From IMG/VR virus record IMGVR_UViG_3300040808_000116, positions 1 through 45,371 of that record: a DNA stretch of 45,371 nt. One strand, written 5' to 3'. The notes beneath the pieces were generated by a model, which ran no database searches, was not told the origin of the DNA, and saw only the letters and a list, made by a program, of their open reading frames with translations. Below, piece by piece: positions 1-45,371 of the stretch (the first letter of the stretch is position 1; each line of letters begins with the position of its first letter). Both the position numbers and the translations under genes were made by a program. This stretch comes from a virus.

Positions 1-1
1 A

Positions 2-829
2 ACAGACTTGTTTAAAGCGCAACAGCGTGTGCAGTCTATGTTTACAGATCAAGCCGCAGAAAATGCCGCACGTCAATTTAATGCTACCAGTCAGCAACAA
101 ACCAATCAGTTCTTTGCTAACTTGGCTAATCAGGTAGCACAGTTTAATGCATCACAAGCAAATGCACAGGCACAATTTAATACAGGTCAGGTAAATACAC
201 TTGAACGGTTTAATGCCGAATTGAACAATCAGCGTGATCAGTTCAATGCGCAGAATCAATTGGTGATTGCACAGAATAATGCACAGTGGCGTAGAGAAAT
301 TGCAACGGCAGACACTGCCGCAGTTAATCGTGCTAATGAACTAAATGCCGCCGCTGTATTGGATATGTCTAATCAAGCCTATGCAAATTTGTGGACATAC
401 TATGCTGATACAATGGAATGGGCATGGACATCTGCCGAAAACTCACAAGATCGTTATGCAGATATGGCAATCGCAGAACTTGATGCGCAGACAAGAAAAG
501 ATGTACAAAATGAAATTTCTTCTACTGCGTCTGGTACTGCTGTAGGTGGTCTAGTAGGAACAGTTTTGGGTGCTGGTATTGAACACGGTTTTGGTAAGTT
601 ATTCTGCTGGGTGGCACGTGAAGTATATGGTAAGGGTGATCCACGTTGGTATGCATTCCGTCTGTGGATGAAGTATGATGCACCTAAATGGCTCTATAAA
701 CTTTATCAGAAACATGGTCAAAGTTACGCCAAGTTTATTTCAAACAAACCTGTTATGAAATGGGCAACTAAAAAACTTATGGACTTGATTATTGAACGGA
801 AACGGAGTAAAATAGATGCGTGGGTATAA
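2..829 (+). CDS. QFNA-repeat virion protein with C-terminal CWVAREVYG box, 5' partial
   Basis: The reading frame is open at the left edge, so the start is missing; about 275 codons are visible. The N-terminal half is Gln/Asn/Ala-rich, with a recurring QFNA-type unit (RQFNA, AQFNA, AQFNT, ERFNA, DQFNA), and is probably an extended helix. After a glycine-rich stretch (GGLVGTVLGAGIEHG) comes CWVAREVYG, then a basic, Trp-rich tail. This resembles the short C-terminal CFI/CWVAREVYG box that I recall from phage and bacterial proteins. It sits first in a run of probable virion genes. A tail or internal virion role is inferred from position; the biochemical function is unknown. Confidence 0.75.
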   Translation, partial: TDLFKAQQRVQSMFTDQAAENAARQFNATSQQQTNQFFANLANQVAQFNASQANAQAQFNTGQVNTLERFNAELNNQRDQFNAQNQLVIAQNNAQWRREIATADTAAVNRANELNAAAVLDMSNQAYANLWTYYADTMEWAWTSAENSQDRYADMAIAELDAQTRKDVQNEISSTASGTAVGGLVGTVLGAGIEHGFGKLFCWVAREVYGKGDPRWYAFRLWMKYDAPKWLYKLYQKHGQSYAKFISNKPVMKWATKKLMDLIIERKRSKIDAWV

Positions 830-1025
830 TCCGGCTCTGGTTGCTTACAGGGCAATAGATTTAGATAAAATTCCAACAGAAATGGAACAGAAACCATCTG
901 GTGGTTTGCTTGCCCCAAAAAAGTCTATGGACAAATCGTCTGATTTAGACAAGCAACCTGCTATGCGAACAATCGCTCATATGAAGATACTCCGTAAACG
1001 AAGGGAGCAAATAAATGGCTCTTGA
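816..1025 (+). CDS. small hypothetical protein, 69 aa
   Basis: The gene starts with ATG eight bases after GGAG and overlaps the end of the preceding gene by 14 bases. Its end overlaps the next gene by 11. The protein is hydrophilic and basic at its C-terminus (KILRKRREQ), with no recognisable domain. Tight overlap on both sides and a good ribosome binding site make it a likely late-operon gene, perhaps a minor virion component. No function can be assigned. Confidence 0.7.
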   Translation: MRGYNPALVAYRAIDLDKIPTEMEQKPSGGLLAPKKSMDKSSDLDKQPAMRTIAHMKILRKRREQINGS

Positions 1026-1542
1026 TGAACCTAGACTTGATGCACCCATTCCGGGCATGTCAATGTTGCACGAAGTTGGTGCAAGACCTTGGCAATCGCC
1101 ACCAAAACTTACTACAGTAGACGAGGCTGTAGACTATTACCTTGAGCGTATGTCTTCTGATGAGTTTCTTGATCAATTAGAAGATGTTCTTGAAATGGGC
1201 ATTCCAATCACCAATGTTGCTAATGTTCTTCAACTTGGCGGTGTCATGGAAGGTGTACATACTGTCGATGTAGGTATGTTGGTATTACCTGTTCTTGTAG
1301 AAATGATAATGCTTGTTGGCGATAGTGCTGGCATTGAGTATGACAGTGGTTTGGACAAACAGGCAGGTTTAAATAAAAACAGAACTAGAAATACTCTTGT
1401 TGCTAAAACAGCACGTAAACTTCAGATTGAACTGAACGAAAAGGCTAATAATAAAGATAAAAATGATATAACAGAAGTAGAAGTAGAAAAGCCAAAAGAA
1501 GAAAAGATGGAATCAGGTCTTATGAGTAGGAGAGCAAAATGA
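1015..1542 (+). CDS. conserved virion-associated protein, 175 aa
   Basis: The start has GGGAG seven bases upstream. The N-terminus (APIPGMSMLHEVGARPWQSP) and the central LEMGIPITNVANVLQLGG and HTVDVGMLVLPVLVEM segments match a conserved protein I remember from marine podoviruses, where it lies beside internal virion proteins. The middle is hydrophobic and helical; the C-terminal third is Lys/Glu-rich. The gene overlaps the next one by four bases (ATGA), so translation is probably coupled. A virion role is inferred from family and position; no enzymatic motif is visible. Confidence 0.75.
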   Translation: MALDEPRLDAPIPGMSMLHEVGARPWQSPPKLTTVDEAVDYYLERMSSDEFLDQLEDVLEMGIPITNVANVLQLGGVMEGVHTVDVGMLVLPVLVEMIMLVGDSAGIEYDSGLDKQAGLNKNRTRNTLVAKTARKLQIELNEKANNKDKNDITEVEVEKPKEEKMESGLMSRRAK

Positions 1543-2624
1543 GTTTTATGGCTGGTCTTGCAGGTGGTCTTGCTAAAAGTATTGATGAACGTCTTAAAGA
1601 CGGTATGCGCAGAACTGAAGAACGGGCTGACCGTATTCTTGAGCGTACCAGTATTCGTGCTGAACGTGAAGCAGAACGTGTAGAAAAAGAAGAACGTGAA
1701 GTAGCCGATTTGCTCACAGCATTCTCTAACATGATTGATGAAAGTCAAATTCCAGAGGGTATGACTAAAATGGACTATGCCGCTGGCCTATATAGACGTG
1801 GCGGCGGTACTATTGAAGGTGCTACTACTTATCTTGCAGACTTACGTGAACATCAAAAGAGTGGTGGGAATGTATCTTCTCTTGTTAATTATGCTTCCCT
1901 TAAAACTGGTGGCTATGGTGAAGCCGATTATATCAATCAGTTTGTTCGTAGACCAGATACATTGGTTCGTGTACCAGAAGGCATGAAAGGTGGCGCAGGA
2001 TTGTATGGTAAATTGTTTGATGTTGATGTCACTGAAGGGCTTCAAGCAGAAATGGATGCTAGTTTCGGAGTACAAAAACCTGTTACTAAAATTGAAATGG
2101 ATCAACTTCAATTTAAAGAAGGTGCAAAATTGGTTGGTGCAGAGCAATATGAAATGCAAAGAAAGAAAGATGAATTGGCTATTAGAACTGCAGAAGCGGC
2201 TCTTTCAAAGCAGAAAAAAGAAATTGCGCAAATGGGTACTCTAGGTACATCAGACATTCGTGGCTTTTATAGTGATTTTGAGGATCAGCATGTTAAAGCT
2301 CTTGGTGGCACTCGTAATCCAGATACTGGTGATTGGATTGCACCTCAAGGAAGACCAGATGCCATTAAACGAGGTATAGGAAATGCTCTTGCCTCTTTAT
2401 CAAAACAAGCAGTTGCATCTAATAACTCTCACTATAAACCTGAAGTTCAGGCTGCATTGGTTGGATATGCAGGTGCTGCAATAGTAAATGATCCACCAGA
2501 AAATGGAAAACTAGAAATAGGTAGAGTTTATAGCAAAGTCATAAATGGTGTTGCTACAAAAGTATTATATCTTGGCTATGATGCAGATGGAAATAAAATT
2601 GAGCCAGTAGTAGGTCAGTATTAA
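1539..2624 (+). CDS. coiled-coil virion/internal protein, 361 aa
   Basis: The ATG overlaps the previous stop (ATGA) and follows GGAG by six bases. Residues 10-65 are a highly charged helix (RRTEERADRILERTSIRAEREAERVEKEER) that should form a coiled coil. A second Lys/Gln-rich helix lies near residues 190-235. The rest is mixed and has no known motif. Together with the 1227-aa protein that follows one base after its stop, it resembles the internal or ejection proteins that podoviruses carry beside the tail genes. This role is inferred, not shown. Confidence 0.7.
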   Translation: MSFMAGLAGGLAKSIDERLKDGMRRTEERADRILERTSIRAEREAERVEKEEREVADLLTAFSNMIDESQIPEGMTKMDYAAGLYRRGGGTIEGATTYLADLREHQKSGGNVSSLVNYASLKTGGYGEADYINQFVRRPDTLVRVPEGMKGGAGLYGKLFDVDVTEGLQAEMDASFGVQKPVTKIEMDQLQFKEGAKLVGAEQYEMQRKKDELAIRTAEAALSKQKKEIAQMGTLGTSDIRGFYSDFEDQHVKALGGTRNPDTGDWIAPQGRPDAIKRGIGNALASLSKQAVASNNSHYKPEVQAALVGYAGAAIVNDPPENGKLEIGRVYSKVINGVATKVLYLGYDADGNKIEPVVGQY

Positions 2625-2625
2625 C

Positions 2626-5600
2626 ATGTCAACAGAATACATAACTGTTCAAGAAGCTGAAAAAATGGCTGCGCAAAGTCGTGCTAGTCGTAACACTGTA
2701 GCAACAGGTGTATCTGCTGCACCACCAAGCACTTCGCCAGATGATTTGGATGATACTTATATTACCACAAAAGAAGCAGATGTTATGTCTGGTAAAAAAA
2801 CTCAAACAGACATTATGCTTGAAGAAGGGCAGCCAGTTGAGCAACCTACTGTAGAAGATATTCCTGCTGAATCTTATTCTATAAAAGATTTAGAGGACGA
2901 TGAAGAGTTTATCAGAGATGTCCTTCAATACAGACAAGATAAATATGGCACAGAAAAAGATGTAGGAACAGGTATTCCTGTTTTTGGACGTGGCTTTGGT
3001 TTATTTGAGCAAGAATTAACAAATGAAAATATTGTAGATGATTACATGGATGAATATCGTGGAATCATTGCTAACTCTATAAATGCTTATGCTGAATATG
3101 ATCGTATTAAAAGCCTCAATGAATCTGCTAGTCTCGCTCGCCAAGAAGGTAATATTGAACTTGCTGCTGAATATGAGCGTAAAGTTGCTACAGCAAAACG
3201 TGTATTTCAAAAAGCTGACAATGTAGCTGGTTTATTAGATTGGAACAAACGATATGAGGGTAAGTCAGCATTCCAGCAAGCACAAGAAGCCTTTGGTCTT
3301 ATTCCGGGTTATTTTGCTCCCATAATTAGTGATCCTTTAACTGCTGTTTCTCTTGGTGCTGGTAAACTTATTGGTTCGACTGCACAAGCTACTGCTACAC
3401 GGGCTATCTTACAATCTGCATTTGTAAGTGGCGGTGCAGAAGCAGTTGCTGCGGGTGGAACAGATTTACTTGTTCAAGGTGCTGAAATTGAAATGGGCAT
3501 CAAAGAAGAAATTGACAAGGAAAGGCTGGCAACTGTTGTAGGCGTTTCTGCACTGACTGCTGGTGCATTATCAGCTTATGGAACTCGTAATTCTTTAAAG
3601 AAAATTAATAAAGTCTCTCGTGGCAGTCTTGATGAAGCATTAAAAAAGAATCAAGAAACACAAGTTGCCGCAGCACGTGAAACAAATAAGAAACTAAAAT
3701 CTACCTCATTTGACATCCGTCAAGGCTTATTTGCCGATGTTGAAAAAACATATGGTGCAGAAGCTGTAGTTAAAGATAAGAATGGAAACTATGTAAGCCT
3801 AAATTCAAAAGTTATCCGTGAAAAATCTAAAGGCGTAACAAAAGAGGCACTTGGAGAAATAGATGAAGAGACATTTGATGTAGCAATCAATGTTGAAAGT
3901 TTTGAGCGTGTGACAGCGGGTGTTGCAGAGGTAGTTGAGGGAATTAAAACTGGCTCTATAAAACTTCCAGACGAAGATATGGCTGCCCAACTTACTGCTC
4001 CATTACGTAAAAGAGACGGAGAGACTGTAAGTGAACGCATGTTTAATATTCTTACTCGTGTGGAAGATAAATCTCTTGACGAAGCAACAAAAATTTTTGG
4101 TAAATATGGTATTACACAAAAAGAACTAGCCGCTGTAATGTTTGCAGAAGCAAGTATTGCAGGTCAAAAACTTAATCGTGTATCGCAACTTGCTAAAGCG
4201 TTCAGTCGTTCAGCAAGAAAGGCTACAGATGCAGAACTTGCAGAAGAAGCAGAGCAGATTGCCGCAGCAAAACTTGGTGAAACATTTAGACGATTAGAAG
4301 ATATTCGTAGACTATCACTTGTTAGTGGTATTGCCACTGCTGTAAGAAACAATACTTCTCAAGTAATGAGGTCTGGTATTGATACTCTTGTATACGGATT
4401 TGAATCTGGACTTCATCAAGTTGCTGGAACAGGACGTAAGCGTTTTACAGCAACAGCTGATTTTGTAAAGTCCAGACGTGACCGTTTAGTTCGTCAGTAC
4501 ATGGATGAAGGAATGACGGAATCTGATGCATTTTTACGTGCTAAAAAAGAAACAAGGTTTACTGCTATTACTGGCGGTTTTGAACATTCTCTTGCACAAG
4601 TAAGAAGTACCTTTATTGATCAGCAAGACAGTGCAACAATTGCGCAGTTTATATTGGATATGAATCCAGATCAAAAACGCAGATTTTATGCGCAGTATTC
4701 TGAAGTTAGAAATAAATTAAGACAAAAAAACTCTAATCAAAACGCATTAGCAGGTAAAGGAAATGGCTTATCTAAAACAGATCAACTACTTGACGGGTGG
4801 GAAGGCGCAGTAAACACATTTAATTTTTTCAACCGTCTGCAAGAAGCTATTTATCGTAACGGTTCTTTCACTGCATCTATACAGCGACAGTTGTATAATA
4901 AAGGCATAGACATGCTAGATGTTCTTGAAGCAGGAAAAATTACAGAAAATATTAGTGAAGAAATGGTAGCAAAAGCCGTTGATGATGCTCTTGAATTTAC
5001 TTATGCCTCACAACCAAAGTTTGGCCCATTTAAAACTTTAAACAACTTTATTGTTCAATCAGGTTTGACGTTAGCAATTCCATTTCCACGGTTTATGTTC
5101 AAAGCTATTGAGATGACATATAACTACAATGTAACTGGTGCGGGAACTGCGGCACTTCGTGCTATTTGGCAGAAAAGTACGACAGGTCAAGTATCAGATG
5201 GGGTATATCGGCAAGCGGCTGAAGGACTTGCTGGTGGACTACCAATGCTTGCTCTTGGTTATCTTCTAACTGATCCTGATAATGATATGGTTGGTTCAGA
5301 ATGGTATATGTTAAAAGATGGAATGGGTAATGAAGTTGATGCAAGACCTTTCTTTCCACTTACTCCATATCTTTTAATTGGAACAATGATCCATCGTAAA
5401 GGTAGAGATGTACCAGCATTTAGTGGCGCAGAATTGTTAGAAGGATTTACTGGAGCTAACTTCCGTGGTTCTGGTGCAATGTCAAAGTTTACCGAAGATA
5501 TGATTGCTCTTTTATCAGGAGAAGATGAAGTAAAAAATAGAAACTTTGCTAATACTCTAGGTAAGTATTTAGGTGAAGCAGCCAGTGGTTATGGTCAACC

Positions 5601-6309
5601 TATATACCAATTTGCAGACATATTCCAAGGTGAGTCTGTTAGAAGAATGGATTATAAAGAAGACCCAAACTATAAAAACGGTTTATCCGCTTTTATGTCA
5701 GGGTTTGGTGAACCCTTTTTAAGTAGATTGGATCGTGTTCCACTTTTAGGTGCTGGCATTGAAGAAGAGGATTATGCAGAAGACCCAAGATTTGCAGATG
5801 TGCCTGAACGAGTTATGCCATTTATGAAAATACTATTTGGTGCAACACTATCTCGTATACCACCAAAGTATGTAAGTACGCTAGGTCAGTATGGATTTAC
5901 CTATAGAGACTTTATGGCTCGTACAAATATTCCTTCTCTTAATCGTTCAATTAACAGAGAAATGGGCTATCGTATGAACATGGAAATGCCACAGGTTCTT
6001 GCTGATCTTGATGAGGCACGTAATAAGGATGGCACACTGATGTTTGACAGTTCTGAAAAACAAGCATTTATAGCTGATTACATTCGTGATCTCAAAAAAG
6101 ATGTGTATGCTGATGTGAAGACAATGGGTGAAGATGAAGCTGTTGGTGCTACAATTAAAAGATTTAGAGTTATTAACGCGAGAAAAAGAAGAGCCGCCAT
6201 TAAAAAGTTTAAAGAAAATAATCCTTTTGGAGCAAAGGACTATGATCCATTTAATATTGAGCATATGGAATATCTAATAGACTTGGCTAAATCCTATCAG
6301 TATGAATAA
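2626..6309 (+). CDS. large internal virion (ejection) protein, 1227 aa
   Basis: This is the largest gene in the window and the last of the left late operon, ending just before a terminator. The N-terminal 90 residues hold two similar short motifs (YITVQEAEKM and YITTKEADVM), then acidic linker. Residues 215-320 are Gly/Ala-rich and hydrophobic and could insert in a membrane. Helical segments follow, with further hydrophobic stretches near 810-880. Its size, position and composition suit the long internal proteins that podoviruses eject into the cell. I see no lytic transglycosylase or peptidase signature. Ejection function is inferred. Confidence 0.75.
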   Translation: MSTEYITVQEAEKMAAQSRASRNTVATGVSAAPPSTSPDDLDDTYITTKEADVMSGKKTQTDIMLEEGQPVEQPTVEDIPAESYSIKDLEDDEEFIRDVLQYRQDKYGTEKDVGTGIPVFGRGFGLFEQELTNENIVDDYMDEYRGIIANSINAYAEYDRIKSLNESASLARQEGNIELAAEYERKVATAKRVFQKADNVAGLLDWNKRYEGKSAFQQAQEAFGLIPGYFAPIISDPLTAVSLGAGKLIGSTAQATATRAILQSAFVSGGAEAVAAGGTDLLVQGAEIEMGIKEEIDKERLATVVGVSALTAGALSAYGTRNSLKKINKVSRGSLDEALKKNQETQVAAARETNKKLKSTSFDIRQGLFADVEKTYGAEAVVKDKNGNYVSLNSKVIREKSKGVTKEALGEIDEETFDVAINVESFERVTAGVAEVVEGIKTGSIKLPDEDMAAQLTAPLRKRDGETVSERMFNILTRVEDKSLDEATKIFGKYGITQKELAAVMFAEASIAGQKLNRVSQLAKAFSRSARKATDAELAEEAEQIAAAKLGETFRRLEDIRRLSLVSGIATAVRNNTSQVMRSGIDTLVYGFESGLHQVAGTGRKRFTATADFVKSRRDRLVRQYMDEGMTESDAFLRAKKETRFTAITGGFEHSLAQVRSTFIDQQDSATIAQFILDMNPDQKRRFYAQYSEVRNKLRQKNSNQNALAGKGNGLSKTDQLLDGWEGAVNTFNFFNRLQEAIYRNGSFTASIQRQLYNKGIDMLDVLEAGKITENISEEMVAKAVDDALEFTYASQPKFGPFKTLNNFIVQSGLTLAIPFPRFMFKAIEMTYNYNVTGAGTAALRAIWQKSTTGQVSDGVYRQAAEGLAGGLPMLALGYLLTDPDNDMVGSEWYMLKDGMGNEVDARPFFPLTPYLLIGTMIHRKGRDVPAFSGAELLEGFTGANFRGSGAMSKFTEDMIALLSGEDEVKNRNFANTLGKYLGEAASGYGQPIYQFADIFQGESVRRMDYKEDPNYKNGLSAFMSGFGEPFLSRLDRVPLLGAGIEEEDYAEDPRFADVPERVMPFMKILFGATLSRIPPKYVSTLGQYGFTYRDFMARTNIPSLNRSINREMGYRMNMEMPQVLADLDEARNKDGTLMFDSSEKQAFIADYIRDLKKDVYADVKTMGEDEAVGATIKRFRVINARKRRAAIKKFKENNPFGAKDYDPFNIEHMEYLIDLAKSYQYE

Positions 6310-6314
6310 AAAGA

Positions 6315-6333
6315 GGGGGGCTTAATTGCCCCC
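6315..6333 (-). terminator. intrinsic terminator between convergent late and early operons
   Basis: GGGGGC (6316-6321), TTAATT, GCCCCC (6328-6333) forms a six-pair GC stem. Read leftward it is followed by CTCTTTTT, a proper U-tract for the early operon. It also lies just after the stop of the rightward operon and may act both ways. The stop codon of the last early gene (TAA, 6322-6324) sits in the loop. Confidence 0.85.
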
Positions 6334-6474
6334 TTCAGTTTGCCAGTATTCTGTTTTCCACCATCCGTTATACTCTTTTGCACAGCCGCAATAAGTGTTT
6401 AGTGCAGTCATACCTAACATATAAAGAAACCAGAAAGTATAAAAGCAAATAATACTCCACTTAACGGTTGTCAC
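6322..6474 (-). CDS. small single-span membrane protein, 50 aa
   Basis: This is the last gene of the leftward operon. A GTG at 6472-6474 overlaps the end of the MazG gene (GTGACAACCGTTAA) and gives a 50-aa protein; an in-frame ATG at 6564 would give 80 aa but would overlap MazG by 104 bases. Residues 6-25 (SIICFYTFWFLYMLGMTALN) form one hydrophobic span, followed by a Trp/Tyr-rich polar tail. Function is unknown; an inner-membrane location is inferred. Confidence 0.55.
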   Translation of the reverse strand: MTTVKWSIICFYTFWFLYMLGMTALNTYCGCAKEYNGWWKTEYWQTEGGN

Positions 6475-6799
6475 CAGAGCCGCCAATAACGCCCCTGTTT
6501 TTCCTGTCCGCAAGTTTGTGCAAATTACTTTCCATAATCCTGCCCATATTCGCGTCAAGTTCATTTGCCATCATTGCGCAATACCATAGCACATCTCCTA
6601 GTTCGTTGGCTATCTGCACAAGTTTATCGTTGTACCCTTCTACATCTGCGCCATCACGTATTAGTTTCTTTACCTTGTTGGCAATCTCACCTGCCTCACC
6701 AGTAAGCCCAAGAGTTAAATACTCAAGGGCTTTTTCTTTAGGAAAGATAGCCGTCTCTGCTGCTTTTGTTTGATATTCTGTTGCAGTAATATTACTCAT
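6461..6799 (-). CDS. mazG: MazG-like nucleotide pyrophosphohydrolase, 112 aa
   Basis: The sequence GLTGEAGEIANKVKK followed by ELGDVLWY gives the EXXE...EXXD metal-binding signature of the MazG/all-alpha NTP pyrophosphatase fold. Family members hydrolyse NTPs or dNTPs to monophosphates. The usual phage explanations are pool clearance or adjustment of host alarmone signalling. The ATG at 6797-6799 has a strong AAAGGAGAGAGGT just before it. Longer in-frame starts at 6850 and 6856 would run into the upstream gene and are less likely. Substrate is not predictable from sequence. Confidence 0.85.
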   Translation of the reverse strand: MSNITATEYQTKAAETAIFPKEKALEYLTLGLTGEAGEIANKVKKLIRDGADVEGYNDKLVQIANELGDVLWYCAMMANELDANMGRIMESNLHKLADRKNRGVIGGSGDNR

Positions 6800-6833
6800 A
6801 CCTCTCTCCTTTCTCCATTGCTTGAGTTCTTCT

Positions 6834-7070
6834 TCAAGTTTTTGCTCCATACCCATTTAACTTCTCCAAGTTTTCAAAGTAGGCTGCATTCCACCCTCTT
6901 TGCCACTCACGGTATTGCATAGTATGTTCATCAATCTGTGGTCTATTCTCCAAATATACTATTTTTTTACCTATCTTTTTAAATGAACCACCTTTTTTAA
7001 AGGCTTCGTAACCCCACTCGTACTGAATACGAAGTGGGGCATCATATTTCTTCAGACCATTACGCCTCAT
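6834..7070 (-). CDS. small conserved protein with RMF-like W..GW..A end, 78 aa
   Basis: The ATG overlaps the stop of the upstream gene (ATGAGGCGTAA). The N-terminal half is basic (KKGGSFKKIGKKIVY). The C-terminal REWQRGWNAAYF recalls the RxxWxxGWxxA pattern of ribosome-modulation-factor-like small proteins, which is a resemblance only. It lies in a run of small early genes near MazG. Function is unknown; a nucleic-acid or ribosome contact is speculative. Confidence 0.65.
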   Translation of the reverse strand: MRRNGLKKYDAPLRIQYEWGYEAFKKGGSFKKIGKKIVYLENRPQIDEHTMQYREWQRGWNAAYFENLEKLNGYGAKT

Positions 7071-7332
7071 CAGATGATTTATCCTCTGCCTGTGTTTCGG
7101 CTAGTGCTGCTTGCTGTGCTTTTACCATTGGTTCTACGAAGAACTTATTCAGCATCTCCAGTTTATCATGGTAGTCTGCGACTTCAGCAAGTTCCTCTTC
7201 AATGGCTGTGCCAATGTCTTGATGCTCACCAATCCCTACAGGATTATTAAGCAATACCTCGATGTTGGCGAGGTGCTTGTTGATGTGACCCATAAGATGG
7301 GATTGTTGTGCATTAATCAATCGTTCTTTCAT
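7060..7332 (-). CDS. conserved phage protein, helical, 90 aa
   Basis: The ATG lies in an A/G-rich context (GAAAGGAGAAGGAAGAAC) with a good ribosome binding site. The protein is helical and acidic, beginning MKERLINAQQSHLMGHINKHLANIEVLL with an AIEEELAEVADYHDKLEMLNKFF heptad-like stretch. I recall related small proteins in other marine podoviruses, with no known role. Its start overlaps a 52-aa gene in another frame, and its end overlaps the next gene. Confidence 0.75.
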   Translation of the reverse strand: MKERLINAQQSHLMGHINKHLANIEVLLNNPVGIGEHQDIGTAIEEELAEVADYHDKLEMLNKFFVEPMVKAQQAALAETQAEDKSSDEA

Positions 7333-7471
7333 GTTCTTCCTTCTCCTTTCTTTTCATTTTCTGCCACTCTTCGTAAGAGGGATGGTTGCGTGGCGGGTTA
7401 AACTGTACCCATCCATCTCCTTGTTTCCAGATTAGTCTAGAGTTTTTCTGTGTCTTCGTTGAACGTGCCAT
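7313..7471 (-). CDS. small basic protein, 52 aa
   Basis: This short frame runs from ATG 7469-7471 inside the end of the 71-aa gene to a TAA at 7313-7315 inside the start of the 90-aa gene. It fills an otherwise empty 104-base gap. The protein has a plausible composition: basic start (MARSTKTQKNSR), LIWKQGDGWVQFNPPRN core, YEEWQKMKRKEKEE end. It lacks a strong Shine-Dalgarno and probably relies on coupling. It matches no family I know. Confidence 0.55.
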   Translation of the reverse strand: MARSTKTQKNSRLIWKQGDGWVQFNPPRNHPSYEEWQKMKRKEKEEHERTID

Positions 7472-7652
7472 CAGGCAGTGCTTTCTCTAACACACTCATA
7501 TTAGTTGAGTCAATCTCGCCATAGATATTCAAGCACTCTTCACCCCAAGATGATTTATTCAGTGTCAAGTCCTTGCAGTATGCATACAATGTACTAAATG
7601 CAGCCGCTGCAGCAGCAACATCCTTTGTGTGTGTATCAAATTTAATCTTCAT
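7437..7652 (-). CDS. small hypothetical protein, 71 aa
   Basis: The ATG follows AAGGAGAAAGCAACG, a clear ribosome binding site, and overlaps the upstream gene by 16 bases. The protein has an alanine-rich helix (DVAAAAAAFSTLYAYCKDL) and an acidic C-terminal half. No domain is recognised. It is one of a series of small early genes downstream of the 7.9-kb promoter. Confidence 0.7.
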   Translation of the reverse strand: MKIKFDTHTKDVAAAAAAFSTLYAYCKDLTLNKSSWGEECLNIYGEIDSTNMSVLEKALPDGTFNEDTEKL

Positions 7653-7833
7653 CGTTGCTTTCTCCTTCCGTCCAGTTATACTCTTTGTTATGTTTATCTA
7701 CTGCTTTTTCAAGCAAGGACAGTAAGCCCTCACTAATCAGTGCTTGCCTTGCTTCATCATTACACTCAAACACTACAGTTGCTGAACCATCTTCATGTTC
7801 AACTACATCTTTTATATCAATCATGCCTGTCAT
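7642..7833 (-). CDS. small acidic conserved protein, 63 aa
   Basis: The first gene after the promoter at 7899-7926. ATG at 7831-7833 has AAGGAG seven bases upstream; an in-frame TTG six bases earlier is the less likely start. The protein (MIDIKDVVEHEDGSATVVFECNDEARQALI...) looks like one compact alpha/beta domain: two strands, then a helix (LISEGLLSLLEKAVDKH). It resembles small uncharacterised proteins of T4-like and T7-like phages. Function unknown. Confidence 0.75.
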   Translation of the reverse strand: MTGMIDIKDVVEHEDGSATVVFECNDEARQALISEGLLSLLEKAVDKHNKEYNWTEGESNDED

Positions 7834-7876
7834 TGTCAACTCCTTTCTTATGCTATTCCCACCGTCATGGGAAACA

Positions 7877-7987
7877 CCCTATCGGTACTATTACTACCAT
7901 TATACCACACAAATTAAACAAGTCAACCCTATCGGGATGAATATACGCTATAACGCATATGTTATCTTTATGCGCTACAACGCATAT
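7877..7987 (-). repeat. operator-like direct repeats around the 7.9-kb promoter
   Basis: CCCTATCGG occurs at 7877-7885 and 7927-7935, exactly 50 bp apart: one copy just downstream of the expected start site, the other abutting the -35 box. Further upstream, CGCTATAACGCATAT (7946-7960) and CGCTACAACGCATAT (7973-7987) are 15-bp direct repeats 27 bp apart with one mismatch. The spacing and placement suggest regulator sites; the protein is unknown. Confidence 0.7.
7899..7926 (-). promoter_or_regulatory. sigma70-type leftward promoter upstream of the small-gene/mazG operon
   Basis: On the minus strand TTGACT (7926-7921) and a perfect TATAAT (7904-7899) are separated by 16 bases. The expected start lies near 7892, followed by the ribosome binding site and ATG of the 63-aa gene at 7833. 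It probably drives the genes from 7833 down to the terminator at 6315-6333. Confidence 0.85.
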
Positions 7988-8007
7988 CTAAAAGTTTGTT
8001 TCATAAA

Positions 8008-8232
8008 TTATGAAAGTTCGTCTGTCTCCCAGTAGCGCAACCAGAAATGCTCACCACATTTGTCAATCTCTTCCTGCGGATAACCTTCCTTAACAATCCA
8101 TTCCATTACACCTTCACCTAACTTGATACTATCTTCTGGTGGATTTAACAATATACTTGCAAAATGCTCTGGTAATGGTTTAGGAAAGCCATACTTCCAT
8201 CCGCTTGGTGGGTCACACATTATCTTCTTCAT
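8008..8232 (-). CDS. small hypothetical protein, 74 aa
   Basis: The ATG has AAGGAG seven bases upstream. The protein is rich in Pro and Trp (DPPSGWKYGFPKPLPEHF...MEWIVKEGYPQEEIDKCGEHFWLRYWE) and looks globular. I do not recognise it. It lies between ribonucleotide reductase and the 7.9-kb promoter, and is probably the last gene of the longer transcript that carries ribonucleotide reductase. Confidence 0.7.
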   Translation of the reverse strand: MKKIMCDPPSGWKYGFPKPLPEHFASILLNPPEDSIKLGEGVMEWIVKEGYPQEEIDKCGEHFWLRYWETDELS

Positions 8233-8296
8233 CTGTCATCTCCTTAATGGTTCATAACATGTACAATAACGGCGTTTATGGACAGCATAAAAACCA

Positions 8297-8413
8297 TTAA
8301 CCCTTGAACCTGTGCTTGAAGAACACAATCAAGTTGATGGCAGTGTTGGTTGTAATCATCACAAGTATCCACCACTGCCACCACAACAAGTCTAATCCAC
8401 TACACTCTATCAC
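8297..8413 (-). CDS. tiny single-span membrane protein, 38 aa
   Basis: A GTG at 8411-8413 overlaps the amber stop of the ribonucleotide reductase gene (TAGTG), a typical coupling junction, and opens a 38-codon frame. After a short polar start it reads DLLWWQWWILVMITTNTAINLIVFF, a Trp-rich membrane span, then a basic KHRFKG end (positive-inside pattern). There is no separate Shine-Dalgarno. The sequence pattern strongly suggests a real small inner-membrane protein; function unknown. Confidence 0.5.
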   Translation of the reverse strand: MIECSGLDLLWWQWWILVMITTNTAINLIVFFKHRFKG

Positions 8414-10356
8414 TACGCAGCCGTTAAGTCAACTACTTCGCAAACGCCAGCAGTACATGCTAATTCACGTCCACCTGATGTAGTGTCTTCCTTTTCAAAC
8501 TCCTGCAGTTGTGACCAGTCTACCTTCTTTGGCATCTTTGTCAAGAACTCTTTGTATTGTTCTGCATCAATGTCCTGATAAGGTGCTTGCTGATATGTAT
8601 GCTCACTGAAGGGCAGGAAACTAATGCCCGATACTTCATCGAAGTGTTCATACACCCATGAACCTACGTCCATCCATTCGTGTTCCTTCACGGAGATAGT
8701 GACACTAGGCTTGTGTTCACACCAGTAACGCTGATACATAAGCCACAACTCAAGTTGCTCAATGGCAGTCATGTCTGTCCGTGTAACTGCACGAGCAGGT
8801 GACTTCATTGGGAAACTAAACACTGTTGTGCTGTCAGGTTTCATTACATCAGGCTCTGCAGGAATACCCTGTGACATAAGAAACTGTGTCAGTGGGTCTT
8901 TGTTATCGCCACGAACAGTACGAATGTAGTAAGGGTTGTGTCGTGCGTGGATACCTGATGCCGCATCAGTCAACTGTGAGACAGTACCGCTTGGCTTGAC
9001 GCAGGTAACAGCAGCAGACTGTGGAATACCAATCATCTTGGCATATGCTTTGTTAGTCTCAACTGCTACATCACGGAGATTCTCAAGCACTTGTCCAATG
9101 TTCATGCCTAGTTTAGCACTGCGACCTGACGTGATCTCATTGTCCATGATACCTGTCAGTGAAACACCCAGCAGACGCTCTTCTTCTGTGTTATTCTTCC
9201 AAACCTTACGCAGATACTTGAAGTCTGTCAGTGTGGCTTGCAGTGTGCCAAGGATAGTGGCAAGGCGAACCTTCTCCTTCAGTGTTTCCACTGTATCGGA
9301 TGCACGGACAACTACCTCTGACAGATTACAGAACTGATATGGACGCAGGATAATCTCGCTACATGGATTGCATCCAAAATCATGGTCAATATCACGCCGA
9401 CCATTCTTCGATGCTTGCATTTTTGCGGATTGCCTGTTAAATATGCCACGTTCCCCTGACTTTGATTCGTACAGAGACAGCCATTCACGCATGAATGTAC
9501 CCATCTGTGGTTTCTCTTTATAGGCAACGCTGTTGTTTGCAAGCGCACGTTGCCCTTCATGTTCCCACCACTGACCTGCCTTTGCGTGACGCATCTGGTC
9601 ATCATTCAAGTTAGACAGGCTGATGAGTGCGCTTCGTCTGACCCCACCAACGACAACAACCTCACCAATCTTACACATGATGTCGTGACATTCGATTGGA
9701 TACAGCCTACGGCCTGCTGCACCCTTGAACTTCTCAATGCAGAAGTTAAACAGTTCGACAAGCGGCTGTGGACCAGAGGCACGACCACCGAATGTCTTGA
9801 GACGTGCGCCAGCAGGACGAACCTCACTTACATCCCATTGTGGAATCTGTCCAGCATACAGCATAGCAATCAACTCACGCAGTGCCTTTGCCCATCCGGG
9901 GCGACTGTCGCCTACCTTGATTACTGTATCGCTTGCCTCAAAGTGTTCATTCACGATGGGCAGTTTGTCCACTGCGTTACGCTCAACAGAGAAGCCTACA
10001 CCAGTGCCACACATAAGAATGTACATAGTCTCATCGAAAGCACGTGGACTGTCTACTGGAACATAGGAACAGTTGTAGCCACCAACATGGCAACGATCAA
10101 GCGCAGGACCAGCAGTCATCAATGCACGCATACTTGGCATTACTTGCTGCGTAAGTACGGCTTCTTCCAATTCACTTCTCAATGAATCAGAAAGCTGATA
10201 CCCATGCTTGTTAGACAAATGGCTAACCATATAATCAAAATATCTGGACACTGTTTCATTCCATGTTTCCCTTCGCTGTTCATCTTCTTTCCATCTTGCA
10301 TAACGAGATAGTGCTATAAAGTTCTGATAGTCTGTAGGTAAATAATTGTTTATCAT
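8413..10356 (-). CDS. nrdJ: adenosylcobalamin-dependent ribonucleoside-triphosphate reductase (class II), 647 aa
   Basis: The enzyme makes deoxyribonucleotides using coenzyme B12, needing neither oxygen nor a separate radical subunit. Visible features are the substrate-site region (CHVGGYNCSYVPVDSP), MCGTGVGFSVERN, GGVRRSALISLSNL, the NPCSEI catalytic segment, and a C-terminal CTAGVC pair with the CX4C spacing of the monomeric Lactobacillus leichmannii type. The ATG at 10354-10356 follows AGGAG by eight bases; a GTG nine bases further upstream overlaps the Shine-Dalgarno. B12-dependent reductases are common in marine phages and supply dNTPs for the replisome encoded upstream. Confidence 0.93.
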   Translation of the reverse strand: MINNYLPTDYQNFIALSRYARWKEDEQRRETWNETVSRYFDYMVSHLSNKHGYQLSDSLRSELEEAVLTQQVMPSMRALMTAGPALDRCHVGGYNCSYVPVDSPRAFDETMYILMCGTGVGFSVERNAVDKLPIVNEHFEASDTVIKVGDSRPGWAKALRELIAMLYAGQIPQWDVSEVRPAGARLKTFGGRASGPQPLVELFNFCIEKFKGAAGRRLYPIECHDIMCKIGEVVVVGGVRRSALISLSNLNDDQMRHAKAGQWWEHEGQRALANNSVAYKEKPQMGTFMREWLSLYESKSGERGIFNRQSAKMQASKNGRRDIDHDFGCNPCSEIILRPYQFCNLSEVVVRASDTVETLKEKVRLATILGTLQATLTDFKYLRKVWKNNTEEERLLGVSLTGIMDNEITSGRSAKLGMNIGQVLENLRDVAVETNKAYAKMIGIPQSAAVTCVKPSGTVSQLTDAASGIHARHNPYYIRTVRGDNKDPLTQFLMSQGIPAEPDVMKPDSTTVFSFPMKSPARAVTRTDMTAIEQLELWLMYQRYWCEHKPSVTISVKEHEWMDVGSWVYEHFDEVSGISFLPFSEHTYQQAPYQDIDAEQYKEFLTKMPKKVDWSQLQEFEKEDTTSGGRELACTAGVCEVVDLTAA

Positions 10357-10361
10357 ATTTG

Positions 10362-10520
10362 TCACTCCTGTATTGTTTTCATATGTTTTATTTCAGCACC
10401 CTCTACATCGTAGAAATATTCTCGAATGCCATCTTCTAATTCCTCACCAACATTTTCATCGGCTGGTACTGGATACTCCTCTGGATCAATGTCAATAGTC
10501 ATGAATATTTTAACTCTCAT
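10362..10520 (-). CDS. small conserved acidic phage protein, 52 aa
   Basis: ATG 10518-10520 overlaps the stop of the DUF3310 gene and follows AGGTAAGGA. The protein begins MRVKIFMTIDIDPEEYPVPADENV and ends YFYDVEGAEIKHMKTIQE, a pattern I recall from small conserved proteins of cyanophages and other marine podoviruses. The predicted fold is a beta strand followed by a helix and a second strand. Its stop lies just before the reductase start and probably couples the two. Function unknown. Confidence 0.8.
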   Translation of the reverse strand: MRVKIFMTIDIDPEEYPVPADENVGEELEDGIREYFYDVEGAEIKHMKTIQE

Positions 10521-10833
10521 TCCTTACCTCTATTAGTTTATCCAGATACCACCTTGCTTTATTCAAGTCTTCATTGCCGTTTTTATAACGATAACGCCAA
10601 AGATATTTCATAATATTACCTTGAAGATAATATTCAAATCCCTCACCAGTTGCTGCATGAATTGCTTCGATACATTCAATGCCCTGTTGATTGTAATGGG
10701 GTGGGTGATTAACCATGTCAGATTGAAGAGACGCTTGTTCTTCTTTTTCCCACTCAACATCTTTCCATTGAGATTTCATCTCAAGTTCTTTCAATTTACG
10801 TTTCATGTAATCCTCATATCTTTCATGTGTCAT
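10510..10833 (-). CDS. DUF3310-family protein, 107 aa
   Basis: The C-terminal two thirds carry the family signature VNHPPHYNQQGIECIEAI, GFEYYLQGNIMKYLWRYRYKNG and DLNKARWYLDKLI. DUF3310 proteins (also called SaV-like) are widespread in phages and have been called putative nucleotide kinases without firm proof. The first 40 residues are a charged helix. AAAGGAAACGC precedes the ATG. Placement next to ribonucleotide reductase fits a nucleotide-related role, which remains inferred. Confidence 0.88.
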   Translation of the reverse strand: MTHERYEDYMKRKLKELEMKSQWKDVEWEKEEQASLQSDMVNHPPHYNQQGIECIEAIHAATGEGFEYYLQGNIMKYLWRYRYKNGNEDLNKARWYLDKLIEVRNES

Positions 10834-11195
10834 GCGTTTCCTTTCGTCTTAAAGTCTATAGAAATAATGTTTTCATCACGAGAAACAATAGTAGGTTTCT
10901 CATCCTCATAGTCTTCTTCTAACGTAATCTCTATATCCTTGTCAACAACATTGACAACATAATCATGCACAATATCTCTGATTTTTTTGTTGTTTTCCAT
11001 AATAGGTACAGTAGATGCCATCATCTTACAGAAATGCATCATTTGAAAATAATCATCATCACTTAAATCATTTTCCGGTTGAGAGATAATAGATATGTCG
11101 ATTTCTCCATTCCATGATCCGTCATTGTTTTGATAAGGACGTATGCGTATTACAAAATCATCTTTATCAATCATAGCCAAGTCTTGTTGTTTCAT
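10830..11195 (-). CDS. conserved hypothetical protein, 121 aa
   Basis: Strong ribosome binding site (AAAGGAGAAAGTGAC) before the ATG; the end overlaps DUF3310 by four bases. The N-terminal part alternates strands (DDFVIRIRPYQNNDGSWNGEIDISII), followed by a Met/Phe-rich helix (DYFQMMHFCKMMASTVPIME), and the C-terminal third is acidic. Similar proteins occur beside endonuclease I in marine podoviruses as I recall. No function known. Confidence 0.75.
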   Translation of the reverse strand: MKQQDLAMIDKDDFVIRIRPYQNNDGSWNGEIDISIISQPENDLSDDDYFQMMHFCKMMASTVPIMENNKKIRDIVHDYVVNVVDKDIEITLEEDYEDEKPTIVSRDENIISIDFKTKGNA

Positions 11196-11196
11196 G

Positions 11197-11661
11197 TCAC
11201 TTTCTCCTTTTTATCTTGTTACCGCTAAATGCAATAAACTTTGGATGTTTGTTTTTACCCTTTTCTTTAAGCCAGTCTTCTGGAATGATGCGATCATAAT
11301 ATCTAAATCCATATTTGATACACCATTCACCATATGAAGACTTTGCACCTTTGCGTAGTTTTCGTCTACTGTTTTCAAAAACAAAACGAATGTCAAGTTT
11401 AGGATGCTGTCGTTTTATAGCCAAATGTTTTCGTCTATCTGCAGCAGTGAACATGCCTTTTGTTTCTATAATTATACCGTTGTTTAACACAAAGTCTGGT
11501 GTATAGGTGCGGTAGGCTAGGTCTTCCCATTCAATCTTGATACACTCGTAGTCAAAATCAACATTGAGTTCTTTCAAAAAGTTTGAAAGGGATAACTCTA
11601 GCCCACTGCGATACCCATACTTACGTGCGGCACGGAATTGTTTTGCGTTAGGCAACGTCAC
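11197..11661 (-). CDS. T7-type endonuclease I (Holliday junction resolvase), 154 aa
   Basis: Junction-resolving and DNA-debranching nuclease of the T7 gp3 family. The catalytic set is readable: Glu in YRSGLE, Asp in YTPDF, and Glu and Lys in IIETKG; the conserved FVFENSRRKLRKGAKSSYGEWC and YYDRIIPEDW follow. In T7 the enzyme resolves branched DNA before packaging and degrades host DNA. Translation probably starts at GTG 11659-11661, coupled to the preceding 68-aa gene, which it overlaps by 14 bases. Length is close to T7 gp3 (149 aa). Confidence 0.93.
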   Translation of the reverse strand: MTLPNAKQFRAARKYGYRSGLELSLSNFLKELNVDFDYECIKIEWEDLAYRTYTPDFVLNNGIIIETKGMFTAADRRKHLAIKRQHPKLDIRFVFENSRRKLRKGAKSSYGEWCIKYGFRYYDRIIPEDWLKEKGKNKHPKFIAFSGNKIKRRK

Positions 11662-11854
11662 GCCATAACTGTAAAGGTGAACGATAACCTAGCGCACGCA
11701 GTTCTTCCCGCAAGACTTTATCTGCTTCGTTACGTGCTTCAATAGCCGCACGCAATCCAGCAGTTTTGCGCTCACGATATTCCTTACGCAAGTCAGCAAG
11801 GTGTCTCTCTGCTTCTTTAATTTGTTCTGCAAGTTCGTTAATTTCATCATTCAT
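11648..11854 (-). CDS. small coiled-coil protein, 68 aa
   Basis: ATG with AAAGGAG eight bases upstream, overlapping the end of the Cas4-like nuclease gene. The protein is almost one long charged helix (NDEINELAEQIKEAERHLADLRKEYRERK...) ending in ALGYRSPLQLWRDVA. Coiled-coil or helical hairpin assembly is likely. It sits between two nucleases and may assist one of them, but nothing in the sequence proves that. Confidence 0.72.
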   Translation of the reverse strand: MNDEINELAEQIKEAERHLADLRKEYRERKTAGLRAAIEARNEADKVLREELRALGYRSPLQLWRDVA

Positions 11855-12710
11855 TTATATACTCCTTTGCTAGTTTAATATATGCCACCATCTTTGGCTC
11901 TTTTGCCTGTGATTTAACGGCTGGCATTTCTTTCATATCAGGCCAACAATCATGTCTGTAAGAACAGAATGTGCAGTTCTTATTCAAAACAAGATTACCT
12001 GTTTCTTTACCCCTAAACTTTTCAGGCACTGGCTCAAAGCATCGTTTAAACTCGTTTACTTCAAGTGTCTGAATAGTATTTTCTACTTTATTTAATTCTT
12101 CGTCAACATCAAGACCTGTTGCTGGAACATATTTAAATTCACCAGTTGCTTTGTTGACTACCCACCAGCCACCAGCATTTTTGCCTGATGCTTTAGCGTA
12201 GCCAGCAAGTTGTGCAACATAACCAAATCCATCTGACTCTTTTAGAGTTTCAAAAGAATCAAACTTGTTATTATAAGACCAATTAGATGCGGACTTAATA
12301 TCATCAACAGAGTCATTAATAGCAATATCATATGTTCCATTAATGGATGTGCTATCCAGGTCCAGAGTGACGCTATCGGAATCTTCATACTTTACTCCTG
12401 CTTCTTTTAACAATCCTTTAAAGACAGCCTCAACGATGTCACCAATCATCATGTTCATTACGAATGTGGTAGGCAATGGTAGGGCAACTTCAGGTTTGTT
12501 TTTATCATACCATAACTGACAGGATGGTCTGCCAATATTTGACATGCGTAACCTAAAGTCGCCCCGGCTTTTGCCACCAGCAAACTGGCGGGTAAGAGCC
12601 TCTGTTACGTCTGCAGCAACTTGTTTAATTGTTGTTTCAGCCATAGTGGTTTTACCGCTTACTGCATCTTCCATGTATTGATGCAAAGCCAGTTCTGCTG
12701 GATGGTTCAT
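11847..12710 (-). CDS. Cas4/RecB-like PD-(D/E)XK exonuclease with Fe-S cysteines, 287 aa
   Basis: The core NGTYDIAI...VDDIKSAS gives the acidic residue and DxK of a PD-(D/E)XK nuclease. One cysteine near residue 70 (SCQLWY) and a C-terminal triplet (NCTFCSYRHDC) match the four-cysteine iron-sulphur arrangement of Cas4/AddB-type nucleases. GG-WWVVNKATGEF provides the QxxxY-like region. It starts at TAATG after the SSB-like gene. Inferred job: 5'-3' or 3'-5' DNA resection in phage recombination, or host DNA breakdown. No CRISPR array is nearby, so it is not a CRISPR gene. Confidence 0.85.
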   Translation of the reverse strand: MNHPAELALHQYMEDAVSGKTTMAETTIKQVAADVTEALTRQFAGGKSRGDFRLRMSNIGRPSCQLWYDKNKPEVALPLPTTFVMNMMIGDIVEAVFKGLLKEAGVKYEDSDSVTLDLDSTSINGTYDIAINDSVDDIKSASNWSYNNKFDSFETLKESDGFGYVAQLAGYAKASGKNAGGWWVVNKATGEFKYVPATGLDVDEELNKVENTIQTLEVNEFKRCFEPVPEKFRGKETGNLVLNKNCTFCSYRHDCWPDMKEMPAVKSQAKEPKMVAYIKLAKEYINE

Positions 12711-13606
12711 TATGCTACCTCTTCATCTACATCAATGTCTACAAATCCATCAACGACATCGACATCTTCATCACTCATTTCATCCTTTGCTTTCTCTGCC
12801 CACGTGTTGATGATGTAAGTATTGTAGTTATCTACCCACGCCATAAAGTCAGCAAACATTGTCTGTTCTCCATCAGAAAGAGACAGTGTGTTTGTTACGT
12901 CCAGAGATACCACAGGAAGATAGAAACTGCTTCCGTTTGGAAGTTTTCTTTCTTCTGTGTTAGCAGTAATCAGATGCTGAACAGGCAACCGTTTTAGTTT
13001 GGCAAGTTTAGTAAAACTTTCACCTACCAACTTGAAAGCGTCACGATTGTCAATCTCCCAAATAAATGGTGTCTCTTCAATTGTGACTGGATTCCCCGAT
13101 TCATCAACAGGGTCTTTCATTTCAACAGTTCCAAAGACCACGCGAACACGTTTGATCTGTTTAATCAACTCCTGCATTTTTTCAGGAAGTGCTTTGAAGT
13201 CTTTGATGTAGCCTGCTGGCTTACCGCAGTTAAACCCACCCTCATTGTCTTTCAAGTCGATGTTCAGATTATCTGCCATAATCGTCTTGATGTATTTATT
13301 GGGTGACTTATCACTGCCCTTTACAAAACGCTTATACATGAAGCGTTGCAGGTAAGGCCTAATGATTACAGAGCCAGCATAATAGTTTGGTCCATCAGGG
13401 ATGTCCAAACGGTATGTGCCACCACCGACTACTTCCATGTTAACTTTCTTACCGTTCATTTCGGTAATTCCCATGATTGGTGAGTGGCTAATGCGAAGCC
13501 GTGCCAAAGAACTAGACTTTGAGTTTGATTCGGCTTCGTTTGCGATACCCATAGCCTTTGCCATCATAGCGTAGTTATTGGTATCAATAGTTGTAAGTTG
13601 TGTCAT
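12710..13606 (-). CDS. probable single-stranded DNA-binding protein, 298 aa
   Basis: No clear fold signature is visible, but the last 25 residues are strongly acidic (DEDVDVVDGFVDIDVDEEVA), like the interaction tail of SSB and T7 gp2.5. The body is beta-rich (GGGTYRLDIPDGPNYYAGSVIIRPYLQRFMYKRF) with many aromatics. Placed between DNA polymerase and a recombination nuclease, it is best read as the replisome SSB; this is inference. ATG 13604-13606 has AAAGGAG eight bases upstream; a start 27 bases earlier lacks one. Confidence 0.6.
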   Translation of the reverse strand: MTQLTTIDTNNYAMMAKAMGIANEAESNSKSSSLARLRISHSPIMGITEMNGKKVNMEVVGGGTYRLDIPDGPNYYAGSVIIRPYLQRFMYKRFVKGSDKSPNKYIKTIMADNLNIDLKDNEGGFNCGKPAGYIKDFKALPEKMQELIKQIKRVRVVFGTVEMKDPVDESGNPVTIEETPFIWEIDNRDAFKLVGESFTKLAKLKRLPVQHLITANTEERKLPNGSSFYLPVVSLDVTNTLSLSDGEQTMFADFMAWVDNYNTYIINTWAEKAKDEMSDEDVDVVDGFVDIDVDEEVA

Positions 13607-13650
13607 ATCATTTACTCCTTTCTCTTTATGCAAAAAGTTCCATAGTTATA

Positions 13651-15693
13651 TCAGGATACATCTTTGGTGTCAAGCCAGTTTTCTCCTATTTTTGATTCTA
13701 GTAATAGCGGAACATTAAATGTTATACCCCACCTTAAAGTAATCAAGTTTGGTAAGTCTGTATTTGTTTGATTTATAAGACTTATTACTTGTTGTTCTTC
13801 ATCTGGATGAACATCAATTACAATGCTATCGTGAACAGTATTTACCACACAAGATTGCATTCCGTCAAGTAGTTTTTCTATATGTAGCAAAGCCACTGGA
13901 ACTATGTCTGCAGTTGCAAATGATTGCACTGGATAGTTCTTAATTTGTGTAAAGTTTGTAACTCTACCATTTGACTTTCTTACTACATTTGGAAATGCAA
14001 ATTCCCGGCCACTAGGAGTGCGTATTTTCTGTGTTTCTATAGCCTCTTTAGCCAATCGGGAATGCCAATCTGCGACACCTTTATACTTCTCGTTGAAGTG
14101 TGTGTAGTATTCTGCTTCCGCTGGTGTTCTTCCAAAGCCTGTCGCTCCATACAACGGCGCGAATGTGTGCGCTTTCGCAGTCTGGCGATCCGTAGGTTGA
14201 CCAGCGGTAGTAATAACTTCAGCGGTGTAACTGTGTACATCAAATCCAGTAGATACTTCTTCAATTGCAACTCCATCCTGTGATAAAAATGCGGCAGTGC
14301 GAAACTCTAGTTGTGCCATATCAGCCTCAAGAATCTTACCACCTTCAAATCGTGACACAAATACTTTCTTTACAGGAAACGTGCCGCCACGAGGCATGTT
14401 CTGCATATTAGGGTCTGCTCCGCTAAAGCGGCCTGTTGCTGTGCGATGTTGTAACAGTCGAACATGTAACTTACCATCAACCTTTGTGTGTAGTTTAATA
14501 CCTTCCACGAAAGAAGACAAGTAGGTATCAACAGCAGACAGTCTACGAACCTTTGACAAAAAGTCTACTGCATCGTGCATACCTTTTGCTCGTGCAGCAC
14601 CCTCAAGTATTTCAAGGTTCTGCTTACTGGTTGTGAATCCACCTGCACTTGCCCACTTTGCTGATGGTGGCTTAAAACCAATGCCAGCATTCTCTGTAGT
14701 AGACTTGAATGTAAATCCGCTTGTGTCACATGAAGGACACTTATTAGGCTTTGCAAATGGTGTTCCATCCTTTTTGGTCTTGCGTATGTATCCAGTTCCT
14801 TTGCACTGATTACATTGTTCAGCAATAGTCTTCTTCAATCGTTCTGTGCCACCACTAATCATGCTACGAAAGTCTGCATCATCCATGTAAGGATCAATTG
14901 CAGTTGCCCAATAAATCTTGTCCAGGACCTTGCGTCCATAGATAACCCAAGACAGTTGCTCTGGACTATTGAGATTGATAGGTGTGTCACCCATGAGTTT
15001 ACGAACATGCTCATGCAAATCTTTTTCTAACTGTTTGCGTTCTTGCTCAAATTCGTTTTTAACTTCTTCTAGTTTATCATTGTCTACCTTAAATCCACGC
15101 TGGTATATGCGAGCAAGGCATACTGCCACCTGATTAGTTAGGTCAACTGTAGGCATAAGTCCAGCATCTGCTGATGTATTCAAGCGATACATCAACTTAT
15201 CAGACAATTGCTGCGTAGCATGTAAGTCGGCAGATAGGTAATCAGACAACTCATCGTGTGGAATGTCACGAGTAGTATACCCCTTCTTAAAGTATTCTTT
15301 TAGAGTATCCTGCTTCTTGGTGTCCAACTCATAGCGTTCAGCACAAGCCTCAAGCGACAATGGTTCTTTTTGTCCACGCTGTAACACATACTCTGCAAGC
15401 ATTGTGTCAAAGACAGGACCGTCATACTTAAAGCCTGACTCCCATAACCACAGCAAGTCGTGTGAGGCATTGTGGCAAATGAGAACAGTAGAGGCATCTA
15501 GAAATTCCTGCACCAATACGTGTCCATACTCGTCTGCCTCAACATCATTGTGGTCAAAGGTAACAATGCGTTCAACACCTTGGTCTGTAAGCATACCCAC
15601 CATAACCAGTGTATTCTCTGGCTCAAATGGATCAAGATGCATTTTACCACCTCTATGTGTTACCGTATTCTCTACATCAAGTGTTAGTTTCAT
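13651..15693 (-). CDS. family A DNA polymerase with DnaJ-like zinc-finger insert, 680 aa
   Basis: Replicative polymerase. The N-terminal 3'-5' exonuclease has DVE near residue 6 (Exo I), LICHNASHDLLWL (Exo II) and YLSADLHATQQL (Exo III). In the middle, around residues 292-330, CNQCKGTGY and CPSCDTSGF form a DnaJ-type zinc finger. The polymerase domain follows: motif A (LEADMAQLEFR), motif B (RQTAKAHTFAPLYGATGFG) and motif C (NTVHDSIVID, with Ser in place of the usual Glu). From memory, the DnaJ-like centre is the hallmark of HMO-2011-type phages. ATG 15691-15693 follows AGGA; a TTG six bases earlier is also possible. Confidence 0.96.
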   Translation of the reverse strand: MKLTLDVENTVTHRGGKMHLDPFEPENTLVMVGMLTDQGVERIVTFDHNDVEADEYGHVLVQEFLDASTVLICHNASHDLLWLWESGFKYDGPVFDTMLAEYVLQRGQKEPLSLEACAERYELDTKKQDTLKEYFKKGYTTRDIPHDELSDYLSADLHATQQLSDKLMYRLNTSADAGLMPTVDLTNQVAVCLARIYQRGFKVDNDKLEEVKNEFEQERKQLEKDLHEHVRKLMGDTPINLNSPEQLSWVIYGRKVLDKIYWATAIDPYMDDADFRSMISGGTERLKKTIAEQCNQCKGTGYIRKTKKDGTPFAKPNKCPSCDTSGFTFKSTTENAGIGFKPPSAKWASAGGFTTSKQNLEILEGAARAKGMHDAVDFLSKVRRLSAVDTYLSSFVEGIKLHTKVDGKLHVRLLQHRTATGRFSGADPNMQNMPRGGTFPVKKVFVSRFEGGKILEADMAQLEFRTAAFLSQDGVAIEEVSTGFDVHSYTAEVITTAGQPTDRQTAKAHTFAPLYGATGFGRTPAEAEYYTHFNEKYKGVADWHSRLAKEAIETQKIRTPSGREFAFPNVVRKSNGRVTNFTQIKNYPVQSFATADIVPVALLHIEKLLDGMQSCVVNTVHDSIVIDVHPDEEQQVISLINQTNTDLPNLITLRWGITFNVPLLLESKIGENWLDTKDVS

Positions 15694-15701
15694 TTTCAAT
15701 C

Positions 15702-16232
15702 CTACACAAAGTTTTCGCTGGTGTAATACTTGTGCTTTTTGTTTGTTCCTCTTGCGCTGTTACGAACATTACTCAAGTTCTCTGACACAGACACCCAACG
15801 AAGATTATCTACACAGTAATCAAGTTTATCTTCATTGATATGATCTACATTATATCTATCTACTGGTGTTGCATTACCTACAAACGCCATAGCAAAAATG
15901 CGGTGGCAATAGATTGCCTTACTAAACCGTCCATTGTTTAGTCCATACGCTGGATATACAGCACGACTGAATGTCGGTTGCAGTATTTTACCTGTCTTGA
16001 CATTCATTAAGAATGGAAAGTCTGACCTGCCCTCATACATAGGCAGCGGATGCATACCACCTGTGCGATATACACGATACTTACCCTCTGGCATAGAGGC
16101 AAGGAAAGCGGAAGATGCTGTAAGGTCTTGCCTACGCCGCCCCTTGTCTCCAAAATAAATTGGAACATCTTTCAAATCTACATATTCAATATCTGAATCC
16201 ATAATCTTCTCAAACATATCTAATTGCATCAT
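15702..16232 (-). CDS. HNH endonuclease, homing-type, 176 aa
   Basis: The C-terminal part reads YCHRIFAMAFVG...YNVDHINEDKLDYCVDNLRWVSVSENLSN, a complete HNH core (H...DH...N...N) as in free-standing homing endonucleases. The N-terminal 90 residues include YRVYRTGGMHPLPMYEGRSDFPFLMNVKTGKIL, likely DNA-target or NUMOD-like. It sits between helicase and polymerase, overlapping the helicase stop by four bases. It may cut relatives lacking the gene, or take part in genome metabolism; its specificity is unknown. Confidence 0.88.
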   Translation of the reverse strand: MMQLDMFEKIMDSDIEYVDLKDVPIYFGDKGRRRQDLTASSAFLASMPEGKYRVYRTGGMHPLPMYEGRSDFPFLMNVKTGKILQPTFSRAVYPAYGLNNGRFSKAIYCHRIFAMAFVGNATPVDRYNVDHINEDKLDYCVDNLRWVSVSENLSNVRNSARGTNKKHKYYTSENFV

Positions 16233-17452
16233 ACTTCATACCTCGCTGTTCTATATTCAAGGTTACAATGCACCACGCCATGCCACCCTGATAATTTGTT
16301 CTTGACTACATTAAGATGGCGTTGCGTGTCTTCTTCTTCCTGTCCATCTACCACTGGATTCTTTGCAATCAGAACCATCAAATCTGCTTCTGCTGCCTTA
16401 CCAGTTCTTGAGCCTTCCATCATACTTTGGTTCAGTAGAACCTTGCCTTCTGCATCTGCACTTAACTGCGACATGTAGAAGACAGCACATTCATGTTGCT
16501 TGGCAATCTGTCGAGCATGAATAGCGTTAGCCTTCAATGCTTCATCTTGTCGAGCGAATCCACCTGTTTTAGCAAATTTATCACCCATGTCAAGCACAAT
16601 AACGTCTGGTTTGTAAGTTTTACATATTGATTCTACCCAATTCATATCACGACCTGTGGCATCCTTAATCTTAATCCTCTCTTTTACAGGTGCATACAGG
16701 TCACGAGCCTTCGCAGGATTTTCTTTAATCTGTTTCATTGTCATGCCTGTTGCAGCGGTAAGGTATCGTGCGCCTACACGATGATATCCCTCTTCGTTAC
16801 ACAAGATAATACAGTTAGCACCTTGATGTGCAAAGCCACCCGGAGATGCAATCAGACTAGCGTGAAACGATGTCTTGCCAGTGTTAGGTCTTGCGCCAAT
16901 CTCAATCAAGTGACCAGCGTTAACACCCTCGACCTTGCGAGTGAGGCTGGCAATGTTGAATGTCCAGCGTGCTTCTAGGTCATTGCGTGATAGTAGTGTG
17001 TCGATTTCTATGTCATCCCACTCTACATTGAGGTTTGGCGTAAAGTCATCACCATACTGCTCCATGAGTGTGCGCAGTTTTTCTAGACTACTTGATGTGC
17101 CATTAACCATATCAAACCCAATGTTGGCTACATCTTCACCCACGACTTGCTGAAACAGTTTGGACAACACTTCTTGTGCCACGTCACTACCCATGGGCTG
17201 TTCCTTCTTAATCTGATTGAACAGACTAGAGTAGGCTTGCTTCTGTGCAGTGGTCAGTGTTGGATTGTTTGACATGAACAGTGCTTCAATCTCATCTGGA
17301 GATACAGTGCGATCATAGCGTTCCATTGCAGTGTCAATAGAATGCTTAATCTTGCGCACATCACTGCTAAACAAACGGTCAGGACATCTTGCGCCACGAT
17401 GGTCATCGTAGAACCCCTTGTCCATCAAACTTCTTATAAGCGATAATTCCAT
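16229..17452 (-). CDS. DnaB-like replicative DNA helicase, 407 aa
   Basis: RecA-fold hexameric helicase of the DnaB/T7 gp4 helicase class. Walker A is GARPNTGKTS (around residue 183) and Walker B is DVIVLDMGDKF. Later motifs include HARQIAKQHECAVFYMSQLSADAEGK and SRTGKAAEADLMVLIAKNP. The N-terminal 150 residues are helical and are probably the primase-interaction domain. A strong ribosome binding site (AAAGGAGAGTAACT) precedes the ATG. The separate primase gene ends two bases upstream, so helicase and primase are two proteins here, unlike T7 gp4. Confidence 0.94.
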   Translation of the reverse strand: MELSLIRSLMDKGFYDDHRGARCPDRLFSSDVRKIKHSIDTAMERYDRTVSPDEIEALFMSNNPTLTTAQKQAYSSLFNQIKKEQPMGSDVAQEVLSKLFQQVVGEDVANIGFDMVNGTSSSLEKLRTLMEQYGDDFTPNLNVEWDDIEIDTLLSRNDLEARWTFNIASLTRKVEGVNAGHLIEIGARPNTGKTSFHASLIASPGGFAHQGANCIILCNEEGYHRVGARYLTAATGMTMKQIKENPAKARDLYAPVKERIKIKDATGRDMNWVESICKTYKPDVIVLDMGDKFAKTGGFARQDEALKANAIHARQIAKQHECAVFYMSQLSADAEGKVLLNQSMMEGSRTGKAAEADLMVLIAKNPVVDGQEEEDTQRHLNVVKNKLSGWHGVVHCNLEYRTARYEV

Positions 17453-17454
17453 AG

Positions 17455-18231
17455 TTACTCTCCTTTCATAGTAATGTTGGCAAGGTTGGTTAGGTCTTCC
17501 TCATTACGATATTTCAAATCATCTTTCAAACGCAGCACTTGCACATTGTCTACATAGCCTCTCAATTCCTTTGCCATTGCCAGTGTCTTTGGTAATGCAT
17601 CAGGGTCTAGTGCAATCACTGCCGTTGAGAACTGTGAGAGATACCTTTTGTGTGTTTCGGCGAGAGACGTTCCTAACACAGCAACCCCGACAAGGAAACC
17701 GCAACCAACAACGGCGGCACTCACACAGTCCTCAACAACAACTGCGACATTACCATAACCATGTGTGTATGGCAAGCCACTATTTCCATATCTTTTCCAT
17801 TTAGGTAATCTTTTTCCTAATGCACGACCTGTAGCATCTACAATAACTCCATCGTGAATCACAGGAAATACAACACGAGATTCCTTTACATCGTAATGCA
17901 AACCCAGGTCCTGGGAATCTAATCCCCACGTAGCACACCACCTATCCATGTATGTGCCACCAGAACGAGGCACGATGTAACTTGGCAGTTCAAACGTATC
18001 TGCTGCATATTCTGCTGCACCAGTAAAGCCAGCACGAATATCATCAACAGACAATCTAACACGCTCACCACCTTTAACTGCACAAGAAGCCTTGTAGCAA
18101 TTCCACACAAGACTGCCCATGTTATTGGTCACAGTAAATGTTTTGTAACCACCACAGTTAGGACAGTCCATTCTCTTTGTATGTCCATTAGGTATGTCTA
18201 ATTCACTTATAGTGTTATATATATTATACAT
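17455..18231 (-). CDS. T7 gp4-like DNA primase (zinc finger plus TOPRIM), 258 aa
   Basis: The N-terminal zinc-binding domain is CPNCGGYKTFTV...WNCYKASC (four Cys). The RNA polymerase/TOPRIM part has AVVVEDCVSAAVVG (catalytic Glu) and AVIALDPDA (DxD). It makes RNA primers for the adjacent helicase and polymerase. ATG 18229-18231, ten bases after AAAGGAG and overlapping the integrase stop region (GTATAACATG), is the likely start. Positions 17903-17915 inside the gene hold one perfect copy of the CCCAGGTCCTGGG palindrome, encoding Gln-Asp-Leu-Gly. Confidence 0.93.
   Translation of the reverse strand: MYNIYNTISELDIPNGHTKRMDCPNCGGYKTFTVTNNMGSLVWNCYKASCAVKGGERVRLSVDDIRAGFTGAAEYAADTFELPSYIVPRSGGTYMDRWCATWGLDSQDLGLHYDVKESRVVFPVIHDGVIVDATGRALGKRLPKWKRYGNSGLPYTHGYGNVAVVVEDCVSAAVVGCGFLVGVAVLGTSLAETHKRYLSQFSTAVIALDPDALPKTLAMAKELRGYVDNVQVLRLKDDLKYRNEEDLTNLANITMKGE
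17903..17915. repeat. CCCAGGTCCTGGG palindrome, copy in primase gene
   Basis: Perfect 13-bp copy inside the primase coding region, specifying Gln-Asp-Leu-Gly. A degenerate copy (TCAGGTCCTGGG) lies at 19895-19906 in the DUF932 gene, also coding Gln-Asp-Leu. Confidence 0.85.
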
Positions 18232-18232
18232 G

Positions 18233-19150
18233 TTATACACTCTCCTTTGCGGCATTTGTAATGCTTTTAACATGATTATTTCGCTCCGTCAATGCATAAT
18301 TTGCACTTGTAAGAGTATTTTTCATGTAAGGTTTCACCGAAGATGGATTAGCATGTCCTGTGACCGACATAATTTGTCCAATACCGACACCAGCCTCGAC
18401 CATTTCAGTTGTTCCAGTTCTTCGTAGGTCAGATAGTCGCAGTTCATCTGACAAACCAGCCTGCTGCATTAACTTGCGAGCATGTAGAGGCAACTTCTGC
18501 AGTGAATAGGGCTTGTATTCACCGCGAATCGGATTAGGACGAGGGGCTACATAAGGTTGAAAGCCAAAGTCCTGCTCCTGTTGCTGTAACATACCAAACA
18601 AATCATCTTCAATGGGCAGATGCACCTCTGCTTTACGCTTGGATTGTTTTATATGAACAGTCTTCGTGTCAAAGTTGATGGCATCCCAAGTGAGCATACG
18701 CATGTCACCTAAACGCTGACACCACTCGTATGCCATGTGTGCAATAAGACCTATGTTACGAGTGCTAAAATCGCCGTAGGCGGCGTTAAGAAACTTGGCT
18801 ACATCATCCCTACTCCAGACCGTCTTACGCCTCTCTGTGGAGCGTTTACGGACGTTTGCGAATGGGTTTAATGTGCATAGTTCCATACGAACACCGTGAT
18901 TGAGTGCAATGCGGGTAGCAGAGATGACATGATTAGCCATAGAGACACCTTTCTCACACCATTCGTTGTATGCAACCTTTGCAACACGAGTAGTGAGTTT
19001 ATCGCAGTCATACTGGCAAAGAAGTTTATCTTCTACCTTTGTATTTAGCATGACATTAAGAAAGTATTCATACTGCTTCTTCGTTTCATCACGCAAATTG
19101 CGATAGTCATACGAAGAATAGTAATCGCTGATTACTTTTTCTAGTTTCAT
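18233..19150 (-). CDS. int: tyrosine recombinase (phage integrase family), 305 aa
   Basis: The N-terminal SAM-like core-binding domain spans residues 1-100. Catalytic residues seen: Arg in EWCQRLGD, Lys in KQSKRKAEVHLP, Arg in LRLSDLRRTGTTEM, His in SVTGHANPSSVKPYM, and the Tyr of that last segment. The usual HxxR histidine is Ser here (SDLR). It could integrate phage DNA or resolve genome multimers; no attachment site is evident. It lies between the primase and a PD-(D/E)XK gene. The start codon overlaps the upstream stop (TAATG). Codons 5-9 contain a copy of the GTAATC/GATTAC dyad found at 23-28 kb. Confidence 0.92.
   Translation of the reverse strand: MKLEKVISDYYSSYDYRNLRDETKKQYEYFLNVMLNTKVEDKLLCQYDCDKLTTRVAKVAYNEWCEKGVSMANHVISATRIALNHGVRMELCTLNPFANVRKRSTERRKTVWSRDDVAKFLNAAYGDFSTRNIGLIAHMAYEWCQRLGDMRMLTWDAINFDTKTVHIKQSKRKAEVHLPIEDDLFGMLQQQEQDFGFQPYVAPRPNPIRGEYKPYSLQKLPLHARKLMQQAGLSDELRLSDLRRTGTTEMVEAGVGIGQIMSVTGHANPSSVKPYMKNTLTSANYALTERNNHVKSITNAAKESV
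19121..19135. repeat. GTAATC/GATTAC dyad inside the integrase start
   Basis: GTAATCGCTGATTAC plus a T-run on the + strand, within codons 5-9 of the integrase gene (Lys-Val-Ile-Ser-Asp-Tyr). It is the same dyad, polarity and A-run as the array at 23.3-28.5 kb, but here in coding sequence. Confidence 0.85.
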
Positions 19151-19467
19151 TATATGTCAACTCCTATTCTGTCATTGGATGAGTAAAGTTTACCTTTGTA
19201 TTTTGTAATAATCTCTACTCCCAATTCTTTTTGCCTATCGCTTGTTGCACCTGTAGATAGTCTAACACTGCCATCTTTTTTAATAGACACATTAGCAGTC
19301 TTGCTGTCATAGTAATAAAACTTATTTGTTTCATTATCGAGAACAATAAAGTCGATAGCACCTGTGCATGATAAATTTTTGAAGACCTCAAAACCTTCAT
19401 TGAGAAAATGGTGACACAACTCAATCTCTGTTATGTCGCCTTTTCTTTTGTCGTGTAAGACCGTCAT
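19150..19467 (-). CDS. PD-(D/E)XK nuclease-like protein, 105 aa
   Basis: The pattern KGDITEIELCHHFLNEGFEVFKN...GAIDFIVLDNE...YYYDSKTAN gives the Glu, the GxxDF acidic strand and the (D/E)xK motif of small restriction-like nucleases or Holliday-junction-resolvase-like enzymes. The substrate is unknown. Beside the integrase it could act in recombination, or it could be a homing-type enzyme. AAAGGAGAAAGAA precedes the ATG, and its stop overlaps the integrase start. Confidence 0.82.
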   Translation of the reverse strand: MTVLHDKRKGDITEIELCHHFLNEGFEVFKNLSCTGAIDFIVLDNETNKFYYYDSKTANVSIKKDGSVRLSTGATSDRQKELGVEIITKYKGKLYSSNDRIGVDI

Positions 19468-19616
19468 TTCTTTCTCCTTTTTGGAACTGCGTTAATTTTT
19501 GTTTTCTTTTTGCTAGGCTTCCAATAACCTATACGCATATTGATAGGCGTTCTGGTATCGTCAGTGATGGGGCTAAATGAAGCCCCACCTGATTTAGTTA
19601 TGTTACGGACTTTCAT
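19464..19616 (-). CDS. small basic protein, 50 aa
   Basis: ATG 19614-19616 overlaps the stop of the DUF932 gene (ATGA), and its own TGA overlaps the next start (ATGA), so it is translationally coupled at both ends. The protein begins MKVRNITKSGGASFSPITDD and ends in a Lys/Arg-rich tail (KPSKKKTKINAVPKRRKK) likely to bind nucleic acid. A perfect GGGGCT-AAATGA-AGCCCC hairpin (19569-19586) lies inside the coding sequence. No family recognised. Confidence 0.78.
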   Translation of the reverse strand: MKVRNITKSGGASFSPITDDTRTPINMRIGYWKPSKKKTKINAVPKRRKK

Positions 19617-20467
19617 GCTGCCACCAAATCTTGGAATGGCTTTGATTCAATCCACTTGGACACTTCGTGTTCACGCTGGAACATTGATGTGGCCTGTGTA
19701 TCAAGACCAGTGTTACGAAGGTTGAAACCATTACGCTCATCAGCATAAGTGGCATAGTTTGTGAAGGCACTGTAGAGTGCAAACACATTCCTACCACGGA
19801 CGCTAACCTCTTGATTGTAAAGGGTAAACATCTTCTCTGACTTACGCTCTGACTTCAGTATCTTGTCCAGCAAGTCTTTAACATTTACGAATGTCAGGTC
19901 CTGGGTTGCCCATTGCTGAAGTCGTGCTGACTGCTGGTAGAAGTCTTGCTTGGAACTGTGTAGGTCTGTGATGAACCTACCCATGCTGAAGTTGGATGTG
20001 TTCTTACGCCGCACCTTGTCATGCTCACCACGGATCATTCCGTTTGTGCAGAAGAAGTCGATAGCACCGAAGAACACCATGTTAGAACATGAGCCATCAA
20101 TGCCGTGCAAAGCGATGATGCGTTGCGACACAGTAGTTTCATGTCTGTCGGTGGTGATTGTTTCGGTAACATTCGGAAGGGTCACATCCATCAATGCCCA
20201 AGCATTGCTTCGTGCATCTTTCCATTGAACTTTAGCACCTCTGGTTTCTTGTTCCGTCAGGTTTTCCAACATTGTCTGCTGCACACCTTGGAAGAACTCA
20301 TCGTGAGTTGCGCAGTTAAAGCCAGAGCCTACGACACCGATGTATTCACCAGTGTTGCCGTTGATGACATACTTCTTGTCACTAACTTTGGTTGGCTCAA
20401 ACTCCACATTGAATGTGAGGTGGTCAGGGGTTTGTGAGATAGTCTGGTTTGTAAAATCTAATGGCAT
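19613..20467 (-). CDS. DUF932-family phage/plasmid protein, 284 aa
   Basis: Family features are NGNTGEYIGVVGSGFNCATHDEFF near the N-terminus, a central beta-rich region, and TNGMIRGEHDKVRRKNTSNFSMGRF. DUF932 proteins occur on phages, plasmids and integrative elements; their biochemical role is unknown. The gene follows directly after the promoter at 20504-20532, so it heads the transcript that continues into integrase and the replication genes. AAGGAGGCTTATC precedes the ATG. An imperfect CCCAGGACCTG motif lies within it at 19894-19905. Confidence 0.85.
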   Translation of the reverse strand: MPLDFTNQTISQTPDHLTFNVEFEPTKVSDKKYVINGNTGEYIGVVGSGFNCATHDEFFQGVQQTMLENLTEQETRGAKVQWKDARSNAWALMDVTLPNVTETITTDRHETTVSQRIIALHGIDGSCSNMVFFGAIDFFCTNGMIRGEHDKVRRKNTSNFSMGRFITDLHSSKQDFYQQSARLQQWATQDLTFVNVKDLLDKILKSERKSEKMFTLYNQEVSVRGRNVFALYSAFTNYATYADERNGFNLRNTGLDTQATSMFQREHEVSKWIESKPFQDLVAA

Positions 20468-20503
20468 GATAAGCCTCCTTTCGTTAGGGTTAACTGTTGT
20501 TCT

Positions 20504-20532
20504 CTTATATCAATAAAAATCGGCAAAGTCAA
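20504..20532 (-). promoter_or_regulatory. sigma70-type leftward promoter for the DUF932/integrase/replication operon
   Basis: On the minus strand TTGACT (20532-20527), a 17-base spacer and TATAAG (20509-20504) form a good promoter about 40 bases before the DUF932 start. It lies in the only gap in this part of the early block, just downstream of the SleB hydrolase stop. Confidence 0.8.
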
Positions 20533-20952
20533 CTACTCCCACCGATAAAAGATATGATCTCCAATGCGAACAACTTTTGTTTTGGTTTCTGCCCATTCTG
20601 GGTAGACATAGTGTGCATGGTAGTGTGTTGCACCTTCTACAAAGTCATCAAGATTGCCATAGTATACGCCATGCGCAATCATAACGGCTTTATCCCATGC
20701 TTCCTTGTCATGTGCTTTATCAGACTTGCCATCACAATACCAACTGAATTGGCAGCGGTAACGCACTGGAAAGTTTTCAGTCCAAGAGTAGGTAGGACCT
20801 TGCATAACAACATCACAAGGATTGTTGGGGTATCTTGTATCATAAACTCTGTTCATCACTACTTGTGCTACCGCAACCTGCCCAATAAAGGGCTGGTCAC
20901 GGGCTTCGTGATACACATTGAGTGCGATACAGACAAGTGCTTCAGTCAACAT
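20533..20952 (-). CDS. SleB-type cell wall hydrolase, 139 aa
   Basis: Peptidoglycan hydrolase (Hydrolase_2/SleB family). Motifs: CIALNVYHEARDQPFIGQVAVAQVVMNRV with the catalytic-type Glu, then YPNNPCDVV and QFSWYCDGKSD, and DDFVEGATHYHAHYVYPEWA. It has no signal peptide. It sits in the early leftward block rather than with the lysis genes, and a second wall enzyme (GH24 lysozyme) is encoded at 34784. ATG 20950-20952 is preferred; GTG 20962-20964 is possible. Confidence 0.9.
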   Translation of the reverse strand: MLTEALVCIALNVYHEARDQPFIGQVAVAQVVMNRVYDTRYPNNPCDVVMQGPTYSWTENFPVRYRCQFSWYCDGKSDKAHDKEAWDKAVMIAHGVYYGNLDDFVEGATHYHAHYVYPEWAETKTKVVRIGDHIFYRWE

Positions 20953-21199
20953 AAGGTTGTTCACCGTCTGGGTTCACAGTTACATCCGCAAGCACCCAAT
21001 CTGCATAGTGCTGAATGTGTCCTTCATCATCTCGTTGTGGCACAAAGTTAAGAACACTATGCATCAAATTTTGTAGCCGTTCTAACTTACCTATATCGGA
21101 CACCCAAATGTCATGGCACTCATTCAATGTCATAAGAATATCACGCAAGTCATTGTGCGCATTGAGAAACTTCAGTCGTTGTTCGTGTGATATGTTCAT
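20942..21199 (-). CDS. small hypothetical protein, 85 aa
   Basis: AAAGGAGAAGTAGC precedes the ATG; the start overlaps the previous gene by four bases. The protein is helical (NISHEQRLKFLNAHNDLRDILMTLNECHDIW...ERLQNLMHSVLNFV) with an acidic, beta-like C-terminal part. No family recognised. Its last bases overlap the SleB hydrolase gene. Confidence 0.72.
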   Translation of the reverse strand: MNISHEQRLKFLNAHNDLRDILMTLNECHDIWVSDIGKLERLQNLMHSVLNFVPQRDDEGHIQHYADWVLADVTVNPDGEQPYVD

Positions 21200-21702
21200 G
21201 CTACTTCTCCTTTCATCCAGTAGGGCATCTCTCGCCCTTTGTTGTATCGTGCAAACTTGATTTTGTCTACCTTGTAGAAAGCACGATAGGCCATAATAGG
21301 CCAGCGTTCATCTGTCTTTAGGTCATCGTGACCACTGAAGCATTGCGGGTGTGGTGTTACTCCTCTTGCTTGTGGAAGAAATTGTTTGCCGTTGCGCAGC
21401 ACATCCTGATGTCGTGAAGCACCATGTTTTTTGCCGTAGCGGTAAGTGTATTCCTCAAGCATTGCCTCATACAACATGAAAGCAAACGAGTAGTTTTCTT
21501 GGTTTTCCATAGCCCACAATGTGCAAGGATGCTTCTGATGCACAGGCTTGTATAGCCCATGCTTCTCTGCATACTCCGGCGCATGATGCCAGAGGGTAGT
21601 GCAAAGCATCTGTGCCTCTTCAAGTGGCATCTTTACTATGTGTTGATCGCAAAGTTGTTTAGAGATTGCAATCGGATGGTGGTCAATTAAGAAGCGGTTC
21701 AT
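21196..21702 (-). CDS. conserved phage protein of the DKHVVKM type, 168 aa
   Basis: The pattern MNRFLIDHHPIAISKQLCDQHIVKMPLEEAQML, HPCTLWAMENQENYSFAFMLYEAMLEEYTYRYGKKH and MAYRAFYKVDKIKFARYNKGREMPYWM matches a conserved protein I recall from T4-like and cyanophage genomes (N-terminal LDxDP..AA...CDKHVVKM). Members have no demonstrated function. AAGGAGATACAGAAC precedes the ATG. Many His and Cys residues may bind metal, which is speculation. Confidence 0.8.
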   Translation of the reverse strand: MNRFLIDHHPIAISKQLCDQHIVKMPLEEAQMLCTTLWHHAPEYAEKHGLYKPVHQKHPCTLWAMENQENYSFAFMLYEAMLEEYTYRYGKKHGASRHQDVLRNGKQFLPQARGVTPHPQCFSGHDDLKTDERWPIMAYRAFYKVDKIKFARYNKGREMPYWMKGEVA

Positions 21703-21925
21703 GTTCTGTATCTCCTTCCTCTTTTCCTAGCACCAGTTGCGCTATAGGTTCCGCTACATCTGGTAGTTGGTAAACGAAGATAGAAACCGTATCTTCCTCT
21801 TCCGTGATTAGGACAGTTAAACCCTTCTCACGCAAAGCAATGAACAGGCTACCATCGTCTACATGGTTTGCATCGACAAGGTAATTGTCGCCTATGATTA
21901 TGCCTTTTTCTTTAACTTCAATCAT
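21683..21925 (-). CDS. small hypothetical protein, 80 aa
   Basis: ATG 21923-21925 overlaps the stop of the upstream gene; an ATG 27 bases earlier would add nine residues. The protein has an alternating beta pattern (KGIIIGDNYLVDANHVDDGSLFIALREKGLTVLITEEEDTVSIFVYQL) and an acidic end, consistent with a small beta-barrel. No family recognised. Confidence 0.7.
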   Translation of the reverse strand: MIEVKEKGIIIGDNYLVDANHVDDGSLFIALREKGLTVLITEEEDTVSIFVYQLPDVAEPIAQLVLGKEEGDTEHEPLLN

Positions 21926-22151
21926 CTGCTCTGTCCACAGGCCAATCATCATCAGCCTTCTTGTCTATTACCTGACACTGGTATTTGTAGTCAAGCAAAC
22001 GCTGTATGAACACATAAATGTGACCATCATCTGGCTTGCCCATCTGTTCCCAATGCTTGCGTTCATCTGCTTCTACATATGCCAGCAGCATATCTAGTGC
22101 TTCGTATTGCCCCTTGGTCATGGGCTTTGGTTTGTATTTGTAAATGCTCAT
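21918..22151 (-). CDS. small hypothetical protein, 77 aa
   Basis: The ATG overlaps the methyltransferase stop (ACATGA) and follows AAAGGAGTAACGAC. It begins with a Lys/Tyr/Pro-rich segment (SIYKYKPKPMTKGQYEALDMLLAY), then a helix, then an acidic end (KKADDDWPVDRADD). Coupling to the methyltransferase suggests a shared transcript; function unknown. Confidence 0.72.
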   Translation of the reverse strand: MSIYKYKPKPMTKGQYEALDMLLAYVEADERKHWEQMGKPDDGHIYVFIQRLLDYKYQCQVIDKKADDDWPVDRADD

Positions 22152-23272
22152 GTCGTTACTCCTTTCAGTATATGTGCGATAACATCAACTGTCCAACCAT
22201 TGCCAAGCATCTTGTAACGCTGACTGTTTGACACATGGTTTGTGTAATTATCTGGCACAGTCTGTAATCGCTCACATTCTAGTGGTGTTAGTTTGCGCCA
22301 CAAAGGACGCATCTCTTTTGTGTAGGCATCCTCATATCTACCCTGTGACAAGATAGAAATCAAGGTGTCTTTGCTTATAGTGGACAAACAACGAGACTTG
22401 TCATGCTCATGCACCTCAAGGCATTGGGTGATAGGCACAGACTTGTCATTGTCTTTACGCACACCATCCTGCAACCTACGCCCCACGATAGAGGCAGGGT
22501 TGACCATTACCTTTGGCTCAAGGTTGCCACCACTTGCAGCACACAGGCTAGGTGATTTACCTTCAGGATGGTACACACGCTTGTTATATCCATGACCCTT
22601 GATGTCTGCATCACCGACATGGCACAAGCCATCCTTGCTGAAGACAATCTGTCTACGGCTCTTGTCAAAGTAGACACGAAGGTTAGACATGCCACCACCT
22701 TTGAAGTAGTTGGCATCAATGCAGTGAGACTTCTCTCTGTCGGTAATGAAGTTATCCTCAAGAATGTCCTGCAACTTGATACCCAGGTCCTGGGGTGTAT
22801 CAAACGGAATATTTGTCCAGTATAACCTGTAACGATTCTGTGCAGACAAGAGACTGCTGTTGATAGCCACAGGTTGCACACCAAGATATTCACTGATGAT
22901 GTCTTGGCTCTCCTGTTTCATACGCACATTCTCAAGCAGGAAATACTTGGGCTTGCACTCTTTGAGGATACGCACATATTCAAAGAACAACTTGCTGCGT
23001 GGGTCATCAAAGTTCAATCGCTTGCCAGCCATACTGAAACCCTGACAAGGTGAACCACCCAACAACAGGTCAATCTTCATGCCTTCAAATGTTTCAGGCC
23101 ACATAACTTGCTGAACATCACCAATGTGAATTGTATCAGGGTAGTTAGCCTTGGCAACTTGGATGGCATACTTGTCAATCTCACTAGCGAAGTAGTTTGT
23201 GACAGGGATACCTGCTTTGTCCAAGGCAATGCGTCCACAGGACATGCCGTCAAATAAAGATAGAACATTCAT
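22148..23272 (-). CDS. DNA (cytosine-5) methyltransferase, 374 aa
   Basis: Transfers methyl from S-adenosylmethionine to cytosine C5. Motif I FDGMSCGRIAL, motif IV GGSPCQGFSMAG with the catalytic Cys, motif VI LLENVR, motif VIII QNRYRLYW, and motifs IX-X (RKLTPLECERLQTVPDNYT, MLGNGWTVDVIAHI) are all present and in order, so it should be active. The variable region between VIII and IX sets target specificity and cannot be read by eye. No restriction enzyme partner is adjacent, so it is probably a solitary protective or regulatory enzyme. It follows a GTAATC/GATTAC repeat, and contains a CCCAGGTCCTGGG palindrome at 22782-22794. Confidence 0.95.
   Translation of the reverse strand: MNVLSLFDGMSCGRIALDKAGIPVTNYFASEIDKYAIQVAKANYPDTIHIGDVQQVMWPETFEGMKIDLLLGGSPCQGFSMAGKRLNFDDPRSKLFFEYVRILKECKPKYFLLENVRMKQESQDIISEYLGVQPVAINSSLLSAQNRYRLYWTNIPFDTPQDLGIKLQDILEDNFITDREKSHCIDANYFKGGGMSNLRVYFDKSRRQIVFSKDGLCHVGDADIKGHGYNKRVYHPEGKSPSLCAASGGNLEPKVMVNPASIVGRRLQDGVRKDNDKSVPITQCLEVHEHDKSRCLSTISKDTLISILSQGRYEDAYTKEMRPLWRKLTPLECERLQTVPDNYTNHVSNSQRYKMLGNGWTVDVIAHILKGVTT
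22782..22794. repeat. CCCAGGTCCTGGG palindrome, copy in methyltransferase gene
   Basis: Perfect 13-bp palindrome around a central T, with one CCAGG and one CCTGG (CCWGG sites) back to back. On the coding strand it specifies Pro-Gln-Asp-Leu-Gly. Confidence 0.85.
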
Positions 23273-23286
23273 ACTGTCTCTCCTTT

Positions 23287-23303
23287 AGTAATCACTGATT
23301 ACT
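23287..23303 (-). repeat. GTAATC/GATTAC dyad repeat, copy 1 (before methyltransferase)
   Basis: AGTAATCACTGATTACT plus T-run on the + strand. It lies between the 66-aa gene and the methyltransferase; on the minus strand it ends just before AAAGGAGAGACAGTATG, so it is in the methyltransferase leader. Confidence 0.9.
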
Positions 23304-23307
23304 TTTT

Positions 23308-23508
23308 TTACTCTATGAACAAGAACCCTGCACCATTACCTTCAGGGTCACGAGATACAGACACCTTGAGTGTTTCCTTGGTGTCTGTATGTTGAAGTAG
23401 GAACACTGGAAATGGTTCATCATCATATTCATCTTGCTCGTATTCAAAGCGAATAATTTTGTAACCTACCAGTTGCTTGTAGTAGTCTGTGAAATCACCA
23501 TCTCTCAT
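23308..23508 (-). CDS. small hypothetical protein, 66 aa
   Basis: The ATG overlaps the stop of the DUF1281 gene (ATGA). The protein alternates strands (YKIIRFEYEQDEYDDEPFPVFLLQHTDTKETLKVSVSRD) and is acidic, suggesting a small beta domain. Its stop TAA directly abuts the A-run of repeat copy 1. No family recognised. Confidence 0.75.
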   Translation of the reverse strand: MRDGDFTDYYKQLVGYKIIRFEYEQDEYDDEPFPVFLLQHTDTKETLKVSVSRDPEGNGAGFLFIE

Positions 23509-24041
23509 GCTATTGCTCCTACATTTTGCTGTTGCTCTTCATACTCTGCTTCTTCAAGCCGCCACTCTTCAAGTGTGGCAGTGATGTCGAATGCTTCATC
23601 AAGGTCAGGTGTAACACCCTCGCTGATGTCGTTGATAAATTCATCACTGACTTCACCATCGGCATCACAGTGCCATTCACCTGCGAACATCATGCCATAC
23701 TCTACATAGTATGCCTCAACCTCAAAGCCCTGCTCTGCAAGTTCCTCATACACAGAGATAGGCGGCGACCATGCAGTGTCAAAGTCAAACGATACAGTGT
23801 GGTCATCATGCTGATGCCATGACATATGGCAAGCATCCCACTTTGTTCCCCAATTATTTACTGACCAATCATACCAGTTGGGCTGGTCACTTGGGCTGGT
23901 AGTGTCACGCAGTTCCTCTGGCATAGGCTTGATGAATTGAAACAAGTCACCATCACCAGCACGAACCTGTGCCATGAGGTTGTCCATGGTGTCTGCATCT
24001 TTGTGTGTGATTGTCAATGTGTTGTTGCACCAATTAGGCAT
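23505..24041 (-). CDS. DUF1281 / Api92-like ferredoxin-fold protein, 178 aa
   Basis: The N-terminus MPNWCNNTLTITHKD and the central FIKPMPEELRDTTSPSDQPNWYDWSVNNWGTKWDA, DFDTAWSPPISVYEELAEQGFEVEAYYVEYGMMFAGEW are diagnostic of this phage family, named after the APSE phage protein. The function is unknown. The C-terminal 45 residues are acidic. It overlaps the neighbouring gene by one base and is expressed in the early block. Confidence 0.9.
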   Translation of the reverse strand: MPNWCNNTLTITHKDADTMDNLMAQVRAGDGDLFQFIKPMPEELRDTTSPSDQPNWYDWSVNNWGTKWDACHMSWHQHDDHTVSFDFDTAWSPPISVYEELAEQGFEVEAYYVEYGMMFAGEWHCDADGEVSDEFINDISEGVTPDLDEAFDITATLEEWRLEEAEYEEQQQNVGAIA

Positions 24042-24280
24042 TAGTCAATCTCCTCTACTTCAATCCAGCCACCACCCTGTTCAATGGTCATGCCTGTCAT
24101 GCTTTCAAAGTCCTCTATATCCTTGCGGATATTGTTTTCCAATTCTTCTTCAGTGTCATAGTAACCCAACACCTCTACCACAATGTCTTCAGGCTCACCA
24201 TCTGGTGAATTGTAGTATGCGTGTGAAAGTCCTGCTGGTGACATATCACCCATTGCCATTACTCGTGCTTCAAATGCCAT
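24041..24280 (-). CDS. small hypothetical acidic protein, 79 aa
   Basis: The ATG overlaps the upstream stop (TAATG). The protein is acidic (EPEDIVVEVLGYYDTEEELENNIRKDIEDFES) and ends GGGWIEVEEID. Its layout suggests a beta strand, helix, strand fold. No family recognised. Confidence 0.72.
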   Translation of the reverse strand: MAFEARVMAMGDMSPAGLSHAYYNSPDGEPEDIVVEVLGYYDTEEELENNIRKDIEDFESMTGMTIEQGGGWIEVEEID

Positions 24281-24645
24281 TATGCAGCCTCCTTTCCGAA
24301 ATAGCGTTTAGCCATGTCTTCTGTAATTTTGTATGTGCCATCTGCACCTGCTTTCTTTACAAGGAATGGATACTTGCTTGAGCGTGGCAAGTAACCAACG
24401 AGAGTGTAGACAGGGTGTGTCTTCTCAAGGTCAATGTCATACATATCTGCATAACGCCGCAAGTCCTGCATCTCCTTGCTATCTGCACCCTCAATTTTCA
24501 CTTCAAGTTTGAAGGTGGCAATGTTGCCAGAGTAAGAGCAGTTACCTGCATGAAACTCCAAGCCCTCGATTGAGCCTGCAAGTGCTTGATTGATTTGCTC
24601 ACGAATAAACCGCAGCGTGGTCTTGTCAAGTTGTGTAATTGTCAT
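24280..24645 (-). CDS. hypothetical phage protein, 121 aa
   Basis: AAAGGAGATTGACAC precedes the ATG. A helix (TLRFIREQINQALAGSIEGLE) is followed by beta segments (GNIATFKLEVKIEGAD) and a basic C-terminal part (LVGYLPRSSKYPFLVKKAG). I recall similar small phage proteins without known function. Not a recognisable enzyme. Confidence 0.75.
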   Translation of the reverse strand: MTITQLDKTTLRFIREQINQALAGSIEGLEFHAGNCSYSGNIATFKLEVKIEGADSKEMQDLRRYADMYDIDLEKTHPVYTLVGYLPRSSKYPFLVKKAGADGTYKITEDMAKRYFGKEAA

Positions 24646-24677
24646 GTGTCAATCTCCTTTCATAATCTAGTTTTGGT

Positions 24678-25097
24678 TTACCAAGATGCTTGATACTCAA
24701 CGCTGTTCCACAGATTTTTGGGCGCATTCTCTACCCAATCTGCGGCTTGGTCAAATACTTTGGCATCTTCCTCATTATACTTGCGGTATTCCTCTCGCAA
24801 TTCATCACTGCCAAAGAAGAAGCCCTCTGTATGTGGCAAGTCACCATCTCGCAAGGCTTGTGCCACCTGTCGTAGCCTTTCCACAGACATATGAATTACC
24901 TGACATTCATCTACACCATTAGCGAATGTGTTGACAATATAGCCGTGCAGGTTTGCGTGCTTACGCCAGTAGCCAAGTTCAATGCGTTGCGATTTCAGTT
25001 TGAAACCATCCACATACTGGACATTGATTTCATTGTAATCGTCATCGTATTCATTACACTTGTAGCGATCACCTGTAAGATACATATCTAATCCCAT
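24678..25097 (-). CDS. MGLDMYL-family conserved protein, 139 aa
   Basis: Begins MGLDMYLTGDRY and has IELGYWRKHANLHGYIVN, the two signatures of a family of small proteins found in phages and bacteria. The C-terminal half (ERLRQVAQALRDGDLPHTEGFFFGSDELREEYRKYNEEDAKVF) is helical. The function is unknown. AAAGGAGTGTTATATC precedes the ATG; a CCCAGGTCCTGGG palindrome lies just upstream. Confidence 0.8.
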   Translation of the reverse strand: MGLDMYLTGDRYKCNEYDDDYNEINVQYVDGFKLKSQRIELGYWRKHANLHGYIVNTFANGVDECQVIHMSVERLRQVAQALRDGDLPHTEGFFFGSDELREEYRKYNEEDAKVFDQAADWVENAPKNLWNSVEYQASW

Positions 25098-25117
25098 GAT
25101 ATAACACTCCTTTCATA

Positions 25118-25130
25118 CCCAGGTCCTGGG
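25118..25130. repeat. CCCAGGTCCTGGG palindrome, intergenic copy
   Basis: Perfect 13-bp copy in the 77-base gap upstream of the MGLDMYL gene, next to a hairpin terminator. Confidence 0.9.
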
Positions 25131-25142
25131 CTTTGGAAAAGT

Positions 25143-25163
25143 GGGGGCATATTCGCAGCCCCC
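25143..25163 (-). terminator. hairpin terminator, leftward
   Basis: GGGGGC (25143-25148), nine-base loop, GCCCCC (25158-25163). Leftward it is followed by AC then TTTT, a short U-tract, so it is probably a partial terminator for the upstream cassette genes. Confidence 0.65.
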
Positions 25164-25174
25164 ATTGTTGGTGG

Positions 25175-25423
25175 TTACTTTGCTTGGTGAATTACAAAGT
25201 CATTGCCATTCTTGCTGACAACCCGATAGAGATTCCAGAATGGGTTGCCGTAGTAACGAATGTGCAGTCCGTCATTAACTTGCAGGAACTTGCCATTTGC
25301 AGATGGACCTACATAGTATTTGCCCATGCGGTTGTATGTTGCATAGTTCTGACGGTCAATGGTTGGCTTTGCACCAGAGATTGCATTGAGGATGTTAGTA
25401 ACTTTCACTTTGATGTATGACAT
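25175..25423 (-). CDS. small hypothetical basic protein, 82 aa
   Basis: AAAGGAGACATCATC precedes the ATG. The protein is basic and aromatic (NAISGAKPTIDRQNYATYNRMGKYYVGPSANGKFLQVNDGLHIRYYGN), probably beta-rich. It is one of the small genes in the repeat-bounded stretch: a repeat copy lies upstream and a terminator downstream. No family recognised. Confidence 0.75.
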   Translation of the reverse strand: MSYIKVKVTNILNAISGAKPTIDRQNYATYNRMGKYYVGPSANGKFLQVNDGLHIRYYGNPFWNLYRVVSKNGNDFVIHQAK

Positions 25424-25450
25424 GATGATGTCTCCTTTCTGTATTGGTTT

Positions 25451-25467
25451 AGTAATCAGTGATTACT
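25451..25467 (-). repeat. GTAATC/GATTAC dyad repeat, copy 2
   Basis: AGTAATCAGTGATTACT followed by seven T. It sits in the leader of the 82-aa gene, upstream of its separate Shine-Dalgarno (AAAGGAG). Confidence 0.9.
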
Positions 25468-25521
25468 TTTTTTGGTTGAGTGGTGAGGACAAACCACCAC
25501 GACCTGTCCTCACCGAAGTTG

Positions 25522-25686
25522 TCAGGCTTTACGCAGGTTTTCTTGAAGCCAGAAATTGTTCTGGTGTTGATTCTTTGCCCTACGCTGCGCCTTACGCTCA
25601 CGCATTCTGCGTTCACGCTCACCAAGTTCACGAGCCTTCTTTACTGGAAGTTTCTCGAAAATAGGTGTCTCGTTCTTGTCTCGCAT
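25522..25686 (-). CDS. small basic protein, 54 aa
   Basis: ATG 25684-25686 follows AGAAAGGAGAAAGACC. The protein is strongly charged (LPVKKARELGERERRMRERKAQRRAKNQ), a likely nucleic-acid-binding helix. Its start overlaps the end of the NPVAKA gene by 59 bases in a different frame. Function unknown. Confidence 0.7.
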   Translation of the reverse strand: MRDKNETPIFEKLPVKKARELGERERRMRERKAQRRAKNQHQNNFWLQENLRKA

Positions 25687-25798
25687 GGTCTTTCTCCTTT
25701 CTGCGATTGTGTTTTGTTTTGTCTGGCACAACCTGCGCCCTGCGGCGATTATGTGCCATAGCCTTCGCTACAGGATTTACTTTACGAAAGCCTGTCAT
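25628..25798 (-). CDS. small NPVAKA-type basic protein, 56 aa
   Basis: ATG 25796-25798 opens a 56-codon frame beginning MTGFRKVNPVAKAMAHNRRR, then QVVPDKTKHNRRKEK. The RKVNPVAKA...VVPDKT pattern resembles a small basic protein I recall from several podoviruses. Its 3' third overlaps the 54-aa gene. The Shine-Dalgarno is weak (GGGGTTGACAATT). It could end effectively sooner; moderate confidence. Confidence 0.6.
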   Translation of the reverse strand: MTGFRKVNPVAKAMAHNRRRAQVVPDKTKHNRRKEKDHARQERDTYFRETSSKEGS

Positions 25799-25803
25799 AA
25801 TTG

Positions 25804-25968
25804 TCAACCCCGAAGGATAGATACGATGCCCATAGCACTGATAGCCAAGCCACCTGTATAGACGATAACATCTATGGGTGCAGCATAAGCCATGAGTTCA
25901 GGCAAAGCAAGGGTTACGAGAACTGCACCACCTACAGTGCAAACGAGTTTTAGTGTGTTCTTAAACAT
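25804..25968 (-). CDS. small two-span membrane protein, 54 aa
   Basis: ATG 25966-25968 opens MFKNTLKLVCTVGGAVLVTLALPELMAYAAPIDVIVYTGGLAISAMGIVSILRG. A first hydrophobic span (residues 8-22) and a second (34-51) make a small inner-membrane hairpin. Its ribosome binding site GAGGTGACTAAA is formed by a variant repeat copy (25972-25988). Function unknown; a holin-like or superinfection role would be speculation. Confidence 0.72.
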   Translation of the reverse strand: MFKNTLKLVCTVGGAVLVTLALPELMAYAAPIDVIVYTGGLAISAMGIVSILRG

Positions 25969-25971
25969 TTT

Positions 25972-25988
25972 AGTCACCTCTGATTACT
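25972..25988 (-). repeat. GTAATC/GATTAC repeat, copy 3, Shine-Dalgarno variant
   Basis: AGTCACCTCTGATTACT plus T-run. On the minus strand it reads AGTAATCAGAGGTGACT: one arm is altered and the centre has become AGAGGT, eight bases before the ATG of the 54-aa membrane gene. Confidence 0.85.
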
Positions 25989-25991
25989 TTT

Positions 25992-26585
25992 TTATGCCAT
26001 GATTGCGGTGACATGAAGCGCACTTACAGCGTCACCAGTGGCAAGGTTTTTGTTGGCACGATTGCCAGCGACATACTCACACCAAGTATCCCACCAATAT
26101 TGCGACCCACCTGTGCGCTTGCACAAGGCAACATAGTCAGCAATCTTCTTGAGTTTTGTAGCAGGTTTCACAGACTTTGCAAGGCGCAATGCTGTCCTCG
26201 CAAGCCCAAGCCTGTCACAATTATGGCTGTCGATACACGCGACTTCCATACCACATAACTGCGCCACAAACGCCGCTTTGACGATGCCCAAGCATGGTAT
26301 ACTGGTGAGCATATCAAGTGCCGCAATGGTATCGCCTGTCTCGACAAACTCACACATTTTGCGGTGCAGCCACTCTTTGTTGTCTTGCACGAACATATAC
26401 CCATCTCGTTTAGACCCAAACAGATATTTGCTGTCAGCCCCATTGATGCGTATGTCCTGCATCTGATTCGGTGTCGATGCTAGGGGTTGCTGTATCGTGG
26501 TGAACACGAAGTTGACCCCATCTGCAAAGTTGTCAGGATGCGACAGCATATGCCGTGCGATAATTGGATTGTCTCTCATATACAT
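25992..26585 (-). CDS. helix-hairpin-helix DNA-glycosylase-like protein, 197 aa
   Basis: Residues 90-125 read LDMLTSIPCLGIVKAAFVAQLCGMEVACIDSHNCDRLGL: a helix-hairpin-helix (IPCLGIVKA) followed at the normal distance by an Asp in a vDxHn setting, as in the HhH-GPD superfamily of base-excision glycosylases. The rest is helical. A DNA base-processing role is possible, but phage members are uncharacterised. ATG 26583-26585 has GGAG from the variant repeat at the right distance; ATG 26592-26594 would be too close. Confidence 0.65.
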   Translation of the reverse strand: MYMRDNPIIARHMLSHPDNFADGVNFVFTTIQQPLASTPNQMQDIRINGADSKYLFGSKRDGYMFVQDNKEWLHRKMCEFVETGDTIAALDMLTSIPCLGIVKAAFVAQLCGMEVACIDSHNCDRLGLARTALRLAKSVKPATKLKKIADYVALCKRTGGSQYWWDTWCEYVAGNRANKNLATGDAVSALHVTAIMA

Positions 26586-26588
26586 TTT

Positions 26589-26605
26589 AGTCATCTCCGA
26601 TTACT
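26589..26605 (-). repeat. GTAATC/GATTAC repeat, copy 4, Shine-Dalgarno variant
   Basis: AGTCATCTCCGATTACT plus T-run. Read leftward it is AGTAATCGGAGATGACT; the central GGAG serves as the ribosome binding site of the HhH gene. Confidence 0.85.
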
Positions 26606-26608
26606 TTT

Positions 26609-26782
26609 TTAGGACAAGTCCACACTTACACCAAACTCGATACGAACATCATGCAGATAAGTGAATGACCACTCATCGGGATAGGCAACGCCTCTGTCTT
26701 CACAATACTTGCGAACAATGTTCATAATCGCCTGCTGTTCCGCTGGGTCAAGTTTGCCCAATTCAATTCTTTCAATGTGCAT
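26609..26782 (-). CDS. small hypothetical acidic protein, 57 aa
   Basis: ATG 26780-26782 after CGGAGACAGAAA opens MHIERIELGKLDPAEQQAIMNIVRKYCEDRG...FTYLHDVRIEFGVSVDLS. The stop TAA abuts the A-run of repeat copy 4, and repeat copy 5 lies just upstream, so this is a one-gene cassette. Globular helix plus beta composition; no family recognised. Confidence 0.75.
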   Translation of the reverse strand: MHIERIELGKLDPAEQQAIMNIVRKYCEDRGVAYPDEWSFTYLHDVRIEFGVSVDLS

Positions 26783-26798
26783 TTTCTGTCTCCGTTTT

Positions 26799-26815
26799 AG
26801 TAATCACCGATTACT
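26799..26815 (-). repeat. GTAATC/GATTAC dyad repeat, copy 5
   Basis: AGTAATCACCGATTACT followed by seven T; in the leader of the 57-aa gene, upstream of a separate GGAG. Confidence 0.9.
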
Positions 26816-26859
26816 TTTTTTGGGTTAGTGTTCAAAGGGTTATCCCTCATTCTTTATAT

Positions 26860-26888
26860 ACATTATCACAAGAAAAAAGGAATGTCAA
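26860..26888 (-). promoter_or_regulatory. sigma70-type leftward promoter in the cassette array
   Basis: Minus strand TTGACA (26888-26883), 17-base spacer, TAATGT (26865-26860). It should drive the 57-aa gene and those downstream. A CCAGGTCCTGG palindrome (26891-26901) abuts the -35 box on its upstream side. Confidence 0.7.
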
Positions 26889-26890
26889 GC

Positions 26891-26901
26891 CCAGGTCCTG
26901 G
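26891..26901. repeat. CCAGGTCCTGG palindrome, copy at the 26.9-kb promoter
   Basis: Eleven-base perfect core of the 13-bp palindrome, two bases upstream of the -35 box and two bases downstream of a gene stop. Confidence 0.85.
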
Positions 26902-26903
26902 AC

Positions 26904-27131
26904 TCACAAATTGTTTAACCAGTCCAAGACCTCACTATATTTGCGTTGCTTGTGTTGCTCAAGAGCCACCTGCGCTTGCCGTTGCATTTCTAATGCACCC
27001 ATACGCAGCACAGGATATAGTCGCTCCATGTGCTTGCGTTGCGTATCAGGTGCGACACTCTCAAGTGTGCCACGCGACTTCAGACCATTTGCGGTCACTG
27101 TCGGCCTGTCATTATCCCATACCATTTTCAT
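26904..27131 (-). CDS. small hypothetical protein, 75 aa
   Basis: AGAAAGGCGGTGTGAT precedes the ATG. Basic first half (NDRPTVTANGLKSRGTLESVAPDTQRKHMERLYPVLRM) followed by a Gln-rich helix (LEMQRQAQVALEQHKQRKYSEVLDWLNNL). It is a single gene between repeat copies 5 and 6. No family recognised. Confidence 0.75.
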   Translation of the reverse strand: MKMVWDNDRPTVTANGLKSRGTLESVAPDTQRKHMERLYPVLRMGALEMQRQAQVALEQHKQRKYSEVLDWLNNL

Positions 27132-27152
27132 ATCACACCGCCTTTCTGTTTT

Positions 27153-27169
27153 GGTAATCAGTGATTACT
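27153..27169 (-). repeat. GTAATC/GATTAC dyad repeat, copy 6
   Basis: GGTAATCAGTGATTACT followed by T-run; it supplies the TAA stop of the 73-aa gene (AAA AAG TAA) and the leader of the 75-aa gene. Confidence 0.9.
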
Positions 27170-27386
27170 TTTTTTGATAAATACGAATATAGCCACGATG
27201 CAAGGCAAATAGTTTTGCTTCATCCTGCGACTTGAAAGGGCGCGACAGTATATGCGTGGTTTGACCACTGGCATTGCCATGCGAAACTTCAAGTATGCAG
27301 CCGCCAACAAAATGCTGGTCTGCATCCCAACCTGTGTGGTATGATACCCAATAATTGGGTGATGTGACTGTTACTACTGATTCCAT
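27165..27386 (-). CDS. small hypothetical protein, 73 aa
   Basis: The protein is beta-rich with many aromatic residues (TSPNYWVSYHTGWDADQHFVGGCILEVSHGNASGQTTHILSRPFKSQDEAKLFALHRGY). Its stop codon is part of repeat copy 6, and its Shine-Dalgarno (GGAG) is the centre of repeat copy 7, so both ends are defined by repeats. No family recognised. Confidence 0.75.
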   Translation of the reverse strand: MESVVTVTSPNYWVSYHTGWDADQHFVGGCILEVSHGNASGQTTHILSRPFKSQDEAKLFALHRGYIRIYQKK

Positions 27387-27389
27387 TTT

Positions 27390-27406
27390 GGTAATCTCCG
27401 ATTACT
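27390..27406 (-). repeat. GTAATC/GATTAC repeat, copy 7, Shine-Dalgarno variant
   Basis: GGTAATCTCCGATTACT plus T-run; leftward AGTAATCGGAGATTACC. Both six-base arms are intact and the central GGAG lies nine bases before the ATG of the 73-aa gene. Confidence 0.88.
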
Positions 27407-27449
27407 TTTTTGATGCTGTAGTGAAACCCCATGCCTCACTATCCCTTTC

Positions 27450-27478
27450 ATATTACTACACAAATTTGTGTATGTCAA
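27450..27478 (-). promoter_or_regulatory. leftward promoter with a 16-bp palindrome filling its spacer
   Basis: Minus strand TTGACA (27478-27473), 17-base spacer, TAATAT (27455-27450). The spacer contains the perfect palindrome TACACAAATTTGTGTA (27457-27472), an ideal operator for a dimeric regulator. It should drive the 73-aa cassette gene and those beyond. Confidence 0.75.
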
Positions 27479-27501
27479 GGAAGGTAGGCGAACTGGAAAA
27501 A

Positions 27502-27518
27502 GGTAATCAGTGATTACT
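27502..27518 (-). repeat. GTAATC/GATTAC dyad repeat, copy 8
   Basis: GGTAATCAGTGATTACT, followed by ATTTG rather than a T-run. It stands upstream of the 27.45-kb promoter and not next to any gene. Confidence 0.88.
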
Positions 27519-27551
27519 ATTTGTGACCCCCATGCTGCGTTGCGAGCGAAC

Positions 27552-27654
27552 TGACCCCCATGCGTGATAGTAAGTGATAGTAAGGTAGGGCAGCATTTGA
27601 ATGCCAGGACCTGGGTCTGATCTCCATGCCCAGTGATAGTAGATGATAGTAAGG
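27552..27654. repeat. two copies of a TGACCCCCATGC-GTGATAGTA module
   Basis: Copy A (27552-27585) is TGACCCCCATGC followed by two GTGATAGTA units and AGG. Copy B (27618-27654) is TGATCTCCATGC followed by GTGATAGTA, ATGATAGTA and AGG. The first half alone also occurs at 27524-27535 and, degenerate, near 27423-27434. Iteron-like; origin or regulator sites are possible. Confidence 0.75.
27604..27615. repeat. CCAGGACCTGGG palindrome, intergenic copy
   Basis: Same palindrome in the other orientation. With flanks it shares AATGCCAGGACCTGGG with the copy at 28729-28740. Confidence 0.88.
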
Positions 27655-27657
27655 CAC

Positions 27658-27688
27658 AAAAAAATGCCCCACACCTTTCGGTGTGAGG
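27658..27688 (-). terminator. strong intrinsic terminator after the first early gene
   Basis: Leftward: CCTCACACC-GAAA-GGTGTGGGG, a nine-pair stem with a GNRA tetraloop, then CA and seven T. It ends the transcript of the 199-aa gene. Confidence 0.92.
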
Positions 27689-27700
27689 CTTGGTGTTTTT

Positions 27701-27717
27701 AGTAATCAGTGATTACT
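27701..27717 (-). repeat. GTAATC/GATTAC dyad repeat, copy 9
   Basis: AGTAATCAGTGATTACT plus T-run, between the stop of the 199-aa gene and its terminator. Confidence 0.9.
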
Positions 27718-27719
27718 TT

Positions 27720-28319
27720 TTATGCGCTGGCGGCTTGCTTATCGTCTGCAATCTCGCCGTCTGCCATATCCCATAACATGGTAGACAATTCCATTGCGGC
27801 ATCTTTGCCTAATTCAGCAATCAGTTTTTGGGCGATTTGTTCAAGACTTGGCTTGGCGATTGTCTCACTTTCGCCTGTTTCACTTTCGCCTGTTTCATCA
27901 CTTGCGTCTGATTGCTTTTCTTGTTTTGGCTCAAGTGATTTTTGAAAAGCGGTAATTGCTGGCTTAACCTTGGCAAGTGATGAAGTGCCTTGGCCATGGT
28001 CACTTTCGCACCATGCACGAAAACCTGTTTCATTAATGGCAATCTCTTTTATGCCATTGTTGAAAATGTTTTTCTTGTGTTGGCTCATAATTGGCTTGCG
28101 CTCGCCTGTTTTCTTGTTTGGCTCGCCTAATTCATCATAGAGATAATCAGCCATTTTTGGATGACTAGAAAAAATCCACTCGCGATATTCATCAGTTTTC
28201 ATGCCGTCAATTTTTGGCTGATATAATTCTTTGCATTCAGCAATCAGCATATCGGCATTGTTCTTGATAAGCGCATTGTTCTTGTCGTTGGCTTTTTCGA
28301 TTTTCAAAATCATAGTCAT
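27720..28319 (-). CDS. first early gene, acidic hypothetical protein, 199 aa
   Basis: It is the first leftward gene after the divergent control region, transcribed alone: promoter 28376-28403 before it, terminator 27658-27688 after it. The N-terminal half is Lys/Asn-rich and helical (IEKANDKNNALIKNNADMLIAECKEL); the middle has FRAWCESDHGQGTSSLAKVKPAITAFQKS; then a GESETGESET repeat and an acidic, alanine-rich end. No domain is recognised. Position suggests an early takeover or regulatory protein, an inference only. ATG 28317-28319 is chosen; a TTG at 28370 would add 17 residues. Confidence 0.75.
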   Translation of the reverse strand: MTMILKIEKANDKNNALIKNNADMLIAECKELYQPKIDGMKTDEYREWIFSSHPKMADYLYDELGEPNKKTGERKPIMSQHKKNIFNNGIKEIAINETGFRAWCESDHGQGTSSLAKVKPAITAFQKSLEPKQEKQSDASDETGESETGESETIAKPSLEQIAQKLIAELGKDAAMELSTMLWDMADGEIADDKQAASA

Positions 28320-28375
28320 TGTTTCAGTCTTTCTGCCCAATGGGCGTTGGTTGTTTTGTCGTTGTGACAATTCCC

Positions 28376-28403
28376 ATTATTAGCATTTTTCAAACATTGT
28401 CAA
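28376..28403 (-). promoter_or_regulatory. leftward early promoter
   Basis: Minus strand TTGACA (28403-28398), 16-base spacer, AATAAT (28381-28376), about 55 bases before the ATG of the 199-aa gene. Confidence 0.75.
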
Positions 28404-28471
28404 ATAAAAAATGCAATGGGCTTGTGATTGGCTGAATTGCTGGCATTTTTAACAGACTGGTGATTTGTTTT

Positions 28472-28488
28472 AGTAATCGGTGATTACT
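28472..28488 (-). repeat. GTAATC/GATTAC dyad repeat, copy 10
   Basis: AGTAATCGGTGATTACT plus seven T, about 70 bases upstream of the early leftward promoter; the outermost copy of the array. Confidence 0.9.
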
Positions 28489-28540
28489 TTTTTTAATGGG
28501 CATTTTGATTGATTGATTATGGTGCTGCGCTTGCCATAAT

Positions 28541-28651
28541 GTTAGGCGTGGCTAACTTTTGTAGCATGACCATAGTTTATTAGGGGTGGCATATAATATG
28601 CACCAAGGCGATACATCTTTGCCCACTCTTAAAATGTTAGCCTTGCCTAAC
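28541..28651. repeat. inverted pair of 16-bp GTTAG...CTAAC dyads
   Basis: GTTAGGCGTGGCTAAC (28541-28556) and GTTAGCCTTGCCTAAC (28636-28651). The reverse complement of the first matches the second at 14 of 16 positions, 95 bp apart. Likely paired operator sites. Confidence 0.75.
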
Positions 28652-28728
28652 TTTACACTATCGTTAACTGATAGCATAACAGTTATCTATTTAATGCTAT
28701 CGCATTGATATTGTTGCATTTTTAATGC

Positions 28729-28740
28729 CAGGACCTGGGG
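28729..28740. repeat. CCAGGACCTGGG palindrome, control-region copy
   Basis: Same palindrome as at 27604, with the same AATG flank, in the divergent control region. Confidence 0.88.
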
Positions 28741-28764
28741 TTTTGCTGATATTTTTTGCCGCAG

Positions 28765-28782
28765 TTAGGCTGATAAGCCTAA
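28765..28782. repeat. TTAGGCT-GATA-AGCCTAA stem-loop
   Basis: Perfect seven-pair inverted repeat with a four-base loop. It shares the TTAGGC half-site with the dyads at 28541 and 28636 and with TGCCTA-AAAAA-TAGGCA at 28924-28940. Confidence 0.8.
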
Positions 28783-28923
28783 AATGTCGCAAAAACAAGG
28801 GGTCGGGCAGGACGCCACCCCCCGTTACGTAGTACTATATATGTACAAATACACAGATCAGGATTTTTAGGTGTTAACCACAAAGATAACTGTCATCTTC
28901 TCTGTGCCTATTAAATGAACAAT

Positions 28924-28940
28924 TGCCTAAAAAATAGGCA
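28924..28940. repeat. TGCCTA-AAAAA-TAGGCA inverted repeat
   Basis: Perfect six-base arms around A5, about 50 bp upstream of the rightward promoter's -35 box. Another member of the TTAGGC-like dyad family. Confidence 0.75.
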
Positions 28941-28987
28941 GTGCTATCTCATATACAACTATTTTCACACCCAGTGCATTTTTGGGG

Positions 28988-29016
28988 TTGACACGGAATG
29001 TGAAATCAGGTATAAT
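28988..29016 (+). promoter_or_regulatory. consensus sigma70 rightward promoter
   Basis: TTGACA (28988-28993), 17-base spacer, TATAAT (29011-29016): a full consensus match. It should start the rightward operon from 29196. Downstream of the start site lie an AGTGTTCA direct repeat (29048, 29060) and the palindrome CACTTATAAGTG (29103-29114), possible operators in the leader. Confidence 0.93.
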
Positions 29017-29195
29017 TATATACAACTAGAAAAGAGAGACATTTAAAGTGTTCACTTACAGTGTTCATTAGATAAATGATAAATACACTAACTTTGCTAA
29101 TACACTTATAAGTGATACACTTGTAACTGTACCACAGATAACCCATTAACACGTATAATGGTCTATTTGTGTTACATCTAAAAAAGTTCTTGACA

Positions 29196-29408
29196 ATGGC
29201 AAAAAAATCCGTAAAACTATACACAGATAATGTACTTGATGCATTCTACGAAGCTATACGTACAAATTCATTAGACCGTTTGCATATCCCTCATAGCGAT
29301 GTCTTCTATGTGCGACAGGCAGTGGAAGCGCACTATGGGCGTTCTTTTACATTAAAACACGTAGAGGACGCTATGCGAGCAGAGGGGTGGAAAGAACCTA
29401 ATGAGTGA
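29196..29408 (+). CDS. small conserved protein, 70 aa
   Basis: First rightward gene. ATG 29196 is preferred over an in-frame GTG at 29169; neither has a good Shine-Dalgarno. The protein (LYTDNVLDAFYEAIRTNSLDRLHIPHSDVFYVRQAVEAHYGRSFTLKHVEDAMRAEGW) is helical and ends like a winged-helix or HTH (FTLKHVEDAMRAEGW). A transcriptional or DNA-binding role is possible. Its stop overlaps the next start. Confidence 0.7.
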   Translation: MAKKSVKLYTDNVLDAFYEAIRTNSLDRLHIPHSDVFYVRQAVEAHYGRSFTLKHVEDAMRAEGWKEPNE

Positions 29409-29605
29409 TGTTTGAGGCATGGGTGCTGGTTTGTATAGCTGGTCAGTTAAATCAATGTATATCCGTCAGAGACACTAGAGGTCCATACGAGACCATAGAA
29501 CAGTGTCAAGAGCGTACAGTTGAGATGTCAGCATCCATACTGAACACTATTCCAAATCACATTCCTATGGACTCTAAATGTATTAAATTAGGAACATTAA
29601 CATAA
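29408..29605 (+). CDS. small Cys-containing exported-type protein, 65 aa
   Basis: ATG 29408 (GTG 29405 possible) gives MFEAWVLVCIAGQLNQCISVRDTRGPYETIEQCQERTVEM. A short hydrophobic N-terminus resembles a weak signal or anchor, and conserved-looking Cys residues flank it. The layout resembles the 75-aa gene at 33133, and they may be distant relatives. Function unknown. Confidence 0.65.
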   Translation: MFEAWVLVCIAGQLNQCISVRDTRGPYETIEQCQERTVEMSASILNTIPNHIPMDSKCIKLGTLT

Positions 29606-29907
29606 TGGCTGTAGAATATCGTGGAATTAAGTTTCCGGGTTACAACAAACCTATTAAAAGTAATCGTGAAGGCAAGAAGATGATGGTTCTTGCCAAGGAG
29701 GGTGACAAAGTTCGCCTGATTCATTTTGGTGCAACTGGCTATGGGCATAACTATAGCGCAGCTGCCCGTAAATCATTCCGTGCTAGACACAACTGTGACA
29801 CGGCGAATGATAAGTTGACTGCTCGTTATTGGGCTTGTCGGCATTTGTGGAAAGGTCCGGGTGGTAGCACAAAGTCTTCACCCAAATCTAGAAAAGGAAA
29901 ATACTAA
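29605..29907 (+). CDS. DUF6321-like small basic phage protein, 100 aa
   Basis: The pattern FPGYNKPIKSNREGKKMMVLAKEGDKVRLIHFGATGYGHNYSAAARKSFRARHNCDTANDKLTARYWACRHLW matches a family of small phage proteins (GYNKPK...VVAKEGDK...IRFG...SF+ARH...YWA). Two Cys and several His may bind zinc. Role is unknown; it is placed among small late genes. The basic tail (STKSSPKSRKGKY) may bind DNA. Confidence 0.78.
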   Translation: MAVEYRGIKFPGYNKPIKSNREGKKMMVLAKEGDKVRLIHFGATGYGHNYSAAARKSFRARHNCDTANDKLTARYWACRHLWKGPGGSTKSSPKSRKGKY

Positions 29908-30782
29908 TGGCTGCCCCTCTATTTTTCATGCTTGGTGCTACAGTTTTGCGCACTGTGGTTCCTGCTATCGGAAGAGAACTCACTAAACTTGGCGCAAAGA
30001 AAGTGTCACAGAAAGTTGCACAGGAAGCTGGCAAGAAAGTGACCAATGTAACATCTAACAATCTTGGAACTATTCGGACTGTTGCACGCCCAAAGAGTGG
30101 GGGTGGAGCTACAAAGACTGCGACAGAGACAGCGAAGAAAACCGCACCGAAGACTTCACCTAAAACTAGCGGAACAACTAAAGCCGCACCAAAACCAAAA
30201 GCAGATGCAAAGCCAAAGGCTGATACAAAACCAAAGCCAAGTCGTACTCAAGGCCGCAAGAAAAAAGCACCTGAACTGAAAGCTGATCCAAAGAAAGCAC
30301 CAGATTCTGTTAAGGCACGTGCTGCAGCAAAAAAGAAAGCAGCAGATAAGAAACCTGATGTATTGGGTGGTAAAGTACAACGTGGCTTGATTGCTGTTGC
30401 TACGACTGCTCCATTTATGATGGATACCAAGCCCAAGCAAACTGCCAAAGCAGATAGTGGTGGTAGACGCATTACTAGCACAGAACGTGCTGCTCTGTCA
30501 GACATGGGTGGTCAAGGGAAAAAGGAAGAGACTTTTGGTCAGGCATTTAAAAAAGCGTATGCCAAAGGCGTTGGCACAAAGTTTTCACACGGCGGCAAGG
30601 ACTATGTAGCCGTTAAGGACAGTGACGTTAAAAAAGCAGGTGCAGAAAGCCTACGTGATTATCTGAACAAGAAGGCAGGTAAAGCTAAAGGTGGTTACGC
30701 ATCTAAAAACAACAAAGGTGCAAATGACTATCGCATGGGCGGTATGTTGATGAGTGTACAGGACAGACGGAGAATGAAATAA
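29907..30782 (+). CDS. Lys/Ala/Pro-rich low-complexity protein, 291 aa
   Basis: The N-terminus has a hydrophobic segment (PLFFMLGATVLRTVVPAIG). Residues 50-150 are a low-complexity Lys/Pro/Ala/Thr tract (KTAPKTSPKTSGTTKAAPKPKADAKPKAD), and the C-terminus ends AKGGYASKNNKGANDYRMGGM, a GGYxxKxx tail shared with the next gene. A DNA-binding, virion-packaged protein is plausible from composition; no enzymatic motif is present. Confidence 0.7.
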   Translation: MAAPLFFMLGATVLRTVVPAIGRELTKLGAKKVSQKVAQEAGKKVTNVTSNNLGTIRTVARPKSGGGATKTATETAKKTAPKTSPKTSGTTKAAPKPKADAKPKADTKPKPSRTQGRKKKAPELKADPKKAPDSVKARAAAKKKAADKKPDVLGGKVQRGLIAVATTAPFMMDTKPKQTAKADSGGRRITSTERAALSDMGGQGKKEETFGQAFKKAYAKGVGTKFSHGGKDYVAVKDSDVKKAGAESLRDYLNKKAGKAKGGYASKNNKGANDYRMGGMLMSVQDRRRMK

Positions 30783-31174
30783 TGGGTTTGCGTGAACTAC
30801 TAGATGATCTTCTTCCTGTAGATACACCTGAAGAAGTTGCTAAAAAAATGATGGACTATGGACGTAAACATCCAGAAATGTCTGAAGCAGATGTTATTGA
30901 AATGTTTTCTGGCTCTATGAAACGTGCAAAGCGTAAACAGAAAGAGAAAGAGACAAAGAGTGCTATGGATACAGCAGAAGCCAAGCGTAAGATCACTAAA
31001 GCAGAGGGCAAATCTAAAGGTGGTTACATGAAGAAAACACAAATGGCTTACGGCGGTATGGCTGGTGGAAAGAAGCATATGTATCTTGCAGGTGGATCAG
31101 TTACGGAAAATCCCGGACTGAAGGCACTGAAGAAGGCAAGCCCAGAAGCCTACAATAAAATTACAGGTCAGTAA
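30782..31174 (+). CDS. small basic phage protein with GGY/GGM tail, 130 aa
   Basis: Its start overlaps the previous stop (TAATG). Residues 1-50 are helical (LRELLDDLLPVDTPEEVAKKMMDYGRKHPEMSEADVIEMF), followed by a Lys-rich coil and SKGGYMKKTQMAYGGMAGGKKHMYLAGGSV. The Gly-rich tail recurs in neighbouring genes and in many marine podoviruses. Function unknown. Confidence 0.72.
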   Translation: MGLRELLDDLLPVDTPEEVAKKMMDYGRKHPEMSEADVIEMFSGSMKRAKRKQKEKETKSAMDTAEAKRKITKAEGKSKGGYMKKTQMAYGGMAGGKKHMYLAGGSVTENPGLKALKKASPEAYNKITGQ

Positions 31175-31175
31175 G

Positions 31176-31445
31176 ATGGCTCCTCGTGTGCCTGCCAAGC
31201 GAAACTATCGCAAAGAATATGACAATTATCATTCTAGCCCAAAACAAAAACAGAATAGGGCTAGTAGAAATGCCGCACGTTCTAAACTCAAGAAGGCTGG
31301 TACAAATGTGCGTGGCAAAGATGTTGCACATAAGAATGGCAATCCAAAAGATAATCGGCGTAGTAACCTGACTGTGCAGACAGCATCACGTAATAGGTCT
31401 GTGCCTCGCACAAAAAATGCACGTAAAGCACGAGCAACAGCCTAA
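31176..31445 (+). CDS. small HNH-like basic protein, 89 aa
   Basis: The segment VAHKNGNPKDNRRSNLTVQTASRNRS resembles the second half of an HNH nuclease (H..NG...DNR..NL.......N), preceded by a basic helix (SSPKQKQNRASRNAARSKLKKAGTN). The core is incomplete, so nuclease activity is uncertain. It may be a degenerate homing nuclease or a packaging-linked DNA-binding protein. Confidence 0.7.
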   Translation: MAPRVPAKRNYRKEYDNYHSSPKQKQNRASRNAARSKLKKAGTNVRGKDVAHKNGNPKDNRRSNLTVQTASRNRSVPRTKNARKARATA

Positions 31446-31455
31446 AGGAAATAAT

Positions 31456-31677
31456 ATGAAATGGCTAGACAATCTATTGGTTCATCTGCACGTGAGTTTA
31501 AGAAACGAATTACACGACCGGGTAGACATTCTAAAAAACCTAATAAGCGTTACAAAACTAAAACGCACTTCGGTTAAATATCTTGGGTGGGGTTTGCTCT
31601 ATATGGGCAAGCCCTTCACCGCTATTGGTAATTGGTTCTGGAAATTACACAGAACTGTGTTGGACTGGAATAAATGA
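31456..31677 (+). CDS. Trp-rich small protein, 73 aa, overlapping a second ORF
   Basis: ATG 31456 follows AAAGGA by about seven bases. The C-terminal part is Trp/Gly-rich and amphipathic (KYLGWGLLYMGKPFTAIGNWFWKLHRTVLDW), possibly a membrane contact. The first 40 codons overlap the 38-aa frame beginning at 31461. Its stop overlaps the next gene start. Function unknown. Confidence 0.6.
   Translation: MKWLDNLLVHLHVSLRNELHDRVDILKNLISVTKLKRTSVKYLGWGLLYMGKPFTAIGNWFWKLHRTVLDWNK
31461..31577 (+). CDS. small basic protein in overlapping frame, 38 aa
   Basis: ATG 31461, five bases after the other start and in another frame, encodes MARQSIGSSAREFKKRITRP then GRHSKKPNKRYKTKTHFG. The RPGRHSKK...KYK pattern is like small basic proteins of marine phages. 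It shares the AAAGGA of the 73-aa gene, so the pair may be alternative products of one initiation region. Confidence 0.6.
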   Translation: MARQSIGSSAREFKKRITRPGRHSKKPNKRYKTKTHFG

Positions 31678-32423
31678 GCATAACAAGCTACCCACAATTG
31701 ATTGGAATGGGTGGGGGTGTTGGTTACTACCCCTACTTTGTACAGGTATCCCGTGGTCTTGTAAATGGTCACAAGCGCATATTCAAGTTCGGTCACAATC
31801 CTGAAATTCAAGACGTAGAAGAAACCATTTGGGATGGTGGGGGTATTTACACTTATCCTTCCAGTGCTGTGGCTATGACAGTGACTAGCGGTGCAGGTGC
31901 TACAGATAATGGTGTGCAAGTTAATGTTGCAGGTCTGGATGGTGATTATAATGAAGTCAACGAGACTGTTACACTGGCTGGTAGTGGTACGGCTACAACA
32001 ACACAAACATTCCTGCGGGTTAATCGCTGTTTCATAGCGGGGTCTACTGCTCCCACTGATGACGTAACTGTAGCCAATGGTGGCACTACTTATGCACAGA
32101 TTACCAATGGTGAAAACCAAACCTTGATGACAGTGTGGACTGTACCCGCTGGATATACAGCATATCTACTAGCATTGGATGCTACTGCGTTTACAGAACA
32201 GAACAACAAGGTTGCTACAATGCGTTATCTTACACGGGAACTTAATGGTGTGTTCCGCGTTAAAAATAAGTTTGATTTGTTTCAGGCAGCGTTTCATCAG
32301 AACTACATTACGCCTGAACCTATTTTAGAAAAGACAGACATTGAGTTCCGCGCTGTAGCCACTAGTTCTAATGCAGACTTACGTGTAGCTGCTTCAATGG
32401 ACATTCTTTACATAGAGAACTAA
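31674..32423 (+). CDS. virion structural protein, 249 aa
   Basis: Begins MSITSYPQLIGMGGGVGYYPYFVQ and is rich in Gly, Thr, Val and aromatics, with a beta pattern throughout (VAMTVTSGAGATDNGVQVNVAGLDGDYNEVNETVTLAGSGTATTT). It is probably a beta-sandwich of a tail spike, fiber or head protein. I recall similar proteins in pelagiphage- and HMO-2011-type genomes annotated as structural. The next gene (112 aa) has a matching beta composition and may form part of the same structure. Confidence 0.75.
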   Translation: MSITSYPQLIGMGGGVGYYPYFVQVSRGLVNGHKRIFKFGHNPEIQDVEETIWDGGGIYTYPSSAVAMTVTSGAGATDNGVQVNVAGLDGDYNEVNETVTLAGSGTATTTQTFLRVNRCFIAGSTAPTDDVTVANGGTTYAQITNGENQTLMTVWTVPAGYTAYLLALDATAFTEQNNKVATMRYLTRELNGVFRVKNKFDLFQAAFHQNYITPEPILEKTDIEFRAVATSSNADLRVAASMDILYIEN

Positions 32424-32424
32424 T

Positions 32425-32763
32425 ATGGAAACAAAGAACCGCACCGTTGGACTTGAACTGACCACAAGCAATGCAGACATCTATACTGTACCATCAAACT
32501 ATGAAGCAGAGGTGGACAGTATCTTTATCAGCAATGCCAGTTCATCTAATGTAACATTTAGCCTAGACTGGTATGATGCTCAATCAACTACATATTACAC
32601 CATGGCTGAAACAGTTGAGTTGCTAGGCAATTCAATGCTTCAGATTAACGATGACCCATTATGGTTGTTTAAAGGTGACAAATTGCGTGGTCTTGCCAGC
32701 GTAGGCAGTGCCGTAACTGTTACTGTAAAACTTAAAGAATCATATCTACCTCAACGGAGTTAA
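32425..32763 (+). CDS. small beta-rich structural protein, 112 aa
   Basis: Begins two bases after the previous stop. Sequence METKNRTVGLELTTSNADIYTVPSNYEAEVDSIFISNASSSNVTFSLDWYDAQ reads as a beta-sandwich, typical of head-decoration or fiber-attachment proteins. A virion location is inferred; no family certain. Confidence 0.7.
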   Translation: METKNRTVGLELTTSNADIYTVPSNYEAEVDSIFISNASSSNVTFSLDWYDAQSTTYYTMAETVELLGNSMLQINDDPLWLFKGDKLRGLASVGSAVTVTVKLKESYLPQRS

Positions 32764-32768
32764 AGGAG

Positions 32769-33131
32769 ATGCCGCTTACATCTAAAGGAAAAAAGATTAA
32801 ATCTGCTATGACCAAGCAATATGGGGAGAAAAAAGGTGAGAGAGTTTTCTACGGGGCAGCACAAAGAGGCACGATTAGCGGCGTGGAGAAGGAACAAAAA
32901 GAATACAAGAAAGGTGGCAGCGTTAGAAAAACTAGCAAATCGAAGGTCACTAAAAAGAAGAGCAAAAGTAGAGTTAATGAGGCTGGCAACTACACTAAAC
33001 CCGCATTAAGAAAAAGATTATTTGAAAAGATTAAGGCTGGCAGCAAAGGTGGTAAGCCCGGTCAGTGGTCAGCACGTAAGGCACAGATGCTAGCACGTGA
33101 ATACAAGGCAGCAGGGGGTGGCTACAAATGA
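32769..33131 (+). CDS. DUF5872-like basic phage protein, 120 aa
   Basis: AAAGGAG precedes the ATG closely. Two segments are family-like: TSKGKKIKSAMTKQYGEKKGERVFYGAAQRGTISGVE and VNEAGNYTKPALRKRLFEKIKAGSKGGKPGQWSARKAQMLAREYKAAGGGYK. Both occur in small phage and bacterial proteins of unknown function. The middle is Lys/Ser-rich. It is highly basic and may bind DNA. Confidence 0.8.
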   Translation: MPLTSKGKKIKSAMTKQYGEKKGERVFYGAAQRGTISGVEKEQKEYKKGGSVRKTSKSKVTKKKSKSRVNEAGNYTKPALRKRLFEKIKAGSKGGKPGQWSARKAQMLAREYKAAGGGYK

Positions 33132-33132
33132 T

Positions 33133-33360
33133 ATGCAACACGTCTTCCTGCTATTGGTATATCTAGGTACAGGAGATACCAGACAATTAATTAGTAATGA
33201 CATGTACTTTGAGAGCGTAACAGAATGCAATTACTTTGCATCTGAATTAGCGAAGAGGTATGGCAACTATAGATACTATTCACTTATAGACCCAAAAGAT
33301 AGAGTCACAACCTACTGTGTACCTAAATACGTAAACCCCGACAACGTAAGGATATACTGA
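33133..33360 (+). CDS. small Cys-containing protein, 75 aa
   Basis: ATG 33133 just after the previous stop gives MQHVFLLLVYLGTGDTRQLISNDMYFESVTECNYFASELAKRYGNYRYYSLIDPKDRVTTYCVPKY. The N-terminal 12 residues are hydrophobic. Layout and spaced Cys recall the 65-aa gene at 29408. Weak ribosome binding site. Its stop overlaps the next start. Confidence 0.65.
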   Translation: MQHVFLLLVYLGTGDTRQLISNDMYFESVTECNYFASELAKRYGNYRYYSLIDPKDRVTTYCVPKYVNPDNVRIY

Positions 33361-33839
33361 TGGACCCCGTTACCGCAATGGCGACAGCCTCTGCAGCATT
33401 CAACACAATCAAAAAAGGTTTTCAAGTAGGACGTGACATCGAACAGATGGCATCGGACTTGGGGCGTTGGATGGGTGCATTGTCTGATATTGAACAGGCA
33501 GAGAAAGAAGCCAAGAACCCGCCTATCTTTAAGAAGTTATTTGCTGGCAAGAGTATTGAACAAGAGGCTATGGAAGCATTTGCTGCTAAACGCAAAGCAC
33601 AGCAGCAGCGAGATGAACTTAAACAGTGGATGCAGTACACAATAAGTTCTACTGCTTGGGATGAACTGGTTAAGATGGAAGGGCAGATACGAAAGCAAAG
33701 ACAAGAGACACTCTATCGTCAGCGTGAACGCAGACAAAAGTTTATTGAGTTTGTTGTTATAGGCATTGCTTGTTTGTTTGGAATTGGAATCCTTGGTATA
33801 CTTGTGTATTGGGGAATGAAGAATAGAGGAATGGTTTAA
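33360..33839 (+). CDS. conserved phage membrane-anchored coiled-coil protein, 159 aa
   Basis: The start overlaps the stop before it (ATGGAC after TGA). The N-terminal region (DPVTAMATASAAFNTIKKGFQVGRDIEQMASDLGRWMGALSDIEQAEKEAKNPP) is conserved in marine podo- and myoviruses as I recall. A long charged helix follows, and one C-terminal membrane span (FVVIGIACLFGIGILGILVYW). Position just before the lysis genes suggests a lysis or injection role; unproven. Confidence 0.8.
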   Translation: MDPVTAMATASAAFNTIKKGFQVGRDIEQMASDLGRWMGALSDIEQAEKEAKNPPIFKKLFAGKSIEQEAMEAFAAKRKAQQQRDELKQWMQYTISSTAWDELVKMEGQIRKQRQETLYRQRERRQKFIEFVVIGIACLFGIGILGILVYWGMKNRGMV

Positions 33840-34087
33840 TGGCACTCAAAGGTCCACAAAAGAGTTTAAAAGCATGGACTAAACAAAAGTGGCGTACTAA
33901 AAGTGGACAGCCTTCTGCAAAGACAGGTGAACGCTACCTTCCTGAAAAAGCAATAAAGTCCTTGACAAGTGCAGAATATTCTGCTACAACTAGAGCCAAA
34001 AGGGAAGGTACACGTGCAGGAAAACAATTTGTACGACAACCAGAATCAATTGCAAAAAAGACTGCGAGATTTCGCAGAGGAATGTAA
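33839..34087 (+). CDS. small conserved basic protein, 82 aa
   Basis: The start overlaps the previous stop (TAATGG). The sequence KGPQKSLKAWTKQKWRTKSGQPSAKTGERYLPEKAIKSLTSAEYSATTRAKREGTRAGKQF is characteristic of a small phage protein family of unknown function, found beside other late small genes. Very basic; DNA or RNA binding is plausible. Confidence 0.85.
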   Translation: MALKGPQKSLKAWTKQKWRTKSGQPSAKTGERYLPEKAIKSLTSAEYSATTRAKREGTRAGKQFVRQPESIAKKTARFRRGM

Positions 34088-34097
34088 CATTAGACTT

Positions 34098-34196
34098 ATG
34101 CGAGAAGAAGTACCCGATTGGGAATCTCGATTAGAATTGTTACAATTTATTATAGGACAGAAATATGCTAAACTTGCTAATAGGTCCAGTAGCTGA
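34098..34196 (+). CDS. possible tiny protein overlapping the holin start, 32 aa
   Basis: ATG 34098 opens a 32-codon frame (MREEVPDWESRLELLQFIIG...) that fills the 77-base gap before the holin gene and overlaps it. It has no good ribosome binding site, but its composition is protein-like and the frame is open further upstream. Low confidence. Confidence 0.3.
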   Translation: MREEVPDWESRLELLQFIIGQKYAKLANRSSS

Positions 34197-34548
34197 ACTA
34201 GCGGGGACATGGTTGAATGGAAAAGTTGAAAAGACTAAAGCAGAGACTGCTACCAAAGTGGCGAAAGCTAAAGCGGAAGCTGTCATCATGGAAAAAAAGG
34301 CAACAGGCGAGATTGATTGGGATTTGGAAATGGCTAAAGGGTCGGCTAACTCGTGGAAAGACGAGTGGCTGACAATTCTATTTAGCATTCCACTAATACT
34401 TGCTTTTATTCCGGGAATGGAAGATGTCGTCAAAAACGGATTCACGCAACTTGAAGCAATGCCAGAATGGTATCAGTATTCTGTCGGAGTCATCGTTGCT
34501 GCTTCTTTTGGCGTACGTTCGGCTACAAAATTCTTTGGTAAAAAATAA
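34165..34548 (+). CDS. holin of the 3TM gene-transfer-agent type, 127 aa
   Basis: N-terminal amphipathic helix, a charged Ala/Lys helix (VEKTKAETATKVAKAKAEAVIMEKKATGEIDWDLEMAKGSANSW), then hydrophobic spans (WLTILFSIPLILAFIPGMEDV and YSVGVIVAASFGVRSA). This matches the GTA-type 3TM holin family common in alphaproteobacterial phages and gene transfer agents. It should permeabilise the inner membrane so the lysozyme reaches peptidoglycan. Ribosome binding site AGGACAGAAAT. Confidence 0.88.
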   Translation: MLNLLIGPVAELAGTWLNGKVEKTKAETATKVAKAKAEAVIMEKKATGEIDWDLEMAKGSANSWKDEWLTILFSIPLILAFIPGMEDVVKNGFTQLEAMPEWYQYSVGVIVAASFGVRSATKFFGKK

Positions 34549-34787
34549 TGGCCGCAGAAAAGATACTTGAATGGAAACTGTTACCAAGATTTATGATGCT
34601 CGTAATGACGCTTATGAGTTGGCGTGTAGTCGAGTGGTTCATGTCCTTACCAGAACCCAGTGCAGCACAGGCTGGTTTAGTATCTGTGGTAACTGGCGCA
34701 ATGACAGGGGCATTCGCTGTGTGGATGAACCACGAAGGCAAACATCCGGGTAGTTCCAATCATCGGATTAGTGAGACACGTAAATGA
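34548..34787 (+). CDS. second small membrane protein, holin-like, 79 aa
   Basis: The start overlaps the holin stop (TAATGG). Two hydrophobic helices (LLPRFMMLVMTLMSWRVVEWFM and AAQAGLVSVVTGAMTGAFAVWM) and a basic, His-rich C-terminus make a class II holin or antiholin-like topology. It lies between the 3TM holin and lysozyme, so a lysis-timing role is likely, although no specific family is certain. Confidence 0.75.
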   Translation: MAAEKILEWKLLPRFMMLVMTLMSWRVVEWFMSLPEPSAAQAGLVSVVTGAMTGAFAVWMNHEGKHPGSSNHRISETRK

Positions 34788-35269
34788 AATATGATAAAAC
34801 CAAACTGATTGAAGAACTCATTAAACATGAGGGAATGGTGCTTACAGTGTATCAAGACACATTGGGCATTGACACAATTGGTATTGGAAGAAACCTAGAA
34901 GACCGTGGTATTAGTAAGGAAGAACTAGATGATTTAGATATTCCTACTATTGACCATATTTATGAGTATGGTATTACAGAAGCTGATGCGGTCTATCTAG
35001 CAGAGAATGACGTGCAAATAGTCGAAAATGAACTGTTAAGTGCGCACCCTTGCGTAGACGGGCTTGACTCTGTACGTCAACTTGTACTTGTAGACATGGC
35101 ATTTAATATGGGTGTACCAAGATTACGCAAGTTTAAAAAGATGTGGGCAGCAGTTCACGAAAATGATTTTGCTACTGCAGCAAAAGAAATGCTTGACAGC
35201 AGGTGGGCAAATCAGGTAAAATCACGTAGTACAAAATTAGCACACGCTATGCACTCTGGAGAGATGTAA
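34784..35269 (+). CDS. T4-type lysozyme (GH24 endolysin), 161 aa
   Basis: Cleaves the glycan strands of peptidoglycan at lysis. The catalytic triad is visible: Glu in IKHEG (near residue 15), Asp in YQDTLGIDTIGIGR, and Thr in the following TIGIGR. LVDMAFNMGVPRLRKFKKMW and SRWANQVKSRSTKLAHAM are the usual C-terminal signatures. There is no signal peptide, so export depends on the adjacent holins. It overlaps the preceding gene by four bases. Confidence 0.94.
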   Translation: MKYDKTKLIEELIKHEGMVLTVYQDTLGIDTIGIGRNLEDRGISKEELDDLDIPTIDHIYEYGITEADAVYLAENDVQIVENELLSAHPCVDGLDSVRQLVLVDMAFNMGVPRLRKFKKMWAAVHENDFATAAKEMLDSRWANQVKSRSTKLAHAMHSGEM

Positions 35270-35355
35270 TGTATAAAAAGTTTAAACCATGTAAAGGTTG
35301 TCCGACTCCTGCTAATTGTAAAGCAGTTGGTGGCTGTCAAAACAAAGGCAAATAA
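35269..35355 (+). CDS. tiny Cys-rich protein, 28 aa
   Basis: ATG 35269 overlaps the lysozyme stop (TAATG). The peptide MYKKFKPCKGCPTPANCKAVGGCQNKGK has a CxxCPxPxxCxxxGxC spacing likely to bind one metal ion. Small Cys peptides of this type occur in other phages as I recall. Between lysozyme and terminase. Confidence 0.7.
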   Translation: MYKKFKPCKGCPTPANCKAVGGCQNKGK

Positions 35356-35356
35356 C

Positions 35357-35401
35357 ATGTGGCCTTATAACGAAGAAGAGAGAAAATGGCTAGAGAACTA
35401 A
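35357..35401 (+). CDS. possible 14-aa leader peptide before terminase small subunit
   Basis: ATG 35357 encodes MWPYNEEERKWLEN and ends inside the start of the terminase small subunit gene, overlapping it by 16 bases. A coupling leader peptide is possible. Its own ribosome binding site is absent, so it may be chance. Confidence 0.35.
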   Translation: MWPYNEEERKWLEN

Positions 35402-35760
35402 ATGAACGCCAACAGAAGTTTCTTGACGTTCTCTTTGAGGACGCTGGCGGTGACGTAGTTGCCGCAAAGAAACTGGCTGGCTATTCAGAAAATACGCCAA
35501 CAACTGCAATTGTCAAAGGTCTTAAAGAAGAGATTCTTGAGGCTACACAAATGTATATGGCACGTAATGCACCTAAAGCGGCTATGGCTATGACTGGCGC
35601 ACTGTACGATCCAACTGAACTTGGTATTCGTGATAAGATGTCTGCTGCCAAAGAACTGCTTGACCGCACTGGCTTGATTAAGACAGAGAAAGTGCAAGTA
35701 GAAGCCGCAGGTGGTGTTATGCTTATGCCAGCAAAAGCACCTATAGAAGACGATGACTAG
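35386..35760 (+). CDS. terS: terminase small subunit, 124 aa
   Basis: The N-terminal helix-turn-helix region NERQQKFLDVLFEDAGGDVVAAKKLAGYSENTPTTAIVKGLKEEILEATQMYM matches small terminase subunits, which recognise viral DNA and load the large subunit. The C-terminus is flexible and acidic. Followed by a probable accessory protein and the large subunit. Confidence 0.85.
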   Translation: MARELNERQQKFLDVLFEDAGGDVVAAKKLAGYSENTPTTAIVKGLKEEILEATQMYMARNAPKAAMAMTGALYDPTELGIRDKMSAAKELLDRTGLIKTEKVQVEAAGGVMLMPAKAPIEDDD

Positions 35761-36154
35761 AAGCATAGGGCAGTGGAAACTTCCACAGCCAACAGATATT
35801 AAAGAAGACAACGAATGGGTACAGATACCTCGTATTGCACGGACTGTACCATTTGGTTATCAGCAAAATGAACAAGACCCCGACATTCTTGACCCAATAC
35901 CAACTGAATTAGATTTGCTAGAAAAAGCAAGAAAGCATGTAAATCAATACTCGTATCGTGAAGTAGCAAACTGGTTAAGCACAAATACAGGCAGATACAT
36001 ATCTCACGTAGGTTTAAGAAAACGGTTACAGAATGAGCGACAACGTAAGAACAAAGCTGCAAGCCTCCGCAAGTGGGCAGAATATGCGCAAACGGCAATT
36101 GCCAAAGCGCAAGAAATCGAAGAAGCAAGAACAGGCGCAAAAGCCAGCGGTTGA
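35753..36154 (+). CDS. terminase-associated HTH protein, 133 aa
   Basis: Overlaps the small subunit by eight bases. A proline-rich N-terminus (QWKLPQPTDIKEDNEWVQIPRIARTVPFGYQQ) is followed by a helix-turn-helix-like segment (YSYREVANWLSTNTGRYISHVGLRKRLQNERQRK) and a basic Ala-rich helix. Related proteins sit between the terminase subunits in several marine podoviruses as I recall. Probable DNA-recognition helper for packaging. Confidence 0.72.
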   Translation: MTRSIGQWKLPQPTDIKEDNEWVQIPRIARTVPFGYQQNEQDPDILDPIPTELDLLEKARKHVNQYSYREVANWLSTNTGRYISHVGLRKRLQNERQRKNKAASLRKWAEYAQTAIAKAQEIEEARTGAKASG

Positions 36155-37601
36155 AGTTAAGGAAACTGTTTCACATGAAATTGAAAAAGTATCTGTCGAA
36201 GAAACTGCAAATGTTCTGTTTAAACCAAATGCAGGTCCACAAACAGATTTTCTAGCCGCTAGTGAGCGTGAAGTTCTATATGGTGGTTCAGCAGGTGGCG
36301 GTAAATCTTACGCAATGTTGGCAGACCCGTTACGATATATGGGTCATCCACAGTTTAGTGGATTGCTACTGCGACACACAACGGAAGAACTGCGAGAACT
36401 TATATTTAAGTCGCAGGAACTATATCCGAAAATCTGGCCGGGAATTAAGTGGTCAGAAAGAAAGATGCAGTGGACTGCGCCATCTGGAGCGAGGTTGTGG
36501 ATGTCATACCTCGACAGAGATGAAGATGTCCTGCGCTATCAGGGTCTAGCGTTTAGTTGGATAGGCTTTGACGAACTGACACAATGGGCAAGCCCATACG
36601 CATGGAACTACATGCGAAGTCGTCTACGGTCTACTGCACCAGACTTGCCTATCTTTATGAGGGCAACTACAAACCCCGGAGGACGGGGGCATCATTGGGT
36701 TAAGAAAATGTTTATTGACCCTGCACCTTATAATAGGTCATTTGATGCTACAGACATAGAAACTGGAGAAGTTCTACGGTATCCAGCAGGACATGCTAAA
36801 GCTGGTAAACCTCTTTTCAAAAGGAGATTTATTCCTGCACGTTTGTCTGATAACCCATACCTATCTGAAGCAGGTGACTACGAAGCAATGCTTTTGTCTC
36901 TTCCTGAACAGCAACGAAGACAGTTGCTAGAAGGCGATTGGGATATTAAAGAAGGTGCGGCTTTTACAGAATTTAATCGTGATATTCACGTTATTGAGCC
37001 TTTCACCATTCCTAGTAATTGGGTTAAGTTTAGGGCTTGTGATTATGGCTATGGTAGCTATTCTGGCGTGCTTTGGTTTGCTGTTGCTCCTTCTGAACAG
37101 CTTATTGTATATCGGGAACATTACGTTTCAAAAGTTTTGGCAACGGATTTGGCAGAGCAAATACTTGAACTGGAAGCTGGGGATGGTAACATTAAGTATG
37201 GTGTTCTTGACAGTTCTCTTTGGCATAAGCGTGGCGATACTGGTCCTAGCCTTGCTGAACAAATGATTAGTAAAGGTTGTCGGTGGAGACCATCAGACAG
37301 AAGTAAGGGAAGTCGTGTATCAGGTAAAAACGAAATACACAGACGGCTTCAAATAGACGAATACACAGAGGAACCTAGACTTGTTTTCTTTAATAGTTGC
37401 ACAAACATCGTTGCCCAACTTCCCTCCATACCGTTGGACAAGAAAAACCCAGAAGACGTGGACACAAAAAGTGAAGACCACTTGTATGATGCTCTGCGGT
37501 ATGGTATAATGTCTAGACCTCGTTTTAGTATTTTTGATTATGATCCAATGGGAAGACCAAGCGGTGGTATGCGTGTAGCAGATGCTACGTTTGGATATTA
37601 A
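36033..37601 (+). CDS. terL: terminase large subunit, 522 aa
   Basis: ATPase and nuclease that package DNA. Walker A is GGSAGGGKSYAM (near residue 85), Walker B is WIGFDELT, the coupling region is MRATTNPGGRGHHWVKKMF. The nuclease has an Asp in FRACDYGYGS, another in GVLDSSLW, and a third in SEDHLYDALRYG. The first ~60 residues are a charged extension. ATG 36033 makes it overlap the preceding gene by 122 bases; ATG 36084 is an alternative. Directly upstream of portal. Confidence 0.96.
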   Translation: MSDNVRTKLQASASGQNMRKRQLPKRKKSKKQEQAQKPAVEVKETVSHEIEKVSVEETANVLFKPNAGPQTDFLAASEREVLYGGSAGGGKSYAMLADPLRYMGHPQFSGLLLRHTTEELRELIFKSQELYPKIWPGIKWSERKMQWTAPSGARLWMSYLDRDEDVLRYQGLAFSWIGFDELTQWASPYAWNYMRSRLRSTAPDLPIFMRATTNPGGRGHHWVKKMFIDPAPYNRSFDATDIETGEVLRYPAGHAKAGKPLFKRRFIPARLSDNPYLSEAGDYEAMLLSLPEQQRRQLLEGDWDIKEGAAFTEFNRDIHVIEPFTIPSNWVKFRACDYGYGSYSGVLWFAVAPSEQLIVYREHYVSKVLATDLAEQILELEAGDGNIKYGVLDSSLWHKRGDTGPSLAEQMISKGCRWRPSDRSKGSRVSGKNEIHRRLQIDEYTEEPRLVFFNSCTNIVAQLPSIPLDKKNPEDVDTKSEDHLYDALRYGIMSRPRFSIFDYDPMGRPSGGMRVADATFGY

Positions 37602-37610
37602 GGAATTAAC

Positions 37611-39743
37611 ATGGCTGATGATGAAATTATGATGGAAGATGATGCAATTGCATTAGAAGATTCCGAAAACACTGCACTTGAAGATGTAGATGTAGCAAAC
37701 ATTATTCCATTTATTCTGGAACGATACAATCGTGCCGAAGATTACAGGTATCAGGATGAAGAGCGTTGGTTGAAAGCGTACCGCAATTATCGTGGTTTGT
37801 ACGGTCCTGACGTTCAATTTACCGAAACTGAAAAATCTCGTGTCTTTATTAAAGTAACTAAAACTAAAACACTCGCTGCGTATGGTCAGATTGTTGATGT
37901 TTTATTTGCCAGCAATCGTTTTCCTCTTTCCGTTGACCCTACAGAACTACCAGATGGAGTAGTTGCAGATGTTCATTTTGATCCACAAGAACCAGAGCAG
38001 TTGCGTGGTGAAACTATGCTGTCTAGCCCTTACGGATATAAAGGTGATGGCAATGACCTTGCTCCGGGTGCTACTGCTAAAACACTTGCAGAAAAACTTG
38101 GGCCTCTAGCAAGTAAACTTGATCCAGTTCAAGATAAACTAAAAGAAGGTTCTGGCAAAACGCCGACAGCAGTAGAGTTTAGTCCTGCTATGGTTGCGGC
38201 TAAAAAGATGCAATTAAAAATTCACGATCAACTTGAAGAGTCTGGTGCAAATAAACATCTTCGCAATGCCGCATTTGAAATGGCATTGTTTGGTACAGGT
38301 GTAATGAAAGGTCCGTTTGCTGTTGATAAAGAGTATCCTAACTGGAACGATGAAGGCGAATACGATCCTACACTAAAAACAGTGCCACAGGTTAATCATG
38401 TATCTGTTTGGAATTTTTATCCAGACCCAGATGCGAATAACATGGACGAAGCGCAGTTTGTTATTGAGCGTCATAAAATGTCACGCTCACAACTTCGTCA
38501 ACTTAAAAAACGTCCATACTTTCGTTCTAGTGTGATTGATGAAGTTATTAGTTTTGGTGAAAACTATATTAAAAAGTATTGGGAAGATGACCTTTCTGAC
38601 TATGCACCAGAACATGGTATTGACCGTTTTGAAGTTCTTGAGTATTGGGGCATGGTCGATACGGACATGATTCAAGAACAAGGTGTAGAAATTCCATCTG
38701 AACTTCAAGACTTCGATGAATTGCAAGCAAATGTATGGATTTGTAACGGCAAACTACTTCGCATGGTGCTTAACCCATTTAAGCCTGCTAAAATTCCGTA
38801 CATGGCTGCTCCTTATGAATTGAATCCATACTCATTCTTTGGTGTAGGTATTGCAGAGAACATGGACGATACACAGACGCTGATGAATGGCTTTATGCGT
38901 ATGGCTGTAGATAACGCCGTATTGTCTGGCAACTTGATCGTTGAAGTAGATGAAACAAATCTAGTGCCGGGTCAAGACTTGTCACTGTATCCGGGCAAGG
39001 TGTTCCGCAGACAAGGCGGCGCACCGGGTCAGGCTATCTTCGGCACAAAGTATCCAAATGTCTCTAGCGAGAATATGATGTTGTTTGATAAAGCACGTCA
39101 GCTTGCTGATGAAAGCACTGGCTTGCCATCATTCTCATACGGACAGACAGGCGTGACAGGTGTAGGTCGTACTGCATCAGGCATTTCAATGCTTATGAAT
39201 GCCGCAAGTGGTAGTATTAAAACTGTTATTAAGAATGTAGACGATTATCTGCTTCGCCCGCTTGGTGAAGGATTCTTCCGTTTTAATATGCAGTTTGATT
39301 TTGACCCTGATATTAAGGGTGATTTGGAAGTTAAAGCGAGAGGCACAGAAAGCCTTATGGCAAATGAAGTTCGCAGTCAGCGATTGATGCAGTTCTTGGG
39401 AATTGCGAGCAATCCTGCACTTGCGCCGTTTGCTAAATTTCAGTATGTTATTCGTGAGATTGCAAAGTCTCTCGACCTTGACCCCGACAAAGTAACCAAC
39501 AATATGAGTGAAGCCGCCTTACAAGCTGAACTAATGAAACAGTTCCAAGCACCCGCACAAGAACAGCAAATGCCAATGGCAGGTGTAGATGCTATGGACA
39601 CAACAGGTGCAGGTGGTGGCAATATTGGAACAGGTCAAGCACCAGTTCCGGGTGAACAAGGATTTAGTGCGAATGGACAAGGAAATATTCAGCAAACTGA
39701 AACCACTGGTCAGCAACAGCCGCCAGTGGGGCCACTTCAGTAA
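37611..39743 (+). CDS. portal protein, 710 aa
   Basis: Ring-forming protein at the DNA entry vertex. Identified by position between large terminase and scaffold, size, and typical portal segments: ILERYNRAEDYRYQDEERWLKAYRNYRG, FIKVTKTKTLAAYGQIVDVLFAS, VNHVSVWNFYPDPDANNMDEAQFVIERHKMSRSQLRQL, YELNPYSFFGVGIAENMDDTQTLMNGFMRM and YGQTGVTGVGRTASGISMLMNAA. The N-terminus is acidic; the C-terminus is Gln/Gly/Pro-rich and flexible. An AAGGAATTAAC site precedes the ATG. Confidence 0.93.
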   Translation: MADDEIMMEDDAIALEDSENTALEDVDVANIIPFILERYNRAEDYRYQDEERWLKAYRNYRGLYGPDVQFTETEKSRVFIKVTKTKTLAAYGQIVDVLFASNRFPLSVDPTELPDGVVADVHFDPQEPEQLRGETMLSSPYGYKGDGNDLAPGATAKTLAEKLGPLASKLDPVQDKLKEGSGKTPTAVEFSPAMVAAKKMQLKIHDQLEESGANKHLRNAAFEMALFGTGVMKGPFAVDKEYPNWNDEGEYDPTLKTVPQVNHVSVWNFYPDPDANNMDEAQFVIERHKMSRSQLRQLKKRPYFRSSVIDEVISFGENYIKKYWEDDLSDYAPEHGIDRFEVLEYWGMVDTDMIQEQGVEIPSELQDFDELQANVWICNGKLLRMVLNPFKPAKIPYMAAPYELNPYSFFGVGIAENMDDTQTLMNGFMRMAVDNAVLSGNLIVEVDETNLVPGQDLSLYPGKVFRRQGGAPGQAIFGTKYPNVSSENMMLFDKARQLADESTGLPSFSYGQTGVTGVGRTASGISMLMNAASGSIKTVIKNVDDYLLRPLGEGFFRFNMQFDFDPDIKGDLEVKARGTESLMANEVRSQRLMQFLGIASNPALAPFAKFQYVIREIAKSLDLDPDKVTNNMSEAALQAELMKQFQAPAQEQQMPMAGVDAMDTTGAGGGNIGTGQAPVPGEQGFSANGQGNIQQTETTGQQQPPVGPLQ

Positions 39744-39888
39744 TTACCTGAATACACTTATTGACCAGCAACATAAAGTGTTGGAACAATCTGATAATAT
39801 GGTAGCGGTGCATAAAGCACAAGGTGCTATAGAGGTATTACGTAAAGTAAATCGTTTGCGTGAGGATATAAACAAAGCTGAAGGATAA
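39673..39888 (+). CDS. small helical protein after portal, 71 aa
   Basis: ATG 39673 after AAGGATTTAGTGCG, overlapping the last 71 bases of the portal gene in another frame. The protein is one long helix pair (FSNYLNTLIDQQHKVLEQSDNMVAVHKAQGAIEVLRKVNRLREDI), a pattern common in small proteins between portal and scaffold. Role unknown; perhaps an assembly factor. Confidence 0.78.
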   Translation: MDKEIFSKLKPLVSNSRQWGHFSNYLNTLIDQQHKVLEQSDNMVAVHKAQGAIEVLRKVNRLREDINKAEG

Positions 39889-39892
39889 AACT

Positions 39893-42358
39893 ATGGCTAT
39901 TGCAAAACAAATGGAACTCTTTGAAACTGGCGGTCTAATGCAAGAAGGCGGTCAAGTAGATGAGCAATCAGGTAACGAAGTTCCGATTGGGTCTACTAAA
40001 GAAGAAGTTCGTGATGATATTCCTGCGCAATTAAGCGAAGGTGAGTTTGTTATGCCTGCTGATGCAGTTCGTTATCATGGCCTAGATAAAATGATGGAAC
40101 TTCGGCAAGAAGCTAAACTAGGCTTGCAGCGCATGGAACAAATGGGCATGATGGGCAATTCAGATGAAGCCACTTTGCCTGATGACATTCCATTTGAAAT
40201 TGACGACATCGAAATGGAAGACGATGTTCAAGAGTTTGCTGTAGGTGGTATGCCACAGCCTTTTGGGACTACGCAAACAGGTAATACAGGTATTCAAGGA
40301 TACCAGCCTTCACTATTCCAAAATCTTCCTACAACAGGTCCTGCCGCACCTCCACCAGCACCTCCCGCACCTCCACCTCCTCCTGCACCTCCTGTGCAAG
40401 CGTTTGTTCCTACTATGCAACAGCCAGCACAGATGCCTACATTTCAACAGGTAGCCCAACCTACTTATGAAACATACGTAAACGATCTTGGGCAAGAAAT
40501 GCAAATTCCTGTTGATGCTAACGGTAATCCTTTGATTCCTGTTCCAGCAGGGTATAAAAAGAAATCACAAGAACCAGCAGCAACAACTCCTCAACCAACT
40601 GTTACGCCACAAACAACAACTGTAACAGATACAGGTGGTGATGGTGGTCCGTCACGAGAAGAATTAGCAGAAGAAGAAGCTCGTAGGCAAGAAGTTAAAG
40701 CACGTAAAGCCGCCGCAAAAGAGCTTGGATATACAAAAGAACAGAGTATTGGAGAGGCTTTGTTAGGTATTTCTCCTTTTGGTTTTCTTGCTGGTAATCC
40801 CGAAGTCGGTACTGTTCTAGCAGATGGTACAATTGCAGATGGTCAGGGTAATAGTTTTGATCCAAGGACAGGTGAAAAGGTTAGTGTAAAAGGTGGCCTT
40901 ATTGGTAATCTTGTTTATGGGCTAGGTAAGGCTACAGGTCTAACGAAAGAACCAGAAATTAGTGAGAAAGCAAGTGCTATGGGATTGTCTCCAGCATCAA
41001 TGGCTGGCCTGAAAACTAAAAAAGGTGAAGAGAGTATTCAACAAGCAATAGCAGGAACAGGGCCTTTTGCGAACATTTCAAAGCAAGTGCAAGCAGGATA
41101 TGATTCTCCTATTAGTAATGAAATGATTGATGCGGCTGTAAAAGCAGGTCTAGGTACTCGTGAAGAAATAATGGCAAACATCGAGGCTACAAAACCGGGT
41201 ACGGCACGTGTAGGTACTACACTAGGTGAAACTGCTGTTACTGAAACTGCAAAAGCAACACAGCCTGCAACGGTTACTGAAGCTGCTGCTGTTTCTCCTG
41301 TAACACAGCCAGAAACTAAATCATTTGATACTCTAGTTAAAGAAAAGATTGCCGAATTATCTGCAGAAAGACCCAATGTGTCACCAGAAAAAATTAGGCA
41401 AGCCGCTATTGAAGATGTGCAATATGATTTAAATGTTGCTGCGCAAGCGAAAGCGGGAACGCTACAAGAAAATATTCGGAAAGCATTTACTGAACCGCTA
41501 GATGAAGAATCTCTTCGTAAAGAAGCAACGGCTAAAGTTCAACGTGCAGTGGCAGGGCAACCAAAAACAAAAACAGAAGAGTTACGTGACATGATTACAG
41601 CGGCGGCAAAATCTTCAAATCGCCGTGAGCGTGAAAACATTCAAGATAAAATTACACAAGAAATGACTGGTCGTACTGGTTATAATAAACAGTACGAAGC
41701 AGATATTAAAGCAGGAAAATATGATGACGCATTTAATGCTCGTGATAATTTTAACCGTGATATAACACGTGAAATTCAAAAAGCTGAAAGAGAAGAAATT
41801 GCTGCGGCAAGATCAGAAGGACGCTCTGCAAATCTTGGCTCTCGCCCCGCAGGTCCGGATGAAGTATCGGATAGCAAAGGTAATGTTGTTAGAGATAGCC
41901 AAGGAAATTCCGTTAAGTCTACTGGTCCTACATCTTCTTCTAAAGGTTTGGCACTAGCAGCAGAACGTGAACAACGTGAATCTGAAAATTCTACGGATAG
42001 CCGTGTTATTTGTACAGAACTTTATCGTCAAGGAAAGTTAAGCAAAGAACTATATCGAATGGATGTTGTATATACAGCACGTCATTTGTCTCCTACCGTT
42101 ATTAAAGGATACCACTACTGGGCAATTCCAACTGTGCAAAAAATGCGTAAAAGTGATAAATTGACAAAGTTTATGCTATACTTTACTTTGAAACGTGCAG
42201 AAGAAATTGCACACATTGTCAATCCCAAAAAATATACGAAGTCAAGTATTACTGGTAAAATTATTAAAAATGTAGGAGAAGCATTGTGCTATGGAATCGG
42301 TTTATTCGTAAACAATTCTGATTACAAATCTCTATACAAAGGTGAAGAAACATGCTAG
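39893..42358 (+). CDS. large virion/assembly-associated protein with C-terminal CTELYRQG box, 821 aa
   Basis: AAGGATAAAACT precedes the ATG. The N-terminus (MELFETGGLMQEGGQVDEQSGNEVPIGSTKEEVRDDIPAQLSEGEFVMPADAVRYHGLDKMMELRQEA) is conserved in marine podoviruses as I recall. Then come a Pro/Ala tract (residues about 144-175), long low-complexity regions, and a C-terminal domain with VICTELYRQGKLS...SPTVIKGYHYWAIPTVQKMRKS. That domain belongs to the same general Cys-box type as in the gene at 2-829. Likely an internal or neck protein; function unproven. Confidence 0.75.
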   Translation: MAIAKQMELFETGGLMQEGGQVDEQSGNEVPIGSTKEEVRDDIPAQLSEGEFVMPADAVRYHGLDKMMELRQEAKLGLQRMEQMGMMGNSDEATLPDDIPFEIDDIEMEDDVQEFAVGGMPQPFGTTQTGNTGIQGYQPSLFQNLPTTGPAAPPPAPPAPPPPPAPPVQAFVPTMQQPAQMPTFQQVAQPTYETYVNDLGQEMQIPVDANGNPLIPVPAGYKKKSQEPAATTPQPTVTPQTTTVTDTGGDGGPSREELAEEEARRQEVKARKAAAKELGYTKEQSIGEALLGISPFGFLAGNPEVGTVLADGTIADGQGNSFDPRTGEKVSVKGGLIGNLVYGLGKATGLTKEPEISEKASAMGLSPASMAGLKTKKGEESIQQAIAGTGPFANISKQVQAGYDSPISNEMIDAAVKAGLGTREEIMANIEATKPGTARVGTTLGETAVTETAKATQPATVTEAAAVSPVTQPETKSFDTLVKEKIAELSAERPNVSPEKIRQAAIEDVQYDLNVAAQAKAGTLQENIRKAFTEPLDEESLRKEATAKVQRAVAGQPKTKTEELRDMITAAAKSSNRRERENIQDKITQEMTGRTGYNKQYEADIKAGKYDDAFNARDNFNRDITREIQKAEREEIAAARSEGRSANLGSRPAGPDEVSDSKGNVVRDSQGNSVKSTGPTSSSKGLALAAEREQRESENSTDSRVICTELYRQGKLSKELYRMDVVYTARHLSPTVIKGYHYWAIPTVQKMRKSDKLTKFMLYFTLKRAEEIAHIVNPKKYTKSSITGKIIKNVGEALCYGIGLFVNNSDYKSLYKGEETC

Positions 42359-42561
42359 AATTAAACTTACAAGAAATTTATGACAATTACGCTGACCTTA
42401 CACCTGAAGAGCGTGAGTATGTTCGTGAACTAATGAATGGTCCTGCACGAAAAATAATGGCTAAATTATTTGGTGCAGACTTTGATGCGGCAATGGGTAA
42501 TTTTATGAAACCTTTGCCGACTGAAAAAAAGAAGGGTGGTCTAGCTTCTAAAAAAATATAG
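42352..42561 (+). CDS. small conserved protein, 69 aa
   Basis: Starts inside the end of the preceding gene (seven bases overlap). The segment LTPEEREYVRELMNGPARKIMAKLFGADFDAAMGNFMKPLPTEKKKGGLASKK recurs in related phages as I recall, and ends with the GGLxSKK tail. Located just before scaffold; function unknown. Confidence 0.78.
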   Translation: MLELNLQEIYDNYADLTPEEREYVRELMNGPARKIMAKLFGADFDAAMGNFMKPLPTEKKKGGLASKKI

Positions 42562-42622
42562 ACTATAATCTGGCTACCCATCCCCCGACATGGCTACGGT
42601 GGCCCCAGAGAAGGAGAAAACA

Positions 42623-43513
42623 ATGGCAGAAGCCGCTACAATTATGGCTGAAGAAATGCAGCCTGAAACAAAAAAAGCATTTATGAGTAAACCATACTCA
42701 AAAGAAGAAAAGATCAAAAAAGATGAAGAAGAGCTTGAACAACTTCTAAAAGAGCAACGAGGCGAGGTAGAAGAACCAGAACCACAAGAAGCTGATGCAG
42801 AAGAAAGTGAAGAGCCAGCAAACGCAGAAGAGAAAACTTTTAAAAAGCGTTACTCTGATTTGCGTAGGCATCAACAAAAGCAGTCAGAAGAGTTTAAGCA
42901 ACAAATTGCAGAACTTCGACAACAGCTAGATGCCGCAACAAAAAAAGAAATGAAACTGCCCAAATCAGATGAAGACATTGAAGAATGGGCAAAAGAATAT
43001 CCTGATGTTGCTGCAATCATTGAAACTATTGCAAGTAAAAAAGCAAAAGAGCAAGCGTCTTCACTTGAAGAACGCATGAAAATGATTGATGATATGCAAT
43101 TATCTGCGGCAAAAGAAAAAGCAGAAGCAGAGCTTATGCGACTGCACCCTGACTTTGACGAGATTCGTGACAGTGATGATTTTCACGAATGGGCTGACGA
43201 ACAGCCTAAATGGGTGCAAGAGGCATTGTATGAAAACGACAATGACGCTCGTTCTGCCGCAAGAGCAATTGATTTGTACAAAGCAGATCGTGGTATTACT
43301 GGAAAAAAGAAAACTTCTGGTAAAGATGCCGCTAAATCTGTAGATGCAAAAACTTCACGTAGTAAACCGCAAGAAGATGAAACTTCTACATATTTACGTG
43401 AATCTGAAGTTCAGAAAATGTCTCCTCAAGAATATGAGAAGCGTTCTGATGAAATCATGGAGTCTATCCGTACAGGAAAGTTTATCTATGATATATCTGG
43501 ATCAGCCAGATAA
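42623..43513 (+). CDS. capsid assembly scaffolding protein, 296 aa
   Basis: Highly charged, helical and Glu/Lys/Gln-rich, lying directly before the major capsid gene, as expected for a scaffold that templates the procapsid and is then removed. A coiled coil lies near residues 70-105. ATG 42623 follows AAGGAGAAAACA, far better than the in-frame ATG 42590. The C-terminal part (LRESEVQKMSPQEYEKRSDEIMESIRTGKFIYD) should contact coat protein. Confidence 0.88.
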   Translation: MAEAATIMAEEMQPETKKAFMSKPYSKEEKIKKDEEELEQLLKEQRGEVEEPEPQEADAEESEEPANAEEKTFKKRYSDLRRHQQKQSEEFKQQIAELRQQLDAATKKEMKLPKSDEDIEEWAKEYPDVAAIIETIASKKAKEQASSLEERMKMIDDMQLSAAKEKAEAELMRLHPDFDEIRDSDDFHEWADEQPKWVQEALYENDNDARSAARAIDLYKADRGITGKKKTSGKDAAKSVDAKTSRSKPQEDETSTYLRESEVQKMSPQEYEKRSDEIMESIRTGKFIYDISGSAR

Positions 43514-43527
43514 AAGTAAAAAAAGTG

Positions 43528-43555
43528 TTGACAAATAGTTGTTTGTAAGTATAAC
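43528..43555 (+). promoter_or_regulatory. sigma70-type promoter for the major capsid gene
   Basis: TTGACA (43528-43533), 16-base spacer, TATAAC (43550-43555), in the gap between scaffold and major capsid genes. It leaves a leader of roughly 190 bases with a stem-loop. Confidence 0.82.
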
Positions 43556-43568
43556 TATAGTCAACAAA

Positions 43569-43599
43569 GATGTAAGTGGGTTAGCTACCTGCTTACATC
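43569..43599 (+). promoter_or_regulatory. leader stem-loop upstream of major capsid gene
   Basis: GATGTAAG (43569-43576) pairs with CTTACATC (43592-43599); GGT/ACC can extend the stem inside. It begins a few bases after the expected start site, so it probably caps the capsid mRNA and may protect it from decay. Confidence 0.65.
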
Positions 43600-43755
43600 A
43601 ATCAGCAAACAACAATGTCTTACGGATTACCTGAAGAGCATGGCCCGTTGAATATCTGGTAGGCCAACTGGATAAAATACGCACCCATTGTGAATCAGCC
43701 TCTGATTAGTCTTGTGAGTTTGCATCTGTAAAATGCTACAATAGGAGATTTTAAA

Positions 43756-44814
43756 ATGGCATTTACTTCCGCAGCGGGGTATGGCAATCTTCCTAACGGT
43801 AATTTTTCACCCGTAATTTACAGCAAACAGGTGCAACTTGCTTTCCGCAAGTCTGCTGTTGCTGAAGCAATCACCAACTCCGACTACTTTGGTGAAATTG
43901 CTAACATGGGTGATTCCGTGAAGATCATCAAGGAACCCGAAATTTCAGTTCAGGCTTATGCACGTGGTACTCAAATCACTGCACAAGACCTTGACGATGA
44001 AGACTTCAGCCTGACGATTGACAAAGCTAACTACTTTGCATTCAAGGTTGACGACATTGAAGAGGCACACTCACACGTTAACTTCCAGTCTCTGGCAAGT
44101 GACCGTGCTGCGTATCGCCTTGCTGACCAGTTTGACCAAGACGTTCTTGGCTACTTGTCAGGCTACACCCAGTCTGCACTTCATGGTGCGGCTGATACCG
44201 TTAACACAACTGTTAATGGTTCAAAAGCAGTTACAACTGCTGGTTCAGATGAACTCCTGTCTTCAATGAAGCTGGAAGCTGACGACTTCGGTGGTTCAGC
44301 AGGTTCATCAATTGGTATTCAGCCACGTGCTGGTGGTGCAACTTCTGCAACTGTTGGTTCAGGTAATGCCAACGCACTGCAGATTATTGCTCGCATGGCT
44401 CGTAAGCTGGATCAACAGAATGTCGATACTCAAGGCCGCTGGCTCGTTATCGACCCTGTATTCAAAGAAATCCTCATGGACGAAGATTCACGTCTGTTCA
44501 ATGCTGATTTCGGCGGTTCAGGTCTGCAAAATGGTCTAGTGCTGAACAACCTGCATGGTTTCCGTGTTTACGTTTCCAACAACCTGCCTTCAATTGGAAC
44601 TGGTCCATCAACAACTGGTGGTACTAACGCTTCTAACTACGGCGTAATGATTGGCGGTCACGATTCTGCTGTTGCTACTGCAGAGCAGATTAACAAGACT
44701 GAAACCTACCGTGACCCTGACAGCTTCGCTGACATCGTTCGTGGTATGCATCTGTATGGTCGCAAGATTCTTCGTCCAGAAGCACTTGTGAACGCAAAGT
44801 ACAACTTGGTATAA
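43756..44814 (+). CDS. major capsid protein, 352 aa
   Basis: Main shell protein, HK97-type fold by inference. It follows the scaffold, has its own promoter, and a strong ribosome binding site (GGAGATTTTAAA). Typical coat segments: SKQVQLAFRKSAVAEAITNSDYFGEIANMGDSVKIIKEPEI, AHSHVNFQSLASDRAAYRLADQFDQDVLGYLSG, WLVIDPVFKEILMDEDSRLFNADFGGSG, FADIVRGMHLYGRKILRPEALV. Base use is richer in C-ending codons than in neighbours, as expected for a highly expressed gene. Confidence 0.94.
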   Translation: MAFTSAAGYGNLPNGNFSPVIYSKQVQLAFRKSAVAEAITNSDYFGEIANMGDSVKIIKEPEISVQAYARGTQITAQDLDDEDFSLTIDKANYFAFKVDDIEEAHSHVNFQSLASDRAAYRLADQFDQDVLGYLSGYTQSALHGAADTVNTTVNGSKAVTTAGSDELLSSMKLEADDFGGSAGSSIGIQPRAGGATSATVGSGNANALQIIARMARKLDQQNVDTQGRWLVIDPVFKEILMDEDSRLFNADFGGSGLQNGLVLNNLHGFRVYVSNNLPSIGTGPSTTGGTNASNYGVMIGGHDSAVATAEQINKTETYRDPDSFADIVRGMHLYGRKILRPEALVNAKYNLV

Positions 44815-44828
44815 GGGAGATTTAGACA

Positions 44829-45239
44829 ATGGCTACTCTTTCACAAACCGTTGCTAAAGGTGTTCGTGTTTACGAAGCCGAAGTAACCCTTCCTACCGCA
44901 AGTGGTACTGTAACTGCCGTTAGCATTCCTGCTAACTGCATGGTACTTGCCGCTGGTGCAGTCATCACTGAAGCCTGTGCTGGTTCAACTGCTCACGTTG
45001 CTGACCTGTCAATTGGGTCTGCTGACATTGTGACAGCAATTAACCTGCAAGCTGGTTCAGTAGGTGACATCATCACAGAAGCCGCCGTGCCACAAGGTAC
45101 GACTGTTGCCGACACCATTGACGTTGTTTCAACCGTTACTGGTACAGGTACTGCTGGTAAGGCACGTGTCTACGCACTTGTTGTAGACATGACCGCACCA
45201 CGCACTGCTGATGAAGTAGACCGCGACACACTCGCCTAA
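44829..45239 (+). CDS. head decoration-like structural protein, 136 aa
   Basis: Directly after the major capsid gene. Thr/Val/Ala-rich beta pattern (VRVYEAEVTLPTASGTVTAVSIPANCMVLAAGAVITEACAGSTAHVADLSIG...) resembling small capsid-stabilising proteins. A GGGAGATTTAGACA site precedes the ATG, and codon use resembles the capsid gene, implying high expression. Terminator-like hairpin follows. Exact role inferred. Confidence 0.78.
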   Translation: MATLSQTVAKGVRVYEAEVTLPTASGTVTAVSIPANCMVLAAGAVITEACAGSTAHVADLSIGSADIVTAINLQAGSVGDIITEAAVPQGTTVADTIDVVSTVTGTGTAGKARVYALVVDMTAPRTADEVDRDTLA

Positions 45240-45249
45240 ATAAAGTATT

Positions 45250-45276
45250 GGGGCAGGGCTAATACCTTGCCCCTTT
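45250..45276 (+). terminator. probable terminator after the capsid/decoration genes
   Basis: GGGGCAGGG, loop CTAATA, then CCTTGCCCC and TTT: a nine-pair stem with one G-U pair and a short U-tract. Probably partial, since another gene starts 30 bases downstream. Confidence 0.65.
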
Positions 45277-45305
45277 ACATCTTGCTATAATCTTGGAGAA
45301 AACAA

Positions 45306-45371
45306 ATGGCAATCACAACTGCAATGTGTACCAGTTTTAAGTCGGAACTTTTGGGCGGTTTGCACGACCTT
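45306..45371 (+). CDS. start of a structural/tail gene, 3' partial
   Basis: ATG 45306 after GGAGAAAACAA opens MAITTAMCTSFKSELLGGLHDL and is cut by the window edge after 22 codons. This opening resembles late structural genes after the capsid in related phages as I recall. Function not determinable from this fragment. Confidence 0.65.
   Translation, partial: MAITTAMCTSFKSELLGGLHDL

What the first reader, a model, noticed from the sequence alone, without database searches (positions are those of the whole stretch)
17903..28740. Dispersed 13-bp palindrome made of two CCWGG sites in a phage with its own C5-methyltransferase
CCCAGGTCCTGGG is perfect at 17903, 22782 and 25118. It is near perfect at 26890, 27603 and 28728, and degenerate at 19894. 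Each copy holds CCAGG and CCTGG back to back, the Dcm-type target. Coding copies (primase, methyltransferase, DUF932) all encode Gln-Asp-Leu with the same codons, while other Gln-Asp-Leu segments in the window do not. One copy abuts a -35 box (26891) and one lies within the methyltransferase gene. A methylation-sensitive regulatory site or a specific protein-binding site is plausible.
Basis: partly seen in the sequence, partly recalled or inferred. Interest (0 to 1): 0.62.

Follow-up and report, generated by a model that had tools for sequence, protein, structure and literature searches.

The report
Dispersed palindrome in restriction-site-purged marine phage
A marine phage related to HMO-2011 carries seven scattered copies of a 13-base palindrome that are clearly kept by selection at the DNA level, most likely as binding sites for an unidentified phage protein, and these sites hold nearly all of the CCWGG sequences in a genome that otherwise avoids CCWGG completely.

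Summary
CCCAGGTCCTGGG occurs three times perfectly, three times with one mismatch and once with two, all within 17.9-28.7 kb. CCAGGWCCTGG occurs 6 times against 0.01 expected. The window is an HMO-2011-type phage. Its relatives purge CCWGG almost totally (1 site against about 929 expected in 628 kb; HMO-2011 0 against 82). In the window all 15 CCWGG overlap a GGWCC, 13 of them inside the palindromes, and no free CCWGG exists. The palindrome is lineage-specific: window, L007 and L090 only. Compared with relatives, coding copies arose by substitution, and in the methyltransferase the change falls at family-conserved residues (K/R to L in 78 of 83 homologues). One 5'-leader copy flipped its central base in L007 while keeping the palindrome. 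So selection acts on the DNA. Best reading: a dispersed dyad operator-like site for an unidentified phage DNA-binding protein (one copy abuts a -35 box). How double CCWGG sites are tolerated is unexplained; shielding by overlapping methylation is possible but untested.

The parts
17903..17915 (.). palindrome copy 1, perfect, inside the DNA primase gene (codons CAG GAC CTG)
   Evidence: L007-L010 have AACCCAAGGACATTGGCAT here (DANVLGLH instead of DSQDLGLH)
19893..19905 (.). palindrome copy 2, two mismatches (GTCAGGTCCTGGG), inside the DUF932 gene
   Evidence: conserved in L007-L010; L090 and L011 have GTCAGGTCAATG
22782..22794 (.). palindrome copy 3, perfect, inside the C5-methyltransferase gene (P-Q-D-L-G; family P-E-D-K-G)
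   Evidence: conserved in L007 and L090
25118..25130 (.). palindrome copy 4, perfect, in the 5' leader of the 24678-25097 gene, just upstream of its ribosome-binding site
   Evidence: L007 has CCCAGGACCTGGG (centre flipped, dyad kept)
26890..26902 (.). palindrome copy 5, one mismatch, abutting a leftward TTGACA (26888-26883) with GATAAT at 26867-26862 (15-nt spacer); dyad centre about -41 from the inferred start
   Evidence: sequence; conserved in L007
27603..27615 (.). palindrome copy 6, one mismatch, intergenic
   Evidence: L007 has GCCAGGACCCGGG
28727..28739 (.). palindrome copy 7, one mismatch, between the divergent leftward and rightward transcription units
   Evidence: partly kept in L090 (GCTGGACCTGGCG)
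12356..12363 (+). isolated CCAGGTCC: CCWGG overlapping GGWCC, present in the window and not in L007
14922..14929 (+). isolated CCAGGACC, present in the window and not in L007 or L008
22148..23272 (-). C5-cytosine DNA methyltransferase, 374 aa, specificity unknown
   Evidence: Pfam PF00145 E=1.9e-48; NCBIfam dcm superfamily

Best explanation
The 13-mer is a dispersed, two-fold symmetric DNA-binding site (half-site CCCAGG, single W centre), recently established and still spreading in one lineage of HMO-2011-type phages. A dimeric phage protein, not identified, most likely binds it to regulate transcription of the leftward early region. SHOWN: over-representation, lineage restriction, clustering in the early and replication arm, DNA-level selection overriding protein sequence, maintenance of dyad symmetry through a centre flip, and abutment of one copy on a -35 hexamer. 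INFERRED: protein binding, dimer, a regulatory role (activator-like geometry at 26890; leader or roadblock position at 25118 and inside genes). Separately, CCWGG is counter-selected in this phage group, probably by host restriction, and the palindromes (with a few CCAGGWCC singles) are the only CCWGG the lineage tolerates.
For: 6 CCAGGWCCTGG against 0.01 expected; none in nine long relatives or reference phages and none in the 74 primase-relative loci; two 14-mer scans of 2.9 million viral contigs found other CCWGG-depleted, homologous carriers only in the window/L007/L090 lineage. Copies arose by substitution, not insertion: the primase site differs from L007 at about half of the motif positions although the surrounding alignment is 88% identical. 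In the methyltransferase, residue 163 is K or R in 78 of 83 homologues and L only in the 5 rows of this lineage; Q at 161 replaces E. L007 flips the centre of copy 4. Over 19.8 kb aligned with L007, private free CCWGG are 0 and private free GGWCC 1, whereas private CCAGGWCC places are 4, the opposite of a neutral ratio. Relatives carry other dispersed early-region palindromes (TGTAACGSCGTTACA; AGTCCAACATTGGACT), so clade-specific dyads are a habit of this group. HMO-2011-type phages can be temperate: CRP-3 integrates (PMC6918029).
Against: No candidate DNA-binding protein was identified: the clade-shared small proteins had no informative Pfam match and the one model made was poor (mean pLDDT 44.6). 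Only one of the four intergenic copies lies at promoter distance from a sigma-70-like site; three copies are inside genes. The lineage is known from few contigs (window with two near-identical records, L007, L090, short L008-L010), so independent conservation is thin.
Confidence: 0.5

Rival explanations
1. Methylation-sensitive regulatory site: the phage methyltransferase methylates CCWGG in the palindrome and methylation changes the binding of a regulator.
For: Each full palindrome holds two CCWGG; the methyltransferase is a C5 enzyme, lies in the same lineage and carries a copy in its own gene; a phage-type C5 methyltransferase can act on CCWGG among other sites (BCE_0393, PMC3459991).
Against: General CCWGG methylation would protect free CCWGG, yet these stay purged in carriers. 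Phages sharing 75-76% of the recognition domain also avoid CCWGG, and they lack the palindrome.
Confidence: 0.12
2. Overlap shielding: the phage methyltransferase acts on GGWCC (or a longer site containing it). The mark then falls inside every overlapping CCWGG and makes it resistant, so CCWGG is allowed only as CCAGGWCC. The palindrome is the doubly shielded form.
For: All 15 window CCWGG and all 10 in L007 overlap GGWCC, against 0-15% in related phages that have CCWGG. The singles obey the rule too.
Against: It explains tolerance but not the excess: free GGWCC should then be common, but only 1 of 5 GGWCC differences between window and L007 is free, and free GGWCC density resembles relatives without the enzyme. 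L090 carries the enzyme yet has 2 GGWCC against 13 expected. All overlapping octamers are CCAGGWCC, none CCTGGWCC.
Confidence: 0.18
3. RNA element: transcripts form a CCCAG-GWC-CUGGG hairpin acting on stability or translation.
For: All coding and leader copies would be transcribed leftward; copy 4 sits next to a ribosome-binding site.
Against: Bases flanking the centre (GG and CC), which would be loop, are invariant in all seven window copies; mismatches in the outer pair are not compensated.
Confidence: 0.07
4. Mutational or mobile origin: copies spread by gene conversion or template switching, without function.
For: Copies 6 and 7 share extra flank (TTTKAATGCCAGGACCTGGG); the primase copy replaced a cluster of bases at once.
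Against: Flanks of most copies differ; the shared unit stops at about 13 bp; no insertion relative to relatives; the sites pay a restriction-type cost and change conserved residues.
Confidence: 0.13

Closest known systems
Mycobacteriophage L5 operators and stoperators (cluster A repressor sites)
   Same: More than twenty 13-mers dispersed over the phage genome, in promoters and short intergenic spaces (PMC9283540).
   Different: L5 sites are asymmetric, bound by a monomer, and oriented with transcription; here the site is a palindrome, orientation is not conserved, three of seven copies are inside genes, and no repressor is identified.
Restriction-site avoidance in phages (CCWGG, EcoRII/PspGI type)
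   Same: Near-complete absence of CCWGG in HMO-2011-type phages; EcoRII-C family genes occur in 11 of 385 genomes of the class and 18 of 296 genomes of the family of an uncultured Rhodobacteraceae genome.
   Different: The window lineage keeps and gains 13 CCWGG inside one palindrome while purging all others.
Phage-borne C5 methyltransferases (PHROG 116; multispecific prophage enzymes such as BCE_0393)
   Same: The 22148-23272 protein matches this family; BCE_0393 acts on GGWCC and partly CCWGG (PMC3459991).
   Different: Specificity of the window enzyme is unknown; its carriers show no general relief of CCWGG avoidance.

Membership tests
L5-type dispersed repressor sites | Many near-identical 13-bp sites dispersed in the phage genome | tested here: met
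   7 copies
L5-type dispersed repressor sites | Asymmetric site, orientation correlated with transcription | tested here: not met
   Palindrome; centre T on + strand in five copies and A in two, flipped in L007 copy 4
L5-type dispersed repressor sites | Cognate repressor encoded by the phage | tested here: inconclusive
   No repressor or HTH family match among the early proteins scanned; one poor model
Dcm-type methylation site of the phage methyltransferase | Enzyme is a C5-cytosine methyltransferase | tested here: met
   PF00145 E=1.9e-48
Dcm-type methylation site of the phage methyltransferase | CCWGG relieved from avoidance in phages carrying the enzyme | tested here: not met
   Free CCWGG 0 in window and L007; L092 2/19, L109 1/25
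Dcm-type methylation site of the phage methyltransferase | 5mC present at CCWGG in phage DNA | not testable with these tools
   Needs nanopore or bisulfite data
CCWGG restriction-site avoidance | CCWGG far below Markov expectation across the group | tested here: met
   1 against about 929 in 74 relatives; HMO-2011 0 against 82
CCWGG restriction-site avoidance | A CCWGG-cutting enzyme in the host | tested here: inconclusive
   Host unknown; EcoRII-C present in a minority of the genomes searched

The most novel reading that the evidence does not exclude
The phage uses an otherwise forbidden restriction sequence as its regulatory site: two CCWGG fused over one GGWCC, so that its own methyltransferase (or a bound protein) both shields the site from the host nuclease and switches its regulatory state, and the site spreads by selection through genes and promoters.
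Probability: 0.12. Interest if true: 0.8.

Novelty: new variant of a known kind. Interest (0 to 1): 0.5.

Why it matters
HMO-2011-type phages are among the most abundant known marine phages (PMC6918029), and the few papers found here do not describe dispersed regulatory sites in them. A restriction sequence absolutely purged from the group reappears in one lineage only inside a selected palindrome; that gives a concrete handle on an unknown phage regulator and on how a phage can afford restricted sites.

Tried and rejected
Dcm-type specificity of the methyltransferase: rejected as a general CCWGG protector. GGWCC specificity inferred from relief of avoidance: inconclusive once palindromes are set aside and regions are matched. 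Specificity from bacterial homologues with a neighbouring restriction gene: the eight homologues with the closest recognition domain, inspected only by eye through their flanking ORFs, showed no evident restriction partner. Protein-level explanation of QDL (a short linear motif): rejected because codons, flanking bases and intergenic copies are identical at the DNA level. Wider occurrence of the 13-mer: 187 further loci fetched from 214 contig stretches; those with two or more copies are high-GC and not CCWGG-depleted, so chance. Finding the binding protein by structure prediction of the 27720-28319 protein: model too poor for a fold search. Flank-anchored patterns found no further lineage members.

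Full report
What is there. The window is a whole 45,371-base IMG/VR virus record. Its primase, integrase and helicase region matches Puniceispirillum phage HMO-2011 (73% DNA identity over 1.75 kb), and its helicase matches Roseobacter phage CRP-1 at 84% amino acid identity: it is an HMO-2011-type phage. CCAGGWCCTGG occurs 6 times against 0.01 expected and CAGGWCCTG 8 times against 0.28.

CCWGG avoidance. In 74 related loci (628 kb) there is 1 CCWGG against about 929 expected; HMO-2011 has 0 against 82 and CRP-3 1 against 113. The window has 15, and every one overlaps a GGWCC: 13 in the palindromes and two isolated CCAGGWCC at 12356 and 14922. L007, the best-covered close relative, has 10, again all overlapping GGWCC, some at different places. 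In related phages that have many CCWGG, 0-15% of them overlap GGWCC.

Continued purge. In 19.8 kb aligned between the window and L007 (14% mismatches), the other W-centred palindromic pentamers show about 20-85 private occurrences, apart from CGWCG and CTWAG, which do not occur. CCWGG shows 6, all overlapping GGWCC; GGWCC shows 5, four of them overlapping CCWGG. Each site alone stays counter-selected while the combined CCAGGWCC is gained or kept. This is not a neutral by-product of relaxed selection.

Selection on the DNA. In the methyltransferase the palindrome spells P-Q-D-L-G where homologues have P-E-D-K-G; L at residue 163 is seen only in the 5 rows of this lineage while 78 of 83 have K or R. 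In the primase, L007-L010 have D-A-N-V-L-G-L-H and the window D-S-Q-D-L-G-L-H, by several substitutions and no insertion; in the DUF932 gene the lineage has A-T-Q-D-L-T where L090 and L011 have A-N-I-D-L-T. Copies at 22782 and 26890 are intact in L007. The copy at 25118 has its central base flipped in L007 with both half-sites kept. Copy 6 is partly decayed in L007, copy 7 partly kept in L090, and copy 1 is absent from L007. The site is therefore lineage-specific and turning over.

The methyltransferase. It is a C5 enzyme, found in the window lineage and not in five long relatives. Its homologues with a 75-76% similar recognition domain sit in phages that also avoid CCWGG; relative L024, with a fragment of a homologue, has 0 CCWGG. 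It does not act as a general CCWGG shield. GGWCC specificity would explain the overlap rule but not the scarcity of free GGWCC. A published multispecific prophage enzyme acts on GGWCC and partly on CCWGG (PMC3459991), so such a specificity is possible.

How it most likely works. The site is a strict dyad with a free W centre, typical of a dimeric DNA-binding protein (inference from general knowledge). The 26890 copy lies directly upstream of a leftward TTGACA-15-GATAAT; its centre is about 41 bases from the inferred start, an activator-like position (read; the 15-base spacer is outside the promoter scan). The 25118 copy is in a 5' leader next to the ribosome-binding site. The others lie in genes or farther upstream, which would suit roadblock or looping roles. 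HMO-2011-type phages can be temperate (CRP-3 integrates, PMC6918029), so a repressor with many sites is plausible. The protein was not found.

A habit of the group. The same lineage carries a second dispersed palindrome, GTAATCASTGATTAC, near the 5' ends of several small early genes; relative G005 carries TGTAACGSCGTTACA, and G006 and G007 AGTCCAACATTGGACT. Clade-specific dispersed dyads look like a general regulatory feature of these phages.

Not settled: the binding protein, the methyltransferase specificity, the nuclease behind CCWGG avoidance (EcoRII-C genes exist in a minority of the genomes searched, but the host is unknown), and why double CCWGG sites are affordable.

Noticed in passing
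window 19121, 23288, 25452, 26800, 27154, 27391, 27503, 27702, 28473: A second dispersed palindrome, GTAATCNNNGATTAC (mostly GTAATCASTGATTAC), with a T-run on the + strand side, near the 5' ends of several small leftward genes; also 4 copies in L007 and 8 in L090.
   Followed up: partly
G005 (L171), G006 (L183), G007 (L177): Relatives carry different dispersed palindromes: TGTAACGSCGTTACA x6 in G005, and AGTCCAACATTGGACT-type x7 and x5 in G006 and G007. Specificity seems to switch between clades.
   Followed up: partly
L190-L191 (HMO-2011), G006-G008: GATC is completely absent from HMO-2011 (0 against 170) and from relatives G006-G008, alongside CCWGG absence.
   Followed up: no
window 24280-24645 (-): A 121-aa protein of unknown function encoded close to the methyltransferase has homologues in about 15 other phage contigs fetched through the methyltransferase: a possible partner protein.
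   Followed up: no
window 25992-26594 (-): A 200-aa protein with no Pfam or PHROG match; by eye a stretch (LTSIPCLGIVKAAFVAQLCG) resembles a helix-hairpin-helix DNA glycosylase motif, untested.
   Followed up: no
L100-L102: A lone CCAGGTCCTGG about 3.5 kb from a related methyltransferase in other phages; free CCWGG are common there, so probably chance.
   Followed up: partly
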